From a virus, in the IMG/VR virus record IMGVR_UViG_3300027734_000099, positions 1 through 53,198 of that record: 53,198 nt of DNA. One strand, written 5' to 3'. The notes under the pieces were generated by a model, which was not told the origin of the DNA, did no database searches, and saw only the letters and a program-made list of their open reading frames with translations. Every line of letters begins with the position of its first letter. Position 1 is the first letter of the stretch. A program made the translations under genes and the position numbers. Below, in pieces: positions 1-53,198 of this stretch.

Positions 1-275
1 AAAGACGCTCCTCGACCAAATGTAAAGTTAATGATGTAATCGGTAAACGCACGATAATAGTTATAAACCATCTGGGACTCGCCTACTTCACGGCGGTACG
101 ACCAGTGGTGCCCAAGATACATCGCCCAGTTAAGCGAGTAACGATTTAATCTCGGACCATGTACTTCAAATTCTTCATCCGCAAGTTCTACTAAACCAAG
201 GGGCGAAATAGAGATAGTTAAGTCAGAGGACGCAGCTCTGTAACTGGGAGGTGAAAAATCAATACCACCAGCCAT
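1..275 (-). CDS. Portal protein, N-terminal part (cut by window edge)
   Basis: The gene starts at an ATG at 275 behind a GGGGAG ribosome site and runs off the left edge, so only 91 residues are visible. They contain NWAMYLGHHWSYRR followed by NYYRAFTDYIINFTFGRG, a pattern I know from portal proteins of actinobacteriophages. The portal forms the ring at one capsid vertex through which DNA is pumped and to which the tail attaches. It lies downstream of the large terminase on the same strand, the usual packaging order. Capsid genes are expected further left, outside the window. The assignment rests on this N-terminal signature and position only. Confidence 0.82.
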   Translation of the reverse strand, partial: MAGGIDFSPPSYRAASSDLTISISPLGLVELADEEFEVHGPRLNRYSLNWAMYLGHHWSYRREVGESQMVYNYYRAFTDYIINFTFGRGAS

Positions 276-293
276 TATTCACAACTCCCCATC

Positions 294-563
294 TTAATTT
301 TTAAAACCTCTTTGTTTTTCTTTTCGTTTCTTCTCTGCTTCTTTACGCTTTTTAGCGTCTTCTGCATCTTGCTTTTCGTCACGAAGTTTTGGATCAACGT
401 CACGCTTTGAAGCTACGAACTTCCCTCCTTGACGAGCATACTCGTCCTTTAACCACTTACTAGCGGGAAAAGATAAATTCTTTGTTCCTCGAGATGGATA
501 CTTAGCTTTAGCTTGACTTCTTAACAAATTCCAAAGTTTTGGATTTGCAGGTGTGTCCGCCAA
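294..563 (-). CDS. Small basic hypothetical protein between terminase and portal
   Basis: 89 residues. The first half is compact and contains the segment FPASKWLKDEYARQGGKFV. The last third is a highly charged, probably helical tail rich in Lys, Glu and Arg (DAKKRKEAEKKRKEKQ). The compact part vaguely resembles small viral proteins of the DUF5872 type, from memory and unverified. The ATG at 563 is preceded by an AGAGGAT-type ribosome site. It sits between the large terminase and portal genes, so a role in head assembly or packaging is possible, but no function is assigned. Confidence 0.7.
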   Translation of the reverse strand: MADTPANPKLWNLLRSQAKAKYPSRGTKNLSFPASKWLKDEYARQGGKFVASKRDVDPKLRDEKQDAEDAKKRKEAEKKRKEKQRGFKN

Positions 564-642
564 TTTAGATCCTCTCTAAGTAAAGACTCCCAACCCCCGG
601 AGAAGGGGTACGGGGGTTGGAAGCCTCTACAGTCTACTGTAC

Positions 643-1050
643 TTAGTCTGCTACTTGAGCAGGATTCATGCGTTGGTAGCGTCCACCTGAGCGGATAACT
701 TCTTCAATAACAACCTGTGAGTGATCACCAAAGTTGCCTTGTGAAAATTCTGCGTTAAAGGCTGGAGCTTCTGGCCATGCGGCTGAACCAACATGTGCAC
801 GTTGCTTCATTGTTTCTTCTGGATACTTTTCAAACACGTTAGTGTTGTGGTTTGGACGACCAGCTGGGGTGTCATAACCTTGATCCAAGCCAAGCTGAAA
901 ATCGCTTGGTACATCTGTGTCAGTTGCAATGCCTTCTTCAAAACGTAGTGGTCCACGTTGTCCAGCTACTGCGCCTGCCATCTTGCGTTCATATGTTGCG
1001 CCAACCTTCTCAGGGAATTGAGGTGTTGGAGCAATGTTTTCTACTGCCAT
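643..1050 (-). CDS. Hypothetical protein downstream of terminase
   Basis: 135 residues starting at MAVENIAPTPQF. I chose the ATG at 1050 because GGAGAAATAAC directly precedes it; an upstream in-frame start at 1068 would lie over that ribosome site. The protein is mostly polar and Pro/Gly-rich with no signal peptide or membrane segment. The C-terminus EVIRSGGRYQRMNPAQVAD looks like an ordered motif. It lies 77 bases after the large terminase stop on the same strand. Not recognised. The virion gene context suggests a structural or packaging accessory. Confidence 0.75.
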   Translation of the reverse strand: MAVENIAPTPQFPEKVGATYERKMAGAVAGQRGPLRFEEGIATDTDVPSDFQLGLDQGYDTPAGRPNHNTNVFEKYPEETMKQRAHVGSAAWPEAPAFNAEFSQGNFGDHSQVVIEEVIRSGGRYQRMNPAQVAD

Positions 1051-1127
1051 GTTATTTCTCCTATGCATAGGGATTGAGGGTCCTCAGGTATAAGTCTCTA
1101 CCCTGGGGCTAGTTTTTAAATGCTAAA

Positions 1128-2723
1128 TTAAGAAAAAAATGGAGAAGCACTAACTTCTACCGTCGGCATAACCATATCCTGAGTCATAGCGCAGGCGATG
1201 GCTAAAGAGTCCACAAAGTCGTCGTGGGCGTGGGCTTCATCAGGGGCAGCCACTAAAAAGTTTGGCCCCTTGTATTGGACTTCAGCATCCGTCATTTGTT
1301 GGTAAAACTTCTTCCAAAGACGTAAACGACGTGTTTTTGCATGGGCTGGCCAAGAAACCATCTGTCGTTGAATTAAAGCTTGTAGGTGTTTCCAACGTTT
1401 AGATTGCTCTGTTGGACTTGAGGTAATAGGAACTACTTCAGCTCTAGGCATTAAAACTTTGAGTCGGCCTGCTACAGCATCTCCAACACCGTTGGAGTCC
1501 ACCCCAATTGCTAAGACGTCGTAGTTCCCAAGGAAGTTAACAATCTGGAAGTATTGCTCTTCCCAGTCATCTCCTTGGATCTCAAGCCAGTTTAAAATAC
1601 GATGGTCGTAATAGCCAAACTCATCAGGACGATCCCAGTCAACCCACACAACAGTAACAACCGTAGAGTCCATTTTTCTAGCGGGGTCAATACCAACAAC
1701 GACGGGAGATCTATGCCAACTTTTAACAAGCTCTTGGGAAGTATCACCAAGATCATCCATAATCGTTGAAGTGACGAACATGCCTCTTTCAAGAAGCCAC
1801 TTACAGTTGTAAGACATTTGGAATTCATCTGAGTCTTCTCCTACTCGTAACATTTCTTTTTTAATAAACTTTTCGTAGTTATCGTTAAACTTAGCTACAT
1901 CTCGCCAATCCCATTGAAAGTGGTTCTGTTTTGCAGAACGTCCAGTTTGCCTACGCTTGTTTAGTTGGATAGCTCTGTAAAAGTTATTTTTAGATGTAGT
2001 AGGGGTTCCGGTCTTTACAATAGTTGCGTTGTAGTAAGCACCCATAGGAGAAATAGACTTAGATACCACAAAGTCATCTGCTTCTTGACACTCATCAATA
2101 ATGATTAGGTGGAAAGACTTAGATTCAATTTTTGCGCGAGGGTTGGCTGTCATCATCATTAGCGTAGATCCTGAGTTCTTTAGCTTGATGTTACGCACAA
2201 CTCCAGGAGTTTTAGTAGCCATATCGTCTATCTCTGGATCACCCAGTACCTCAAGAGCTCGTTCACTAGTTAAACGTGAAACTGTTCTTCCGTACAAAGT
2301 TTCTACCTGTGACTGAATAGGTGCAAACATTCCCACCCAAATACCATCACCAAACTTACCTAGTAGATCTGGATACATCTTTGCAAGGCGAGGAAGGATA
2401 ACCATTAAGGTAGCTACAGTGTTAGCAATTGTCTCTGATTTACCTGACTGACGAGAAGCAAGAGCAGTTACTTCTTCGCCGTCGTTAATGATTACAGACT
2501 CAATAATGCGTCTAGCAAGCGGCTCTTGATATGCGTGAAGCTTATGCCCTACAAGCATTTCCATGAAGGCCATGATCTTGTCTATTAGGGCTTTAACAAA
2601 CTCTTTAGAGAGTTCGTCTAATTCATCAGGTACTTCCTCAGAAAATTCGTCGTCTTCTTGATCTAACTCATCCTCTACATAAAGCTCTTCAAATTGATCT
2701 TCGTTGTACTCAAAATCATCCAT
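1128..2723 (-). CDS. Terminase large subunit
   Basis: 531 residues, a normal TerL length. TerL is the motor ATPase and nuclease that cuts concatemeric phage DNA and pumps it into the prohead through the portal. The first ~40 residues are an acidic tail. The Walker A variant ASRQSGKS lies near residue 90 and Walker B LIIIDECQEAD near residue 205. The C-terminal RNase H-like nuclease shows the expected acidic residues in VGIDPARKMDS, IGVDSNGVGD and HDDFVDSLAIA. The start overlaps the upstream gene by 8 bases and has no clear ribosome site, so translational coupling is likely. The portal gene follows on the same strand. Confidence 0.95.
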   Translation of the reverse strand: MDDFEYNEDQFEELYVEDELDQEDDEFSEEVPDELDELSKEFVKALIDKIMAFMEMLVGHKLHAYQEPLARRIIESVIINDGEEVTALASRQSGKSETIANTVATLMVILPRLAKMYPDLLGKFGDGIWVGMFAPIQSQVETLYGRTVSRLTSERALEVLGDPEIDDMATKTPGVVRNIKLKNSGSTLMMMTANPRAKIESKSFHLIIIDECQEADDFVVSKSISPMGAYYNATIVKTGTPTTSKNNFYRAIQLNKRRQTGRSAKQNHFQWDWRDVAKFNDNYEKFIKKEMLRVGEDSDEFQMSYNCKWLLERGMFVTSTIMDDLGDTSQELVKSWHRSPVVVGIDPARKMDSTVVTVVWVDWDRPDEFGYYDHRILNWLEIQGDDWEEQYFQIVNFLGNYDVLAIGVDSNGVGDAVAGRLKVLMPRAEVVPITSSPTEQSKRWKHLQALIQRQMVSWPAHAKTRRLRLWKKFYQQMTDAEVQYKGPNFLVAAPDEAHAHDDFVDSLAIACAMTQDMVMPTVEVSASPFFS

Positions 2724-2967
2724 TAGCGTGTCGCTTTACCAAAGATTCTAGGATTACGTGCAAAGCTTCTGCACCAACTCGAGCCTCTTCTAAAGTTCCC
2801 GCATCCTTTGTTTTTTGCCAACTAGATAGGTTGCGACCAATTGTATAGAGAGCATTTTCTGTCCAGGGAATTAACTCACCTGTGGGCAGTGCTTCTACAC
2901 GTTTTTCAATACGAGATTTTTCCTTTTCAGCCTTAGCTGCAGAGTTTTTCTTAAAATTAATACCCAT
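2716..2967 (-). CDS. Hypothetical protein directly upstream of large terminase
   Basis: 83 residues from MGINFKKNSAAK. This ATG at 2967 has a GGAG site at proper distance. The protein is charged and helical: a Lys/Glu-rich N-terminal helix, then a segment ending VILESLVKRHANG. It overlaps the terminase start by 8 bases and the preceding gene by 11, so the three are coupled. Position and size would suit a small terminase subunit, but I see no DNA-binding motif that proves it. Function unassigned. Confidence 0.7.
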   Translation of the reverse strand: MGINFKKNSAAKAEKEKSRIEKRVEALPTGELIPWTENALYTIGRNLSSWQKTKDAGTLEEARVGAEALHVILESLVKRHANG

Positions 2968-3250
2968 CGTCTTGTGCTCCGAATCTAACAAAGTCCCAGT
3001 TAACTTCTTCTTCTGGTAATGCCCGTCCACGTACAGCGTTTGTTAATGCTTGACTTTCATCATAGGATGAATTCCAATGACCAATAACTATTGCCAGTCT
3101 AGTGAATGGAAGGCGAATTGAAACTCCAACCCCGCCTCTAAAAGGAAAATCTATTTCTTGAGTTTCAGCTTTTTCCCAAAGAATTGGTGGCTTTACTGGA
3201 TAAACCAAGGTATGCCAATAAAAAGGTCCGATATCTCTTGGGTTTGCCAA
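2957..3250 (-). CDS. Hypothetical protein
   Basis: 97 residues, no Cys motif, signal peptide or membrane segment. The sequence is a mix of short hydrophobic stretches (VGVSIRLPFTRLAIVIGHW) and an acidic C-terminus, likely a small globular beta-rich protein. It overlaps the next gene start by 11 bases and begins 2 bases after the previous stop, so it belongs to the terminase operon. Not recognised. Confidence 0.7.
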   Translation of the reverse strand: MANPRDIGPFYWHTLVYPVKPPILWEKAETQEIDFPFRGGVGVSIRLPFTRLAIVIGHWNSSYDESQALTNAVRGRALPEEEVNWDFVRFGAQDDGY

Positions 3251-3252
3251 TC

Positions 3253-3513
3253 TTAAGCCTCACAATCATGATCCATTACCTCTGCTTCACGCAAGTGTTC
3301 TGCACAGAGTTTACACCGAAACCATCTAGATGGTTGAAAGTTATTTTGTGCGGTTCCACCAGAAGGTACATCTACACCACCATCAGGTTGTGGAACATAG
3401 TCAGTAACCACTTCCGGTGATCTAAACAGTTCAGGTGGAAATGGTCCTTTAGGCTGATGCGCTGTCTCCGGTACGGGATGCCCTTGTTTCGTAACGATGC
3501 GCTCAATACGCAT
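3253..3513 (-). CDS. Small putative zinc-binding protein
   Basis: 86 residues. The N-terminal 60 residues are Pro-rich and probably disordered. The C-terminus carries CKLC followed 15 residues later by HDC, a possible C2HC zinc site (RWFRCKLCAEHLREAEVMDH). The start codon is shared with the upstream stop (TAATG), so it is translated by coupling. Similar short CxxC modules recur in this genome. Function unknown. Confidence 0.65.
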   Translation of the reverse strand: MRIERIVTKQGHPVPETAHQPKGPFPPELFRSPEVVTDYVPQPDGGVDVPSGGTAQNNFQPSRWFRCKLCAEHLREAEVMDHDCEA

Positions 3514-3671
3514 TATTCAGCCGGTGTGTCAGTTGTTTTCTTTGTTGTCTTCTTTGGTTCTTCCACTACAGGCTCCGCAATTACTTCTGGAGCTGGTGTC
3601 TCTTTTGGGGCTTCTGTTACCTCAGGAGATACAGGTTGTGGTGTATTCCACGGTGCTGACCATGTTGCCAT
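3513..3671 (-). CDS. Short Pro/Glu/Thr-rich protein
   Basis: 52 residues beginning MATWSAPWNTPQPVSPEV. The body consists almost only of Pro, Glu, Val, Thr, Ala and Lys, so it is disordered. GAGGAATATCAC precedes the ATG at 3671. It is the first gene of the leftward packaging operon; its TAA overlaps the ATG of the next gene by one base. Not recognised. A linker or scaffold-like role is only a guess. Confidence 0.6.
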   Translation of the reverse strand: MATWSAPWNTPQPVSPEVTEAPKETPAPEVIAEPVVEEPKKTTKKTTDTPAE

Positions 3672-3703
3672 GTGATATTCCTCTCAAATAATTAAAAACT
3701 ATT

Positions 3704-3737
3704 CTACAGGGGTTTCTTGGTTGCTGACCCCCTGTAG
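3704..3737. terminator. Hairpin in the divergent spacer 3672-3893
   Basis: CTACAGGGG (3704-3712) pairs perfectly with CCCCTGTAG (3729-3737) around a 16-base loop. It lies in the spacer between the leftward packaging genes and the rightward lysozyme-like gene. No clear T-run follows on either side, so it may shape the 5' leader rather than terminate. Confidence 0.5.
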
Positions 3738-3756
3738 TTACTGCTACGGTATATCC

Positions 3757-3778
3757 ATGGCCCAGGAGACTGGGCCAT
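3757..3778. terminator. Hairpin with GAGA loop
   Basis: ATGGCCCAG, loop GAGA, CTGGGCCAT: nine perfect pairs closed by a GNRA-type tetraloop. The terminator at 4442-4465 has the same GAGA loop and a GGCCC stem core, so the lysozyme-like gene is bracketed by two related hairpins. No T-tract follows here. It may insulate the gene from readthrough. Confidence 0.5.
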
Positions 3779-3893
3779 CACTAACTACGTAACAAAAGGG
3801 TTGCAGTACGAATTCGGCAGACATAGGCCGGGTTGCTTTATGTGGGTGACAGTCACATCGAGTAAGAACTGGCCTTCTAGCCTAGGAGATAGT

Positions 3894-4433
3894 GTGCATA
3901 AAGATGCAAAATCGCAAATCGCAATACTGGTGGCCTATTTAATGCTTATATGCGGGATTCCCGTAGCAATGGCCGCAGAAAATAAATCAGACAGCCCAAC
4001 ACAAACAATAGTAGAGGTCGTAGATCCACTCGACAAATACCGTGGGGCAACAGACCTGACTAATAGCGAGTTGAAAGACCTGCTATCCCTAGTCGGATTC
4101 AAAGGCAACAACCTAAAAGTAGCTTGGTCAGTAGTTATGAAAGAGTCCAGGGGTAACCCAGACTCACATAACAAGACTTCAGCCACAGGGGACAACTCCT
4201 ATGGATTATTTCAGATCAATATGTTTGGCGATCTGGCAGAAAGCCGTAGAGAGAAGTTTGGTATCAAAACCGACGTGGAACTATTAGACCCGGTAATAAA
4301 CGCTCAAGCAGCGTTCTACATGACTGGTAGGGGAACAAATTGGAGTTCTTGGGGTTACGGCCCTGAAGCTTACGATGGGGACCCTGAAGAACCAGGCATT
4401 ACTAAATGGTTTGATGATTTCACTAAAAATTAA
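3894..4433 (+). CDS. Secreted lysozyme-like / lytic transglycosylase-like protein
   Basis: 179 residues if translation starts at the GTG at 3894, which has GGAGATA five bases upstream; longer in-frame starts lack a ribosome site. A short basic N-terminus and a hydrophobic stretch (IAILVAYLMLICGIPVAMA) form a signal peptide with likely cleavage before AENK. The domain that follows has WSVVMKESRGNP, with the candidate catalytic Glu, then SYGLFQINMFG, as in SLT/lysozyme folds that cleave the glycan strand of peptidoglycan. It stands alone on the plus strand between two minus operons. It could be a lysin or a wall-remodelling enzyme; a second lysin lies at 37512. Confidence 0.78.
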   Translation: MHKDAKSQIAILVAYLMLICGIPVAMAAENKSDSPTQTIVEVVDPLDKYRGATDLTNSELKDLLSLVGFKGNNLKVAWSVVMKESRGNPDSHNKTSATGDNSYGLFQINMFGDLAESRREKFGIKTDVELLDPVINAQAAFYMTGRGTNWSSWGYGPEAYDGDPEEPGITKWFDDFTKN

Positions 4434-4441
4434 ATAATAGT

Positions 4442-4465
4442 AAAGGCCCGGGAGACCGGGCCTTT
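4442..4465. terminator. Bidirectional Rho-independent terminator
   Basis: AAAGGCCCGG, loop GAGA, CCGGGCCTTT: ten pairs, with a T-run on the plus strand (TTTT then CTATTT) and an A-run on the other side. It separates two converging genes, the lysozyme-like gene on plus and the HNH gene on minus, and should work in both directions. Confidence 0.9.
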
Positions 4466-4470
4466 TCTAT

Positions 4471-4761
4471 TTACTTTTCGTTTTCTTTCTTACCAGCTCT
4501 TCGTTTATTCTCTTTTGCGGTGTTCTTACCATGCTTCAATGCCCTTAGGTTTCCTTTAGAGTCATTGCTGTGGTTGTTGTCCTTGTGGTCAACATCCGTT
4601 CCTCTAGGTAGTTTTCCGTTTTTAGATTCGTAATCGGCACGAGCCTTGTTTTTCGATGTTGTAACCCACTTACCGTTTACTTTTTTCTTGTAAACGTAGA
4701 TAGGGCGACCTCCATTCGCTTTGGAACCTTTGTAGGGACCAAACTTTTTTTCTTCAGCCAT
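4471..4761 (-). CDS. HNH-type endonuclease-like protein
   Basis: 96 residues from MAEEKKFGPYKG; this ATG has GGGAGATAGTA directly upstream. The core DVDHKDNNHSNDSKGNLR matches the HNH pattern: paired His and Asn residues that hold a metal and cut DNA. The N-terminal GRPIYVYKKKVNGKW is a small beta unit often preceding HNH cores, and the C-terminus is a Lys-rich tail. It is the last gene of the leftward virion operon, next to the bidirectional terminator. It might aid packaging or be a homing-type enzyme. Confidence 0.7.
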   Translation of the reverse strand: MAEEKKFGPYKGSKANGGRPIYVYKKKVNGKWVTTSKNKARADYESKNGKLPRGTDVDHKDNNHSNDSKGNLRALKHGKNTAKENKRRAGKKENEK

Positions 4762-5044
4762 TACTATCTCCCTTGCACGCACATGATGCGTTTAACTTAC
4801 CACAAGGACCGCAGGTAAAACGTTCGTGTGATTCTAAAGAACCTTGAGATTCAAGAGCATTCTCATACTTGTGCACTTCTTTGTAGCTATTAAACTTAAC
4901 GCCGTAGGTAGATGACGCATTAACAACTTGCGGCTCATTCCAAGGACGTGCAGCTTTAGAGGTACGGTCTGCTACAGACATGCGTACAACGCCGCCTCTA
5001 CCGTCCCTAGAACCGTAATGAAGGTCTTTCTTTGAGCGTCCCAT
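4754..5044 (-). CDS. Hypothetical protein with C-terminal Cys cluster
   Basis: 96 residues. The C-terminus holds CGPCGKLNASCAC, a four-Cys pattern that could bind zinc. The N-terminal half is basic and Gly/Arg-rich (GSRDGRGGVVRM). It overlaps the HNH gene by 8 bases and its ATG overlaps the stop of the gene upstream, so the three genes are coupled. Not recognised beyond the Cys cluster. Confidence 0.65.
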   Translation of the reverse strand: MGRSKKDLHYGSRDGRGGVVRMSVADRTSKAARPWNEPQVVNASSTYGVKFNSYKEVHKYENALESQGSLESHERFTCGPCGKLNASCACKGDSNG

Positions 5045-5226
5045 TAGTTTTGGTGCTCCCCACTAGCTCCGCGTCCAGGCTTAACATAGCCGTGAAAATC
5101 AGGTGCAGGAGGCTGCTCGTAAGGTAGCCCTGTTAAGTACTCAGCAGCTTCTCTTGCGTTATGTCGCAAAGATTTCTGCTTAGTAGACTTAGGGGGTTCT
5201 GGAGTAAAGTTCTTTACCCTAGACAT
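5044..5226 (-). CDS. Short hypothetical protein
   Basis: 60 residues, Pro- and Lys-rich, with one likely helix (SLRHNAREAAEYLTGL) and a Pro/Gly-rich tail. Soluble, no Cys. It starts 2 bases after the stop of the large upstream gene and shares its stop with the next start. Not recognised; by context a minor virion or assembly protein. Confidence 0.6.
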   Translation of the reverse strand: MSRVKNFTPEPPKSTKQKSLRHNAREAAEYLTGLPYEQPPAPDFHGYVKPGRGASGEHQN

Positions 5227-5228
5227 TG

Positions 5229-7259
5229 TTAGTCAGCTTTCTTCTTTGGTCCGACTTTTAGTCTGTCCAAAACAGAGTCAGCTGATTCTTCTGTCTCAAA
5301 GTCTTTATTATTTGGTTGCTTACCAAATGGTTGCTTTGCAGCACCCTGTAAAGTCTTAGAGGTTTCAGAGATTGGCTGTGTTGTTCCGGCCATGTAGAAA
5401 GCGTTGCTACGACCTTCTTTAACTTCAAAGTCTGGGAATAGGCTTAGTTGTTCCATAGGCTTAGGGGCGGCTGCTCTATCTTTCTTAGCCTTACCCTTTC
5501 CACCAGGACGTACAGCAAGTTCTTTTCCAGCACTCTTCTGAGAAGCTAAGCTACCTTGAGCTGCAAGAGCTTTGACTTCTTGAGCACCAGTCATCTCTGT
5601 AGTATCGATAGCAAACTGTTGACCTCGGTTTGATTCTGGTTTCCAATTACGATCTGTTGGTTCGTATCTAGAAATGCGATTAACTTCATCTGCAACTTTA
5701 ATTCTAGGTGCCATTTCTTCTTCAGTCCAAGGCTTTGATTGCTTACTTGCCTTCTGACCAATTTTTTCTGTCTGACTCTTAGAAAGTGGACCCTCTAGAC
5801 GTTGATACTTAGCAGGAGAAACCTGTTCAATTACAGGCTTTGGTACACCAGTTCCTGGAAGTACGGGTTGTGAGAACTGAGCTCCCTTACCTGTACTTGT
5901 AAATGTTGGAAGGTCTGTTGGTGGTTTTGAACCAACGAGGACTTCGCCCTTCTTAGCCTTAGGTGGGTACGGAGCTGCATCTGCTCGTGGTCCTCTAGGA
6001 GCCTTTGGCACAAGTATTGGTGCGGTATCTTCAACGTTTGTTGGTGTGTATCGATACTTCTTATCTGCAGGCTGAGTGCTAGAACCATGAGGACGTGTTG
6101 CGGCCTTTGGACGAGAGCTAACTGCAGGTGTTGTACTTCTTGCAACTTTTTTCTTACCAATTTGCTTCATTCCACGAGGAACTAAGCCGCTTACTGTATT
6201 AGCAATTTCTGTTGCAATATCTCCACCACGCTTACGAGAAGCCTTTGATGGACCATGCTCACTTAACATCTCTACACGCATGTGGTCTACAAGATCAATT
6301 CCAGCAGCTGGAGTGTATTGACGGTAAACAGTTTTTCCACCGGCAACCTTCATTGAGTCCCAGCCCTCATGTGAGCGAGTTACTACTGGCTTTCCTTGAA
6401 CATCTCTTGTTACACGTGCAACTTTTCCTTTTGTACGAGTAAACGCAGATGGCATGTCTGGGTGATTTGCAGCAACAGGAATTAGTTCCTTAGTGCTTGG
6501 ATGTTCCCAAAGTGCACCTTCTTTAGGTGTGTGAGTAATTTGACGCTTAGAGTCTTCGTGCTCTTGTGCAATCTTATGCAAACCATGTACGTAAGTCTCA
6601 AGACGCTGACCAGATTGTGAAGCAGCGTTCTTGTACACCTCTTCATCAGCAATACCAAAGGTATGCATAACCTTTGCTAAACGGTGATGATGTCCACCAA
6701 ATACGCTTAAAGGAGTTGCAGGAGAATCAGTTGGGCTAACACCATTAACAGTTTTACCTGTGCGTGCAGCGATCTCACGGTCACGAGTGTGTAGTGCAAC
6801 AGCACGGTCTAAGTGACCCTGTTCTTCTCCAGGAAGTCCCATACCAGACTTCATACGATCAATAAGATTGATTGCTACATCTGGCTTATCTGTTACGTTA
6901 ACAGACGCAGGTACTGCACCACCTTCAGGACGTGAAGGTAGTTTTCCAAAATCAAGTACTGTAGTTTTGTTTACGCGGCCGGTACCTACATTGCCAGCAG
7001 CTGCACGTGCTTCTTGCCCTGGAGTAATCTCTTCAATGTTTGGCTTAGAACGTAGAGGATCTGCAACAGCAGGTGCATCCTTAGGGGCGGAGGTACTTGA
7101 AGGCAAACCTTCCATGCGCTCAGCATTTCCTGCTTGAATACTCTCGTTACTAGCGTCTTTAGCTTGAGCAACAATTACTTCATCTGCTCTTTGTGAAATC
7201 TTTTTTAAACCTTCTTTAGCTGCACCTGCGCTAGGAATGTTACGAGTATCTTTAGCCAT
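5229..7259 (-). CDS. Large low-complexity virion-operon protein
   Basis: 676 residues, basic, Ala/Lys/Pro/Ser-rich and probably largely disordered at both ends. The most ordered part is about residues 150-345, His-rich (FGGHHHRLAKVMHTFGIADE) and ending in a segment around GKTVYRQYTPAAG. Residues 604-608 are QLSLF, the consensus beta-clamp-binding pentapeptide, in a Pro-flanked tail. GGAGG precedes the ATG by 9 bases. It sits between small virion-type genes, so an internal head or tail-associated protein is plausible. Not recognised as a known family. Confidence 0.75.
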   Translation of the reverse strand: MAKDTRNIPSAGAAKEGLKKISQRADEVIVAQAKDASNESIQAGNAERMEGLPSSTSAPKDAPAVADPLRSKPNIEEITPGQEARAAAGNVGTGRVNKTTVLDFGKLPSRPEGGAVPASVNVTDKPDVAINLIDRMKSGMGLPGEEQGHLDRAVALHTRDREIAARTGKTVNGVSPTDSPATPLSVFGGHHHRLAKVMHTFGIADEEVYKNAASQSGQRLETYVHGLHKIAQEHEDSKRQITHTPKEGALWEHPSTKELIPVAANHPDMPSAFTRTKGKVARVTRDVQGKPVVTRSHEGWDSMKVAGGKTVYRQYTPAAGIDLVDHMRVEMLSEHGPSKASRKRGGDIATEIANTVSGLVPRGMKQIGKKKVARSTTPAVSSRPKAATRPHGSSTQPADKKYRYTPTNVEDTAPILVPKAPRGPRADAAPYPPKAKKGEVLVGSKPPTDLPTFTSTGKGAQFSQPVLPGTGVPKPVIEQVSPAKYQRLEGPLSKSQTEKIGQKASKQSKPWTEEEMAPRIKVADEVNRISRYEPTDRNWKPESNRGQQFAIDTTEMTGAQEVKALAAQGSLASQKSAGKELAVRPGGKGKAKKDRAAAPKPMEQLSLFPDFEVKEGRSNAFYMAGTTQPISETSKTLQGAAKQPFGKQPNNKDFETEESADSVLDRLKVGPKKKAD

Positions 7260-7780
7260 TAGTAAGTGCCTCCACCTTTTGTAGGACGTGCACGACGTGG
7301 TGACTTAGTTGATGGTGGCTTAGGTGCTGCAGCACTTCCTGAAGAACGACCAGTTTTTGAAGTAGCACGTGATGTAGTTGGGGTTCCTGTTTCAGGTGTA
7401 CCAACCCCTGTTTGTGATCCAAGAGCACGATCTGCCAAACCTTTTTTCTGAAATGAAATTCCTGTTGCGCTTGACTGTGTTACGTCACTTAGATCAGCGC
7501 CTTCTTTTTTGTAGAAACGGGCGCGACTCTTTTCACGCTTAAACCCTGTGTTACCAAGATAATCTTTAGCTGCGGCATCTACAACAGCTTTGTGTGTAGC
7601 ACGTTCCTTAATATGTTCAGTGTCTATCTTTGCACGCTCTCCGTGCAACTCTAGTTGAAGCTGTGCCATTGAGCGGGCACGGTATTGATCGCCAATACCT
7701 CCAAATAACTTACCAATCCAATTTCCTGTTCCTCCACTACGGGGAGCAACAAAGCCCTGGTTATTCTGTGGTGCTGGCAT
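7259..7780 (-). CDS. Basic low-complexity hypothetical protein
   Basis: 173 residues. The N-terminal Gly-rich part (NWIGKLFGGIGDQYRARSM) leads into a long charged helix with LQLELHGERAKIDTEHIKER, followed by a Ser/Thr/Pro/Lys-rich tail ending RPTKGGGTY. Its stop is coupled to the start of the next gene. The composition is like that of the neighbouring 676-residue protein, and both may be packaged with DNA. No family recognised. Confidence 0.65.
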   Translation of the reverse strand: MPAPQNNQGFVAPRSGGTGNWIGKLFGGIGDQYRARSMAQLQLELHGERAKIDTEHIKERATHKAVVDAAAKDYLGNTGFKREKSRARFYKKEGADLSDVTQSSATGISFQKKGLADRALGSQTGVGTPETGTPTTSRATSKTGRSSGSAAAPKPPSTKSPRRARPTKGGGTY

Positions 7781-7801
7781 AATAAGGATCCGTTCCTTTG
7801 T

Positions 7802-8002
7802 TTAGATTAATATCATTTTAACTAGTGCGCCTGTTTTTGTAAGCGCATCTGCTTGTTCGTTATAGTGATGGGCGCAGAATGTTAAGACGCCTGTTGCAAA
7901 AAAGGCGCCAAATTGTGCTCTAGCAGAGCACTGGTCACATTGCTCCCGAACCCCCACCGTCAGAAGCTGTAGCTCCTGTTGATCCTCCAACATCTCCGCC
8001 AT
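7802..8002 (-). CDS. Small zinc-binding protein resembling DUF7455
   Basis: 66 residues from MAEMLEDQQELQLL, with AGGAG seven bases upstream. The core CDQCSARAQFGAFF then FCAHHYNEQADAL matches the pattern of small actinobacterial DUF7455 proteins (CxxC followed by C-x-H-H), likely one zinc ion. The first 68 bases overlap the 3' end of the preceding gene in another reading frame, an unusually long overlap here. The start could lie further 3', but the ribosome site favours this one. Confidence 0.65.
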   Translation of the reverse strand: MAEMLEDQQELQLLTVGVREQCDQCSARAQFGAFFATGVLTFCAHHYNEQADALTKTGALVKMILI

Positions 8003-8204
8003 AACCAGACTCCTGTCCAAAACCGTTTTGTGCGGTTTCATTTGGGCTATTATCGTTTCCAGGTGCAGTTCCTCCACCCCAAAACCCACCGTAGTAGATC
8101 TGGAACCAAGGAATTCCACCAACTGCGTAGCCACCGCCCAAGCGCCCCACTGTCTTGTGGTGCTTGTGCTTCTTAACCTTGAACTGTTTTTTATCTATGG
8201 CCAT
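7935..8204 (-). CDS. Gly-rich small basic protein
   Basis: 89 residues. The Lys/His-rich start (KKQFKVKKHKHHKTVGR) is followed by a Gly/Ser/Asn-rich, aromatic stretch (YYGGFWGGGTAPGND) of the kind seen in some virion proteins. The ATG at 8204 has only a weak ribosome site. Its last 68 bases also encode the start of the zinc protein in another frame. It follows the terminator at 8245-8266, so it may have its own promoter or depend on readthrough. Confidence 0.55.
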   Translation of the reverse strand: MAIDKKQFKVKKHKHHKTVGRLGGGYAVGGIPWFQIYYGGFWGGGTAPGNDNSPNETAQNGFGQESGYGGDVGGSTGATASDGGGSGAM

Positions 8205-8244
8205 ACCCAAATAATCCCACTATTGTGTGGCACATAAATGCCAA

Positions 8245-8266
8245 AGGCCGGGATTTCTCCCGGCCT
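8245..8266 (-). terminator. Terminator after the PASTA-containing structural gene
   Basis: AGGCCGGGA, loop TTTC, TCCCGGCCT: nine perfect pairs, 27 bases after the stop codon of the gene ending at 8293 when read leftward. A short T-rich stretch follows on the minus strand. It would limit readthrough into the smaller virion genes. Confidence 0.8.
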
Positions 8267-8292
8267 CTGCGCTATTAAATTGTTTGTGTTGA

Positions 8293-9252
8293 TTATGAAG
8301 CTGCGTAAGGTGTGATTGTGATTGTTGCTGTTGTAGCCACAGATGCAGCGCCTGCTGCTGTTGACTGTGTCTTGATTGTGCTGAAACGTGCTGGGACCTT
8401 GGCTGTACCTGTATCTGCTGCTGAGGAAACGTTTCCTGTTGTCTTAGCGTAGGTAAAGGTAGTTGCTGTAGGTACTGTTGCAATTGCAACAAGTGTTGCA
8501 GCAAGTGTTGTAGCTGTAACTGGTGCAACTGTAACAAGGTCACCAACTGCAAAGCCGTGAGCTGCTGCTGTGGTAATTGTTGCTACGTTGCTTGTAAGGG
8601 CTACGTTAGAGATAGCTGGGGTTACTGCTGAAGCTGTTGTGATGTTAGCTGCTTCGTAACCAGCATCCTTAAGTGTGTCAAGGGCTACTGTTGTTGTTTG
8701 TCCAACTACGTTAGGTACTTGAATGTAACCAAGACCATAACCATCAGCTGCTGTACGAGCTGTTGTCTTTTCTACTTTGCCGTACCACTGTCCTGTAATT
8801 TCACCAGCGTTAGCTGCGTTAGTTACTGTGAACTTAAGTGGAGTTGCTGTAGCAACTGTTGCTGCTGAAAGGTTGTAAGCTGAAGCTGTAAGGCCAGTAA
8901 TGTTTACTGAATCTCCAGCTGCAAGTTTATTTTGTGATGTGTATGTAACAGTTGTTCCGTTACCTGAAGCTGCAGTAACCATATAGTTACCTGCTGCTTC
9001 TACGAATGAAGGGAAGTTAGCCCAATCTGCTTCAATGTCTGAGTGATTTCCAAGTGACGCGTTTAGACGTGCGCTTGGATTCTTTGAGTATCCAGACCAG
9101 CTCTTGTTCTGTGCTGCATTGTTTGCAACTACTTCAACAGCTGTGCCGTCTGTGCGCTCATCATTTGGTTGTGGAGCAAAGTTGCCCCATACAAAATCTA
9201 CGGCAATGTTGCCGGAGGAATCAAGTAGATTCCCGTTGTTATTTACTGCCAT
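8293..9252 (-). CDS. Structural protein with PASTA-like and Ig-like repeats
   Basis: 319 residues, extremely Ala/Thr/Val-rich and poor in charge, as in phage tail or decoration proteins. The first 90 residues are polar (VDFVWGNFAPQPNDERTDG). Beta-rich segments follow, and VPNVVGQTTTVALDTLKDAG matches the PASTA domain, which binds peptidoglycan stem peptides or mediates protein contacts. The C-terminal 110 residues are another beta unit built around AAAHGFAVGDLVTV. GAGGAAATAAAAA precedes the ATG. A virion surface or tail role with affinity for the host wall is inferred. The gene lies just after the proteasome-like gene. Confidence 0.72.
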   Translation of the reverse strand: MAVNNNGNLLDSSGNIAVDFVWGNFAPQPNDERTDGTAVEVVANNAAQNKSWSGYSKNPSARLNASLGNHSDIEADWANFPSFVEAAGNYMVTAASGNGTTVTYTSQNKLAAGDSVNITGLTASAYNLSAATVATATPLKFTVTNAANAGEITGQWYGKVEKTTARTAADGYGLGYIQVPNVVGQTTTVALDTLKDAGYEAANITTASAVTPAISNVALTSNVATITTAAAHGFAVGDLVTVAPVTATTLAATLVAIATVPTATTFTYAKTTGNVSSAADTGTAKVPARFSTIKTQSTAAGAASVATTATITITPYAAS

Positions 9253-9312
9253 TTTTTATTTCCTCACTGATCAATGTGGTTGTTCGTTCGAACCCACAAA
9301 TGGTGACAGAAA

Positions 9313-9879
9313 TTAAGCTTCTTGTATGTATGTATGGATCTCTCCACCAGAATAGATGTCGTGCTTACAGGCGATCTCGATTGCTCGTCTCACAACCTTT
9401 TCGGCGGACTCGGGTGTACTGATTTTTGCATAGTTCAAAGCCTCAAGTGCGCCCAGTGCAACATCTCCACCACTACCAGCATAGTAAACGCGGCGGGCTT
9501 CTCTATCCCAAGAGTAGTCATTAAAGATCGGGTAAATTACACCGCGGATAGATACAAGCAAGTTAGAGTCTTGCCATGCTGCATCGCCATCTTCTTTACC
9601 TTCAAAGCCTGCATCCTGGAAAGCTTTACGCATTGAGGGAATAAACTTCTTAGTCATAAATGTATCTAAATCAATAGTTGCACCTGGCTTTGGAGGTTTC
9701 CAACCAAATTGCGTAATGTTTCCACCTCTAGAAGCGCCGGAGACAGCTATCAGTACACCGTTGTTATTAACAATCTTAGAAGTGGCAAGTTCCATATAGC
9801 GACCATCTTCATCGGAGGCGCGGGAATCACAACCAATAACGGACCAGCCATCACCTTGAATTGCAACAAGCGTTGTCAT
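9313..9879 (-). CDS. 20S proteasome beta-subunit / HslV-like N-terminal-nucleophile hydrolase
   Basis: 188 residues. After removal of Met the chain begins TTLVAIQGDGWSVIG, as in mature proteasome beta and HslV, so Thr2 is the likely nucleophile and there is no propeptide. Asp18 (CDSRAS), Lys35 (TSKIV), Ser136 (AGSGGDVALGALEAL) and the Asp174/Ser177 pair (HDIYSGG) match the catalytic set T1, D17, K33, S129, D166 and S169 of the 20S beta subunit. Family members are self-compartmentalised threonine proteases. AAGGGG precedes the ATG. It lies among virion genes, so a maturation protease or a modifier of the host proteasome are the two obvious roles; neither is shown by sequence. Confidence 0.85.
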   Translation of the reverse strand: MTTLVAIQGDGWSVIGCDSRASDEDGRYMELATSKIVNNNGVLIAVSGASRGGNITQFGWKPPKPGATIDLDTFMTKKFIPSMRKAFQDAGFEGKEDGDAAWQDSNLLVSIRGVIYPIFNDYSWDREARRVYYAGSGGDVALGALEALNYAKISTPESAEKVVRRAIEIACKHDIYSGGEIHTYIQEA

Positions 9880-9915
9880 GGGACCCCTTCGATTGGTAAG
9901 ACAATAATAGCCTAC

Positions 9916-10395
9916 CTACTGACCAGCACCCAACTGAAACTCCTCTGGCCTTTTTCGGGGAAGGTTTTGGTATGTAGTCTTACTCCAAGGAGCTCCATCT
10001 AGGTATAGCTCGATAAAATCGTGGGTGGAGTCTGAATTCTTTAGGACATCCCATAGGAGAGGGTCAACTCCATCGTATTGGATCATGGAGCCGTCTCTCA
10101 TGCCTATGACTAGGACTTCCATCTCCTTGTCTAGGGAGTAGCAGGCGTACACAGCTCTGTGGCGTGTCTTGCCTGGACTCTGAGGAGCATCAATGTATTC
10201 ATACCCAGGGCCACACGGACTTGTAGATGACATAGAGGTCATCCGAGCTTCCCGTCCTTCTGGTGTGCTTAGCTCCTCAGGCTCTCCAAATACCTTCTCA
10301 CGGCCTCTTAGAGACAGGTTGAGACGTTTGTTAGTCTCATCCTCATAGGCTTGTCTAAGGCGGTCTAAATCCCGTCCTACGCCGTCTCTAGCCAT
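9916..10395 (-). CDS. KTSC-like domain protein
   Basis: 159 residues. The N-terminal half is charged and helical (RLRQAYEDETNKRLNLSLRG). The C-terminal half has LVIGMRDGSMIQYDGVDPLL, then NSDSTHDFIELYLDG. This resembles the KTSC domain (hydrophobic strand, small-residue turn, aromatic-rich strand, then a helix and Ser-containing loop), which occurs alone or fused in phage and lysyl-tRNA-synthetase-related proteins with an unclear binding role. It overlaps the small upstream zinc gene by 8 bases and is followed by the proteasome-like gene. Confidence 0.65.
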   Translation of the reverse strand: MARDGVGRDLDRLRQAYEDETNKRLNLSLRGREKVFGEPEELSTPEGREARMTSMSSTSPCGPGYEYIDAPQSPGKTRHRAVYACYSLDKEMEVLVIGMRDGSMIQYDGVDPLLWDVLKNSDSTHDFIELYLDGAPWSKTTYQNLPRKRPEEFQLGAGQ

Positions 10396-10507
10396 CGTAC
10401 TCTTCCTCCAGATGTTTCTCCTCGCACATGCGAGCTAAATCAGGCACTACATAGATTTTTCTACATAGTTGGCAGGTCCAGCGCTCTAGGCGCTCCCGAT
10501 CATCCAT
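10388..10507 (-). CDS. Very short zinc-finger-like protein
   Basis: 39 residues starting MDDRERLERW. It contains TCQLCRKIYVV and then MCEEKH, a possible Cys2-Cys-His zinc site. Its stop TAG lies inside the start region of the next gene (GATGGCTAG), an overlap of 8 bases that supports real coding. No good ribosome site is seen before the ATG at 10507, which lowers confidence. Confidence 0.5.
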   Translation of the reverse strand: MDDRERLERWTCQLCRKIYVVPDLARMCEEKHLEEEYDG

Positions 10508-10562
10508 ATGGAGTGAGTGTATCTCTTGGCTACTGCTTAGAACTGATAAATAACCTGGGTTA

Positions 10563-11267
10563 TTAGGAGTAGTCCTTTTTAGTCCAATGCTTTAATTTAT
10601 ATGCTCCTCCACCCGAATCTATAGCATCTTCTCGCAAACTGTTCTGATTCCCCCTTAAATCATTATTTACTTTAATTTCCCACTCATGACGCTTGATAGG
10701 TATCACCTGTAGATATGGAGTTCCCTTAGGAATGATCCCCTCAAATCCTGTACTTACGCAAAATAAAGCTGATCCTGGTGCTGCAAAGGCATCTGTGTCT
10801 ACTAACCCTGAAAAAGTTATAAATGGTAGATCCGGCCTGTTAAGAGGATGAGTAATTAGAGCGCTATACCCTTCCGGAGTTTTAATTCCCCAAGGAACAT
10901 TCCAAGCAAAAGACCATTCCGAATAACCATTTATACGTTGTAACCCAAGTGAAACAGATGATGACCGCACCTCAAGAGGCCACAACTCTGAATTCCAACT
11001 TAAATCTGGTACAAAACCAGTTTCAACCTCTACCTGCATAATTTTAATATCACACCAAGTAGTCAACATATACCCAGCTGTCATGGCGTCTAGATACGGA
11101 ATGCATGCTTTTGCTGTAAGAGTGTCTCGTGTTTTATTTAAATTATCGCTATGCCTAGGTATTTCCTTGTACCAATCTGGAATTGTCCTTGAAGAGGGTA
11201 CTGGAGATGGTATTACCCGATTAATTGTGTTTGAAGGTGAATAGGTTTCAACAGTTAGTTTGTCCAT
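10563..11267 (-). CDS. DUF6065-like protein, copy 1
   Basis: 234 residues. The block TPEGYSALITHPLNRPDLPF, a VDTDAF step, then FEGIIPKGTPYLQVIPIKRH is the signature I associate with DUF6065 proteins of large phages. Function unknown. The protein at 49374-50084 carries the same blocks (GYSLLFTHPLNRMDLPF, FEGIIEKGTPIVQIIPIKRD), so the genome holds two diverged copies. It is the first gene of the leftward virion block and faces the repeat-rich region at 11341-11442. Soluble; Trp- and Pro-rich. Confidence 0.72.
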   Translation of the reverse strand: MDKLTVETYSPSNTINRVIPSPVPSSRTIPDWYKEIPRHSDNLNKTRDTLTAKACIPYLDAMTAGYMLTTWCDIKIMQVEVETGFVPDLSWNSELWPLEVRSSSVSLGLQRINGYSEWSFAWNVPWGIKTPEGYSALITHPLNRPDLPFITFSGLVDTDAFAAPGSALFCVSTGFEGIIPKGTPYLQVIPIKRHEWEIKVNNDLRGNQNSLREDAIDSGGGAYKLKHWTKKDYS

Positions 11268-11340
11268 TCCCCCACCCTATCGCACTTAGGCCACTGTATG
11301 AGCATAGATACTCCCAACAGTTCGTCTCACCTGGCCAAAC

Positions 11341-11415
11341 TTGGACAAAACGGACATTTAACCCATACCCCCCCAAAACGGACAAAGCGGACAAAAGCAA
11401 ACCAAACGGACAAAT
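11341..11415. repeat. Five short direct repeats GGACAAA-type in divergent intergenic region
   Basis: Five copies of a nine-base unit close to CGGACAAAN start at 11342 (TGGACAAAA), 11351 (CGGACATTT), 11379, 11388 and 11407. Starts are 9, 28, 9 and 19 bases apart, all near multiples of about 9.4, so the copies may face one side of the helix. They lie in the 280-base gap between the divergent leftward virion block and rightward plus-strand block. A protein-binding array for transcription control or replication initiation is the natural reading. Confidence 0.6.
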
Positions 11416-11431
11416 AAACTAATAGTGAAGG

Positions 11432-11442
11432 CGGTCAGACCG
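11432..11442. promoter_or_regulatory. Perfect short palindrome, possible operator
   Basis: CGGTCAGACCG is a perfect inverted repeat around a central A, 17 bases after the last direct repeat and about 105 bases before the first rightward gene. Size and symmetry suit a dimeric repressor or activator site. No convincing -35/-10 pair could be placed here. Confidence 0.4.
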
Positions 11443-11469
11443 AAGGTTAGAAAGTAGGTAATTCTGTGT

Positions 11470-11508
11470 GCGCCGTATAGTGCGGTTCGATTCCCACTAT
11501 ACGGGCGC
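11470..11508 (+). other. Long hairpin with tRNA T-loop-like apex
   Basis: CGTATAGTG (11474-11482) pairs with CACTATACG (11495-11503). GCGC pairs extend below it past one bulged G. Above, after one bulged C, GG pairs with CC around the seven-base loop TTCGATT, which is a textbook T-loop. No D-arm, anticodon arm or separate acceptor can be drawn, so it is not a tRNA. A second small hairpin (CTTAC/GTAAG, 11512-11526) follows, then the ribosome site of the first rightward gene. It is probably in that gene's 5' leader. Confidence 0.55.
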
Positions 11509-11547
11509 GGGCTTACATCTAGTAAGTCTTAGCAGAAGGGGACTATT

Positions 11548-12069
11548 ATGTCCGCACGCGAAAATCTATCTGCCCTGTTGGCTACTCGTGGCAAGGGTGG
11601 CTCATTAGAGTCCATCTCCCAAGCGGGTAAGCACTTCAGCGCCGATAAGACGCTCACACCTTCCGACTTTATCGTAGATAAGTTGGAAGCCTCTAAGGCA
11701 ATCACACTACTCGGCGGGTTCGCCGTATCTACCTATGGCTTCGAGCCAGCGGTGGCTTACTCAATGCGTAATGTGTTTGCTAAGGAGTATGGCAAGGTGC
11801 TAGGTCTATTCGACCTTACACAGCCAGACTTCGTTGCTTCTATCAAGGAGATAGAGCAAGAGATTGCCACAGCAGAAGCCGATAAGGCTTCTCTTGACAT
11901 CTCATTAGGCGTAGATGCGGAACGCTACATCAAGAACGCTACTTCTCAGATTGAGAAGGTTATTGATGGTTCTGTATCGCCTAAAGTTCGCCACGACCTT
12001 CTCACTCTCCAAGCAATCATTGAGAAGAAGTTGGCTTACGCACCACTCAAAGTCGCACAGAACGCCTAG
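11548..12069 (+). CDS. Hypothetical protein, first gene of the rightward block
   Basis: 173 residues. AGAAGGGG precedes the ATG. A Ser/Gly-rich start is followed by a mostly helical protein; SIKEIEQEIATAEADKASLD looks like a short coiled coil, and residues 45-80 contain a hydrophobic GGFAVSTYGFEPAVAYSM segment that is too polar for a membrane helix. No known family recognised. Codon use is more GC-rich than in the neighbouring minus-strand genes. It ends at a strong hairpin. Confidence 0.75.
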   Translation: MSARENLSALLATRGKGGSLESISQAGKHFSADKTLTPSDFIVDKLEASKAITLLGGFAVSTYGFEPAVAYSMRNVFAKEYGKVLGLFDLTQPDFVASIKEIEQEIATAEADKASLDISLGVDAERYIKNATSQIEKVIDGSVSPKVRHDLLTLQAIIEKKLAYAPLKVAQNA

Positions 12070-12079
12070 TTCGTAGTTA

Positions 12080-12101
12080 GTGGGGGGAGCAATCCCCCCA
12101 C
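12080..12101 (+). terminator. Strong hairpin after first rightward gene
   Basis: GTGGGGGG, loop AGCAAT, CCCCCCAC: eight perfect G/C-rich pairs starting 11 bases after the stop codon. The tail is CTCTCTATCT rather than a T-run, so it may be a weak terminator or a 3'-end protecting structure that starts the structured region 12080-12470. Confidence 0.6.
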
Positions 12102-12107
12102 TCTCTA

Positions 12108-12189
12108 TCTATGTCCATAGTCATCTATGGGCGTAGATGGGGTTATGCCGACCAATCGGCTCACTCTGCTATGTAAGTAGCAGACCCCC
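12108..12189 (+). ncRNA. Compact multi-branch RNA element in the 429-base gap 12070-12498
   Basis: Two nested elements can be drawn with perfect helices. First, ATCTA (12108) with TAGAT (12134-12138) encloses CCATAG/CTATGG around TCAT. Next, GGGG (12139-12142) with CCCC (12185-12188) closes a three-way junction holding GCCGA/TCGGC (loop CCAA) and TCTGCTA/TAGCAGA (loop TGTAAG). No open frame with coding character crosses it. This is a candidate structured RNA or leader of the zinc-finger gene at 12499. The family is not recognised. Confidence 0.5.
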
Positions 12190-12229
12190 GCACACGATTA
12201 CCTACTTTTCGTGTCTTCTGTCTATCGAG

Positions 12230-12268
12230 AAGCCCTAGCCGTCCCCTTCACAATGTCGGCTAGGGCTT
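12230..12268 (+). terminator. Twelve-pair hairpin, likely terminator
   Basis: AAGCCCTAGCCG (12230-12241) pairs perfectly with CGGCTAGGGCTT (12257-12268) around a 15-base loop; TTCTCATTCTC follows. It would end a transcript carrying the first rightward gene and the branched element before it. Confidence 0.65.
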
Positions 12269-12399
12269 TCTCATTCTCACATAGTGATACAACTCACATC
12301 ATAGATAGTTTGGCTACTGTCAAATTGACAACTATGAGCATTGAGAGACACACCAGGTCTGGGGCTATGTCTAGGGTCTGTTATCAGGTAGGTTGTGGA

Positions 12400-12462
12400 A
12401 GGCACATCTGTTCATCTATGAGGAGGGTCTTCATAGTATTTGAGTGCTAAGCAGGTGTGCCT
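12400..12462 (+). other. Nested hairpin just upstream of zinc-finger gene
   Basis: AGGCACATCTG (12400-12410) pairs with CAGGTGTGCCT (12452-12462) with one G-U. Inside it CTATGA (12416-12421) pairs with TCATAG (12431-12436). The helix ends 37 bases before the ATG at 12499. It fits a leader structure able to affect expression of that gene. The bases between 12270 and 12399 show no feature I recognise. Confidence 0.45.
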
Positions 12463-12498
12463 CTCACTCTCTATCTGAGAGTGTATGAAAGGATAGCT

Positions 12499-12699
12499 AT
12501 GAACTGTATCTATTGCGGACAGCCTGTGCATCCAGAGAGATGGGAAGCAGGCTATGAGTATTGTATGGCTCCTGAGTGTGCTCATCAGTTACGAGAGCGT
12601 GCTGAGCAATACAGGCTCATTTTAGTTCCTAAGCAGGGCTTTACCTATGTAGAGGCTGACTCTCCTCATCTCCTATCTGGTAAGTCATCAGGTAGATAA
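12499..12699 (+). CDS. Small zinc-finger protein
   Basis: 66 residues. MNCIYCGQPVHPERWEAGY then YCMAPECAHQLRER gives a CxxC plus C-x4-C pattern, a typical treble-clef-like zinc ribbon. The tail is Ser/Gly-rich. GAAAGGATAGCT precedes the ATG at 12499; longer in-frame starts overlap the leader hairpin. It shares the CGQP zinc-turn with the product of 12850-12990 (CIYCGQP versus CHHCGQP), so the two may be related. Probably binds nucleic acid or a host protein. Confidence 0.72.
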   Translation: MNCIYCGQPVHPERWEAGYEYCMAPECAHQLRERAEQYRLILVPKQGFTYVEADSPHLLSGKSSGR

Positions 12700-12732
12700 T
12701 TTCCCCGCGCTTTTTTAGTGTTGCTGATGGAA

Positions 12733-12811
12733 GATACATAGGACGACAGACTGAGGCTCGTAAGGTGTTAATTTGCCTGTGTAGCGTGTAGGTCGACTTT
12801 CCCTATGTATC
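12733..12811 (+). other. Structured spacer between two zinc-protein genes
   Basis: GATACATAGG (12733-12742) pairs perfectly with CCTATGTATC (12802-12811), enclosing 59 bases that hold CGAC/GTCG and AGG/CCT sub-helices. It fills most of the 150-base gap between the zinc genes. A long perfect closing helix in such a short gap is unlikely by chance and suggests a folded RNA in the transcript. Confidence 0.5.
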
Positions 12812-12849
12812 TCTCATTGGTAATACCTTTTACCAATAGAAGGAGCATT

Positions 12850-12990
12850 ATGTTCACACTATCGATCAAGATAGGTTTTACCCGTAAGAAGAAAGAGATG
12901 ACAGATGTTGTATGTCATCACTGTGGACAGCCTTATCGTGTTCACATAAATAACATCAGAGCGGTCAATTACTGCACTAGTTGTAAGTAA
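12850..12990 (+). CDS. Small zinc-ribbon protein
   Basis: 46 residues from the ATG at 12850, which follows AGGAG; an upstream frame extension lacks a ribosome site. A basic N-terminus (SIKIGFTRKKKEMTD) is followed by VVCHHCGQPYRVHI and CTSCK: two CxxC pairs forming a four-Cys zinc ribbon. It may bind DNA, RNA or RNA polymerase. It stands between structured RNA spacers on both sides. Confidence 0.7.
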   Translation: MFTLSIKIGFTRKKKEMTDVVCHHCGQPYRVHINNIRAVNYCTSCK

Positions 12991-13016
12991 TACACCAAAT
13001 CTTCCCCGCGAAGTTT

Positions 13017-13298
13017 GAGATGGACAGAGGGCACACTGAATAGGCTGTCGATTGCACGGAGAACTGAATATCTATTGGGGTGTAACTATGAAGATAGATG
13101 GAAAGTGAAGAAGCGAAACAGAACGGACTTGGGTGCCTGAGGAATCCTGTGGCTGATAGTTACCTATCCAAGTAAGAGTGGAGTATGTAGGAAAAGACGC
13201 GACTGTGCTTACATACAGAATGAAACGACGCAAGAGGGACTGTGGCTGTGAGTCTCACGCAATTCCTTCAGTAATTCAGTGTGCCGTCTATCTATCTC
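13017..13298 (+). ncRNA. Large structured RNA candidate (282 nt) closed by a 25-position helix
   Basis: This fills the 338-base gap 12991-13328. GGCACACTGAAT (13030-13041) pairs perfectly with ATTCAGTGTGCC (13274-13285), and the outer strands 13017-13029 and 13286-13298 add eleven further pairs (one G-U) with two mismatches. Inside are ATCTAT/ATAGAT (13070-13099), ACTTGG/CCAAGT (13127-13173) holding GCC/GGC and AGG/CCT, GTATGTA/TACATAC (13183-13216), and GTGA/TCAC. GTAACTAT (13082-13089) in the first loop can pair with ATAGTTAC (13156-13163), a possible pseudoknot. No coding frame is seen. It does not carry tmRNA or RNase P RNA signatures. An ornate phage RNA is the likeliest reading. Confidence 0.6.
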
Positions 13299-13328
13299 AA
13301 CCGAGGTAGATGACAGAAGGGAGACGCA

Positions 13329-13919
13329 GTGTCAGGTGTAGCAAATGCAATGACACTAGAGCGTTTCTATGAGTACAACCCCCCAATTGACCCAGATAAG
13401 TCATATTGGTGGGCAGTGGATACTATTCAAGTAGGCGATTATGTAAGATCAAATAAAGATAAATACAACACCCACACATGGCGTGTCGTTGCTATCGGCG
13501 CCAATAGTTGGAAGAATATCTCAGTACTAATGGAAATGCCTTCAAACTATACAAAGACATCAGGTATCTATGACAAGTATTGGTCTTATGGTCTCAATGA
13601 GAACAATGAGCCGGTGTGTCGTAGAACTATGTATTTGAACAACATCAAAAAAATCAACCCAGAAAAAGGAGAAGATATGTGCCGCTGTCGTTCGTCATAT
13701 TGTTTTTGCGATAGTGCATTGACATACGAAGTTAATGAGCATTCATTGACTGTTGATGTATCTAAAGGCAAAACAATCCGGCTTACTCTTGAAGAGTGTG
13801 CTGAACTAGCATCATTCTTAGGAACTGCCAAAGGCAAGATAAAAGAAGCCAAGCTTGCTGCTCTCAAAGAGCAACAAGATGAGTTGGCTAAGCAACTAGC
13901 AGAAGTGGAGTCAATGTAA
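13329..13919 (+). CDS. Hypothetical protein with CxC motifs and C-terminal coiled coil
   Basis: 196 residues. The GTG at 13329 has AGAAGGGAG seven bases upstream; the first ATG is seven codons in and lacks such a site. The first 120 residues look globular (YWWAVDTIQVGDYVRS, then a beta segment on changing conditions of binding). MCRCRSSYCFCD at the middle is a possible metal site. The C-terminal 40 residues form a coiled coil (LAALKEQQDELAKQLAEVE). It is followed at once by a membrane peptide gene (TAATG). No family assigned. Confidence 0.75.
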   Translation: MSGVANAMTLERFYEYNPPIDPDKSYWWAVDTIQVGDYVRSNKDKYNTHTWRVVAIGANSWKNISVLMEMPSNYTKTSGIYDKYWSYGLNENNEPVCRRTMYLNNIKKINPEKGEDMCRCRSSYCFCDSALTYEVNEHSLTVDVSKGKTIRLTLEECAELASFLGTAKGKIKEAKLAALKEQQDELAKQLAEVESM

Positions 13920-14005
13920 TGTATATTGAGTTCGAGCCACAGACTATCGTGATTATCTGTATCTCATTAGTCTTCATCGCAGCCATCAGAGCATGGCGTA
14001 AGTAA
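13919..14005 (+). CDS. 28-residue membrane peptide
   Basis: MYIEFEPQ is followed by one hydrophobic helix (TIVIICISLVFIAAI) and a basic end RAWRK: a single-pass membrane peptide with the basic end inside. Its ATG overlaps the stop of the previous gene (TAATG), which supports translation by coupling. Possible roles are membrane targeting or host membrane modulation. Too short for homology. Confidence 0.5.
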   Translation: MYIEFEPQTIVIICISLVFIAAIRAWRK

Positions 14006-14022
14006 TTCCCAGAGAAAGGGAT

Positions 14023-14082
14023 ACACACTTCGGTGTGGTTGGTCTGACGAGACCTGAGGTAAAACACGTCCCGCGCATCGGG
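14023..14082 (+). other. Three hairpins in a 140-base spacer
   Basis: CACAC-TTCG-GTGTG (14024-14037, an ultra-stable UUCG loop), GGTCT-GACG-AGACC (14041-14054) and CCCG-CGCAT-CGGG (14070-14082) follow each other in the gap 14006-14145. The next gene's ribosome site AGAAGGGAAA comes after them. These could be processing or stabilising elements, or part of a small RNA. Confidence 0.45.
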
Positions 14083-14145
14083 GTATATCTGCGTCTCACC
14101 TGAGCATGTGAAGGCTAAACTGCTCACCTAACAGAAGGGAAAGCA

Positions 14146-14520
14146 ATGACTATAACCATAGTCGAATGTGCACGCTGTCAGGAGCCACAAGTATTCAAGC
14201 CCATGTCTATGGACTCTGATATACCTGTTGCTTTAGATATATCTTTAGATGGTGGCTACGCAATGTTCGTAGACAACATCTATGCTGAGGGTGGTAAGAA
14301 CCCTCTGCAATTTACGTTGTGCCACAAGTGTGCCCACGAGTTCACAAAGTTCATGTGTATACCTGAGACCACAGTGTTTAACTGGCACTCAAATACAGAG
14401 GAGGAATACTGCAGTGGCTACACCAAAGAATGGTTTAACGAACAGTACGATAAACAAATCGCTTACGTCAAAGAAAACTGGCACAAGCAATTCCCCAACA
14501 ACCCATTCCCCAACTCTTGA
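14146..14520 (+). CDS. Zinc-ribbon-like hypothetical protein
   Basis: 124 residues. Two Cys pairs, VECARCQEPQ near the start and LCHKCAHEF near residue 63, likely bind one zinc, with a beta insert between them (DISLDGGYAMFVDNI). The C-terminal part is aromatic and helical and ends NPFPNS. AGAAGGGAAAGCA precedes the ATG. The stop codon context TCT TGA T and an open +1 frame beyond it suggest possible frameshifting (next entry). Related small zinc proteins surround it. Confidence 0.72.
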   Translation: MTITIVECARCQEPQVFKPMSMDSDIPVALDISLDGGYAMFVDNIYAEGGKNPLQFTLCHKCAHEFTKFMCIPETTVFNWHSNTEEEYCSGYTKEWFNEQYDKQIAYVKENWHKQFPNNPFPNS

Positions 14521-14629
14521 TGAGTTAAAGAAAGACCTGTTCATTGCCATTGAAGTTCTCAATGGTTATACAGAGCACGAAGCATTGCTAAATTGGCAGT
14601 GCACACAAGGGACATGCCAATGTCCATAA
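14521..14629 (+). other. Open +1 frame after 14520, possible frameshift extension
   Basis: In the +1 frame the sequence continues from the stop of the zinc protein as DELKKDLFIAIEVLNGYTEH and ends CTQGTCQCP before a TAA at 14627. It looks protein-like: amphipathic helix, then a Cys-rich end as in other proteins here. There is no ATG, GTG or TTG in this frame near the junction, so it could be made only by a +1 shift, for example at CCC-A or TCT-TGA. It may also be a decayed gene end. Confidence 0.35.
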
Positions 14630-14654
14630 CAACTACCCCCGAAAGGAGCCTTCA

Positions 14655-14912
14655 ATGGCAGGGAAAAAATCAGGCGGTTCAAGAAATGATAGCCGACCTA
14701 ATGGCAAAGCATGGAAAAAGAATCCTGGCCCAGATGGAGTCAAATCCAAGTTTGAGTCTAGACCAGGTCGTATTAACGGTCGCAGTGCAAGCAACCATGA
14801 GAAACGTGAAGCCTGGAAAGCAGCAGGCGGTCGTGTTGACCACCCAACTATCCCACACTGGCGCACTGGCAAAGTAAGAAAGGAGACAGTAAGTGTTTCC
14901 AATGACGCCTAG
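14655..14912 (+). CDS. Small basic Gly/Lys-rich protein
   Basis: 85 residues, strongly basic. SRNDSRPNGKAWKKNPGPDG and RSASNHEKREAWKAAGGRVD look like a flexible nucleic-acid-binding chain. GAAAGGAG precedes the ATG. Another frame is open over the same bases (14593-14877), but it lacks a ribosome site and has poor composition. The 3' end overlaps the next gene by 20 bases. Function unknown. Confidence 0.65.
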   Translation: MAGKKSGGSRNDSRPNGKAWKKNPGPDGVKSKFESRPGRINGRSASNHEKREAWKAAGGRVDHPTIPHWRTGKVRKETVSVSNDA

Positions 14913-15090
14913 CCAATCATGGCTATTCCTGTTCCTATTGTTTTACTCAGTAGGAATTACAGCTCTTGCATACCTATGGCGTAGTAAGTATTATGACTTA
15001 CAGTCATACCGTATCTTTGAGCGTAAGCAACAAGGATACAAACGCACACAGTTAGACGAAATATACTCACAGTCATTTCTTAAAGACTAG
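14893..15090 (+). CDS. Single-pass membrane protein
   Basis: 65 residues if the GTG at 14893 is used, as AAAGGAGACAGTAA places the ribosome site correctly. One strong membrane helix (WLFLFLLFYSVGITALAYLW) near the N-terminus is followed by a charged cytoplasmic tail rich in Arg, Lys and Tyr. The tail RKQQGYKRTQLDEIYSQSF may contact other proteins. It overlaps the preceding basic-protein gene, so both are probably co-translated. Confidence 0.65.
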   Translation: MFPMTPSQSWLFLFLLFYSVGITALAYLWRSKYYDLQSYRIFERKQQGYKRTQLDEIYSQSFLKD

Positions 15091-15467
15091 TCTTACACGG
15101 AAGGCGGGAGTTCTATTGAACGAAAACCGGCCCTCGTAAGACCGCACCATCATGCGGTATACAAATGTGATGGAGCTTGTATAGATGTCACAGTCTATGC
15201 AAGCACGTTGGGCAGGGGCATAATGAGTGGCCAAGAACTGAGGGGGAGCATTAGTAAGAAGTGCCTTCGTTTTGTAAGTGGCTAGGTATCCCATGGGGAA
15301 ACTACTCCTGGCTGTGCAACCACTCAAAACATCAAACACTAAATGCGTTTGCTGATGACAGCACACCTCGGGGTAACCCACGTGTGCCGAGGCTAGAGTC
15401 AGGATACCGTGGGAGGTGGCACCCCTGTCCAACACAAACAAACCGCACAACAGCAGAAGGGATCAAC
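15090..15467 (+). ncRNA. 377-base non-coding spacer with many perfect helices
   Basis: No convincing gene. Helices seen: GTCTTAC/GTAAGAC (15090-15142) holding GTTC-TATT-GAAC; ACCGCA/TGCGGT (15141-15158); GCTTGTATAGA/TCTATGCAAGC (15175-15204, eleven pairs, one G-U); GGTATCC (15285) with GGATACC (15402); and, near 15361-15392, two alternatives, GCACAC/GTGTGC or CCTCGG/CCGAGG. This is a folded RNA, either independent or a long 5' leader of the gene at 15468. Confidence 0.5.
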
Positions 15468-15758
15468 ATGTTCACAAAACGTAAGTTGATAAAGCGTATA
15501 GAGCGCATGATGGTTGAGCAAGAGCTCGAACTTCATGACCTCGATTCGCAACACAGCAGGGCATACCACAGTGGCATCATAGATGGTCTTGGTATGGCAC
15601 TCTATGAAGTGTCCCCTGTAGTAGCACGTCGTAATCCAATCAGTATCGTATGGTTTGATGAGGACTATGACGATAATCGTATGACAGAGCGTTATCGTGA
15701 AGAAGCATTTGATGCTATAAACGATAGTTCTATCTTCGAAACTGTTGAAGCCAAGTAA
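15468..15758 (+). CDS. Hypothetical acidic/charged protein
   Basis: 96 residues from the ATG at 15468, preceded by AGAAGGGATCAAC; an in-frame upstream extension runs through the structured spacer and has no ribosome site. The N-terminal half is a charged helix (KLIKRIERMMVEQELELHD), the rest mixed with an acidic patch (WFDEDYDDNRM). No Cys, no membrane segment. It lies 2 bases before the Cys-rich protein gene. Not recognised. Confidence 0.68.
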   Translation: MFTKRKLIKRIERMMVEQELELHDLDSQHSRAYHSGIIDGLGMALYEVSPVVARRNPISIVWFDEDYDDNRMTERYREEAFDAINDSSIFETVEAK

Positions 15759-15760
15759 CA

Positions 15761-16471
15761 ATGGCAATCAGCAAATGGTCTGTTACAGACTATGACACAG
15801 CCAGCGTATATCTAAGTGAAGGTCGCAAGAAATGGACTCGCCCTTTGTATATGCGTGGGTTGCGCTTAACTAAACGCAGCAATGGAGACATTGCAATAAA
15901 TGACAATTGGTCTAACATGACCCCTGTTATTTATCATAAAGACGGAACTGTAACTATAGAAGCCCCAACAGTTGCTACCCACTTTGGTGGGACTTGGCAA
16001 ACGCTTAGGTCTCAAACTGTTCGTTACAACATCCGCCAGTTCTCTGGTATTAAAGACATCAAACAACAGAACTATCAATGTTATTTGACCTTTCAAGACG
16101 CAGAGGTAACCCCACCCAAAATACAAGGTTGTAGAACTTGTAAACAAACCGGAAGAATTGATAGCTGGTGTAATTCAAGTTACTGCAGCAACGAATGGCC
16201 TTGTGCAGAACACCCTGAAGCAGTGCAAGGAACCAGCGTATCAAGTTGGCATAAAGTTCCATGTGAACACGGCGTGTTGAATGGACACGAAGTTAAACGA
16301 GGACAACAATGCTACTCATGCAACGGGACACGCAAGCGTGACTACGGCAGCAGGTTAGAAACATTTAAGTGGGACGGTTCACCGCTCAAACTTAAAGATG
16401 GCAACATAGTTAAACGACCACCAACCGAACTAGAGAAAAGGATCGCAGCATATGTCCAACTACAAAGTTGA
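15761..16471 (+). CDS. Cys-rich protein with DnaJ-like zinc motifs
   Basis: 236 residues. The first 120 are beta-rich and polar. The rest holds CRTCKQTGRI, WCNSSYC, CAEHPEA, CEHG and CYSCNGTRKRDYG. CxxCxxTG and CxxCNGTxKR resemble the zinc repeats of DnaJ-type cysteine-rich domains, so two zinc sites are likely, perhaps a chaperone-like or RNA-binding module. It overlaps the next gene by 20 bases. A DnaJ J-domain is absent, so this is not a full DnaJ. Confidence 0.68.
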   Translation: MAISKWSVTDYDTASVYLSEGRKKWTRPLYMRGLRLTKRSNGDIAINDNWSNMTPVIYHKDGTVTIEAPTVATHFGGTWQTLRSQTVRYNIRQFSGIKDIKQQNYQCYLTFQDAEVTPPKIQGCRTCKQTGRIDSWCNSSYCSNEWPCAEHPEAVQGTSVSSWHKVPCEHGVLNGHEVKRGQQCYSCNGTRKRDYGSRLETFKWDGSPLKLKDGNIVKRPPTELEKRIAAYVQLQS

Positions 16472-16919
16472 ATATACCGGTGAGTATATGCCTTCAGCAG
16501 GAGATGCGTCTAGTCCGCTACAAGCGGCTACGCAAATCATTCAAGGCTATATTCCATCTAACATAGTAGAGAGTTCATCTCTACCAGAGTTCAGAGATGC
16601 AACGCTTGGCTACATCTTGCGAGATGTAACTGACCACGACATAGTGCTACGCGCATTGTCAACCGCATTGCGTAGCACCGAAGATACACAAAAGGTTCTT
16701 TGCTACTCTGAATACCTAACAACAATTGCATTCTCTTGGGAGCACAAGCGCCTAGCAGTAGATGCAATGATGCGTAATAGACCAGAGATGACAACACCAC
16801 ACATCTGGTCTGTTGCAGTTGCGCTAAAGAAACAAATGCCTGGCCCTTTCTATCAGACACTAGTCATTGGACAAATGACTGATGCTGAAAGCAAGTGGCG
16901 TTCAATGACAGGTATGTAA
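16452..16919 (+). CDS. DUF4192-like helical protein, copy 1
   Basis: 155 residues. The segment RDATLGYILRD, then a long helical stretch around IAFSWEHKRLAVDAMMRNRP and VALKKQMPG follows the pattern of the C-terminal part of actinobacterial DUF4192 proteins, from memory. A similar pattern recurs in the protein at 21429-21905. AAAAGGATC lies upstream of the ATG, and the start overlaps the preceding gene. Function unknown. No motif for catalysis is seen. Confidence 0.6.
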   Translation: MSNYKVEYTGEYMPSAGDASSPLQAATQIIQGYIPSNIVESSSLPEFRDATLGYILRDVTDHDIVLRALSTALRSTEDTQKVLCYSEYLTTIAFSWEHKRLAVDAMMRNRPEMTTPHIWSVAVALKKQMPGPFYQTLVIGQMTDAESKWRSMTGM

Positions 16920-17218
16920 CCAACACAAACACGGCCGCATACAGTCAACCGCAGAAGGCACACAACAAGAAATACTCGTTTAAATACTAAACCAAACCCA
17001 AGCCGGAAAGCAATAACCATGGCCTGCGCCGTTATGGTCGATCGTGACACAAAGTCCAACTGACCGTTCTGCCAGGTAGCAAAATCATGTGAGCGAGCCC
17101 GTAGTTGCTAATGAGTTCAGTCCCTTTATTACCTTCGTATGTAAGTTGTGTGCAACGCCGTAGGTCACTCACTAGGTGGGTGGCCTACGGCTTCAACCAT
17201 CAACCAAAGGAGAACAAC
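16920..17218 (+). other. 299-base gap with a 16-pair terminator hairpin
   Basis: No gene is visible. ACCAT/ATGGT (around 17020) and GTTG/CAAC form small helices. The main element is GCCGTAGGTCACTCAC (17157-17172) pairing with 17176-17191 (TAG loop, two G-U pairs), which is terminator-strength but is followed by TTCAACC, not a T-run. The ribosome site AAAGGAG of the next gene lies at about 17207. The first 200 bases of the gap show nothing else. Confidence 0.5.
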
Positions 17219-17470
17219 ATGTGCCAAGCGTGTGAGGATAACCACGAAGATGAAGGCAGAGATTGGCAAGATGAATTCAATCAGCTGTCAGAAGTTGAAA
17301 AGCAAGAGTTCTACGATTATGCAGTAGGACAACTAACATTTATCATTGATAAAGCCGAAAGTAACGGCGTGTTGTTTGACCTAATTACTAAATGGCCTCG
17401 TGAGAAGCAGGTAGCGTTTGAAATGGCTGCCGTTATAGAGAACCGCGTCTTAAATGACGAAGAAGACTAA
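17219..17470 (+). CDS. Small acidic protein with N-terminal Cys pair
   Basis: 83 residues from MCQACEDNHEDEG; AAAGGAG precedes the ATG at 17219, and longer frames have no site. CQAC at the very start is a possible metal ligand pair. The rest is acidic and helical (EVEKQEFYDYAVGQLTFII). It is the first gene of the transcript that carries the AAA ATPase and VWA genes. Not recognised. Confidence 0.65.
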   Translation: MCQACEDNHEDEGRDWQDEFNQLSEVEKQEFYDYAVGQLTFIIDKAESNGVLFDLITKWPREKQVAFEMAAVIENRVLNDEED

Positions 17471-17546
17471 GTTTCCTTAACAAATAGTTAGGGAATGTCA
17501 TAGCAATATGACAAACGATTCCATTACCAAAGAAGGGGTAAAAGCT

Positions 17547-18989
17547 ATGGATATCGCTGTATTCACGGAGTCATATGAACCAACTATGGGGGCAAATCGC
17601 CGTCAGGTTCTAATCACTCCACATGATGGAAATGTACGTATCTATTCACGTAACACAGACGGGACTAAAGGCCCTCACAATAAGTGGGAGGAAACAGACC
17701 TAGATAGTATTACTGGAGAGATATCTACAGGTGAGTCATTAACACGAACACCAGTTGCTGTGTACGTTACAGCAGCAGATGAGCGTGCAATGACTAGCAA
17801 AGGCTATTCCCCAGTCCTTGGCACCAAGGCATGTCAGGCACATACAAAAGCAACAGCTAACACTGACGCAACATCATTCGTAGATCGTATTTGCGAACTG
17901 TATGAAGCAGTAAGTAATGGTGATGATTCGCTTGAAGAATATGTAATTGACAATCGTCGTATGCCAGGCTCGCCTGTTCCAATGGGTGTTGTTCCAACAC
18001 AAACAATCCCCGCACCAACCATCACACCAGTCACAGAGACAGTTGTTCCTACAACCTCTGCACAACAAGGAGCAGTGATTAACGCAGCGCTTGCTTCAGT
18101 GCCACGCATTGAACTTGCTAAGCGTTATGTGCATAGAGATATCTGGTCCCGTCAGGACTTTGAAATCTTTGACCATGCACGTTCACAGAACATCAACGTC
18201 CTTATCTACGGCCCAACCGGCCCAGGTAAGACTACATCTGTTGAAGCATGGGCTGCTGAACGCGGCTTACGCATGGCAACAGTATCTGGTAACGCTTCAA
18301 TGGAGCCAAGCCAGATGACTGGTAAATATGTATCTGATGGCAATGGTTCATTTGCATGGATCGATGGCCCAGTTACAGACGTTGTTCGCAATGGTGGCGT
18401 CTTATTGCTCGATGAGGTTAACTTCATCAGCCCTAAGATTTACACAGTTCTATATTCATTGCTAGATGGTCGTCGTAACATTACGTTGCTAGACCACCAC
18501 GGTGAGACTATTGAGGCTAATAAAGACCTCACTATCTTTGCCACAATGAATCCAGATTACATTGGCACAACACCGCTCAACTTTGCATTCCGCAATCGCT
18601 TTGATATCCAAATCCCATGGGATTACGATGACAAAGTGGAGGCTAAGTTGGTTACATCTAAAGCCTTGCTAGTAGTTGCTAAACAACTTCGCGTTGAAGC
18701 AGGCAAAGGTCAGTATGAAACACCAATCTCAACTAACATGCTTCAGGAGTTTGTCAACTTTGTTGATGCTCTTGGTTATGAGTTTGCAGTTGAGAACTTT
18801 ATCGCTCACTTCTCTGCTGACGAAGCAGCAAGTGTGCGTCTTGTATTCCAGACACACGAGCACAATATCAAGACTGACTTTGGTATTGAGATTCCTATTG
18901 TCGTGGAAGAACAACCTGAAGGTAAATCACCTGAAGAACAACTTATGGAGTGGGCTGGACAATACGCTTCCCATAATGGCGTTATCTAA
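17547..18989 (+). CDS. MoxR-type AAA ATPase
   Basis: 480 residues. I place the start at the ATG at 17547 (MDIAVFTESYEP) because AAGAAGGGG precedes it; an in-frame ATG at 17508 has no site. The N-terminal 180 residues are variable with a Pro/Thr linker. The AAA core follows: Walker A GPTGPGKTTS near residue 220, Walker B VLLLDEVNFI near 286, sensor FATMNPDYIG and an arginine-rich segment AFRNRFDI. MoxR ATPases act as metal-ion-insertion or complex-assembly chaperones, usually with a VWA partner. The VWA gene lies 11 bases downstream, so the two should form one system. Confidence 0.88.
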   Translation: MDIAVFTESYEPTMGANRRQVLITPHDGNVRIYSRNTDGTKGPHNKWEETDLDSITGEISTGESLTRTPVAVYVTAADERAMTSKGYSPVLGTKACQAHTKATANTDATSFVDRICELYEAVSNGDDSLEEYVIDNRRMPGSPVPMGVVPTQTIPAPTITPVTETVVPTTSAQQGAVINAALASVPRIELAKRYVHRDIWSRQDFEIFDHARSQNINVLIYGPTGPGKTTSVEAWAAERGLRMATVSGNASMEPSQMTGKYVSDGNGSFAWIDGPVTDVVRNGGVLLLDEVNFISPKIYTVLYSLLDGRRNITLLDHHGETIEANKDLTIFATMNPDYIGTTPLNFAFRNRFDIQIPWDYDDKVEAKLVTSKALLVVAKQLRVEAGKGQYETPISTNMLQEFVNFVDALGYEFAVENFIAHFSADEAASVRLVFQTHEHNIKTDFGIEIPIVVEEQPEGKSPEEQLMEWAGQYASHNGVI

Positions 18990-19000
18990 GAAAGGTAACC

Positions 19001-20905
19001 ATGTATCAAGAACAGCTGGAAGATAACAGCTATTACGGAGAAGCCAGAGATGAGGATACACAAGAACGTGCTATCCGACTCAATGCTCTTTGTCGTGTCT
19101 ATGAACAGGCCGACAGAGTATTAACTGGCGACCCCGTGCTAGTGCACGTTATGCCTGATGGCCCCGCACCAGCGTGGTCTGATGGCGCAGCCATCTATAT
19201 CAATGTTAATGAAATTCAAGACATTGATTTAGAAACATTGACGCAGGTGAACGGCTTGAACTATCACGAGCTGTGTCATCACTTGTATACGCCTCGCAAA
19301 GGCACAACCTTAGTCCAATGGATTCAAGAGCAAAACTACTTCCAAGCGTTTAATATCTTGGAGGACCAACGCATCGAGACTCTATTCGTAGCAAGGTATC
19401 CATCAATATCACCATACCTAACAGCAACAGTTGCTCGTTGGCTTGGTGGTTCTGAAGACACAGGCGGTAACTACCTCTGCATTCGTGGTCGTCGTTATTT
19501 ACCTGTGGATATTAGGCAAGCATTCAGAGATGAATTTGCATTTCCTGAGCTAATTCCTAATATCATTGACATCGTAGACAAGTATCGTTTGCTGGCTTTC
19601 CCCAAAGATTATGAAACAGCAAAAGTATTAGTCGAACGACTCCACAAAGAAGTTCTAGTTCCAATGGGACTAGATGGACAATCATTCGGTGGCGGTCCTA
19701 ATGGATGTGGAGATCGTGCCCCAGTAGGTAAAGGTCGTCCTGAACCTGGCAAGGCACAAGAGAAAGATGCTGCACGTGCTTGCGGTATGGGAACTAAAGA
19801 ATCTACTTTTATTCCTAAACCTAAACAATCAGAGCCATCTAATAATGATGGCAATAGTGCAGGCAACACTCCAACACAAACAAACGACGGCTCCGGCCCA
19901 TACATACCACAAAGCACACAAGAGGCTCTAGATATTAGAGACCAACATGTGAACACACCAACATCACCAACAGCAGGAACTGGCCATGTAAAAAGCATGG
20001 GTGGTGTTCCTAACCATATCGATGACATGTTGAATGACGCTATCAATGAAGTGCTTGATCGTAAAGATGTTCAAGCCGACATTAAAGCCAAGCAACGTGT
20101 AATCGTGGGCGGTGATGGTAAACACGAAGATGTCACCAAGCGTGGCAAATTCAGCAGCACATCTGTGCCACAAGAAGCAATCATTAACTATCGTAAGTTC
20201 GCTAAAGAACTACAACGGTTGCGTGATGATTCAGAACCAGCATGGTCTAAAGAAACTCCATCTGGTCGTCTTAACGTGCAGCGTGTAATCAGAGGCTGTG
20301 AGATTGACCAAGCCTTTGATCGTTGGGAGGAAGGCGATGATGGTTGCGATATTGAAGCAGTCATCCTTGTCGATCGTTCCGGCTCAATGTCTAGTGGACA
20401 GAATGATAAGAAAGCATCTATTGCATGCTGGACTATCAAACGAGCACTAGAACACATTCAAGCACCGGTAACAGTCTATGCATTTGATGACCAAGCCGAA
20501 GTTGCTTACACCCGCACCGAACATGCTCACAAAACTGAGTATAAGTTCATCTATGGCAATGGTGGAACAGAACCGTATCCAGCATTGCTAGCCGCTGAAC
20601 AGCTTCTCATGTCTTCTCGTAAGAAGAACAAAATGCTGTTTATAGTTACTGATGGTGTGTTCAACACAAACAAAAATGACGAGCTAATTGAGCGTATCTC
20701 ACGCCGTGGGATTCTTACTGCAATGACCCTCATCATGAACGACAAAGAGTTCAAATACTATGTGGAAGATAGCAATCAACTAACCCTTGAAGGCTTAAAG
20801 CACAAGTCTGAAGTCTTTGGTCGAATCAGTAATGCCCAAGACCTGCTTCCCTTTGCACGACAGGTTGTTACATCTGCAATCCGCAAACGATCAAGAATAC
20901 GTTAG
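19001..20905 (+). CDS. VWA-domain protein with HExxH motif
   Basis: 634 residues. Near residues 87-95 YHELCHHLYT contains HExxH, a zinc-metallopeptidase-type motif. The centre is a long Gly/Pro/Asn-rich linker (about 230-330), and the C-terminal third is a VWA domain with the metal-site motif LVDRSGSMSSG near residue 457, followed by a conserved YAFDD and a FIVTDGVF strand. Such proteins (CobT, CoxE or DUF2201-VWA types) work with MoxR or CobS ATPases. AAAGGTAACC precedes the ATG. Catalytic activity of the HExxH part is unproven. Part of the same operon as the ATPase. Confidence 0.85.
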   Translation: MYQEQLEDNSYYGEARDEDTQERAIRLNALCRVYEQADRVLTGDPVLVHVMPDGPAPAWSDGAAIYINVNEIQDIDLETLTQVNGLNYHELCHHLYTPRKGTTLVQWIQEQNYFQAFNILEDQRIETLFVARYPSISPYLTATVARWLGGSEDTGGNYLCIRGRRYLPVDIRQAFRDEFAFPELIPNIIDIVDKYRLLAFPKDYETAKVLVERLHKEVLVPMGLDGQSFGGGPNGCGDRAPVGKGRPEPGKAQEKDAARACGMGTKESTFIPKPKQSEPSNNDGNSAGNTPTQTNDGSGPYIPQSTQEALDIRDQHVNTPTSPTAGTGHVKSMGGVPNHIDDMLNDAINEVLDRKDVQADIKAKQRVIVGGDGKHEDVTKRGKFSSTSVPQEAIINYRKFAKELQRLRDDSEPAWSKETPSGRLNVQRVIRGCEIDQAFDRWEEGDDGCDIEAVILVDRSGSMSSGQNDKKASIACWTIKRALEHIQAPVTVYAFDDQAEVAYTRTEHAHKTEYKFIYGNGGTEPYPALLAAEQLLMSSRKKNKMLFIVTDGVFNTNKNDELIERISRRGILTAMTLIMNDKEFKYYVEDSNQLTLEGLKHKSEVFGRISNAQDLLPFARQVVTSAIRKRSRIR

Positions 20906-20913
20906 GAGTAATA

Positions 20914-21108
20914 ATGTTCACAATATGGGATGAAGTAACAAGCACGTTAGTTGAAACATTTGATGATTATGAGTCAGCAGAAATGTTTTTATTGCACGTG
21001 TCAGACCTGTTACCCGATGGTGGGGCTAACCTAACCATCGAACCAATATCTACAGTTCAAGATTGGGCTATGGATAACGGCATCGTGTTAGATGGAGTCA
21101 TGTCATGA
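20914..21108 (+). CDS. Small acidic hypothetical protein
   Basis: 64 residues, acidic, with a likely alpha/beta fold: FTIWDEVTSTLVETFDDYES then LTIEPISTVQDWAMDNG. TTAGGAGTAATA precedes the ATG, eight bases after the VWA stop. Its stop overlaps the next start (ATGA). No family recognised. Confidence 0.65.
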   Translation: MFTIWDEVTSTLVETFDDYESAEMFLLHVSDLLPDGGANLTIEPISTVQDWAMDNGIVLDGVMS

Positions 21109-21263
21109 GTAAATATGAACTCTATCAAACATCTGAACAAATGAAATTGCAGGAAGATGCTCAGTATGCTGCATACCGAGAGAAAACCCGCAAACTGCTC
21201 AAAGAGCACAATGCAGAAGACCTATTACCAATGCTAGGACTAGAGGAGCAAACAAATGAGTGA
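21105..21263 (+). CDS. Short charged helical protein
   Basis: 52 residues starting MSKYELYQTSEQ. The body is one long charged helix (YAAYREKTRKLLKEHNAEDL) ending in a short hydrophobic MLGLEEQ. ATGA junction with the previous gene and an 8-base overlap with the next one. It is too short for homology but is in a tightly coupled run, so it is probably real. Confidence 0.55.
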   Translation: MSKYELYQTSEQMKLQEDAQYAAYREKTRKLLKEHNAEDLLPMLGLEEQTNE

Positions 21264-21432
21264 ACAACTCAAAGCACAACAAGAGTTCGTCAATCGTTCG
21301 GGTGAGTGCACATGCATTGTGTACCACCCAGTTGGCGAAGAATACCAACGAGTGTTCATGGAATGGACACGCACTGGCAAAAGTAGCATGGCTATGGCTG
21401 CCCAATTGTTTAGTGAATGTGGCACCAGATGA
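21256..21432 (+). CDS. Short hypothetical protein
   Basis: 58 residues. It has SGECTCIVYHPVGEEY, with a Cys-x-Cys step, then WTRTGKSSMAMAAQLFSECG. The start overlaps the preceding gene, and the TGA overlaps the next ATG (ATGA), a strong sign of coupled translation. Not recognised. Confidence 0.58.
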   Translation: MSEQLKAQQEFVNRSGECTCIVYHPVGEEYQRVFMEWTRTGKSSMAMAAQLFSECGTR

Positions 21433-21905
21433 GCATCACTATAACTCGTAAAGAAGCGTGTGAACTAATAACCTTACACGTAGGTGTTCCTGTAGATGAA
21501 ATCATGGAAGAAGCACGAACACGGATGATCTTTGCTGTTAACAATGACATCCAAGTTAGAGACTTCTTTATGGGCTTGCCTGTTAAGCATGATATGAAAG
21601 ATGTATTAAAACTATCTACATTCTTAGCAGGTATGGCAAAGCAAGGAGAAGATGTTCCTTTCTTTACCCTAACTGGTATGTTTGCATATGAAATGGGAAA
21701 TGACCAACTATGTAAGTTGTCCTTAAACTATGCAGAAAAGAACAACCCAAGTTATTCCTTAACACACTTATTAAAGAGAGTAATTATGAGTGGGTGGCCA
21801 AGGGAATCTTTTCTTACTATGCGTAAAGAACTTCACCAAAAAGTTCTGGAGCAATGTTACGTTACAGAACCTGACTATCTAATCACGGAGGGTGAAGATG
21901 CCTAA
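21429..21905 (+). CDS. DUF4192-like helical protein, copy 2
   Basis: 158 residues starting MSITITRKEACELI. After a 50-residue N-terminal part, the sequence from VRDFFMGLP through FAYEMGNDQLCKLSLNYAEK and YSLTHLLKRVIMSGWP follows the repeat-like helical pattern of actinobacterial DUF4192 C-termini, as does 16452-16919. Start coupled by ATGA. The 3' end overlaps the YubB-like gene by 8 bases. Function unknown. Confidence 0.6.
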   Translation: MSITITRKEACELITLHVGVPVDEIMEEARTRMIFAVNNDIQVRDFFMGLPVKHDMKDVLKLSTFLAGMAKQGEDVPFFTLTGMFAYEMGNDQLCKLSLNYAEKNNPSYSLTHLLKRVIMSGWPRESFLTMRKELHQKVLEQCYVTEPDYLITEGEDA

Positions 21906-22470
21906 CTGGTGCACCAATACCTTGCTTATAAGTGGGGAGCCAGATGAGGTTCAAAGGTTGTTAGATACAGTTGAAGACGGCAACTCAAGCCTGTCTTTAA
22001 GTAAATTAATAACAACCCCAGAAGAACTAAAAAACACAACAGCTCCATCAAGAAATCCTGAGGAAGAAAAACAACGCCTTAGAGATTTGTATGGCGCAGT
22101 TGATTGGTATGACTGGCAAGTAAATAACTGGGGAACTAAGTGGGATGTAGAAGCACGTATCATAGGTGATACGCATGCTAACGTCAATGTCTCATTCCTT
22201 AGTAAAGTAAAAGAAACTAAACGAGTAGTAACCATGGAGTTTGATAGTGCGTGGGCGCCACCCACACCAGTAATCAAACACATGGCAAAACAATTCCCCA
22301 ACACAAACATTTACCATACATACGACGAGTCGGGAAGTGACTTTTCTGGCTATCACATGTATAGTAATGGAGAATGCGTGAAAGAACAAGAAACAGAGTC
22401 GTTCTCGAACCTTAAGTTCTATTATGAACCTAATGAGGACATCTTTGATTATTTCCCAGACAACGAATAG
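21898..22470 (+). CDS. YubB-like (DUF1281 / ferredoxin-like) protein
   Basis: 190 residues from MPNWCTNTLLISG; the ribosome site GGAGGGTGAAG precedes this ATG. The motif MPNWCxN, a middle block VDWYDWQVNNWGTKWDVEAR and MEFDSAWAPPTPVI match the ferredoxin-like YubB family found in conjugative plasmids and phages. In that family the conserved Trp-rich face is thought to bind something, but the function is unclear. The C-terminal part adds an acidic tail. Co-transcribed with small phage genes. Confidence 0.75.
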   Translation: MPNWCTNTLLISGEPDEVQRLLDTVEDGNSSLSLSKLITTPEELKNTTAPSRNPEEEKQRLRDLYGAVDWYDWQVNNWGTKWDVEARIIGDTHANVNVSFLSKVKETKRVVTMEFDSAWAPPTPVIKHMAKQFPNTNIYHTYDESGSDFSGYHMYSNGECVKEQETESFSNLKFYYEPNEDIFDYFPDNE

Positions 22471-22480
22471 GGGGAAGTGA

Positions 22481-22678
22481 ATGAAACCACATCACTTGAA
22501 TATCACGTTTGACGTCAACATTGCCCCATGGCGTATTGATGATCCAACGGACTATAAAAATGCTGATTGGTCATTATGGGTATTCGATAGAAACCTAGGG
22601 CAGTGGGTTCCACATACCGAGTGGAAACGTCCCGGGGAGTCTTGCAAGATTATCCAGATTGAAGTAGTAGATGAGTGA
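22481..22678 (+). CDS. Small hypothetical protein
   Basis: 65 residues, beta-rich with many Trp (NITFDVNIAPWRIDD, then SLWVFDRNLGQWVPHTEW). AGGGGGAAGTGA precedes the ATG. Soluble; no Cys pairs. It is the last gene before a small hairpin that may end the transcript started upstream. No known family. Confidence 0.65.
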   Translation: MKPHHLNITFDVNIAPWRIDDPTDYKNADWSLWVFDRNLGQWVPHTEWKRPGESCKIIQIEVVDE

Positions 22679-22680
22679 AG

Positions 22681-22701
22681 CCTCCGGTAGCACTCCGGAG
22701 G
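22681..22701 (+). terminator. Hairpin, weak terminator
   Basis: CCTCCGG, loop TAGCACT, CCGGAGG: seven perfect pairs starting two bases after the stop of the previous gene. Downstream bases are ACTCCAAC with no T-run. It may end or attenuate the transcript. The next 77 bases, AT-rich with TATAGT and TATATC, could hold a promoter for the following gene, but no clear -35 is seen. Confidence 0.5.
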
Positions 22702-22778
22702 ACTCCAACTGAAGGCGTGAACTCTGAGCTTTAAGAGTTTACGTGTATAGTCTATATCATAATAGAAGGGAAAAATAC

Positions 22779-23027
22779 ATGTTTGAAATAGGATTCGCTA
22801 GCGGAACTATTAAAGACAAACATATACGAAAACTAGTGGCTGCATTAGAAAATGCAGGGCTAGAAGTCACGGTAACCAAGGGTAAACAACACATCCGTGT
22901 CGAAAACCCCGAGACACATAAGGTAGTATTCTTCGGTGGTAACTCGCTTGGGGACTGGAGAGCCGCAAAAAACATACTGAGAGACCTAAAACAAGTAGGT
23001 TTCAATGAAGATATCAAACTAGGTTAG
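22779..23027 (+). CDS. HicA-like small RNA-binding fold protein
   Basis: 82 residues from MFEIGFASG; AGAAGGGAAAAATAC precedes the ATG at 22779. The block KLVAALENAGLEVTVTKGKQ, HIRVENPETHKVVF and a C-terminal helix match the short dsRBD-like HicA fold. In toxins the family has a catalytic His in a GSH context; here the segment is GKQHIRV, so a His is present but not the exact motif. No HicB partner lies next to it. It may be an orphan or a non-toxic nucleic-acid binder. Confidence 0.6.
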   Translation: MFEIGFASGTIKDKHIRKLVAALENAGLEVTVTKGKQHIRVENPETHKVVFFGGNSLGDWRAAKNILRDLKQVGFNEDIKLG

Positions 23028-23036
23028 GAATAGCAC

Positions 23037-23303
23037 ATGGCTAAAATAACAAAGACACTAACTGCAACACTAACAAAGAACACCGCAGTTGAGAAGGGTG
23101 GAGCATGGCTCCTTACAATCGATTGCTGTGATGACGTAACACATTCTGCGTGGGCTAACCCATCAGCAGCAAAGCGTTACCTGAAGGCATACGTGCAAGA
23201 AAATACCCCACGTAAGTCAATTAAGATGGTAGTTGGTGCTACCAATGAAGCTGGAAAACCAACACACCTATCGGGTGAGCTAAGTTGGAAGGCAGACGCG
23301 TAA
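23037..23303 (+). CDS. Hypothetical protein
   Basis: 88 residues, probably alpha/beta: a beta hairpin (KTLTATLTKNTAVEKGGAWL), an internal DCCDD Cys pair, then helices and a final strand. TAGGAATAGCAC precedes the ATG. Its stop TAA overlaps the next ATG. Not recognised; part of the last plus-strand cluster. Confidence 0.62.
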   Translation: MAKITKTLTATLTKNTAVEKGGAWLLTIDCCDDVTHSAWANPSAAKRYLKAYVQENTPRKSIKMVVGATNEAGKPTHLSGELSWKADA

Positions 23304-23467
23304 TGGATTACGAAACGGTTATGCCATTTAAATCAATTAATGACATAGTTAAAGAAATCAAAGAAGGAACAGACGAACCTCTTTATGAGTTTACTTCTGC
23401 AACTTTTGGGGTTTCTGAGGAAAAACAATGCGGATGTGGTCATTGCACTTGTGGTGACCAAGAATGA
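23303..23467 (+). CDS. Small acidic protein with C-terminal Cys cluster
   Basis: 54 residues starting MDYETVMPFKSIND. The C-terminus CGCGHCTCGDQE packs four Cys and one His, a compact metal-binding motif. GGAAGG lies upstream; the ATG overlaps the preceding stop (TAATG), and the stop overlaps the next start (ATGA). Similar CxC endings appear in other proteins of this genome. Confidence 0.62.
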   Translation: MDYETVMPFKSINDIVKEIKEGTDEPLYEFTSATFGVSEEKQCGCGHCTCGDQE

Positions 23468-23721
23468 TTACCGCAACAGTTACGTATGAAATACCTGACG
23501 GTATTGATGCTAAGGAGTTTGTAGAAGTTGTTACAGGCGCTGAATCATTTAATACCAGCTACGTGGCATTTCTTCTTGAATTAAAAGATGATGCCCATTT
23601 ATCTATTCCTGTCTCATTTAGCTGGGGGGATGAAACAAATACCCACGGCATTGGTAATGGAAGTCTGGAGCTATGTGAAATAGGTCCAGATGAATGTGAG
23701 CATTGGGAAACTGAAGAATAA
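23464..23721 (+). CDS. Hypothetical acidic protein
   Basis: 85 residues, strongly acidic, with two beta segments (TATVTYEIPDGIDAKEF, then LSIPVSFSWGDE). No recognised family. It is the last gene of the plus block and ends one base before the strong convergent terminator. Confidence 0.62.
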   Translation: MITATVTYEIPDGIDAKEFVEVVTGAESFNTSYVAFLLELKDDAHLSIPVSFSWGDETNTHGIGNGSLELCEIGPDECEHWETEE

Positions 23722-23722
23722 G

Positions 23723-23773
23723 ACACAAAGCAAATGGCCCCTCGTCTCACGACGGGGGGCCAAATGTTTGTGT
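23723..23773. terminator. Strong convergent terminator
   Basis: TGGCCCCTCGTC (23735-23746), loop TCAC, then GACGGGGGGCCA (23751-23762): twelve pairs with one G-U. Outer ACACAAA (23723-23729) pairs with TTTGTGT (23767-23773). It separates the rightward block from the leftward reductase operon and should serve both strands. Confidence 0.85.
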
Positions 23774-23781
23774 TGGCGTTT

Positions 23782-23913
23782 TTAGGAGTCGATTTCGTCG
23801 TCTAGAAATAGATCTTCTAGGTCTTCAATATCTTCCTCTTCCAACTCATCAATGATGTCTTCAAAGTCTTCTTCAAAGTCCTCATCAAAAAGGTCTGGAT
23901 TTAGATCTTCCAT
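23782..23913 (-). CDS. Extremely acidic 43-residue protein
   Basis: 43 residues, of which 25 are Asp or Glu and none is Lys, Arg or His (for example DEDFEEDFEDIIDELEEED). GGGAGAGTTGCA precedes the ATG at 23913. It is the last gene of the ribonucleotide-reductase operon. Such composition occurs in DNA-mimic proteins (Ocr-like) and in small disordered acidic peptides; a DNA-mimic or protein-binding role is inference only. Confidence 0.62.
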   Translation of the reverse strand: MEDLNPDLFDEDFEEDFEDIIDELEEEDIEDLEDLFLDDEIDS

Positions 23914-23955
23914 TGCAACTCTCCCAGTACTAGTAGGTATGAAAATCGTACACTA

Positions 23956-25986
23956 TTAATTATTATCTTTAATCAGTTTAACTTCACAGGCATCTGTGGT
24001 GCAGTACGCCTCCCCAACAGCATCTGCGGCCATACCTGCGTACACACCGGCAAAGTCAATTGGGAACAGTTTCATGCGAGCCTCTTCATACTCACTCTCA
24101 GTGATCTGAGTGTATGGCATCTGTGGGTATACAGTGTTACCCATAGGCAAGAACGAAACCGTCTTCAGCTGACCATCATGCATGTGAAGGATAGACGCAA
24201 TAGAGTCTGCTTCCTTCTCAGGGTCAAAGGTCACAGTTACAGATACAGAGTTATCTGACCAATAGCGTTGCGTTACAACGGCAAGCGCTACCTTTTCATG
24301 TACAGATACTTCTTTCTCAGCACGTTTTGCACTGGTTTGGATAGGGAAGAACACGACCGAAGTTGTATCTGGTGATTCAGATGCTGGCTCTACCTGATAG
24401 TTTGCCATTCTGAATAATGGGAGCATTGGGTCAGAGTTAGCAAAACGAATAGCTCTATTAAAGAACTTACCTCCGGATGCCCAGTGAACTCCAGGAGACT
24501 CACCGGCAAGAATGGATACGGTGCCAGATGGCTTGACTGTGGTCATCTTGATTGACTGACGAATACCCAACCATTCAGAATACGACTCGTCGTATCCCTT
24601 GACTACAGCGTAGCCCTCATTGAGCCAGTCACGGAGAATAGTCCAGCCATTGTTGTCAGCAAAGTTAGCAATACCAGAAATTGAGGTTCCGATACGGCGG
24701 TTACGTTGCATGATTGCGTTAGTTTCTTCCCAGTGAGTAGGGAGAAGTGTCACAGTCTTGGCGTATAAGTAGGCAAACTTTAGGGTGCGCTTGAAGTCCT
24801 CTAACGAGTCGTGCCTATTCAAGTAAGTCTCTACCAATGTACACATTTCAAAAGATTCTAGGCTTTGCTCAGCGCATGGGTTATACCCAGCAACACGCCA
24901 ATCTTTATTGTTAGGTGGATCAATCAAACGACCGTATTTGCGTGAAACATCCATCCAGACCACTCCTGGCTCGCCGTTGCGAACAATGCCATCAATGATC
25001 TTAGAGAAATCAGAACCTACTTTTGCCTCAACAGAGTTGTTAGACATCCAAGCCCATCCCGGATTCTTATGATCATAAGAGTTGCGCTCAGGATAAACTT
25101 CAGCATTCTTTAAGTTCAAAAAGTCCTCATCATCAATTCTACCGATGAGTAGCTCAGCTGACCTACGTACGTTTCCAGATACAACACAAACCCCGATTAG
25201 GTTGCCAATATCAGCAATGTCCTTACGGGTTAGTTTTTCTCCTGCACGTCCCTTAAAAATTCTATGAATATAGTTGTGTAGTCGTTCTAGCGGTTCGTGT
25301 CCTGCTGCGGTTCCGCCAAACGTTTTGATTGGAGTGCCTGCTGGACGGATTTCTTTGTAATCAAATACTGGAGCCTTGCTATCTGGCTTGAGGTAAGCAT
25401 TGATGACGGACGTGACGGATTCGACCCATCCTTCTCGGGTGTCTGGTACAACATATGTGTCTCCTTGATTTGGTTCATAGATAGTGAAGTCCTTGTCAGC
25501 CCCCTTATCGTCGAACCCTACTCCGACACCTAACATGGATGCTTCCATTAAGAAAGCAAATGGTTTTGCTGGGTTGAGCTTCGTCATCTCAGTTGTAGAA
25601 ACGAAAGCACAATTCTGTAGTGCGGCAGAGTTCCTCTGCTCATTAACAATTGGAGTTCCCATTACCCATAGTCCGCGTCCTGGCGGTGTCCACTTCAATT
25701 GGAACAACCGGTCAAATGCTTCTTTGGCTGATGATGCAGCTTTAGCATCTGACCAAGGTAAGCGTTGGGATTTAGCGTGGTCTTTTTGAAGGGAATACAT
25801 TCCGTTGATTACGCGTTCGCAAACTTCAACCCAAGTTTCTTTAGTACCGTCCTCTTTAAGACGAGAGTATGTTCGCAAGAAAGTAATTTCTCCGACACTA
25901 TTTCCCGCTGCGTCAGAATACCCCCAAGGAACAGTCTTACCTTTGTATGAGTTGACGAAATCCTCGGCTAATTTAAAAGAAAACAA
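23956..25986 (-). CDS. nrdJ: Adenosylcobalamin-dependent (class II) ribonucleoside-triphosphate reductase
   Basis: 676 residues. It reduces ribonucleoside triphosphates to dNTPs using a B12-generated thiyl radical, supplying phage replication. The catalytic set is visible: Asn369-Cys371-Glu373 in GYNPCAEQSLESFEMC, the redox pair Cys126 (ALQNCAF) and Cys382, and a C-terminal Cys-x4-Cys (CTTDACEV). The spacing of 371 and 382 equals that of the Lactobacillus-type monomeric enzyme. The start is a TTG at 25986 behind AGAAGGG; no ATG is available there. Neighbours on both sides are co-directional. The host must supply cobalamin. Confidence 0.93.
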   Translation of the reverse strand: MFSFKLAEDFVNSYKGKTVPWGYSDAAGNSVGEITFLRTYSRLKEDGTKETWVEVCERVINGMYSLQKDHAKSQRLPWSDAKAASSAKEAFDRLFQLKWTPPGRGLWVMGTPIVNEQRNSAALQNCAFVSTTEMTKLNPAKPFAFLMEASMLGVGVGFDDKGADKDFTIYEPNQGDTYVVPDTREGWVESVTSVINAYLKPDSKAPVFDYKEIRPAGTPIKTFGGTAAGHEPLERLHNYIHRIFKGRAGEKLTRKDIADIGNLIGVCVVSGNVRRSAELLIGRIDDEDFLNLKNAEVYPERNSYDHKNPGWAWMSNNSVEAKVGSDFSKIIDGIVRNGEPGVVWMDVSRKYGRLIDPPNNKDWRVAGYNPCAEQSLESFEMCTLVETYLNRHDSLEDFKRTLKFAYLYAKTVTLLPTHWEETNAIMQRNRRIGTSISGIANFADNNGWTILRDWLNEGYAVVKGYDESYSEWLGIRQSIKMTTVKPSGTVSILAGESPGVHWASGGKFFNRAIRFANSDPMLPLFRMANYQVEPASESPDTTSVVFFPIQTSAKRAEKEVSVHEKVALAVVTQRYWSDNSVSVTVTFDPEKEADSIASILHMHDGQLKTVSFLPMGNTVYPQMPYTQITESEYEEARMKLFPIDFAGVYAGMAADAVGEAYCTTDACEVKLIKDNN

Positions 25987-26025
25987 AATAGTACCCTTCT
26001 CTAAAATGATGGTGTATTTACATAA

Positions 26026-27540
26026 TTAATCTATGTGATCAGAGATTATTCTAGTGGTATTCTCCTCAGAAATCCCACCGTTCGGTAACTCCTTTAGGGT
26101 GTTAGCTTTATCACCAAACAAAGCTGACAGTACACCGCCCGAAGTCTGACGTTCTACGGTCAATTTGACAAACTCTTTATTTTCTTCAAGTTCTTTCAAA
26201 CTCTTAACAATCTTAAATAGTCTATCAATCTCTTGCCCAGTGTTAGGATCCGGGTACCCGCCGTTTAGTTCTTCAGCAAATCGAGCAAATGCAACACGAG
26301 CACCTTGCATCTCAATGATGGCATTTAACAAACCCTTAAGTTGGTCTTTAGTCTTTACCTCTACTGGCAAATTGAAAGCACAAGTATTCTGTGGCTTAAA
26401 TGCAGGGCAGTTAGCAGCAACAAAACATGTATCGCATTGTCGCAAACTAGTGTGGGTAGTTTCAATGATAGGAACGTCTCTTATCAGGTCTCTGCCGTCG
26501 CTATCTCTATCCAAAACTGTCTTAGTATTTACCGAAAATACTGGCAAAGTACGCGTTTCTGATGCATCTCTTGCTACTACAGCAGGGCGTTCTACTGCAG
26601 AATCTTTCCGCACCTCAACACCTCTGTTATCAGGGTCTATACCCATAGTTTCCGCAGAACCTGGACTATCTATGTCCACACTGTTATCAGATAACTTCTC
26701 ATCATTTACCACAGTTAGGTGTGGTGGCTTCTTTTTATCCAACGATTTCTCCAGCTCTAGGTATGACCAAATGGCGAGGCGAGTTACCTCATTACTATCA
26801 TCATTAAGAATCTTATCGAAGTCTAGTCCCGCTTTTTGTATAACGTTCTTATAACGGGGACGAGCCTGGTCTTTTTGTTTCTTCTGATATCTGACTAGTC
26901 TAGTGGTATCCCAGACAATAGTTTCACCTCTCATCATTGGAGATAGCCACGATAAAGTGCTTGCGGTTTCCAACGGAACCTGGCGAAGGTTGTCAGGTTT
27001 GGCACAACCTAGCCCGTGGAACTTTGTTCCAAACTGGCTTTGTAGGGCCCTGGTGCGGCCTGAGAGCGTTGTATCGCTATCTATGGTCTCTCCGAGTAGG
27101 GCAACATTCTCCCATTGTTCAGAGAGCGAGAACAGGGCAGCATGCCCCATTTCTGGTTTCCATACTGGCCAGTATTTGTCTTGAAGCTCAAATCCTAAGG
27201 TTTTTCTCTGGTCGGATATCCACTCAGATCCGAGTACTTGGGAGTCGAACTCAATTACCCCAGCAATATGATCATAGTTATTGGCAATGAAATCCTCAAA
27301 GGATGCCGCGTAATCCTGCAGCTCACGGGTGCTTAACCCAGCTGCATCTGCGTGCCGGCCGCCGCCATCTAGATAGACTTTAACGTCGCTTGGGTATTTC
27401 TCTGATAATAGATAGTTCTTGGTTTTTGGCAACCCTCGTTTAGCTAGGCCCCAGTAGCTAACGGATATGTGCTGTACACCCGCATCAATCAACAACAGTC
27501 TGTGGGAGGGGACTTCGCCACCCATAAATACTAGGTTCAT
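26026..27540 (-). CDS. Putative tRNA-guanine-transglycosylase-like (TIM barrel) protein
   Basis: 504 residues. The first ~220 resemble phage TGT-like or DpdA-like proteins: SYWGLAKRGLPKTKNYLL, VKVYLDGGGRHADAAGL, GVIEFD, and FHGLGCAKPDNLRQVP followed by TASTLSWLS. That family swaps a guanine base for a 7-deazaguanine in tRNA or phage DNA. A variable linker (about 265-345) is followed by CDTCFVAANCPAFKPQNTC, a four-Cys region, and a helical C-terminus. No queuosine or preQ0 synthesis genes are seen in this window. Assignment is tentative; a repair or nucleotide-binding role is possible. It shares 4 bases with the HAD-like gene. Confidence 0.4.
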   Translation of the reverse strand: MNLVFMGGEVPSHRLLLIDAGVQHISVSYWGLAKRGLPKTKNYLLSEKYPSDVKVYLDGGGRHADAAGLSTRELQDYAASFEDFIANNYDHIAGVIEFDSQVLGSEWISDQRKTLGFELQDKYWPVWKPEMGHAALFSLSEQWENVALLGETIDSDTTLSGRTRALQSQFGTKFHGLGCAKPDNLRQVPLETASTLSWLSPMMRGETIVWDTTRLVRYQKKQKDQARPRYKNVIQKAGLDFDKILNDDSNEVTRLAIWSYLELEKSLDKKKPPHLTVVNDEKLSDNSVDIDSPGSAETMGIDPDNRGVEVRKDSAVERPAVVARDASETRTLPVFSVNTKTVLDRDSDGRDLIRDVPIIETTHTSLRQCDTCFVAANCPAFKPQNTCAFNLPVEVKTKDQLKGLLNAIIEMQGARVAFARFAEELNGGYPDPNTGQEIDRLFKIVKSLKELEENKEFVKLTVERQTSGGVLSALFGDKANTLKELPNGGISEENTTRIISDHID

Positions 27541-28001
27541 TCAAATCTCTTAACATTGCTTCCAAGTTGAGCATCCATAAGCGCTTGACGTTGACGCTCT
27601 ACCTCATCAGCCAGGTCTTGCCACGGCCGTACATCTCGGCTTCTACGAACAAACTTAGGGGCAGCAAAGAGCATAGTTGGTACGCCTTTAGATAAAGCGT
27701 AAGCACATCGATCTGCATCTGGATCTACAAACAAGTCGACTCGACCTTGAGCTTGAGCTATAGCTAGCTGCCGGGAACGTAGGTCTTGGCCTTCAAAGAA
27801 GTATCTATTATCATAGATATCTCCATACCCAACTATGAGGTTAGTACGCAGCCAGTGCTCTGTTAGTTCAGGGCTATGATCCGAGGCAATGATGACCCGG
27901 TAATTTTCTGCAAGAATACGATAAAGCTTGACGCCCTCTGCTATTGGATCGCCTACTTCTGTTCTTAGTACTCCGTCTAATGCTACGAATGCTGTGGCCA
28001 T
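27537..28001 (-). CDS. HAD-superfamily-like protein with altered catalytic Asp
   Basis: 154 residues. FVALDGVLR sits where HAD phosphatases carry DxDGT; the expected nucleophile Asp is Ala7 here, while the second Asp is kept (Asp9). IIASDHS fits motif II and LFVDPDADRC fits motif IV. So the fold is likely HAD, but phosphatase activity may be lost. It overlaps the TGT-like gene by 4 bases. The C-terminal segment is helical and Arg/Gln-rich. Confidence 0.6.
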   Translation of the reverse strand: MATAFVALDGVLRTEVGDPIAEGVKLYRILAENYRVIIASDHSPELTEHWLRTNLIVGYGDIYDNRYFFEGQDLRSRQLAIAQAQGRVDLFVDPDADRCAYALSKGVPTMLFAAPKFVRRSRDVRPWQDLADEVERQRQALMDAQLGSNVKRFE

Positions 28002-28009
28002 TTAATACT

Positions 28010-28267
28010 CTAACAATCCCACTTTCTAAGTGCTAGTGCCTTACGAGTTGGCTTGCCATTTTTTTCCATTGGCCCAGGCATACCGCCCATGCGTGCACAG
28101 AAAGATTTACGACGTGCTGCTGATTTAGGAGACTTCTTTGCTTGTTTTGCAGATACTGGTGGCTTAAGGTTGTGTCCTTCTGCTTTAGCAGATGCACGAC
28201 CCTTTGCATTTAATCCACCTTCAGGGTTCTTACCCTCTTTACGTTGCCATGCTGGTGACTTAGCCAT
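28010..28267 (-). CDS. DUF6321-like small basic phage protein
   Basis: 85 residues. SPAWQRKEGKNPEGGLNAKG, KPPVSAK and RRKSFCARMGGMPGP form the block I recall as DUF6321, common in large phages and likely a virion-bound basic protein. It ends KALALRKWDC. It overlaps the upstream nucleotidyltransferase-fold gene by 8 bases. No catalytic motif. Confidence 0.65.
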   Translation of the reverse strand: MAKSPAWQRKEGKNPEGGLNAKGRASAKAEGHNLKPPVSAKQAKKSPKSAARRKSFCARMGGMPGPMEKNGKPTRKALALRKWDC

Positions 28268-29135
28268 GGATTCTCCTTATCAGTGTGTCGGTATCTGGTA
28301 ACTCTATGCCATAAGTCTGAAGTTGTTGCTGCTTATCTGCTTCTGTTTTTGTATCTTTTATTGCTCTTAATGCTTGAATAGCGCCAGAACGCTTGCCGGC
28401 TTGCCACCTATAATTATTGAAGTCTGAGTATCCACCGCCAATTTTGCTAAAAGCAATCTTTCTTCCGGCGTGGATATCATCAAAAAATGTAGCTGCTTGG
28501 TCAGTCGCTAACTTTAGTCTGCGCTCTGCGTTCAATCTATGAGCAGGGTTAGTTGCTCCCCTTACCTCTGCTAAAGCATCGGAGTACCGGCTAACAAGTT
28601 CTTTTGCCATCTCGTGGTCTCTGTTTGCTTTTTGTTCCCAAGCACGACTGTATGGTGGTTCTGGGTTCTTATCTGGCTGCACAGTCCAGATATCACCAAT
28701 TAAGTCATAGGCTGCGTATGGGTTGATATCTCTAATATCTGATTGCTCGTTAACGTAGTACGTTAATTCATAACCTTCCCAGTTACGGGTCTTTGGCATA
28801 AGTTCTTTGTTAAATCCTTCGTTTAGTAACGACGCAATTTCTTGATTTGAAAACCCTGCGTACTCAGTGTTGGTTTGTCTAAAAAGAACATAGTTAATTC
28901 CAACTAAACAATCTAAGTCTCCTGGTTCCCGTGCAGCTTCCCACTGGTAAGAAACTCCAGATCCGGCAAGCCAAGCTTTAGTCCAGGTGTGCGGCGAAAC
29001 AAAATGTTGTGCTAAATAATCAAAGAGCATTGATAGTACGCCAGTGCGAACCCACGGTTTTAGACCCTCATTATCAAACAGCTTTGGATCTAGCTGTTCT
29101 GAAGGCCTACTGAAGTAGGAGGTGGCAATGGTCAT
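28260..29135 (-). CDS. Nucleotidyltransferase-fold protein
   Basis: 291 residues. AWLAGSGVSYQW (Gly58-Ser59) followed by EPGDLDCLVG (Asp73, Asp75) is the hG[GS]...DhD signature of Pol-beta-type nucleotidyltransferases, which transfer a nucleotide to RNA, protein or small molecules. The long rest is helical (ALAEVRGATNPAHRLNAERR) and unrecognised. AGGACT precedes the ATG. The substrate is unknown. It is the first gene after the terminator at 29152-29185 in the leftward direction. Confidence 0.62.
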   Translation of the reverse strand: MTIATSYFSRPSEQLDPKLFDNEGLKPWVRTGVLSMLFDYLAQHFVSPHTWTKAWLAGSGVSYQWEAAREPGDLDCLVGINYVLFRQTNTEYAGFSNQEIASLLNEGFNKELMPKTRNWEGYELTYYVNEQSDIRDINPYAAYDLIGDIWTVQPDKNPEPPYSRAWEQKANRDHEMAKELVSRYSDALAEVRGATNPAHRLNAERRLKLATDQAATFFDDIHAGRKIAFSKIGGGYSDFNNYRWQAGKRSGAIQALRAIKDTKTEADKQQQLQTYGIELPDTDTLIRRIHG

Positions 29136-29151
29136 AGTCCTATTCTTTCAT

Positions 29152-29185
29152 AACAAAACAAAAGGCAGGCCCCTAAAGGCCTGCC
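29152..29185 (-). terminator. Rho-independent terminator
   Basis: GGCAGGCC, loop CCCTAA-like, GGCCTGCC (29164-29185), followed on the minus strand by TTTTGTTTTG. It ends the transcript that includes the gene at 29202-29525, before the nucleotidyltransferase-fold gene. Confidence 0.88.
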
Positions 29186-29201
29186 CGTTGTTAAATTATG
29201 C

Positions 29202-29525
29202 TTACTTATCTTCAGATTGCTTCTTCATTTCTAGGGCTTCTAGACGAGCAATTGTGTACTCAGCGGCTGCTTGAGCTTGAAGGTCAGCAAGAATTTCAGA
29301 TGCATAGCGGCGAACCTCTAGCAAAGTAATTTCCTGTTCAATGGGCATAGTAAACAGATCTTTGTTGCGTTCAACAAATACGTGGCCATCGACATCAATC
29401 AAAACTGCAAAGGCAGTCTTAATCTTTGGATTTTCAAATTGTGCTTCAGGACTTAGGGTTTCAAAAACCTCTTCTGTTGCTTCGTTTACTGGACGGTCTT
29501 CTGACACGGGTTTCTCCTTATTCAT
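29202..29525 (-). CDS. Hypothetical acidic protein
   Basis: 107 residues. The first 30 are acidic and disordered; then a short beta unit (FAVLIDVDGHVFVERN) and a long helix with ARLEALEMKKQ follow. No Cys or membrane segment. It is coupled to the gene before it by an 8-base overlap and is the last gene before a strong terminator. Its position is virion-like, but no family is recognised. Confidence 0.62.
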   Translation of the reverse strand: MNKEKPVSEDRPVNEATEEVFETLSPEAQFENPKIKTAFAVLIDVDGHVFVERNKDLFTMPIEQEITLLEVRRYASEILADLQAQAAAEYTIARLEALEMKKQSEDK

Positions 29526-30099
29526 ACATTCCAGCGGCCTTGCGCTGCTGGGTTACTACGTGGGACTTAACAGGACAAAAATCACAAAGAAACACGTTAG
29601 TGCCTGCTGACTTAGCAGCCGACATCAAACCTGCTTCTTTACGAAGTTCAGCGGTGTTCTTTGGAACAAGCCGCTTGTTCTTTGCTCGCCAATCATGGCA
29701 GCCTTCTTTTGGTCGAAGGTGCTCACTATAGCACTTCATGGCGTCGTCATAGAACGTTGCCTTAGTAGTGTAATAGTCTGGGTCAATATCTGCAAGACCT
29801 CCACCGACCTTGTTACGTAAATTCTGAATAACTTGCTTCTTGACCTCAGGACGTGAGTAAAGCTTTACTCCGATCTTAGATAGGAATCCGTTGTGAGGAA
29901 TACCAGCAGACTCGTGTTTTTCAACAAGGATCTGCAAAGTTACGTCATCATCTGGGTGACCTTCAAAGTCAGGAAGTTCTTCAATTGTTTTACAATTGTA
30001 ACAATACAACAAACGAATTTTAGGACCATCGTCCTTAATCTCTGTGTATGTTCCTTGATCAGCGGGTTGTCCACCCTGACCTAAAATAGGCAATGACAT
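29518..30099 (-). CDS. Zinc-binding hypothetical protein
   Basis: 193 residues from the ATG at 30099, which has GGAGGATAAT upstream. LLYCYNCKTIEELPDF near residue 35 and FLCDFCPVKSHVVTQQR near the C-terminus give two CxxC pairs, about 140 residues apart, plausibly one zinc site. The middle contains a helical region around KKQVIQNLRNKVGGG and a Cys/His-bearing KEGCHDW. Unrecognised. It starts the run that ends with the 29152-29185 terminator. Confidence 0.62.
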   Translation of the reverse strand: MSLPILGQGGQPADQGTYTEIKDDGPKIRLLYCYNCKTIEELPDFEGHPDDDVTLQILVEKHESAGIPHNGFLSKIGVKLYSRPEVKKQVIQNLRNKVGGGLADIDPDYYTTKATFYDDAMKCYSEHLRPKEGCHDWRAKNKRLVPKNTAELRKEAGLMSAAKSAGTNVFLCDFCPVKSHVVTQQRKAAGMYE

Positions 30100-30128
30100 A
30101 TTATCCTCCAATTAGTAGTGACATCCTA

Positions 30129-31388
30129 CTACAAGTTTGGAGTTTTACCTACTTCGAAAGCAGCAGAACGTGCCTCACGGGAGGCATTTTTGCTGGCCTC
30201 AATATTACGTAAACGTTCAGCCTCAGTATTTAAAGCAATATCTGCGGTTATTTGTTTAGATCTACGAGCTTCTCGTCCAGCGGCAAAGCGCTCAATAATA
30301 CCAACTTCAGGAGCTTCTTGTTCTAGCCCTGTAAGGGTAACTTCAATCCTTCTATTATTAGTCTTAGAAAAACCTCTAGGACGAATGCCCTCTACCGGAA
30401 TACCTGCAGCTGCACGTTCTTCGTGAGACTTACGAAATTCTGGGTTAGCCGCAATCTCTGCTTCTGTGTAACCTGGCAAGTTTTCATTGCTAGTGTCCCA
30501 AGCCTCAGTAGTAACTTTTTTCTTACGTCCACCTTTAGGGTTAGGCGCACCCGCCTTATTTATTCCAAGTCTACGTGTAGATGTTGGCTTACTTTCTGAA
30601 CTTCCATCAGGGCTTTTAACGCCAGCCAAATAATAATTTTTAGTGTTGCCTTTCCTAGCGCCAGGTACTTCTGGGTCTACCTTGCGACGTAAAGAAGATA
30701 CATAGGCGTTTGATTCACCTAAAGTCATATCTGTACCGTCTACATCAATTGTAGGTTCAGCAACATAGTGGCCGCCGCTAGTACGTGCACGTTCTAGTGC
30801 ACGCTCTAAAGTAGATGCTTGTTCTTCTGGGGTACGACGTGCGTTTACCTCTTCAATATGGCTAGATCTTTCTCCGCCACCTTTACCAAGTTCTTCGCTT
30901 TTACGACCAAATAAAGCATCTTCTCCACGCATACCCTTGTTATAAAGAGCACGTTCTAAGTAAGTACGCTTTTCTCGTTCTTGAACTCCACGCCATGCGG
31001 CAAACTTGCCTACATCTTCTGGATGTATACGTCGTTTGCTAACGCCATACTCTCCACGACTAACGCTGTTCTCTATGATCTTTCCTAGATGTGCGTCGCA
31101 TACTGGAGTTTGTTGATCTTCAGATTCTCCCTGAAGTTGTACAAAATGTGTTGCTGGTCCTGAATGACCTAGCGCCATTGAATGAGTAGCTTCGCAATCT
31201 AAATGACCTTTAATTACGTGAGTTTGTAGTTCTGGACTAAAAGACTGTCGTTTAATGGGGTCCATTAAATCCGCAGTATCTGCGGTTGATTGAGTAGCGC
31301 CGTGTTCTACTTTTTTATAAGTATTTTTTTCAGACAACTGGGTTGTGGCAGGAACACTTTGGCGTTCTTCAAAACTTAACTCTGCCAT
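30129..31388 (-). CDS. Low-complexity basic virion-type protein
   Basis: 419 residues, charged, low in hydrophobics and rich in Arg, Glu, Ser and Gly. Segments such as GHLDCEATHSMALGHSG and CDAHLGKIIEN suggest a small ordered zinc-like part near residues 60-105. Most of the rest is disordered, with helical tracts (LERALERARTSGGHYV). Like the 676-residue protein it probably travels in the virion. Its stop lies 30 bases before the next start. Unrecognised. Confidence 0.65.
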   Translation of the reverse strand: MAELSFEERQSVPATTQLSEKNTYKKVEHGATQSTADTADLMDPIKRQSFSPELQTHVIKGHLDCEATHSMALGHSGPATHFVQLQGESEDQQTPVCDAHLGKIIENSVSRGEYGVSKRRIHPEDVGKFAAWRGVQEREKRTYLERALYNKGMRGEDALFGRKSEELGKGGGERSSHIEEVNARRTPEEQASTLERALERARTSGGHYVAEPTIDVDGTDMTLGESNAYVSSLRRKVDPEVPGARKGNTKNYYLAGVKSPDGSSESKPTSTRRLGINKAGAPNPKGGRKKKVTTEAWDTSNENLPGYTEAEIAANPEFRKSHEERAAAGIPVEGIRPRGFSKTNNRRIEVTLTGLEQEAPEVGIIERFAAGREARRSKQITADIALNTEAERLRNIEASKNASREARSAAFEVGKTPNL

Positions 31389-31645
31389 TATTCACCCTTT
31401 AGTTCTTTAAAACGTCTATTCTCTCTAGCAACATTAATAGATACAACGTTGGATGGCCCACTTAAATTAAACTGTTTTAAATGTTCTGCACGATCTCCGT
31501 TACGTTGTGAACGGATAGCGGGGTGCATTTCAGCGTAAGCTTTCCCTGGAATAGGGACCCAATGAGAGTTGGGTTCAGTAAGGCCAACAGTATCGGAAAT
31601 TTTCCGTACGTTGTCCTTTACTTTTTCCCACTTATCATTAGCCAT
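31388..31645 (-). CDS. Small basic hypothetical protein
   Basis: 85 residues, charged and mostly helical with a WVPIPGKAYAEMHPAIRS segment. Its stop shares bases with the next ATG. Adjacent genes on the same strand are similar small basic proteins. No family. Confidence 0.6.
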   Translation of the reverse strand: MANDKWEKVKDNVRKISDTVGLTEPNSHWVPIPGKAYAEMHPAIRSQRNGDRAEHLKQFNLSGPSNVVSINVARENRRFKELKGE

Positions 31646-31647
31646 TT

Positions 31648-31932
31648 TTAATAATTAGCGCCCATTTGGTTGTTAGTAATATCTGCAACCGGCATAGGAG
31701 CACGACGAGCTGAAGAAGACTTTCCTGATAAAGGGTTTACCTTTGTAGTAGCTTCTTGCTCAATAAAGTCATAGTTCCAATAAGGGTTAAGACCACTGCG
31801 GTTTGCTCGCATGATGTCATCGCCAGTTGAAGGATCAGCTACTGTTGTATTAGGACGCACCTTACGGTACTTACCATCAGTTGCTCCATCATTCATAGAT
31901 GTGTTAAGAGAGCGTGATTTGTTAGTTGCCAT
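31648..31932 (-). CDS. Small hypothetical protein
   Basis: 94 residues, polar, probably disordered, with ANRSGLNPYWNYDFIEQEAT as its only distinctive segment. The ATG at 31932 overlaps the stop of the upstream small gene. Function unknown. Confidence 0.6.
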   Translation of the reverse strand: MATNKSRSLNTSMNDGATDGKYRKVRPNTTVADPSTGDDIMRANRSGLNPYWNYDFIEQEATTKVNPLSGKSSSARRAPMPVADITNNQMGANY

Positions 31933-32093
31933 TACTTTTTATCCTTTTCCTGGTCATAGAGTGGGTGAACTTCTTTTACGCTTGAACCAGCAGCGTATTT
32001 TGAAGATGGGTTGATAGCTCCACCCATAGCCTCACGAGCACGTGATGCGGCTGCAACACGCTTTACAATGTTTTCTCTACGAGGTACTTTCAT
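31932..32093 (-). CDS. 53-residue basic protein, VPRREN family member 1
   Basis: Begins MKVPRRENIVKRVAAASRAR and ends in a Lys/Asp-rich tail. It shares the N-terminal VPRREN with the next gene upstream, so the two are probably related. Stop TAA overlaps the ATG of the next gene. Not recognised otherwise. Confidence 0.6.
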   Translation of the reverse strand: MKVPRRENIVKRVAAASRAREAMGGAINPSSKYAAGSSVKEVHPLYDQEKDKK

Positions 32094-32095
32094 TG

Positions 32096-32275
32096 TTAGT
32101 CCTTACCTGTAGTAACTTCGTACTTGCCGTCTTGTTCGATAATGCCTTTAGCGTGAGCAGCAGAAGATGCTCCCATAGGTGTTACAGAACCAGACCAACT
32201 TCCGTCTTTAGCTCGAACACTGTGGGTAAATGTTCCACGCTCTTTAGCGTTTTCTCTACGAGGTACAGAACTCAT
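32096..32275 (-). CDS. 59-residue basic protein, VPRREN family member 2
   Basis: Begins MSSVPRRENAKERGTFTHSV and continues with a beta-like KDGSWSGSVTPMGASSAAH, then EQDGKYEVTTGKD. ATGA overlap with the gene upstream. Same short N-terminus as the 53-residue protein, but the body differs. Confidence 0.6.
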   Translation of the reverse strand: MSSVPRRENAKERGTFTHSVRAKDGSWSGSVTPMGASSAAHAKGIIEQDGKYEVTTGKD

Positions 32276-32397
32276 TTTTTGCCCGCTTTCTTTTTTTTCT
32301 TGGCTTCTTTCTCTTTTTCAACATCTGCTTTAGTCTTTACCTTAAGCGGTACGACCTTGTACTTAGCAGGTTTGCCGTCTGGAGTCTTAATAACCAT
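32272..32397 (-). CDS. 41-residue Lys-rich peptide
   Basis: MVIKTPDGKPAKYKVVPLK, then a Lys/Glu helix ending in poly-Lys (KEAKKKKKAGKK). The first half looks like a beta hairpin, the second a DNA-binding-like tail. Its stop overlaps the start of the next gene (ATGA). GAGGGATACT lies upstream of the ATG. Confidence 0.55.
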   Translation of the reverse strand: MVIKTPDGKPAKYKVVPLKVKTKADVEKEKEAKKKKKAGKK

Positions 32398-32428
32398 TTT
32401 CTCAGTATCCCTCTTTTTTAATTAATTG

Positions 32429-32710
32429 TCAGCCTGTTTGTTGTTTGCGTATTCTAGGACGAATAACCTTTTTAGTTCTAGAAACGTATTTTGGAGTATT
32501 ACGGCGCCGAGCAACAGCTTGCTCAGAGCCAGGGTTAAGTTTATTAGACTGGCCTGAAGTCCAGCTGCCTGAAGACTTTCTTTCCCAGCTTTCTACTGAG
32601 CTAAAAGTCTTTGTTTTACCTGAAGGTTTTGAAACTCTAGGCTTGGGTGCGCCTGAAGCAGTCTTAGGCTTGCTACGACGAGGGGGTTTGCCACCTGATT
32701 TAGCGCTCAC
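32429..32710 (-). CDS. Arg/Lys/Ser-rich basic protein
   Basis: 93 residues, highly basic (KPPRRSKPKTASGAPKPRVS and ending RPRIRKQQTG), so disordered and nucleic-acid-binding in character. GTG start at 32710 overlapping the 3' end of the zinc-ribbon gene. Like other basic proteins here it could be packaged with DNA. Confidence 0.55.
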   Translation of the reverse strand: MSAKSGGKPPRRSKPKTASGAPKPRVSKPSGKTKTFSSVESWERKSSGSWTSGQSNKLNPGSEQAVARRRNTPKYVSRTKKVIRPRIRKQQTG

Positions 32711-32873
32711 TCATGGCTCGTTTCATATGCTTACCGTAAAGTCCATTGCGGCAAGTTGGGCACATCTTCCCATCTGTGTACATTGCTTCAACTGGGGTCA
32801 TAAATAGGCCGCACTTAGGACACTCAACGCTACCATCATAGATAGTTTCGTTGCTGTAAATTTCTTTTACCAT
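32700..32873 (-). CDS. Small zinc-ribbon protein
   Basis: 57 residues starting MVKEIYSNETIYDGS. VECPKCGLFMTPVEAMY then MCPTCRNGLYGK gives two CxxC pairs, a classical zinc ribbon. It overlaps both neighbours (7 bases upstream, 11 downstream). Function unknown; ribbon proteins of this size often bind nucleic acid. Confidence 0.65.
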   Translation of the reverse strand: MVKEIYSNETIYDGSVECPKCGLFMTPVEAMYTDGKMCPTCRNGLYGKHMKRAMSER

Positions 32874-33217
32874 ACCGACTCCGATACGTTTCGGCTAGTT
32901 CCTTGGTATGAAGTAGGGGATTGTGAGTAATCAGTTCTTGTTGGCTGGAACTGTGTGTCCACGTCCATTACGTCCATAATTCCAATAGCCCGTGTACGGT
33001 AACCGTAACGAGGTGGGAATAGCTGTATCTGTGGAAGAGGTGGACGAACAATGTCTTGAACCATTTCTTTAGGAAGGGTTACTGAGCGCACAGCTCGTGT
33101 GAGCAAAGCTTCCTGCGTATCTTTAAATGGTCCCATGTAATCATAGCGAATGCCGGGATCTTCAGAAGTTATAGGGCGACCCTTACTATGATCATAAACT
33201 GAATCTTGGGTCAGCAC
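32867..33217 (-). CDS. Hypothetical protein with QIQLF motif
   Basis: 116 residues from a GTG at 33217 that shares bases with the upstream stop. Pro- and Tyr-rich. A segment RPPLPQIQLFPPRYGYRTRA contains QIQLF at residues 63-67, close to the beta-clamp-binding consensus. The C-terminus is Ser/Thr-rich. No family recognised. It lies among the small virion-type genes. Confidence 0.58.
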   Translation of the reverse strand: MLTQDSVYDHSKGRPITSEDPGIRYDYMGPFKDTQEALLTRAVRSVTLPKEMVQDIVRPPLPQIQLFPPRYGYRTRAIGIMDVMDVDTQFQPTRTDYSQSPTSYQGTSRNVSESVW

Positions 33218-33360
33218 TATTTACACCCGCACTTATTCTTACGCATTTTCCACCACATCCATGCGTGATGAATAGCCATAAGGCCCATAATAATCCACAT
33301 TAACTGCATTTCAGTTATTCCACCACCAGTGGTTAAAAGCATTTGCTCGTGGTCATGCAT
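33217..33360 (-). CDS. Short membrane protein with CxC end
   Basis: 47 residues. The polar N-terminus MHDHEQMLLTTGGGITE is followed by one hydrophobic helix (MQLMWIIMGLMAIHHAWMW) and a basic end KMRKNKCGCK. Possibly a small holin-like or membrane-anchored virion protein. The ATG at 33360 overlaps the upstream stop (TAATG). Met content is high. Confidence 0.55.
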   Translation of the reverse strand: MHDHEQMLLTTGGGITEMQLMWIIMGLMAIHHAWMWWKMRKNKCGCK

Positions 33361-33902
33361 TATTGGTACCTAGGTTTCAAGTGTTGGAAGTGGGCTGCAG
33401 TTCTTGGGTTAAACTCTGCTGGAACTGTAGATGAAGTATTAGCTTTACCATCATTAACTAGATGAGGTGCGGGCGCAAGATTTTGACGTGGCGCATTTCT
33501 ACGAACATACATAAGCATGCTACCGTCACTATCATCAATCTTTGCCGCAACCTTTAATCTACGATCTGGTTTTAAACCATCTGGCCAAGCATACTCACCC
33601 GGATCAATTCGTTCGCCCTTATGAACTCCGCGTTGATAACCGCGTTGGTTCTGGCGAGACTTAAGTGAATCGAGGACTGTATCTGAAGTTGCGTAAGGCT
33701 TGCCTTTATCGTCACGACGAGAACGAATTGTTCCTAGGTATCCATCTGGATACTCAGCCTCCGGTGTCCTTCCCACACCCATACGTAAAAAGTCCATGGA
33801 GCTTCGTGGTACAACAGGCGTGCCTCCACCACCAGTGGTGGTGTAAGCGCCAATATAACCGCTGGCTCCAAGGTACTGCCAGTTTTGATGTGAGGAAGGC
33901 AT
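33360..33902 (-). CDS. Hypothetical virion-type protein
   Basis: 180 residues, basic, with Gly/Pro-rich N-terminus (WQYLGASGYIGAYTTTGG) and a central region SLKSRQNQRGYQRGVHKGER. Little hydrophobic core is visible; it looks like a virion or tail accessory protein. TTTAGGT precedes the ATG. The stop overlaps the membrane peptide start. Not recognised. Confidence 0.6.
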   Translation of the reverse strand: MPSSHQNWQYLGASGYIGAYTTTGGGGTPVVPRSSMDFLRMGVGRTPEAEYPDGYLGTIRSRRDDKGKPYATSDTVLDSLKSRQNQRGYQRGVHKGERIDPGEYAWPDGLKPDRRLKVAAKIDDSDGSMLMYVRRNAPRQNLAPAPHLVNDGKANTSSTVPAEFNPRTAAHFQHLKPRYQ

Positions 33903-33911
33903 ACCTAAAGT

Positions 33912-34199
33912 TTACTTCTTTTTAGGGGCTGCGGCTTTCTTAGTTGCCTTCTTCTTTGAGTCATCCAAGATGGCATTAAGTTGCTTTGTAATCTCTGGAA
34001 GAGCAATTTTGGTGATTAAACCAAATGCTGGGTCCTTTGGGTTAAGCGCACGAAGCGCTACTGGGATTACGGCTACTAATCCGGCTGCAATAAGACCCTT
34101 TGGATCAGTATTGCCTGTTACCCATAGAGCTGCTGCTGCAGAAATAAATGCACGGCCGTAAGAGGCAAGTGCTGCTGATAGTTTTGGATCTAGTTTCAT
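33912..34199 (-). CDS. Holin-like membrane protein with Lys tail
   Basis: 95 residues. Two hydrophobic helices (YGRAFISAAAALWVTG and LIAAGLVAVIPVALRAL) separated by a short turn, then a Lys/Ala-rich tail (KKKATKKAAAPKKK). This is the layout of class II holins, which open the membrane for endolysin. AAGGAGTAACT precedes the ATG. It lies at the boundary with the rightward lysis cassette. The role is inferred from topology. Confidence 0.62.
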   Translation of the reverse strand: MKLDPKLSAALASYGRAFISAAAALWVTGNTDPKGLIAAGLVAVIPVALRALNPKDPAFGLITKIALPEITKQLNAILDDSKKKATKKAAAPKKK

Positions 34200-34201
34200 A
34201 G

Positions 34202-34408
34202 TTACTCCTTGTTGTTTCGTTCTGCGATCATAATGTATAGATCGTCAATTCTTGATTCTAGCCTATTAACGGCGTCTTTTAAACTGCTACCAGAATTTGG
34301 CTTAAGTTCGGATAGGTAATGTTTAACCATCCACCGAATCATTATTGCAAATGCGCCGATTAAAGAAGTTATTGAGAGCGCAAACGCTGCCCAGTCTTGA
34401 GGTGTCAT
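34202..34408 (-). CDS. Small membrane protein with coiled-coil tail
   Basis: 68 residues. The N-terminal helix AAFALSITSLIGAFAIMIRWM is one membrane span; the tail LKDAVNRLESRIDDLYIMIAER is a coiled coil. GGAGACTTA precedes the ATG. It is the first leftward gene after the divergent region 34409-34476 and lies 2 bases before the holin-like gene, so both probably act at the membrane together. Confidence 0.62.
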   Translation of the reverse strand: MTPQDWAAFALSITSLIGAFAIMIRWMVKHYLSELKPNSGSSLKDAVNRLESRIDDLYIMIAERNNKE

Positions 34409-34428
34409 TAAGTCTCCAAGAGATCAAG

Positions 34429-34456
34429 TTGTATGCGCAACTATGATACATAAAAT
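34429..34456 (+). promoter_or_regulatory. Possible promoter for the secreted Pro-rich protein
   Basis: TTGTAT (34429-34434) and TAAAAT (34451-34456) are 16 bases apart, in the divergent spacer 34409-34476 between leftward holin-like genes and the rightward cassette. A GTTG/CAAC inverted repeat lies inside. The start ATG at 34477 has no strong ribosome site. Confidence 0.35.
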
Positions 34457-34476
34457 ACACCGCGTCATGTTAAAGT

Positions 34477-36981
34477 ATGAACATAGTTAAGAAGGAGAAA
34501 AAAATAAACCTACTGCGCCTATTCGCAGCACTAATCCTTACACTATTCCTCTTTATATTGGGACAATATTCAGCACACGCCGAAGAACCAACCGTAACTA
34601 CGGTTGTAGTCAGCCCTGCCTCCACAGATTCTTCTCCAAATCCTGTGACTTCTCCTGCTCCCGTAGTAGTTGTTGTGACAACAAGCGATACTTCGACTTC
34701 CACGGTTCAGACCACTGGATCCCCCCAACCAACCACCCAGACGCAAACCCAAACAGTATTAGTAGTTCCAACTGTAACCTCCGTTCAAGAAAAAATTGAG
34801 GTTGCAACTGTAGCACTATCTACTGCGGTAGCCGTAGCTACCCCTGAGCAACAGTCTGCTGCTGCAGCCCCTGTGGTAACAGCTCAAGCAGATATTACAA
34901 CAGCAACGACCGCGGTTGCGGTAGCCGTGACAGCAGTTGCAGCCGTAGATACTCAAACAGCAGTAGTAACGCAAGCCGTTACTAACGTAGATTCAGCTAC
35001 AGCAGTAGTGGCTACAGCAATAACCGCAATGGATTCTCAAACAGCGGTAGTAGCAACAGATACAGTTGCAGTAGCAACAGCCACAACTGCTTTACAAGTA
35101 GCAACTACGCTACCCGCTAACGCTATTACCTATACAACACCTGGTTATGTAGCTCCAGTTGCCCCAGCCGTTCCTACTGTTACAACAACAGTTCTTCCAG
35201 CAATGGGGGATGACGCTGCAAAAATAACAACCCCGTTTGATATTAAAATGGGAACAACAGTATTTGAAGGACAGGGAACAAACAGTCAGATATATGTAAG
35301 CCCTAAAGGAATTATTTCATTTGGTGGAAAAGATTACACATATTGGGACTGGCCTAACATGAAGCCAAACGGTATTTATGTATTTCAATCCGACTTTATG
35401 AGCAGTGGTACAGGTGCAAAAATTACTGTTACTACAACAGAGACCACTTTAAGCGTGGATTGGGATGTTCATAAATGGGGAGATAGTCAAGGTCCTCTTA
35501 CTAATATGAACTGGGATATGACAGTTAACCCAACAACAGGTGAGTGGACTGGCATAGGAACCATGTCTGGAAGCACTGTTGTAAGCGGTGGGCCTAGAAG
35601 CGGTGTTAGACAAAACGGGGTTTTAACTCAACTAACCGCAGTAACTAATACTCAAAAAGAAGCCATAGTTGCAACCGCTACAACTACTTTAGCAACTGCT
35701 CAAACAACTCTTACTACTGATACTGCCGTTCTTGCAACGCTTACAGAAGCGAAAACAACAGCAGTGACAGCACTTGCAACAGCTCAGTCCACACTAACAG
35801 CAGAAACTCAAACATTAACTACCCTCCAATCAACGGCTAATACAGCAGTTACTACAGCAAATCAATTAGCAGATACTGCAACTGCTAGCGTAGCAGTAGC
35901 GGTTGCTGCTCTTCAAGTTCCAACACCTATAGTTCAACCAGTGGTCCCTGTTCCCACCCCGGCTCCAGAACCTCAACCCGTTCCTCAACCTGAGCCAACC
36001 CCTGCGCCTCAACCTGAACCGGTTCCGCAACCTGAGCCAACACCCGTACCTCAGCCAGAGCCGCAACCACAGCCTGTGCCTGTGCCAGAACCAACCCCAC
36101 AACCTGAGCCTGTGCCTCAGCCTGAACCAACACCCGATCCTGCACCTGTTCCAGAAGTACAACCTGAGCCCGTGCCTTCTCCAGAGCCAGCTCCAATGCC
36201 TGAACCTGTGCCTGAGCCACCTATTGACCCACCCACAGAAGAGCCATTACCACCCACAGAACCCCAACCAGAACCGGCAGAGCCCGAAGCGCCACCCGTA
36301 GCACCCGAGGAGCCTCCTGTGGCACCTGAGCCACCTGTGGAACCAGAACCAGCACCAGAGACACCAGAGCCAGAGCCACAAAATCCGTCACCTGAACCAT
36401 CACAACCTCCTGTAGTAGAACCTGCTCCAGAGCCTACCACACCAGCTGAAGAGGTTGCCTCAGCTATTGAAGACGCTAAAGCAGACGGTAAAGTAACTGA
36501 GGCCGAGAAAGAAGTAATTGCAGAAGCTTTGGTTGCCTCACTTGCTCCTGGAGAATCCCTTACTAAAGAACAAATTCAAGAAGCAGGAATTGAGTACAAG
36601 GACCTGCCACCAGAGACTCCTGTCGAGGTTAGGCAGGATGAAAATGGAAATGAAGTTATCATTACAGCAGACGTTGCTGCAGCCCTCGTATTATTAGAGA
36701 ACCCTGCGGAGTTAATTGGCGCAATATTTGATGACCCTGGTCAAGCTCTCCAAGCACTTGGAAGTATCGGTGCGGACATGAGCCCACAAGAACGAGAAGA
36801 AGCAGAAAAGATGGTTGTTGCTGCCGTCATTGCAGGTAATGCTGCAATTAACGCAGTAGGAGCCGCAGCATCAGCTGCTGGTGGAGCTACACGAAGTGGT
36901 GGCGGTACTGGTGGCGGTGGAAGTTCCGGTGGCGGAGGAGCCTCCGGTGAATCTAAAGGCGTTAGGAGACGTAAGCCGTGA
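34477..36981 (+). CDS. Large secreted Pro-rich, coiled-coil surface protein
   Basis: 834 residues. A signal peptide (basic start, [21 protein letters not shown], cleavage before EEP) is followed by an Ala/Thr/Val-rich region with [11 protein letters not shown]-like repeats (about 95-225), a beta domain (about 250-370), a second Ala/Thr-rich helical region (380-480), a Pro/Glu/Gln-rich spacer full of PEP repeats (about 482-654), a mixed C-terminal domain (660-790, [20 protein letters not shown]) and a Gly/Arg/Lys tail. No catalytic motif. The layout suits a phage-made protein spanning the cell envelope. It leads the cassette with two membrane proteins and the endolysin. Confidence 0.7.
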
Positions 36982-37148
36982 GAGTTATTAGAGACATGAT
37001 TGACCAACTATGGACATTGTTAGGCATGTTCATTGCCTGGGTAGTTCTTGATGGATCTGCAAAGACCGTTGTTGGTTATGCAATTGTCGGAACATTAATT
37101 GCTTGGGCCGTTACCTACCCACTACGTAACCCAAAGGATGAGGAATAA
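36978..37148 (+). CDS. Small two-span membrane protein
   Basis: 56 residues from the GTG at 36978 (GTGA with the previous stop), with AGGAGACGTAAGCC upstream. It has two hydrophobic stretches, [11 protein letters not shown] and [14 protein letters not shown], and a charged C-terminus NPKDEE. Holin-like topology. It comes before a second small membrane protein and the endolysin. Confidence 0.6.
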
Positions 37149-37149
37149 T

Positions 37150-37512
37150 ATGAAATCAGTAGGAAACATAATTCTGAGAATCGTTGCAACATTTGCTGCT
37201 AGCGGCCTATCAGTTATCGGTGCCGGAGCTATTGCAGGCATCTCAACAGTAAAAGCAATAACAGTGGCTGGCCTTACAGCCGTTGCAGTTGTTGTAGAAA
37301 AGCTTGCCCGTGGGTTTATGAACGATGGAAAGCTAGACATCAATGAGATTAACTCAGCGTTTGCAGCTGTAGACGCACAGTCTAAGACAGCAGCTGATTT
37401 AAAAGTTGAAGCTGTTCAATCTGGCCAAGATATTGTTATTTCATCAGGTGCTAAGCCGGACGGCGAAGTTCCAGCAGAACAACCTGTAGATGAAGGTTGG
37501 GATAAGCGATAA
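37150..37512 (+). CDS. Membrane protein, holin-like
   Basis: 120 residues from MKSVGNIILR; GAGGAATAAT precedes the ATG. Two hydrophobic regions (IVATFAASGLSVIGAGAIAG and ITVAGLTAVAVVVEKLA), then a soluble acidic tail (INEINSAFAAVDAQS) that ends EQPVDEGWDKR. Likely a membrane component of the lysis cassette. The stop overlaps the endolysin start (TAATG). Confidence 0.6.
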   Translation: MKSVGNIILRIVATFAASGLSVIGAGAIAGISTVKAITVAGLTAVAVVVEKLARGFMNDGKLDINEINSAFAAVDAQSKTAADLKVEAVQSGQDIVISSGAKPDGEVPAEQPVDEGWDKR

Positions 37513-38060
37513 TGGCAGATAAAGGAACAGCAGCTAAACTAATTGAGGTTGCAACAGGAGAACTAGGAACCATTGAAGGCCCTAAAGATAACGAAACAAA
37601 GTATGGCGCTTACACAAAGGCTAACTTTCAGCCATGGTGTGGATCATTTGTAAACTGGTGCGCTAACGAAGCCGGTGTAAAAGTACCTAATACCGTTTAT
37701 ACGCCTGGTGGAGCAGCAGCATTTAAAAAGGCTAACTCTTGGATTGATGGAGATTTAGCTGACCCAGAGCCAGGGGATATTGCCTATTTTGATTTTCCTT
37801 CAGATGGCGTCGATCGAATTTCTCACGTTGGAATTGTTATCAAAGACAACGGTGATGGAACAGTTTGGTGCATTGAAGGAAACACAAGCCCAGACGATAA
37901 AGGATCACAGCGTAATGGTGGTCAAGTATCTAAGAAGCTTCGTGCGTATAAGAAGAACCCTAAGAAGGTTCAGATTTCTATTGTAGGATTTGGCCGCCCT
38001 AAGTTTGGCGGAGCTCCTGCAGCACCTGTAGCTACTAAGTGTTCTTGCTGCGGTAAATAA
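37512..38060 (+). CDS. CHAP-domain endolysin
   Basis: 182 residues. The CHAP cysteine peptidase/amidase fold cuts peptidoglycan cross-links. The catalytic Cys43 is in QPWCGSFVNWC, the His in RISHVGIVI and the following polar residue in WCIEGNTS. No signal peptide, so release depends on a holin. A C-terminal tail ends TKCSCCGK, three Cys that may bind metal or form disulfides. It is coupled to the holin-like gene upstream and followed by a 30-residue membrane peptide. Confidence 0.9.
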   Translation: MADKGTAAKLIEVATGELGTIEGPKDNETKYGAYTKANFQPWCGSFVNWCANEAGVKVPNTVYTPGGAAAFKKANSWIDGDLADPEPGDIAYFDFPSDGVDRISHVGIVIKDNGDGTVWCIEGNTSPDDKGSQRNGGQVSKKLRAYKKNPKKVQISIVGFGRPKFGGAPAAPVATKCSCCGK

Positions 38061-38152
38061 TGTATTACCTCACACACATCACATTTCAAGGAGTATTTTT
38101 AGTAACTCTTTTTGCAGTTACTTTCCTTGGAATGTGGTGGTCTGAGCGCTAG
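38060..38152 (+). CDS. 30-residue membrane peptide
   Basis: MYYLTHITFQGV then a hydrophobic helix (FLVTLFAVTFLGMWW) and a charged end SER. It starts on the last base of the endolysin stop. Its stop TAG is shared, through the palindrome CTAG, with the stop of the converging gene at 38149. Probably the last gene of the lysis cassette. Topology suggests a small holin-like or spanin-like role, unproven. Confidence 0.5.
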   Translation: MYYLTHITFQGVFLVTLFAVTFLGMWWSER

Positions 38153-39327
38153 CGGTCGTTTCTACCGCCAAGAACAATTAACTCTCTTCGAGGATCAAAT
38201 CCCTCACCAACAACTAAAGAAATAAGTCCTGGTGCGCTTTCAAGCCCAGACTTATCACGGAACCAAGCAGAACCGTTATCCATTGCTGGATTTTGAATAA
38301 ACAATCGTGGCCCTACGTTCTGTGAACGATAGTGGTGATAGTGCCCAACGTTAAGAATGTCTGCATCCGCTACAGAACAACGTCCCATAACTTGACCTTG
38401 CCACCACTTAACCATGTCACGTGCTTGATGGCCATGAGCCATGCCGTACATAACACCGCTTAAGTTAACAGTAAGTGTGCTGTCGTCTGCTGCTGGATAG
38501 CGGAACTCAACGCGATCACGTAAGAACTCACTCTCCTTACAGATATCCTCAACTTGAGCAACTACGTCAATCTGCCAAGAATCTTCAGGACGACTTACTA
38601 AGAAACGCTGTACCTCATCGTGATTCCCAGGTACTACCGGGACAATAATCTTGTCTGTTAAAGGGGCAAGTGCTTTAATCTGAGCAAGAAGCATTCGGCG
38701 TCCAACTCGAACCTGCTCTGAAACACCAATGTCATGGCGCCCCATTACTTTACCTTTTTGACTTGTCATACCCTCGATGCAATCACCAAGTTGGGGTAAT
38801 GCAATTTGTTTAATTCCGTACTTACCCGCTAAATACTTATGGTGCTCAACAGCCTCGTCAATAGACTTAAGAACCCTATCAATAATAGCTGGAGTGTCAT
38901 CTTTACCGTACTGTGTATCACCAATGCTGTACACAGCAGTTAAATCCCCAGTTGATTTAAGAACCTCGGTTGGTTCCCAATTAACAATTAAAGAAAGAAG
39001 TTGTTCTAGATCATAATCAGGGGCGTCTGCTTTACCTGAAGGAACAACGTTAACTCTAAAAGACTCAAGCCAATCACCGTTAAATGTTTGCCAACGTGAA
39101 CGCCTATGAGATACGACAGTCCACTCAGCTGGATCTAGCTTTGCTTCAATAAGAATTTCTTCTGCGCCAGGTGTGTTTCCATCTGGACGTGGAGTAGAAA
39201 CAATAAAGCCACCATCTGTTCCAATTTCAGAACGTGGTCGCCATGCTTCTGGAATACTTTTATTTGATTTGTCTGAACCTTCTTGCCCAGCTTTTATAAT
39301 TTCGTTGTAATCGTCTGCTAAAGACAT
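38149..39327 (-). CDS. Metallophosphoesterase, Mre11-like nuclease
   Basis: 392 residues. The motifs of calcineurin-like phosphoesterases are present in order: SIGDTQYGK, LPQLGDCIEGM, VPVVPGNHDE, MAHGHQ and NVGHYHHYR, which ligate two metal ions. The closest known role is a DNA exonuclease like Mre11/SbcD, annotated in many actinophages. I use the ATG at 39327 (GAGGAGATTGTGT upstream). The N-terminal 110 residues are a separate domain with unknown role. It overlaps the HTH gene by 10 bases. Confidence 0.8.
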   Translation of the reverse strand: MSLADDYNEIIKAGQEGSDKSNKSIPEAWRPRSEIGTDGGFIVSTPRPDGNTPGAEEILIEAKLDPAEWTVVSHRRSRWQTFNGDWLESFRVNVVPSGKADAPDYDLEQLLSLIVNWEPTEVLKSTGDLTAVYSIGDTQYGKDDTPAIIDRVLKSIDEAVEHHKYLAGKYGIKQIALPQLGDCIEGMTSQKGKVMGRHDIGVSEQVRVGRRMLLAQIKALAPLTDKIIVPVVPGNHDEVQRFLVSRPEDSWQIDVVAQVEDICKESEFLRDRVEFRYPAADDSTLTVNLSGVMYGMAHGHQARDMVKWWQGQVMGRCSVADADILNVGHYHHYRSQNVGPRLFIQNPAMDNGSAWFRDKSGLESAPGLISLVVGEGFDPRRELIVLGGRNDR

Positions 39328-39551
39328 ACACAATCTCCTCTGCGATGGTCACGAACGGCAGTCTTGCCAAATGTTCCACCGGCACGTCGGAGTAACATAA
39401 ATAAATCTTTTGTACTTAGCTCATCATCTTCAATAGCTATATCAAGTACTTTTTTATCTTCTTCTGGGAGCGTGTCAGCCCACTGTCCTACAATACAAAG
39501 TTTTAAATTACCTAAAGATTTTGCCTCTGCGTATAAATCTTGCAACGACAT
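39318..39551 (-). CDS. HTH-like small DNA-binding protein
   Basis: 77 residues. LKLCIVGQWADTLPEEDKKV, then STKDLFMLLRRAGGTFG and KTAVRDHRRGDC resemble the three-helix DNA-binding proteins that precede the Mre11-like gene in many actinophages. It ends CVCL. It overlaps the nuclease gene by 10 bases, so the two are co-translated. It may direct the nuclease to DNA. Confidence 0.65.
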   Translation of the reverse strand: MSLQDLYAEAKSLGNLKLCIVGQWADTLPEEDKKVLDIAIEDDELSTKDLFMLLRRAGGTFGKTAVRDHRRGDCVCL

Positions 39552-39582
39552 TGGTGTCCTCCATAATTTAGTCCAATTACAG

Positions 39583-39615
39583 TACTAGGCCCCGAGGAAA
39601 CCCCAAGGCCTAGTA
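39583..39615 (-). terminator. Hairpin terminator
   Basis: TACTAGGCC (39583-39591) pairs perfectly with GGCCTAGTA (39607-39615) with a 15-base loop. It lies 16 bases past the stop of the gene at 39632 when read leftward. A mixed tail follows, not a strong T-run. Confidence 0.68.
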
Positions 39616-39631
39616 ACTAGCATACATCAAA

Positions 39632-39994
39632 TTAGTAAGAAGCACCAGCTCCAGAATCGAAGTTTGTGCGATCACGCTTTGTAGCAGTAGCAATGATTCG
39701 GCCATTAGCCTGAGTCATTCCAGCTGCTGGATCTGTCATCTTTGTATAGCGAGCTTTAATTGAATAAGCAGCTCCCATACGATCCTTACCTGTAGCAGGG
39801 ACGTTGCTACGTGGAGCACCCTTTGATCCGTATGGATCTCCAGCTGCTGTGTTCTTCTTTGGTACAAGTGTGCCTGCCTCAGGTGATGCTGATGGAGAAG
39901 TAAATGCAATTCCATCCTTCATCATAGGCTTGCGACCTTGCTTTGCCATACCTGCAAGCGCCTCGTCAGGGCTTGGGATTGAGCCTTTTGCCAT
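39632..39994 (-). CDS. Small basic virion-type protein
   Basis: 120 residues, low-complexity (GDPYGSKGAPRSNVPATGKD), ending FDSGAGASY. TAGGAAAACC precedes the ATG. No Cys or membrane segment. It has its own terminator after it and stands between two functional clusters. Unrecognised. Confidence 0.62.
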   Translation of the reverse strand: MAKGSIPSPDEALAGMAKQGRKPMMKDGIAFTSPSASPEAGTLVPKKNTAAGDPYGSKGAPRSNVPATGKDRMGAAYSIKARYTKMTDPAAGMTQANGRIIATATKRDRTNFDSGAGASY

Positions 39995-40036
39995 GGTTTT
40001 CCTAACTGTTAAGAGATCTCTTGTTATAAGAATATA

Positions 40037-40318
40037 TCAACTTACATTGATAGTAAAGACTATTGCTGAAATTTGTCCGTCACGAGAGTCCACGGTAGTG
40101 AATCCTGGACGGCAATTTAGGTCAAGACCTCTAGGGGCAACATAGCCTCTAGCAATAGCAATCGCTTTTACTGCCTGGTTTACTGCTGAAGCACCAACTG
40201 CACGGATCTTTACCTGTGGAGTTTCGTATAAAGCATGGGCAATCGCAGAGCCTACTGACTGGGCGTTAGAGCCAGCGCTTACACGCAGGAACTTCTCTTC
40301 ATTATCTTTTTCAATCAC
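40037..40318 (-). CDS. SpoVS-like nucleic-acid-binding protein
   Basis: 93 residues. FLRVSAGSNAQSVGSAIAHA, then IRAVGASAVNQAVKAIAIA and GYVAPRGLDLNCRPGF match the SpoVS family almost throughout (Alba-like fold). Family members in sporulating and thermophilic bacteria affect sporulation and bind nucleic acid. GTG start at 40318 with AAGGACTACAAAACC upstream. It lies in the replication/recombination block. Finding SpoVS in a phage is unusual; the role may be to coat DNA or regulate genes. Confidence 0.83.
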   Translation of the reverse strand: MIEKDNEEKFLRVSAGSNAQSVGSAIAHALYETPQVKIRAVGASAVNQAVKAIAIARGYVAPRGLDLNCRPGFTTVDSRDGQISAIVFTINVS

Positions 40319-40377
40319 GGTTTTGTAGTCCTTAGTTTTCGATTTAGAGTCGCCCTCTAAGGAAAAAGGTACGTGAT

Positions 40378-40728
40378 TTAAGAGGCTCCGTCAGCGTATC
40401 CAGCCTCTTTTAATAGGTTTACAAAGTCTTCTAGCCTTAATATTACTGGCCATTCGCCAATAGTTGCCTCGCCTTGCCCGTTAAGTCTTAGTACAGCTAC
40501 AGGTAAATCTTTGCCATTATGGCGATCTTTTAGCTGTTTTATGGCTGCAGAAGGATTAAACCCTGTGCGAGCTTTAACTTCCCAATCAATGCCAATAGTT
40601 CCAGTAACGTCCGTACCCGAACGCCCAGCCCCAGTAGATTCGGCATACGGCCAACCATTAGCAACTAAATAGTTAGCTACTATTTTTTGAGACTTGTAGC
40701 CACGATGTTTTCTACTTTGAGAAGGCAT
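40378..40728 (-). CDS. PD-(D/E)XK nuclease, Holliday-junction-resolvase-like
   Basis: 116 residues. KHRGYKSQKIVANYLVANGW, then STGAGRSGTDVTG and IDWEVKART show the Asp and Glu-x-Lys of the PD-(D/E)XK fold. The layout resembles small phage resolvases that cut branched DNA. Another such nuclease is at 43952-44269. Its stop is shortly before the SpoVS-like gene. The exact structure cut is not predictable from sequence. Confidence 0.72.
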   Translation of the reverse strand: MPSQSRKHRGYKSQKIVANYLVANGWPYAESTGAGRSGTDVTGTIGIDWEVKARTGFNPSAAIKQLKDRHNGKDLPVAVLRLNGQGEATIGEWPVILRLEDFVNLLKEAGYADGAS

Positions 40729-40736
40729 TAGGCATC

Positions 40737-41528
40737 CTACTCCACTAAATTTTTCTTAATTTCGGAGATCATTTGCTCTCTAAGTTTAGCTTTTTTTGCC
40801 ATAACGTACTTTTCTGTAAGTGGTTTAAATAACCCATAGCGTGCGGATGCTGCACCACACTCAATTTGCAACTGTGCAATTGTGGGTGTTCGCATAAATC
40901 GTTTAAACACAACAGGCCTATCGGTCAGTATATGTAAATACAGTAAATCATCTCCCTCAAGAAAAGTCATTTTTTCTGTAGACATGGGAATATGATAATC
41001 TAGTTGAAATGGTATAAACCATTGTCCGATGTCAAACTCCCCCATGGATAACATTGCACCATCAGCAGGTGATGAGTGTGGGTAATAGGGTGGGGTGCTT
41101 TTAGCAATAACGGGTTCTTCGGCTACAAAAAGCCACATAAAATTATAAAAAACATTAGCATAACCTTCAAAAGAAGATTTACGTATTACGTTTAAAAAAA
41201 TTTTAGAATTTAGGTCAGCCCCAAAAGAACGAGAATTAGTAGGGTAGTTTTCATGTTTTGCTATTTCTTGTGCTGCTGCTTCTAAAAATCCTTTTGGAAA
41301 TGTAACTATATTTTCTACAGGATTTTTAAAAACAAAAACATTACGTGTAGTGTCTTTAAAAGCAGGGCAAGCGTATACGTTATCTACTGCCACCTTAGAA
41401 GGGCGAAGCTTATTTACTTGAGAATATAGGCTTACTGGTTCAGGGTATAGTAACGACCACGATTCTTTATCGCTTTCGTAAGTTGCAGGAGTCCAGTAAA
41501 TAATTAGGGGTTCTTTGTTACCAATCAT
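40737..41528 (-). CDS. Hypothetical phage protein (263 residues)
   Basis: Soluble, with aromatic-rich beta segments (PLIIYWTPATYES) and later GEFDIGQWFIPFQLDYHIPM, then EGDDLLYLHILTDRPVVF. I recall similar proteins in myoviruses, unnamed. A C-terminal Lys-rich helix ends SEIKKNLVE. It shares 4 bases with the dNMP kinase gene. No motif for catalysis is seen. Confidence 0.65.
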   Translation of the reverse strand: MIGNKEPLIIYWTPATYESDKESWSLLYPEPVSLYSQVNKLRPSKVAVDNVYACPAFKDTTRNVFVFKNPVENIVTFPKGFLEAAAQEIAKHENYPTNSRSFGADLNSKIFLNVIRKSSFEGYANVFYNFMWLFVAEEPVIAKSTPPYYPHSSPADGAMLSMGEFDIGQWFIPFQLDYHIPMSTEKMTFLEGDDLLYLHILTDRPVVFKRFMRTPTIAQLQIECGAASARYGLFKPLTEKYVMAKKAKLREQMISEIKKNLVE

Positions 41529-42109
41529 TTTTTATCCATTCGACTAGTAACTAGTTTTTCTAAATCTTCTACAGTGCCGTTATTTAAAAAAATTTGATCA
41601 ACTTTATATCCGTCTAATTCAGACTCAGATACGTGATCATTAACCGGGCCAAAACCTGTTCTTTTTACACGCCAAATTTGACCCCCCATAGTTTTAACCA
41701 TTGAAGCCTCATTCTCAAACCTTACATCTGTTATCACAACAAGTTCACCCGGGCTTACATTATTAAATGCAGTTGTAACCCAGATATTTGTATAAAGTAA
41801 ATCTCTAGCGGCCACACCTAAGTCTTGTAGTAACCTACGAACTTGAGGTTCTTGTTTTGCTTTATCCCAACCAACTAAGTTTACTAAATCTTGTAAATAA
41901 CCCGTAGGGCTACATCCAACCATTGGATTAATTGCATACAAAACTTCTCTTATTTTGTCTGCAAAAGCAAGTCTTTTGTATCCATACTTGTTTACTAAAA
42001 TATCCGCCACGGTGTCTTTTCCAGATTGTGCATAACCTGTAAGACCAATAACACTAGGTTTAAGGCCTAGCTCTTCATCTGTAAATAGAGGAAGCTGCTC
42101 ATAACTCAT
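41525..42109 (-). CDS. Deoxynucleoside monophosphate kinase
   Basis: 194 residues. Walker A GLTGYAQSGKDT near residue 25; the rest (RLAFADKIREVLYAI, ARDLLYTNIWV, VITDVRFENEA) matches T4-gene-1-like dNMP kinases. It phosphorylates dNMPs and, with ribonucleotide reductase, raises dNTP supply. The N-terminus MSYEQLPLF carries a clamp-binding-like motif at residues 5-9, which could bring the kinase to the replisome. It overlaps neighbours by 4 bases on each side. Confidence 0.85.
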   Translation of the reverse strand: MSYEQLPLFTDEELGLKPSVIGLTGYAQSGKDTVADILVNKYGYKRLAFADKIREVLYAINPMVGCSPTGYLQDLVNLVGWDKAKQEPQVRRLLQDLGVAARDLLYTNIWVTTAFNNVSPGELVVITDVRFENEASMVKTMGGQIWRVKRTGFGPVNDHVSESELDGYKVDQIFLNNGTVEDLEKLVTSRMDKK

Positions 42110-42591
42110 GGTGTAAACCTCCGGGTTCTAGAACGCATGCCGCCACCATCTGATGTACGGCGAGTTAATTCACGAGAAACTACTTGTGAATCACGCTCTA
42201 CACTAAGGGCGCGAGTCTCAAGCAATTTACGAAACGCATAACGAGTGTTTAAATCTTCATACAACTCGTTTACTTCTGGTGATACAGCAATCTGTGCCTT
42301 AAGTACCGTTACTTTATCCCCGCCTTTTGTACCGGTCCAGTTCTTAAGCATTGCACCAGCTTCTGCTACATCTACGTTGCGCTGTGCTTCACGCTCATTA
42401 ATTACTGCAATAGCGTGAGCCCCTGAAAGGTGATCGTTCCACTGAGTAAACTGTACAAAAAGATCCATAAGACCCTCGTCGTCTAATTCTGTTATGTCAC
42501 GAGGAAGTTCTGGAATCTCATAGCCAGGCTTTGGAGAAAGAGTAAATCCTAGTTCTCCCAAGCTATCTAATACCTTACGACTTATACTCAT
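42106..42591 (-). CDS. Hypothetical protein, recombination block
   Basis: 161 residues from MSISRKVLDSLGE. The first 50 residues hold an acidic helix (PRDITELDDEGLMDLFVQFT). The centre and end are helical and charged with an Arg-rich tail (SRELTRRTSDGGG). I see no known motif. It lies between a dNMP kinase and an FmdB-type zinc protein, coupled by ATGA. Confidence 0.62.
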   Translation of the reverse strand: MSISRKVLDSLGELGFTLSPKPGYEIPELPRDITELDDEGLMDLFVQFTQWNDHLSGAHAIAVINEREAQRNVDVAEAGAMLKNWTGTKGGDKVTVLKAQIAVSPEVNELYEDLNTRYAFRKLLETRALSVERDSQVVSRELTRRTSDGGGMRSRTRRFTP

Positions 42592-42758
42592 TGACCGCCC
42601 CATCCTCCGCCTTTAAGTTGAATACCAAATGTAGAGTATTGTCTAAATGCTTCTCCACCGCACTTACATACTATTGCAGGTAAAGGACCATCTTGAATAG
42701 GAAAAAAACTCTCAGTTACTTCTTGACACTTTGAGCACTTGTAATTGTAATCAGGCAT
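42588..42758 (-). CDS. FmdB-type zinc-ribbon protein
   Basis: 56 residues starting MPDYNYKCSKCQEVTESF, followed by CKCGGEAFRQY: the MPxYxYxCxxC opening of the FmdB/CxxC regulatory-ribbon family. One zinc ion is likely. It overlaps the nuclease gene at its start. Regulatory or RNA-polymerase-related function is possible. Confidence 0.75.
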   Translation of the reverse strand: MPDYNYKCSKCQEVTESFFPIQDGPLPAIVCKCGGEAFRQYSTFGIQLKGGGWGGQ

Positions 42759-43644
42759 CAATACTCTCCTTATAAGGCTCACACCGTTTACATCCGGCTA
42801 CGGGGTCAATATTACACACAGGTGGTCGGTTGTTGTCAACTGCCCAAGCAATGTCCAAGGCTTGATCAAACAGCTCCTTGGTAAACTCTGGGTTGTATTT
42901 GACAGTAAACTCTTTATAATCTTGGTTAGCTTTAAGCTCATAGATAAATACGATCTCTTCTGGTGCAGACGGAAGATCTCCGTTCTCAACCATTAGATGA
43001 GTTAAGTGCAGGTAAACCTGACCCTGTAATTGATGGGCACGAAACGGCGCACGAATATTGCGCCAAGCTTTTTCTAAATCACCATCAGACTGAGCTAACA
43101 AAGCCGGAGCCTCAAAGCGAAGTGTTCCAGCACCAATAGACTTAATCTCAATAAGGCAGTCTTCTCCCAATGTTTTAACCCAACCATCTGAGTGACCACC
43201 AATCTTGTGCTTGTCACTCCACAGAGGAACTTCACGGTATTCAAAAACCCCACACTCTGGGTCATCAAAATTTAAATCAGAAGCAAGTTCCCAATCTGAA
43301 GGTCCACACTCCGAGCACTCCCACTTACCGTAAAGCACGCCCATTTCTGTAAGCCACTTCTGCCACTTAGCGTGGATCGTGTGCCCCTCATCAAAGATAG
43401 ATTGAAGACGAAGAGTAGGCTTTTCACGCACCTCTTTGTAGTTACCTTTAATTGCATGGTACTGGGCAAGATGACACCACTCAGGTTTAATCATGTCAGA
43501 TGGGTGAATAATATCCATGCGACGATTATCAAAAGGCTTAGATAACAAGTGGCGCTCAATAGCGCCCATTAAACGAGTATCTCGTTTAGTTGCGTCTAAG
43601 AATGCTTTTAAAGAAATCGCCTTAGGCTTGCCCGTATTTGCCAT
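42751..43644 (-). CDS. Cas4/RecB-like PD-(D/E)XK nuclease
   Basis: 297 residues. HIGGHSDG-like KIGGHSDGWVKTLGEDC, then CLIEIKSIG and AHQLQGQVYLHL give the Asp, Glu-x-Lys and Gln/Tyr of RecB-family nucleases. Cys residues near residue 60 and the C-terminal CNIDPVAGCKRCEPY suggest a Cas4-type iron-sulfur cluster. It probably resects DNA ends in recombination. It overlaps the WhiB gene (23 bases) and the FmdB gene. CRISPR elements are absent, so a phage-repair role is more likely than adaptation. Confidence 0.75.
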   Translation of the reverse strand: MANTGKPKAISLKAFLDATKRDTRLMGAIERHLLSKPFDNRRMDIIHPSDMIKPEWCHLAQYHAIKGNYKEVREKPTLRLQSIFDEGHTIHAKWQKWLTEMGVLYGKWECSECGPSDWELASDLNFDDPECGVFEYREVPLWSDKHKIGGHSDGWVKTLGEDCLIEIKSIGAGTLRFEAPALLAQSDGDLEKAWRNIRAPFRAHQLQGQVYLHLTHLMVENGDLPSAPEEIVFIYELKANQDYKEFTVKYNPEFTKELFDQALDIAWAVDNNRPPVCNIDPVAGCKRCEPYKESIDA

Positions 43645-43951
43645 CCTGGTCTATCCATTCTTCTAGTGTTAAACCTTGTTTTTCATACTTACGCTTTGCT
43701 GCATTTCTTTCTCTGTGTGACATGCCACCAAAGATTCCATGCAACTCATCGTTTATGATAGCTTCTTTAAGACATTCTTTGCGAACTGGACAAGCTGGTC
43801 GCCCATCCTTTCCCCAACAGATTGCTTTAGCTTTATCTGCTATCGGTTTGTATAAAGCTTTATCTCTTGGTGGGAAAAATATCTCTGTATCTTCCCCTCG
43901 GCATTTAGCCCTGTATCTCCAAGCCCATGTAGGCTCGTCGTCATATTCCAT
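43622..43951 (-). CDS. WhiB-family transcription regulator
   Basis: 109 residues. Cys17, Cys45, Cys54 and Cys60 are the four ligands expected for a [4Fe-4S] cluster, and HGIFGGMSHRERNAAKR is the GVWGG-type turn followed by a basic DNA-binding part. WhiB proteins occur in Actinobacteria and their phages, where they bind the main sigma factor and reprogram transcription. Spacing between Cys45 and Cys54 is eight residues, whereas two is usual. AGGGGTGACTAA precedes the ATG. Its gene lies between two nuclease genes in the replication block. Confidence 0.85.
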   Translation of the reverse strand: MEYDDEPTWAWRYRAKCRGEDTEIFFPPRDKALYKPIADKAKAICWGKDGRPACPVRKECLKEAIINDELHGIFGGMSHRERNAAKRKYEKQGLTLEEWIDQDGKYGQA

Positions 43952-44269
43952 TTAGTCACCCCTGAGTGCGTTACGAAGTTCAAAGAAATCCTCCTCTCCT
44001 AAAACTACATAGTTCTCGCCATCAAGGTGAAGACCTAAAACCGGAATACGACTATCAAGGATAGCCTCGGTAGTAATCTTCTTAAGAACTTCTGATTTAA
44101 TGGTTATTGACTTTTTGCCGGTCCATTTGTGCTCAATCAAAAGATCATTACTTCGTACATCCCCTTTACGTGACCAGAAAGCGCCTGACGCTGCAGAACG
44201 TTTTCCATCCACAAGTTTCTCTAAACGCTTCTCATGCTTTAGAGATTGCTTTTGTCCCTCACTCTTCAT
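43952..44269 (-). CDS. PD-(D/E)XK-like nuclease
   Basis: 105 residues. SGAFWSRKGDVRSNDLLIEH then KWTGKKSITIKSEVLKKI contains Asp and Glu-x-Lys in the right order for an archaeal-resolvase-type nuclease. It ends after a beta-rich part. It overlaps RecA by 11 bases and abuts WhiB. Likely acts on branched or damaged DNA with RecA. Confidence 0.68.
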   Translation of the reverse strand: MKSEGQKQSLKHEKRLEKLVDGKRSAASGAFWSRKGDVRSNDLLIEHKWTGKKSITIKSEVLKKITTEAILDSRIPVLGLHLDGENYVVLGEEDFFELRNALRGD

Positions 44270-45308
44270 CTAAAGCCAATATAGGTTGGGCTTTAATTGT
44301 GCTAAGAACAGCTTTACTGAGTTCTTCACGTAGCTCAATTTCTTCTCTAAGAGAATCAATAAGAGCCTGTGCTCCTTGCCACTTACGATCACCGTAGTAC
44401 ATCCAACCACCACGACGTTCTACAATGTTGTTAAGAATAGATAGGGCAACAATTTCTTTACCGGTGTCATAACCACCAGCATCAATTGCACCGCCTTCTG
44501 CAAAGTAAAAGTCTAGATAAGCTGTTTGCTGAGGTGGGAAAGTCTTGTTCTTAATAGTACGAACACGAATAGTTTGACCTACGCGTCGTTTACTTTCTCC
44601 GGTACCAACCTCAACCCAATCGTCACGTTTAACTTCACATCGTACGCTGTACGCATAGTCTTTACCTAAACCACCAGGAGTAGTTCTAGGGTCTCCATGC
44701 ATAACGCCAATCTTCATACGATACTGGTTGATCATAATTCCTAATACTGGTCGTTCGGATTCGATGAGGTCTCGTTTGGTAGCTGACGCCACTTTTCTAA
44801 AGAACTTATTGGTAATAAGTGCGCCACGACCCACAGTAAATTCTTCCATATGCTTTTCATCTTCTGCGCCAGGAACAAGGGCTGGAAGGGAATCCACAAC
44901 AACCATGTCAACAGCCTTGCTTTCCATAAACTGAATAACCGAATCAAAAGCATCCTCCATACTATTAGTTTCTACAAGTAGTACACGACTGTTATCTACA
45001 CCGCATAATTCAGCGTATTTTGAATCAAAATCTTCAGCAGCAATCCATACAGCTGTAAAGTCAGGGTTAATCTGTTGATTAGCTGCAATAGTTCTTAAAG
45101 CAATTGCAGTTTTTCCGTGTGAAGCTTCTCCCACTAATTCAACCCAACGATTCATAGGCCAACCCCCACCTAGAACAACATCAAGTGTAAGAGAACCAGA
45201 AGTAATGCGTTGTGATAGTCGAGCTTCCCCAGCTAGAACAACAGTGTTTGCTCCAAGCTTCTTATTGATGCCTGCTGCAATCTTTAGTGCCTCTGCGTTT
45301 AGTGCCAT
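44259..45308 (-). CDS. recA: RecA-like recombinase
   Basis: 349 residues, close to normal RecA length. The N-terminal segment leads to Walker A GEASHGKTAIAL near residue 60, Walker B VDMVVVDSLPALVPG, and the loop region PGGLGKDYAYSVRCEV. It forms filaments on ssDNA and performs strand exchange for phage recombination and repair. The start overlaps the preceding stop, TAATGG. The surrounding genes encode the polymerase and nucleases, as expected. Confidence 0.9.
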   Translation of the reverse strand: MALNAEALKIAAGINKKLGANTVVLAGEARLSQRITSGSLTLDVVLGGGWPMNRWVELVGEASHGKTAIALRTIAANQQINPDFTAVWIAAEDFDSKYAELCGVDNSRVLLVETNSMEDAFDSVIQFMESKAVDMVVVDSLPALVPGAEDEKHMEEFTVGRGALITNKFFRKVASATKRDLIESERPVLGIMINQYRMKIGVMHGDPRTTPGGLGKDYAYSVRCEVKRDDWVEVGTGESKRRVGQTIRVRTIKNKTFPPQQTAYLDFYFAEGGAIDAGGYDTGKEIVALSILNNIVERRGGWMYYGDRKWQGAQALIDSLREEIELREELSKAVLSTIKAQPILALDEE

Positions 45309-45700
45309 TATTCAAGTCTCCCTACGATTGTTGTTGGATTAAATCCACCGCTTTGATTTGGTTGCTTAGCAGCAATTGTTGGACCACTGCTAGCAGAACC
45401 TGTACCGCCTGCTCCAGTACCAGACTGGACAATTGGATACCCGCAATCATAACAACGTTTGCGCTGAGTGCCAACTGGTGCCATATAGTTGCCGGACATA
45501 CATCCAGGACAACGTTCGGTATCTCTAGCACTTTGTGCCCTAGAAACTAACTGGTCTTGTTGCTGATCATAAGAGACCTGCACATTAGGAGTCTGTTGCG
45601 GTGGTCGATAAACATTTGGTTGATAAGGGGTTGTTGGTGGGGTATCCGGCATAGGACCGTTGTTTCCTAATTTTTTTGCCCACCAATTGTTATTACTCAT
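45308..45700 (-). CDS. Zinc-ribbon protein with disordered tails
   Basis: 130 residues. The first 60 are Pro/Gln-rich (TPPTTPYQPNVYRPPQQT). A ribbon ERCPGCMSGNYMAPVG then RCYDCGYPI has two CxxC pairs. The end is Gly/Ser-rich. It sits between RecA and a small acidic gene; likely a nucleic-acid-associated accessory. Confidence 0.68.
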   Translation of the reverse strand: MSNNNWWAKKLGNNGPMPDTPPTTPYQPNVYRPPQQTPNVQVSYDQQQDQLVSRAQSARDTERCPGCMSGNYMAPVGTQRKRCYDCGYPIVQSGTGAGGTGSASSGPTIAAKQPNQSGGFNPTTIVGRLE

Positions 45701-46115
45701 TGTCTATACCTACCTTTGATTCAATTAATCCAATATTTGATAGCGTTGATACGCAAGATACTGAAGAAGCCAAAGCAACCATTCTAAACAATTGATTTAT
45801 ATGGTCTAGCCCCTCTAATGGAATTTCTTGTTCATCTTTATCAGCGTCTAACATATACGCAGACGTAGCTACCTGGGCAAGAATGTCAGCATGAGCATCT
45901 ATAAAAGGTAAAAGAGCAGAAATATTACTTAAACGCTTTTGATGAGCATCTTCTTCCATCTCAGCTACTTCATCTGAAATTGGTGGAAGACCCATCATCT
46001 CAGCAATACCCTCTGTTGGTGTAAGCATTGCATCATAAACAATCTGTCGCATTAAAACGCTAAGGGGTACCTGAGTAACTGTAATCTTGCTTTTATTACG
46101 CTTCCAGAAACTCAT
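45693..46115 (-). CDS. Hypothetical helical protein
   Basis: 140 residues. A basic N-terminus (SFWKRNKSKITVTQVPLSVL) is followed by acidic helices (DEVAEMEEDAHQKRL) and a C-terminal hydrophobic stretch (QLFRMVALASSVSCVS). It overlaps the DNA polymerase gene by 4 bases, so it may be an accessory of replication. Not recognised. Confidence 0.62.
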   Translation of the reverse strand: MSFWKRNKSKITVTQVPLSVLMRQIVYDAMLTPTEGIAEMMGLPPISDEVAEMEEDAHQKRLSNISALLPFIDAHADILAQVATSAYMLDADKDEQEIPLEGLDHINQLFRMVALASSVSCVSTLSNIGLIESKVGIDNE

Positions 46116-48088
46116 TTAGCTTCTCCCCACCGTTTAACAATTGTAATGTCTGCAAGCATTGGTACCTGCAAAGCTTTAATTTCTTCCATAGCTTTACGAA
46201 TCTGTTCGGCTGTTTCTTCTGCAATTTCAGTAGGAGTAACAGTTACTAACTCATCGTGCACAGTTAGGATCAGAGACGCCTCTTCTGGAATCATCTTGTT
46301 AGCCCTAATCATAGCAAGCTTAATGAGGTCTGCTGCCGACCCCTGGATTACCGTGTTAAAGGCCTGACGCTCTGCTCTAGACCGTTTCCAGACCTCATTA
46401 GACCTAAGGTCGGGTAGATAACGTCTACGCTTTAAAAGGGTGCTGACATAAGGAATTGGTGCTTGCCTACGGCTATCAGCAATAACTTGTTTCTTGTACC
46501 TAGCAACTGATGGAAACTTCCTAATAAACTCATCAAGTAAGTCCCTAGCCTCTGCCAAAGAACAACCAATTGAGTCGGAAATCTTGTCTGGACCTACACC
46601 ATAAGCAAGAGATAGAACTAATACCTTACCCGCTTTGCGGTCTACGCCCATTGTGTTACCAATAGTTGTATAAATATCTTCTCCGTTTAAGTAGGCACCG
46701 CACATAATTCGATCTTGGCTAAAGGATGCAATAACACGTGGTTCAATCTGACTGTAGTCAGCAACAACTAAAGAGTAACCCTCTGGAGCTACAAATAAAT
46801 TGCGGATTGCTTTGCCGTTTACTGTGTGGGGGGCAGGTACGTTTTGAAGGTTAGGGTTACGACTAGAAAAACGACCGGTCTCAGCACCGTACTGTACAAA
46901 GTCCGTGTGGATTCGGCCTTTAAACATAATACTTTTCTTAGAGGTAACTTTAGATTTACCTGCAAGAGTTCTAGTTATATCCCCACCCATGTACGGGATT
47001 ACGTAAGTTGTTAAAAGCTTATTAAGATCAGAATACTCAATTAATGCATCAACTAAAAGATCTTTTCCTGCAAAAGCCTGCAGCGCAGGTTCTGATACAG
47101 AGTAATCTGCTACTGAAGAAGGCTGGCCTTCTTCCGCACGTTTTTGTCCAGCAGGGGTCAAAACTTTAGGCCGTAAACCTCTACCCCCGTCTTTCTTAGA
47201 CGAGTAAAGAAGTTTTTGTTTTTCTGGAACACTATTAATGTTAATAGCTTTTCCAGCAAGACGATAGATATTTGCTTTACAGGTTTCTAGCTGTACCTCA
47301 AGGTTTGCTTTAAGTTTACTTAGCTCAGTAACATCAATATCTGCGCCACGAAGTTCCATGCGACAGATAACTTCAAGAACGTCCATCTCTAAATTAAAAA
47401 TGCCAGACAAACCATCTGTAAGAAGGTTTGATTGATACTTTAAATACAGCTTCCAAGTCCACTCTGCGTCAAGAGCGGCGTAGGTAGCTACTTCTTCAAA
47501 GGAATACTTCTCTACTTCTTTACCCACACCCTTAACCATGTGGTACCCAAACTCACGCTTTAGACAGTCATCAAGACCTAGATCATTACGGTTTTGATTG
47601 TCTAAGATAAACGCAGCATTTAGCGTACAAAAATACTTAGGTGATGGGAGCTTTCCTACGTACTTAGTAACGCTTTGCAAATCAAACTTAAGGTTATGCC
47701 CAATCTTTACCTTATCTCCATTAAGTAAAGGTTTAAGGGCTTTAAACACTTCTCCAGCAGTTAGTTGCTCAGGTGCTGGACCAAATACCTTTGTTGCTTT
47801 GCGCTCATCTTTACTATAGTCAGAGTCTCGTAGTTCCATGCCTTTTGCAACACGCGCCACTGCAGAAGGTAGCAGCGGATAGTCTGTACGAAGATACTCA
47901 CCATTTGGGTGGCCCATAGGAATCACATCGACTCGACCATGAGTTGCTAAAGCAATCCAAGTAACAGTGTTTTGACGTGGGTCTCCGCGATGGTCTCCAA
48001 CAGTTTCTACGTCAAAACAAAACGCGTCTACTTTATCGTAGGCGTTAACTAATTTTTTAAGTTGTTTTTCGGTTGTAACAATATTCAT
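46112..48088 (-). CDS. polA: Family A DNA polymerase with 3'-5' exonuclease
   Basis: 658 residues. Exonuclease motif FCFDVETVG lies at the start. The polymerase has motif A VVADYSQIEPRVIASF, motif B KVLVLSLAYGVG and motif C LTVHDELVTV. The 5'-3' nuclease domain of host Pol I is absent, as usual for phage enzymes. The insertion CKANIYRLAGKAININ is typical of the fingers region. It replicates phage DNA. The preceding spacer 48089-48168 has a long hairpin. Confidence 0.95.
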   Translation of the reverse strand: MNIVTTEKQLKKLVNAYDKVDAFCFDVETVGDHRGDPRQNTVTWIALATHGRVDVIPMGHPNGEYLRTDYPLLPSAVARVAKGMELRDSDYSKDERKATKVFGPAPEQLTAGEVFKALKPLLNGDKVKIGHNLKFDLQSVTKYVGKLPSPKYFCTLNAAFILDNQNRNDLGLDDCLKREFGYHMVKGVGKEVEKYSFEEVATYAALDAEWTWKLYLKYQSNLLTDGLSGIFNLEMDVLEVICRMELRGADIDVTELSKLKANLEVQLETCKANIYRLAGKAININSVPEKQKLLYSSKKDGGRGLRPKVLTPAGQKRAEEGQPSSVADYSVSEPALQAFAGKDLLVDALIEYSDLNKLLTTYVIPYMGGDITRTLAGKSKVTSKKSIMFKGRIHTDFVQYGAETGRFSSRNPNLQNVPAPHTVNGKAIRNLFVAPEGYSLVVADYSQIEPRVIASFSQDRIMCGAYLNGEDIYTTIGNTMGVDRKAGKVLVLSLAYGVGPDKISDSIGCSLAEARDLLDEFIRKFPSVARYKKQVIADSRRQAPIPYVSTLLKRRRYLPDLRSNEVWKRSRAERQAFNTVIQGSAADLIKLAMIRANKMIPEEASLILTVHDELVTVTPTEIAEETAEQIRKAMEEIKALQVPMLADITIVKRWGEAK

Positions 48089-48108
48089 AACGCTCCCTTG
48101 TTAGGTGC

Positions 48109-48154
48109 GCTGAGGGCTCATCAGAGAAAGGAGACAAGAGAATGAGCCCTCAGC
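48109..48154 (-). terminator. Long 13-pair hairpin between SSB and polymerase genes
   Basis: GCTGAGGGCTCAT (48109-48121) pairs perfectly with ATGAGCCCTCAGC (48142-48154), loop 20 bases. It lies just after the SSB-like gene when read leftward. No T-run follows, so it may attenuate or protect the SSB transcript, lowering polymerase expression. Confidence 0.6.
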
Positions 48155-48168
48155 ACTATTAGTTGAGG

Positions 48169-48870
48169 TTAGTTAGCTGATGCAATTTCACGAGCAATCT
48201 CAGCAAGTTCAGCCTTGGTAGATGTGTGAAGTGCATCTGGTCCAAGTGGCTTCATTGTTTTAATTAGCTCTGAGGCTGCAACAGGGTCAATACCCCAATC
48301 CTCAGCAAGGTCACGCTCTTTTACAGGAGTAATTGAGTATGATGTTTTTGTACCGGCGCCTGTTTTGCTTACAGCCCAGTAGATGTCAGGACGACTAAGT
48401 GGGCCAGTCTTCTTATCAGAATCAAGCTTCTCAAGTTGTCCACATAGACGAACACCAACAATCATTAACTGAAGTTGTGGGTCTTCGTCAGATAGATTAA
48501 GAACAGTAAACGCAAATTTTTGATCTGGCTTACTTCCGACAGCAACTAGCGGGTCACCCTCACCAATGCTTATAAATGACTTCTTTCCAGGACGGTTAAC
48601 CCAGTGCTGCATAAAGCTCATTGGCTCATTACCAATAAACTTAATTAGCTGGACGTCTTCGTCAAATCGGAAGTCGGTTGCGAATGTTTTGTTGGACTTT
48701 GCTACAGCCTTCTTAGCTGCTGCCCAACCGGTTTGAATTACTGAAGAACGCTCAGGAACTTCAGTCTCATCTTCGGCTGCAAAGATTTCTTCAAGATTCT
48801 CTGCAGTAGGTGTCTCGACTACATAAGAGTCGACGTTAGGTGTTTCGTTGTTTTCAATGCGGATACCCAT
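48169..48870 (-). CDS. Putative ssDNA-binding protein
   Basis: 233 residues. An acidic N-terminal 35 residues, then a segment around GWAAAKKAVAKSNKTFATDF, QLIKFIGNEPMSFMQHWVNR and a KTGPLSRPDIYWAVSKTG block. I recall this layout from actinophage ssDNA-binding candidates next to polymerases. No OB-fold motif can be certified by eye. GAAAGGAATATCCAA precedes the ATG. A 3' hairpin follows. It probably covers ssDNA at the fork. Confidence 0.55.
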   Translation of the reverse strand: MGIRIENNETPNVDSYVVETPTAENLEEIFAAEDETEVPERSSVIQTGWAAAKKAVAKSNKTFATDFRFDEDVQLIKFIGNEPMSFMQHWVNRPGKKSFISIGEGDPLVAVGSKPDQKFAFTVLNLSDEDPQLQLMIVGVRLCGQLEKLDSDKKTGPLSRPDIYWAVSKTGAGTKTSYSITPVKERDLAEDWGIDPVAASELIKTMKPLGPDALHTSTKAELAEIAREIASAN

Positions 48871-48916
48871 TTGGATATTCCTTTCATAGTCAATGGATCA
48901 ATGGATCATGGTCATA

Positions 48917-49381
48917 TTAAGTTGTTTCTTGAGAGTGAATCTTAGTCCACTTTTCCATCAATTCAATTGATAGATCAGGATGTCGATTCCAGTCAATCCT
49001 AGGGGCTTCAAGAAGTCCCCGAGACTGAAAACTCTCGATAGTTGCTTCGACAATTGCTTTGCTGTACATCCGCCATCCGGGCTTCTTTACACCATTAACA
49101 ATCATTGACTTTAAGCGATAGGGTGCACGCGGTATATAACCTTTTCGTTCCCAAAGCCTCAAAGTAACTAACGGTCTGCCTAACGCAAGAGCCATAGCTC
49201 CTGCGCTAAACAATTCTAGCACCTTTCCGTTTGGTAATGCTTTGACTTGTGGGTCAGCATTCCAAGCGGTTGGTGTAGAAACTGTACGTGGTTTTGCATT
49301 TGGATCTGGTTCACGACGTTTGCGTTTAGAGCCAGGGTAGTAATCATCCAGGCTCTTAAACAACTTGTCAACTTCATCCAT
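48917..49381 (-). CDS. MerR/excisionase-like HTH protein
   Basis: 154 residues from MDEVDKLFKSLDDYYPG; this ATG at 49381 overlaps the 3' end of the DUF6065-like gene. ELFSAGAMALALGRPLVTLR, LWERKGYIPRAPYRLK and YSKAIVEATIESFQ look like a winged-helix MerR-type DNA-binding part. The preceding linker is basic (GSKRKRREPDPNAKP). It might regulate transcription or bind DNA architecture. There is no integrase nearby, so excision is unlikely. Confidence 0.65.
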   Translation of the reverse strand: MDEVDKLFKSLDDYYPGSKRKRREPDPNAKPRTVSTPTAWNADPQVKALPNGKVLELFSAGAMALALGRPLVTLRLWERKGYIPRAPYRLKSMIVNGVKKPGWRMYSKAIVEATIESFQSRGLLEAPRIDWNRHPDLSIELMEKWTKIHSQETT

Positions 49382-50084
49382 AGTTTTTTTTTGTCCAAAA
49401 ATTCTTTTTATAGGACCGATAAATAGTTTGAGCAAACTTATTGTACCTAAGTATAGAGTCTTTTTTAGAAAACTCAAGTTGCTTTCTAGACCAGCTGTCT
49501 CGTTTGATTGGAATTATTTGAACTATTGGAGTTCCTTTTTCAATAATTCCTTCAAAGCCTTTTCTTATATAAAAAGGAAAATCAACTGACATTGGGTGGG
49601 AATCAGCGTCTACTATCCCACTCAGGGTTTGAAAAGGAAGATCCATCCTATTTAAAGGATGAGTAAACAGAAGGCTGTAACCAGGAGGCGTTTCAATTAC
49701 AACATTGTTTAAAAATTTATACGCCACATTTACATAGTCTTCTGAAACAGGAAACCCTTGAGTTTGAACGGTTGGGTGGTTAGCCACCATCTCTTCTTCT
49801 ACGCGCCACTTAAACTCTGGATAGCCGTGAATGTTATTGGAAACCTCAACATCCGCAGATAAAGTAAGCATGTACCCTGCAGAAAAAGAATCAAGAACAG
49901 GCTGACACCATTTCATAGTTGCCATAGAACCCTTGCTAGCCATGTCTAAAGTAACTTTGTCGTGACCAGGCAGCATGTGCCTCATATCTTTAAACCATTT
50001 TGGTATGCTAGAAATTGCAGGGGTTGGAAACGGCTCAGTAACACTGGATACAAGTGTTTGAGGTATAAGTTTTAGTGTTTTCAC
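49374..50084 (-). CDS. DUF6065-like protein, copy 2
   Basis: 236 residues. Shares GYSLLFTHPLNRMDLPF, FEGIIEKGTPIVQIIPIKRD and a similar N-terminal half (TPAISSIPKWFKDM) with the product of 10563-11267. In some large phages this family is near structural genes. Function unknown. The gene lies at the start of a small run with the MerR-like gene. Confidence 0.72.
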   Translation of the reverse strand: MKTLKLIPQTLVSSVTEPFPTPAISSIPKWFKDMRHMLPGHDKVTLDMASKGSMATMKWCQPVLDSFSAGYMLTLSADVEVSNNIHGYPEFKWRVEEEMVANHPTVQTQGFPVSEDYVNVAYKFLNNVVIETPPGYSLLFTHPLNRMDLPFQTLSGIVDADSHPMSVDFPFYIRKGFEGIIEKGTPIVQIIPIKRDSWSRKQLEFSKKDSILRYNKFAQTIYRSYKKNFWTKKNYG

Positions 50085-50092
50085 GTTTTTCC

Positions 50093-50527
50093 TTAAGATT
50101 TAGAAGGAATAAAAGCCCAAGTAATTTTCTTAGGGAACATCGTATCGATATCCTCTTCAGTTAATTTACCTTCGTATAGACAAGACATTACCTCGTCTTC
50201 GTTAAGCACTGGCTGCATAGAGTAGCAGCGGTCTGCTAAACCTTTTTCTTTAAGAATTTTAGCTGCTTGATCTACATCAAGTGTTTGAGAAACTTTGCGT
50301 TGACGTTGCAAAGATCGATACCCATCTACCTCTTGTTCTAGTGGATACCATAGATGACCTTTGTCATCTGGCTCTCCCTCTGCATCTACAAGATCAGAAA
50401 GAAATGTTTTTAATTGTGATTGTTCTTTAGTTAAATCGTCAACTTGACGCTTAATAGCAATAAACTGTTGAACTTTACTTAGTACTGAACTTACCGGTTT
50501 TTTGTCCGGTGGGATGATATTTGGCAT
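50093..50527 (-). CDS. Hypothetical helical protein
   Basis: 144 residues. A coiled-coil-like segment (VQQFIAIKRQVDDLTKEQSQ) leads to a beta-rich DDKGHLWYPLEQEVDGYRS. The C-terminal half has an acidic helical part (LTEEDIDTMFP). GGAGGCAACATG gives a good ribosome site and a promoter lies just upstream. Not recognised. Possibly binds DNA or a polymerase. Confidence 0.65.
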   Translation of the reverse strand: MPNIIPPDKKPVSSVLSKVQQFIAIKRQVDDLTKEQSQLKTFLSDLVDAEGEPDDKGHLWYPLEQEVDGYRSLQRQRKVSQTLDVDQAAKILKEKGLADRCYSMQPVLNEDEVMSCLYEGKLTEEDIDTMFPKKITWAFIPSKS

Positions 50528-50547
50528 GTTGCCTCCTTTAAAAACAT

Positions 50548-50575
50548 CCTATACCACCCCACCGACAAAGTGCAA
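50548..50575 (-). promoter_or_regulatory. Promoter for the gene at 50093-50527
   Basis: On the minus strand TTGCAC (50575-50570) and TATAGG (50553-50548) are 16 bases apart, resembling a host-type -35/-10 pair. It lies right after the Hsp20 stop and 21 bases before the ATG, and drives leftward genes from 50527 on. Confidence 0.5.
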
Positions 50576-50576
50576 G

Positions 50577-51068
50577 TTACTTGATGGTAATAGTTTTAGG
50601 CTTCTTTTCCTCAGGAAATTCTTGCTTCAAAGTAATTCGAAGCAGACCGTCCTTGAGCTCAGCGCCCTTTACAACTACGTACTCAGCTAAAGCAAAATTC
50701 TGTGAGAATTCCCGACCTGCAATGCCTTTATGAACATAGTTAGTTTCAGCGTCTGAAAGCTTGCCTTCTACGGTCAGCGTAAGTTCTTTGACCGTAATTG
50801 TGATGTCTTTCTTTGAGAAACCAGCAACCGCTAACTCTAAAACATGCTCATCCCCATTTTTAAGAACGTTATATGGAGGATATGTAGAGGTTTTTGCTTC
50901 TAACGCAAGTTCCTTGAGAGTTTCAAACATTGGATCAAAGCCAATTGCCCATCGATTAATGTTTGGAAATAAGCTGTTTATTGTTAATGGGGCTGGAAGT
51001 TGTGCTGGCTTTTTAATGTGCCAGTCGTGATCTGGGTAGCCTTTTCCAGGCATAGGCAGAATAGCCAT
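50577..51068 (-). CDS. Small heat-shock protein (Hsp20)
   Basis: 163 residues. The alpha-crystallin-like core begins near residue 62 (TYPPYNVLKNGDEHVLELAV, AGFSKKDITITVKELTLTVE) and continues to REFSQNFALAEYV and a final strand with GLLRITLKQ. Hsp20 holds unfolding proteins; many large phages carry one, possibly for virion assembly. The N-terminal part is Pro-rich. A ribosome site AAGGAGATAATT precedes the ATG. Confidence 0.88.
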   Translation of the reverse strand: MAILPMPGKGYPDHDWHIKKPAQLPAPLTINSLFPNINRWAIGFDPMFETLKELALEAKTSTYPPYNVLKNGDEHVLELAVAGFSKKDITITVKELTLTVEGKLSDAETNYVHKGIAGREFSQNFALAEYVVVKGAELKDGLLRITLKQEFPEEKKPKTITIK

Positions 51069-51148
51069 AATTATCTCCTTAGACGATAACTAGTAATAGA
51101 CCCCCCATTGTGGGCAGGTCTTAAGGTGTAACAATAGTACCACGGGGT

Positions 51149-51292
51149 TTATTCCGCAATATACTTTTTTAATGCCTCAACGATCACGTCGGTCACTGTG
51201 CGGCCCTCGATGGCGGCCTTGTCTTTTACAGCAGCCCAAAGGTCGCTGGCTACACGAATAGTCCGTGTTGGTGTCTTAGGTGCGTTAGGCAT
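51149..51292 (-). CDS. Ribbon-helix-helix-like DNA-binding protein
   Basis: 47 residues. TRTIRVASDLWAAVKDKAA, then TVTDVIVEALKKYI matches the CopG/RHH pattern: a beta strand, helix, turn, helix. Dimeric DNA binders of this kind repress promoters. The ATG at 51292 lies 10 bases after the helicase stop, with no clear ribosome site. Confidence 0.68.
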   Translation of the reverse strand: MPNAPKTPTRTIRVASDLWAAVKDKAAIEGRTVTDVIVEALKKYIAE

Positions 51293-51301
51293 TGAATAAG
51301 T

Positions 51302-52864
51302 CTAAACCGTGATGTTCTGTAGGAAAGCCTTAAGTGAGCCTGCAGTTAAAGCTACCCCGCCTTTGTCGTCAATGCCTTCCCCGTCTACTACAGCGTTAGC
51401 AATTGCTATTTTTTGCTGCAACATAGTGTGTTGACGCTCTTCAATAGAGCCTTCCATTAAAAAGTCTTGGATTACTATGGTCGACCAGGTAGATGACGCC
51501 CTACGAATTCTACCGTTGCGTTGTACAGCGAGGCCAGCATTCCACGGCAAGTCGTAATTGATGAGAAGATTAGCTTGAGGCAAATCCACACCATACCCAC
51601 CGGCATCAGAACTAACAAGTATGCGAATACTGGGATCAGTTTGAAAACTAACTTTAGATTCTTCTTTAGCCTTAGCATTCATTTCTCCTGTGTAAGGGGT
51701 ACTACCCCAGCTTGAGAGTAAGGTATCTCTAATAATATCTACCATATGAACGTAACTGGTAAATATAACAACTTTGTTGCCTTCATACTCTCCTAAAAAG
51801 TTATCAACATACTCTTTTAATGCAGAAAGTTTAGGAGACTTAGTTACTTTATCTAAACGGCCGGTTTCTTTTAGGTCAGCTACATACCCAGAAGATTCTA
51901 CTGAAAACTGAAGTAACTCTGGATGATCGCAAAGCATTCTCAATGACGTTAGTTTAGACATAATTTTTCCTCGTAATGCGTCTGCGCCCTCAAAAGAATT
52001 TGCCTGACCATAATGAGAGAAAATATCAAAGCTAGACCCGTAAGAATCCATAGCTTCATCAAGATCCGTTAAAATCTCATTAGCAATACTCTTATAAAGC
52101 TTAGATCCCGCAGAATCAAATTGAATTAAAATAGGCTCAGCAAATATTGTTTCAGGAAGATAAGGGGCTACATCTGGGTCTGACTGACGTTTACGAACAC
52201 ATGCTGCAGATAAGGTTTTATTTAATAGGGGTAAGTTTCTGTATCTGTCTACGCCACCAAACCTATTTCGTACAATAAACGTTTGATCAAACAAATCAAA
52301 TCTTCCAAGAAGACTATTGTCTACAAACTGCATAATTGAGTAGAGCTCTTCTGGTTTTCCGTTCTCTACCGGTGTACCAGTAAGAGCAAATTTATAATCG
52401 CTCTTTAATTTTTTTACGTACTTGGAGCGTTTGGATCTAAAACTTTTGATTGCGGTTGCTTCGTCGCAGATAATGAATCCTGTAGGGAGCTGTCGTACAT
52501 ACTCCCAGTCATTAACAACTTGCTCGTAGTTAATAATGACGTAATCAACAAGTGTATGCCCCCAGTCGAAGGCTTGCTGGTATTGTTCGATACGCTGTTT
52601 CGGCGTTCCATCAATAACCAAAGGTGTTGAAGAGTCATCGGTAAACTTCCTAATCTGATCTGCCCACTGGTATTTGAGGCTAGATAGACAGATAACTATA
52701 CCTGGCTCCATTATCTTCTGTTCGTCCATAAGACGTTCGATAGCTGCAATTGTAAGCACTGTCTTACCAAGGCCAAGATCATAGGCAACAAGCATCTTGC
52801 CGCGTTCGCACATAGCATCTACAGCTTCCGGTTGATATGGAAGCAAGGTGCCAGTAAACGTCAT
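51302..52864 (-). CDS. SNF2/DEAD-type helicase
   Basis: 520 residues. Motif I YDLGLGKTVLTIAAIERL, motif Ia (VICLSSLKYQWADQIRKF), motif II IICDEATAIKS, motif III FALTGTPVENG, then a C-terminal helicase domain with VIFTSYVHMVDI, SSDAGGYGVDLPQANLLINY and NGRIRRASS. It translocates on dsDNA, probably remodelling or unwinding for replication or repair. It begins the leftward group that contains the RHH gene. Confidence 0.9.
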   Translation of the reverse strand: MTFTGTLLPYQPEAVDAMCERGKMLVAYDLGLGKTVLTIAAIERLMDEQKIMEPGIVICLSSLKYQWADQIRKFTDDSSTPLVIDGTPKQRIEQYQQAFDWGHTLVDYVIINYEQVVNDWEYVRQLPTGFIICDEATAIKSFRSKRSKYVKKLKSDYKFALTGTPVENGKPEELYSIMQFVDNSLLGRFDLFDQTFIVRNRFGGVDRYRNLPLLNKTLSAACVRKRQSDPDVAPYLPETIFAEPILIQFDSAGSKLYKSIANEILTDLDEAMDSYGSSFDIFSHYGQANSFEGADALRGKIMSKLTSLRMLCDHPELLQFSVESSGYVADLKETGRLDKVTKSPKLSALKEYVDNFLGEYEGNKVVIFTSYVHMVDIIRDTLLSSWGSTPYTGEMNAKAKEESKVSFQTDPSIRILVSSDAGGYGVDLPQANLLINYDLPWNAGLAVQRNGRIRRASSTWSTIVIQDFLMEGSIEERQHTMLQQKIAIANAVVDGEGIDDKGGVALTAGSLKAFLQNITV

Positions 52865-52866
52865 TA

Positions 52867-53046
52867 TTACTCCCCTACTTTCCTAACGGTCACAGGGCCG
52901 CACATAGAAGCGTAGTACTCATCTTCTCGTTTACGAACAGCCTCTTTGCGCCTCTTATATCCCCGAGTGTACTCCATGGCACCACCCATAGAGCCGCCGA
53001 TGCTTTTTCCTTTAGTTACTGCAATTTTACTTCCCTTTTTAGCCAT
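52867..53046 (-). CDS. Small basic hypothetical protein
   Basis: 59 residues starting MAKKGSKIAVTKGKSIGGSM, highly basic, then TRGYKRRKEAVRKREDEY. AGAGGATGCGATCT precedes the ATG at 53046. The next gene overlaps its start. Possibly nucleic-acid-binding. Confidence 0.6.
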   Translation of the reverse strand: MAKKGSKIAVTKGKSIGGSMGGAMEYTRGYKRRKEAVRKREDEYYASMCGPVTVRKVGE

Positions 53047-53197
53047 AGATCGCATCCTCTCCAAAAACAAAATGCTTTGCTTTTGCAATGCCGTACTCAA
53101 TCTGTTCTTTACTCATGTCACCAATATCTTTTAATCCGCTGTCGCCGTAGTTAAAGAACCAACACTCCATGCCTGACTCTTTACATTTAGCAAACAT
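53039..53197 (-). CDS. Short hypothetical protein at the right window edge
   Basis: 52 residues if the ATG at 53197 is the start, but the ribosome site lies outside the window, so the gene may begin upstream. MFAKCKESGMECWFFNYGDS, then a helix IEYGIAKAKHFVF. Two Cys residues, no clear motif. It overlaps the basic gene by 8 bases. Confidence 0.5.
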   Translation of the reverse strand: MFAKCKESGMECWFFNYGDSGLKDIGDMSKEQIEYGIAKAKHFVFGEDAIYG

Positions 53198-53198
53198 T

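Follow-up and report, generated by a model that had tools for sequence, protein, structure and literature searches.

The window analysed here, the whole 53,198-nt stretch of the viral record IMGVR_UViG_3300027734_000099, carries on its minus strand a gene for a 188-residue protein related to HslV and to the betaproteobacterial proteasome homologue BPH. We consider it probable, at roughly 55%, that this protein is a group I self-compartmentalising threonine protease without an unfoldase of its own, acting as a mobile late helper that trims or clears a few proteins, and not as a capsid protease. The parts of this explanation that were observed directly are the family, the fold, the catalytic residues, purifying selection, the lack of a propeptide, the failure to detect an HslU-type partner, movement of the gene between phages and its absence from G017, a relative with the same head module. 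The carrier is probably a virus of freshwater actinobacteria.

The open reading frame runs from 9879 down to 9313 on the minus strand, starting with ATG and encoding the N-terminus Met-Thr-Thr. Inspection of the sequence found no upstream in-frame alternative start. The features of the gene are listed below, with conservation given for 54 distinct relatives and for a sister lineage named after phage E7.

9313 to 9879, minus strand: coding sequence of the 188-residue HslV/BPH-like N-terminal-nucleophile (threonine) hydrolase, assigned from Pfam, PHROG and Foldseek matches and from 54 distinct relatives with the catalytic set
9884 to 9890, minus strand: Shine-Dalgarno motif GAAGGGG before the ATG, read directly from the sequence, with similar purine-rich motifs at the same place in the relatives shown
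9874 to 9876, minus strand: codon of T2, equivalent to the catalytic Thr1, directly after Met1 with no propeptide; invariant in 54/54 distinct relatives and 54/54 of the E7 lineage
9826 to 9828, minus strand: codon of D18, equivalent to Asp17; invariant in the 54 relatives and the E7 lineage
9775 to 9777, minus strand: codon of K35, equivalent to Lys33; invariant in the 54 relatives and the E7 lineage
9472 to 9474, minus strand: codon of S136, equivalent to Ser129, in a GSGG motif; invariant in the close family, Ser or Thr in the E7 lineage
9358 to 9360, minus strand: codon of D174, equivalent to Asp166; invariant in the 54 relatives, Asp, Asn, Ser or Thr in the E7 lineage
9349 to 9351, minus strand: codon of S177, equivalent to Ser169; Ser in 52/54 and Thr in 2/54
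9562 to 9612, minus strand: residues 90-106 (AGFEGKEDGDAAWQDSN), putative equivalent of an acidic pore loop, assigned by position

A sequence-only reading of this DNA had proposed a phage-encoded proteasome-beta-like threonine hydrolase with a complete catalytic set, and family, fold and residues all support that proposal. The six catalytic residues that it named (T2, D18, K35, S136, D174 and S177) lie at the positions it gave them, and its claim of a Thr without a propeptide agrees with Met standing directly before Thr2 and no in-frame start upstream. With the mature Thr as residue 1, the Lys is number 34 and not 33, since in the alignment its preceding loop has one residue more than that of HslV. 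The Met-Thr-Thr start is common to all 54 relatives, and their ribosome-binding sites are strong. As an established rule methionine aminopeptidase removes Met before small second residues, and the host enzyme would in this way expose Thr2.

Well beyond what chance would give, the protein matched the Pfam proteasome family (PF00227, E=2.5e-8) and PHROG 1040, 'peptidase HslV family', over residues 1-186 (E=6.3e-25). Its sequence matches in the PDB were 20S beta subunits, with the C-terminal third fitting best to beta5 and beta8. An AlphaFold2 model built with 44 relatives (mean pLDDT 78.5, pTM 0.78) was of middling quality, with residues 22-32 and 98-103 below a pLDDT of 50 and two good models out of five. 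A Foldseek search of the PDB with this model returned BPH first (E=8.4e-10, TM about 0.7), followed by 20S beta5 and HslV (E about 1e-9 to 1e-8), and a viral library returned phage HslV-like proteins with E values to 3e-18. The predicted fold is the alpha-beta-beta-alpha fold of Ntn hydrolases; structure prediction and fold search, which had been suggested as a check, yielded no other.

Across the 54 distinct relatives, which extend to 34% identity, T2, D18, K35, G48, G135-S136-G137 and D174 are invariant, so that the nucleophile Thr and the Lys, whose retention the earlier reading had asked about, are kept in every one. G48, the equivalent of the oxyanion Gly47, is also invariant in all 54 sequences of the E7 lineage, like T2, D18 and K35. 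The median dN/dS against the window protein is 0.09 in the close family, and residues 90-106 have a net charge of -4 in 51/51 distinct close relatives. Such conservation together with low dN/dS is the signature expected of an active enzyme and not of a decaying or decoy protein.

Proteins of this kind are already known, and the actinophage set is a variant of them. The whole protein matches the PHROG 1040 profile, whose name is a homology label and whose members lack HslU. Fuchs, Alva and Lupas described the AAH and PPH proteins as group I proteasome homologues of phages and their hosts (PMC8665760); the earlier suggestion of a 'new type' was overstated, as these phage-borne homologues were published in 2021. 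The window protease is like AAH and PPH in its branch of the family, its kind of carrier, its lack of a propeptide and the lack of a detected AAA+ partner. PPH proteins have about 140 residues and no second helix H2 (PMC8665760), whereas the window protein has 188 residues and helices are predicted at both 51-57 and 71-89, before the pore loop. Fuchs et al. found no actinobacterial phage with an AAH (PMC8665760); unlike in that survey, relatives of the window protease are encoded at hundreds of loci in actinophage contigs of the WhiB type. Presumed AAH proteins encoded on rhizobial, Streptomyces and Bacillus plasmids group apart in a clade of their own (support 0.986) and lack the Asp166 equivalent that the window protease keeps; it is their fit to the published AAH distribution (PMC8665760) that suggests the label.

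BPH (PDB 5ovs, 5ovt and 5ovu) is the best structural match and shares an acidic pore-loop region and the lack of a partner unfoldase, but it is cellular and not viral, and identity in the structural alignment is 17-19%. BPH assembles as a double ring of 14 subunits with a long acidic loop in the pore region, and epoxomicin attaches to it covalently; no unfoldase is known for it, and its authors' assays detected no protein-degrading activity (PMC5777263). Residues 90-106 of the window protein would be the positional counterpart of that loop. With HslV (ClpQ) of HslVU the window protease shares the fold, the Met-Thr-Thr start, Thr1/Asp17/Lys33 and the GSGG motif. HslV differs in having an HslU partner, which was not found in the carriers, and in lacking, in the alignment, two residues of the 20S beta catalytic set that the window protease has, D174 and S177. 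Against the NCBIfam HslV equivalog models the window protein scored 21.7 bits (cut-off 137) and 21.3 bits (cut-off 157.75). The full T1/D17/K33/S129/D166/S169 set is common to it and 20S beta subunits, but the window protease has no propeptide, alpha subunit or H5 extension. It scores nowhere near the equivalog cut-offs for archaeal beta and HslV and is missed by the bacterial 20S beta (PrcB) model TIGR03690; within the family its matches are on the HslV/BPH side. It is the only proteasome-family gene in the window, and its relative G001 likewise has only one.

The assignment of the window to a phage of Actinobacteria is supported by one gene.

43622 to 43951: gene for a WhiB-family regulator (PF02467, E=7e-18)

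WhiB genes characterise actinobacteria and the phages that infect them (PMC10611076, PMC10202952), and we therefore infer an actinobacterial host. The main texts of three papers on freshwater actinophages (PMC6802176, PMC10611076, PMC10202952) make no mention of a proteasome or HslV gene, and papers on Cbk-like phages and on Alteromonas V22 merely list a 'proteasome' gene as accessory. One pattern scan of IMG/VR gave at least 586 confirmed stretches with a relative of the protease. Two scans with patterns from the phage set confirmed no close cellular homologue in 84,980 bacterial and archaeal genomes, the patterns being short ones that remote versions at 25-30% identity would escape; the close group is therefore seen only in phages. 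When eight diverse members were aligned, no stretch was sufficiently conserved for a pattern scan. Cellular relatives at 25-30% identity came from plasmid searches and lie on rhizobial, Streptomyces, Paraburkholderia and Bacillus plasmids. One of these genes, in Sinorhizobium fredii pSfreGR64b (L167:5001-5546), lies within a nif cluster, flanked by nifQ and iron-sulfur assembly genes.

The surroundings of the protease gene were compared among its carriers, starting from the following features of the window.

9916 to 10395, minus strand: upstream neighbour of the protease, with a weak KTSC-domain match (PF13619, E=3e-4, below the Pfam cut-off)
8293 to 9252, minus strand: downstream neighbour, a repeat-rich protein with a weak PASTA match (PF03793, E=3e-4, below the cut-off)
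1128 to 2723, minus strand: terminase large subunit (PF17289, E=2.6e-9), a late-region landmark and not part of the protease
29127 to 29520, no strand: interval equivalent to the type-B protease site, where an 87%-identical copy stands by a ribonucleotide reductase operon; placed by flanking matches, with no copy in the window

Type A comprises the relatives of the window of about 100 kb. Their usual minus-strand order is KTSC-like gene, protease, PASTA-like gene, genes for two long low-complexity proteins, terminase, portal, coiled-coil scaffold-like protein and major capsid protein (MCP). The KTSC-like gene is directly upstream of the protease in most of these loci, and the PASTA match of the counterpart in G001 exceeds the cut-off (PF03793, E=2.8e-5). 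In type B (L021, L042, L043, L045, L062 and L066) a copy 75-87% identical stands beside a ribonucleotide reductase operon, and the genes on either side of this copy match window positions 28272-29126 (56%) and 29521-30036 (34%). Around the protease of L021, itself 87% identical, four genes match the window at 34%, 56%, 53% and 81%. In type C (L031 to L037 and L041, one record being of 136 kb) an 85%-identical copy adjoins genes for a dual-specificity phosphatase, a histone-deacetylase-like protein and another terminase. At L031:10630-13827 and in other type-C loci the order is protease, then phosphatase and histone-deacetylase-like protein (PF00850, E=1.5e-52), then terminase. Apart from the protease, a 20-kb type-C locus matches the window only in a lysozyme-like gene (51%) and a CobS-like gene (30%). 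An 85-87% identical protease thus occurs in at least three unrelated neighbourhoods; the remaining genes there match at 30-81% identity or not at all. With the protease at about 85% identity while all else differs, we conclude that the gene has been exchanged between unrelated phages. In the window phage, where it heads the minus-strand, presumably late, block, it would serve as a helper that is widely retained and passed on horizontally. Elsewhere in the window, two similar proteins with phrog_7084 and DUF6065 matches are encoded far apart on the same strand (10563-11267 and 49374-50084).

An unfoldase of the HslU/ClpX type was sought through its ClpB_D2-small domain, and no match came from eight genomes that carry the protease, among them the complete ones of DSL-LC01 and Arthrobacter phage Hum25. 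The search control was positive in 12 of 14 genomes; the result covers phage genomes, and use of a host HslU is possible. Since no such unfoldase was found, the protease would either take unfolded or flexible segments directly or borrow a host ATPase. The former has been proposed for BPH.

Two other gene families near or in carriers were considered as partners. Hsp20 is encoded within five genes upstream of the protease in 23/68 loci, and directly upstream in L016 and L020. It was not found in G001, G011, G013 and most of the type-B and type-C records searched, and it is present in G017, which lacks the protease; this patchiness makes it an unreliable link and we rejected it. Many relatives encode this small heat-shock protein; its genes were seen at window positions 50577-51068, at L013:9069-9695 and in L016 and L020. 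A CobS-like AAA+ ATPase is encoded by the long type-A and type-C carriers tested and by DSL-LC01, and was not found in Hum25, in the partial type-B contigs or in G017. Such genes are common in phages. As an unfoldase for the protease it is suggestive at most and was set aside as not consistently linked, Hum25 carrying the protease without it; the small co-occurrence means that a phage-encoded partner is possible. In the window the CobS-like gene is paired with one for a VWA (CobT-like) protein (17508-20905), and this pair is missing together with the protease in G017. In two related records (G016:C1:79873-81264 and G040:C1:51969-53360) the CobS-like gene contains one in-frame TAA.

In phages of Vibrio, Geobacillus, Xanthomonas, Tunturiibacter, Psychrobacter, Moorella and Microbacterium, homologues lie in blocks of small, DNA-replication or nucleotide-metabolism genes. 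Such surroundings, of early, small, replication or nucleotide-metabolism genes, hold for most annotated phages outside the E7 lineage; the genes met there include thymidylate synthase, DHFR, exonuclease, DNA ligase, ThyX and deoxycytidylate deaminase, with WhiB as the neighbour in DSL-LC01. It would suit a protease made early to destroy particular host regulators or defence factors in favour of the phage, as would the movement of the gene between unrelated phages in the manner of an accessory gene. We nevertheless regard such a role as unlikely. In the window lineage the gene opens the minus-strand block leading toward the terminase and not the plus-strand block with the CobS/CobT-like genes, a self-compartmentalising protease without an unfoldase would be ill suited to folded host targets, and a defence gene in conserved linkage was not found.

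The case for a role in virion assembly comes mainly from a sister lineage. The public record OX376640 (L511), which has no annotation, is Planktophila phage LanE43AprE7 (E7), a 'Ca. Planktophila' phage and one of two cultivated phages of 'Ca. Nanopelagicales' (PMC10202952); E7 and F5 with strain LanE-43 form a cultivated phage-host pair. The E7 homologue is 31% identical to the window protease (PHROG 1040, E=4e-30). A gap of 17 nt separates its gene from that of the portal; the large terminase gene lies upstream of this pair, and the genes for a 158-residue scaffold-like protein and the MCP lie downstream. In the loci of this lineage, L511 (portal and protease at 5698-8036) and L512-L591, the portal is immediately upstream of the protease with a gap of 13-18 nt in 79/81 cases, down to about 42% identity to E7, and one of the two exceptions is a contig end. 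T1, D17 and K33 are invariant in 54/54 distinct sequences, with a dN/dS of 0.13. Peptidase_S78 was not found in E7 and eight relatives, and a Pfam scan of 40 E7 proteins recognised no other protease. The place behind the portal is the classical slot of a prohead protease, and the fixation of the gene there argues for a virion-assembly role at least in this lineage, although the portal-protease synteny of E7 would not by itself prove a head-protease function. Between the protease and the capsid genes of E7 lies a gene (L511:8727-14021) for a 1764-residue protein without a PHROG or Pfam match, with counterparts of 1500-1900 residues in E7 relatives; it may be an internal virion protein and a substrate of the protease.

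Extended to the whole family, this argument would make the protein a prohead or scaffold-clearing protease doing the work of S78, S14 or S49 enzymes, ancestrally near the portal as in E7-like phages and drifted away from the head block in the lineage of the window. The MCPs of E7 and G001 both belong to phrog_1357, and the window gene lies on the terminase strand, upstream of the terminase. To that extent the earlier description of a virion-region gene holds, but the distance of about 6.6 kb places the gene outside the portal-scaffold-capsid block. The head module of the window lineage has the arrangement portal-scaffold-MCP and includes no protease gene, the type-B copy stands beside ribonucleotide reductase, and encoding within the head module was found only in the E7 lineage. 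Nor is the protease retained with that module throughout. The near-complete relative G017 (97,993 bp) has the same head module, with an MCP 84%, a portal 70% and a terminase 80% identical, and gave no homologue with the family profile, PHROG 1040 or PF00227 over its 97,993 bp, a record that may miss an end; G021 has the head module and the PASTA-like gene but no protease before it or elsewhere in 47 kb. IMG/VR classes both records as linear. In G001 the match of the MCP to phrog_1357 begins at residue 19, and the MCP of E7 also shows no obvious N-terminal pro-domain; as the MCPs of both lineages align to the profile almost from their first residues, a cleavable N-terminal domain is not apparent. 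The search of related phages for a conventional prohead protease, recommended in the earlier reading, was positive in DSL-LC01, the annotated phage nearest to the window protease (41% identity). Capsid maturation proteases are annotated in this phage as genes of their own, and Peptidase_S78 also gave a match; they lie 26-28 kb from the HslV-like gene, which adjoins WhiB. Prohead proteases, Peptidase_S78 among them, resemble the protein only in the position seen in the E7 lineage; their fold and catalytic chemistry are unrelated, and the window-lineage gene is misplaced and dispensable by comparison.

The mobility of the 85-87% identical gene, its absence from G017, the DSL-LC01 proteases and the MCPs without an apparent pro-domain together make capsid maturation an unlikely function in the window phage, for which this part of the sequence-only reading is weak, and a virion-assembly role across the family is distinctly doubtful. 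For E7-like phages the idea survives as a tentative one: their proteasome-type threonine protease could be the head-assembly protease and the window gene a mobilised cousin with a related late function, which we think unlikely.

An Ntn hydrolase need not be a general protease: connectase, a monomeric ligase, belongs to the proteasome-like family, as do many members whose activity is unknown (PMC8665760). Connectase is marked by two helices inserted between strands S3 and S4, and no such insertion is evident in the model; in its compactness the sequence resembles HslV and BPH. We therefore regard a protein ligase, amidase or similar chemistry as improbable here. Least credible of all, and rejected for want of any supporting feature, is the earlier idea of a decoy or poison subunit entering a host 20S proteasome: the beta-subunit fold is predicted and Actinobacteria as a group often have a Pup-proteasome, but the bacterial 20S beta model missed the protein, its scores lie on the HslV/BPH side, strong purifying selection on the catalytic residues would point to an enzyme and not a dead decoy, and homologues occur in phages of Vibrio, Geobacillus and other hosts that generally lack a 20S proteasome.

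The Met-Thr start, the lack of an HslU/ClpX-type unfoldase in the carriers searched and the acidic putative pore-loop region, as in BPH, therefore favour a self-compartmentalising, unfoldase-free threonine protease. Within the proteasome family it would belong, as a phage representative, to the bacterial branch (group I) and work like HslV or BPH. Identical subunits would assemble into a closed single or double ring that encloses the active sites, and chains able to enter would have their peptide bonds cut by the Thr1/Asp17/Lys33 mechanism. In the productive phase of infection the protease would most likely trim or clear a limited set of proteins.

Phage-borne proteasome homologues have been listed before without an assigned function. 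To the earlier sets the present one adds very large numbers in freshwater actinophages, clear and repeated transfer of a nearly unchanged gene among unrelated phages, and a cultivated phage-host pair (E7 and F5 on LanE-43) with the homologue locked behind the portal. With a cultivable E7 in which the gene is fixed at that place, the use of a proteasome-type protease by a phage becomes directly testable. If the head-assembly reading of E7 were true, the proteasome fold would have been put to use in virus maturation and virion assembly.
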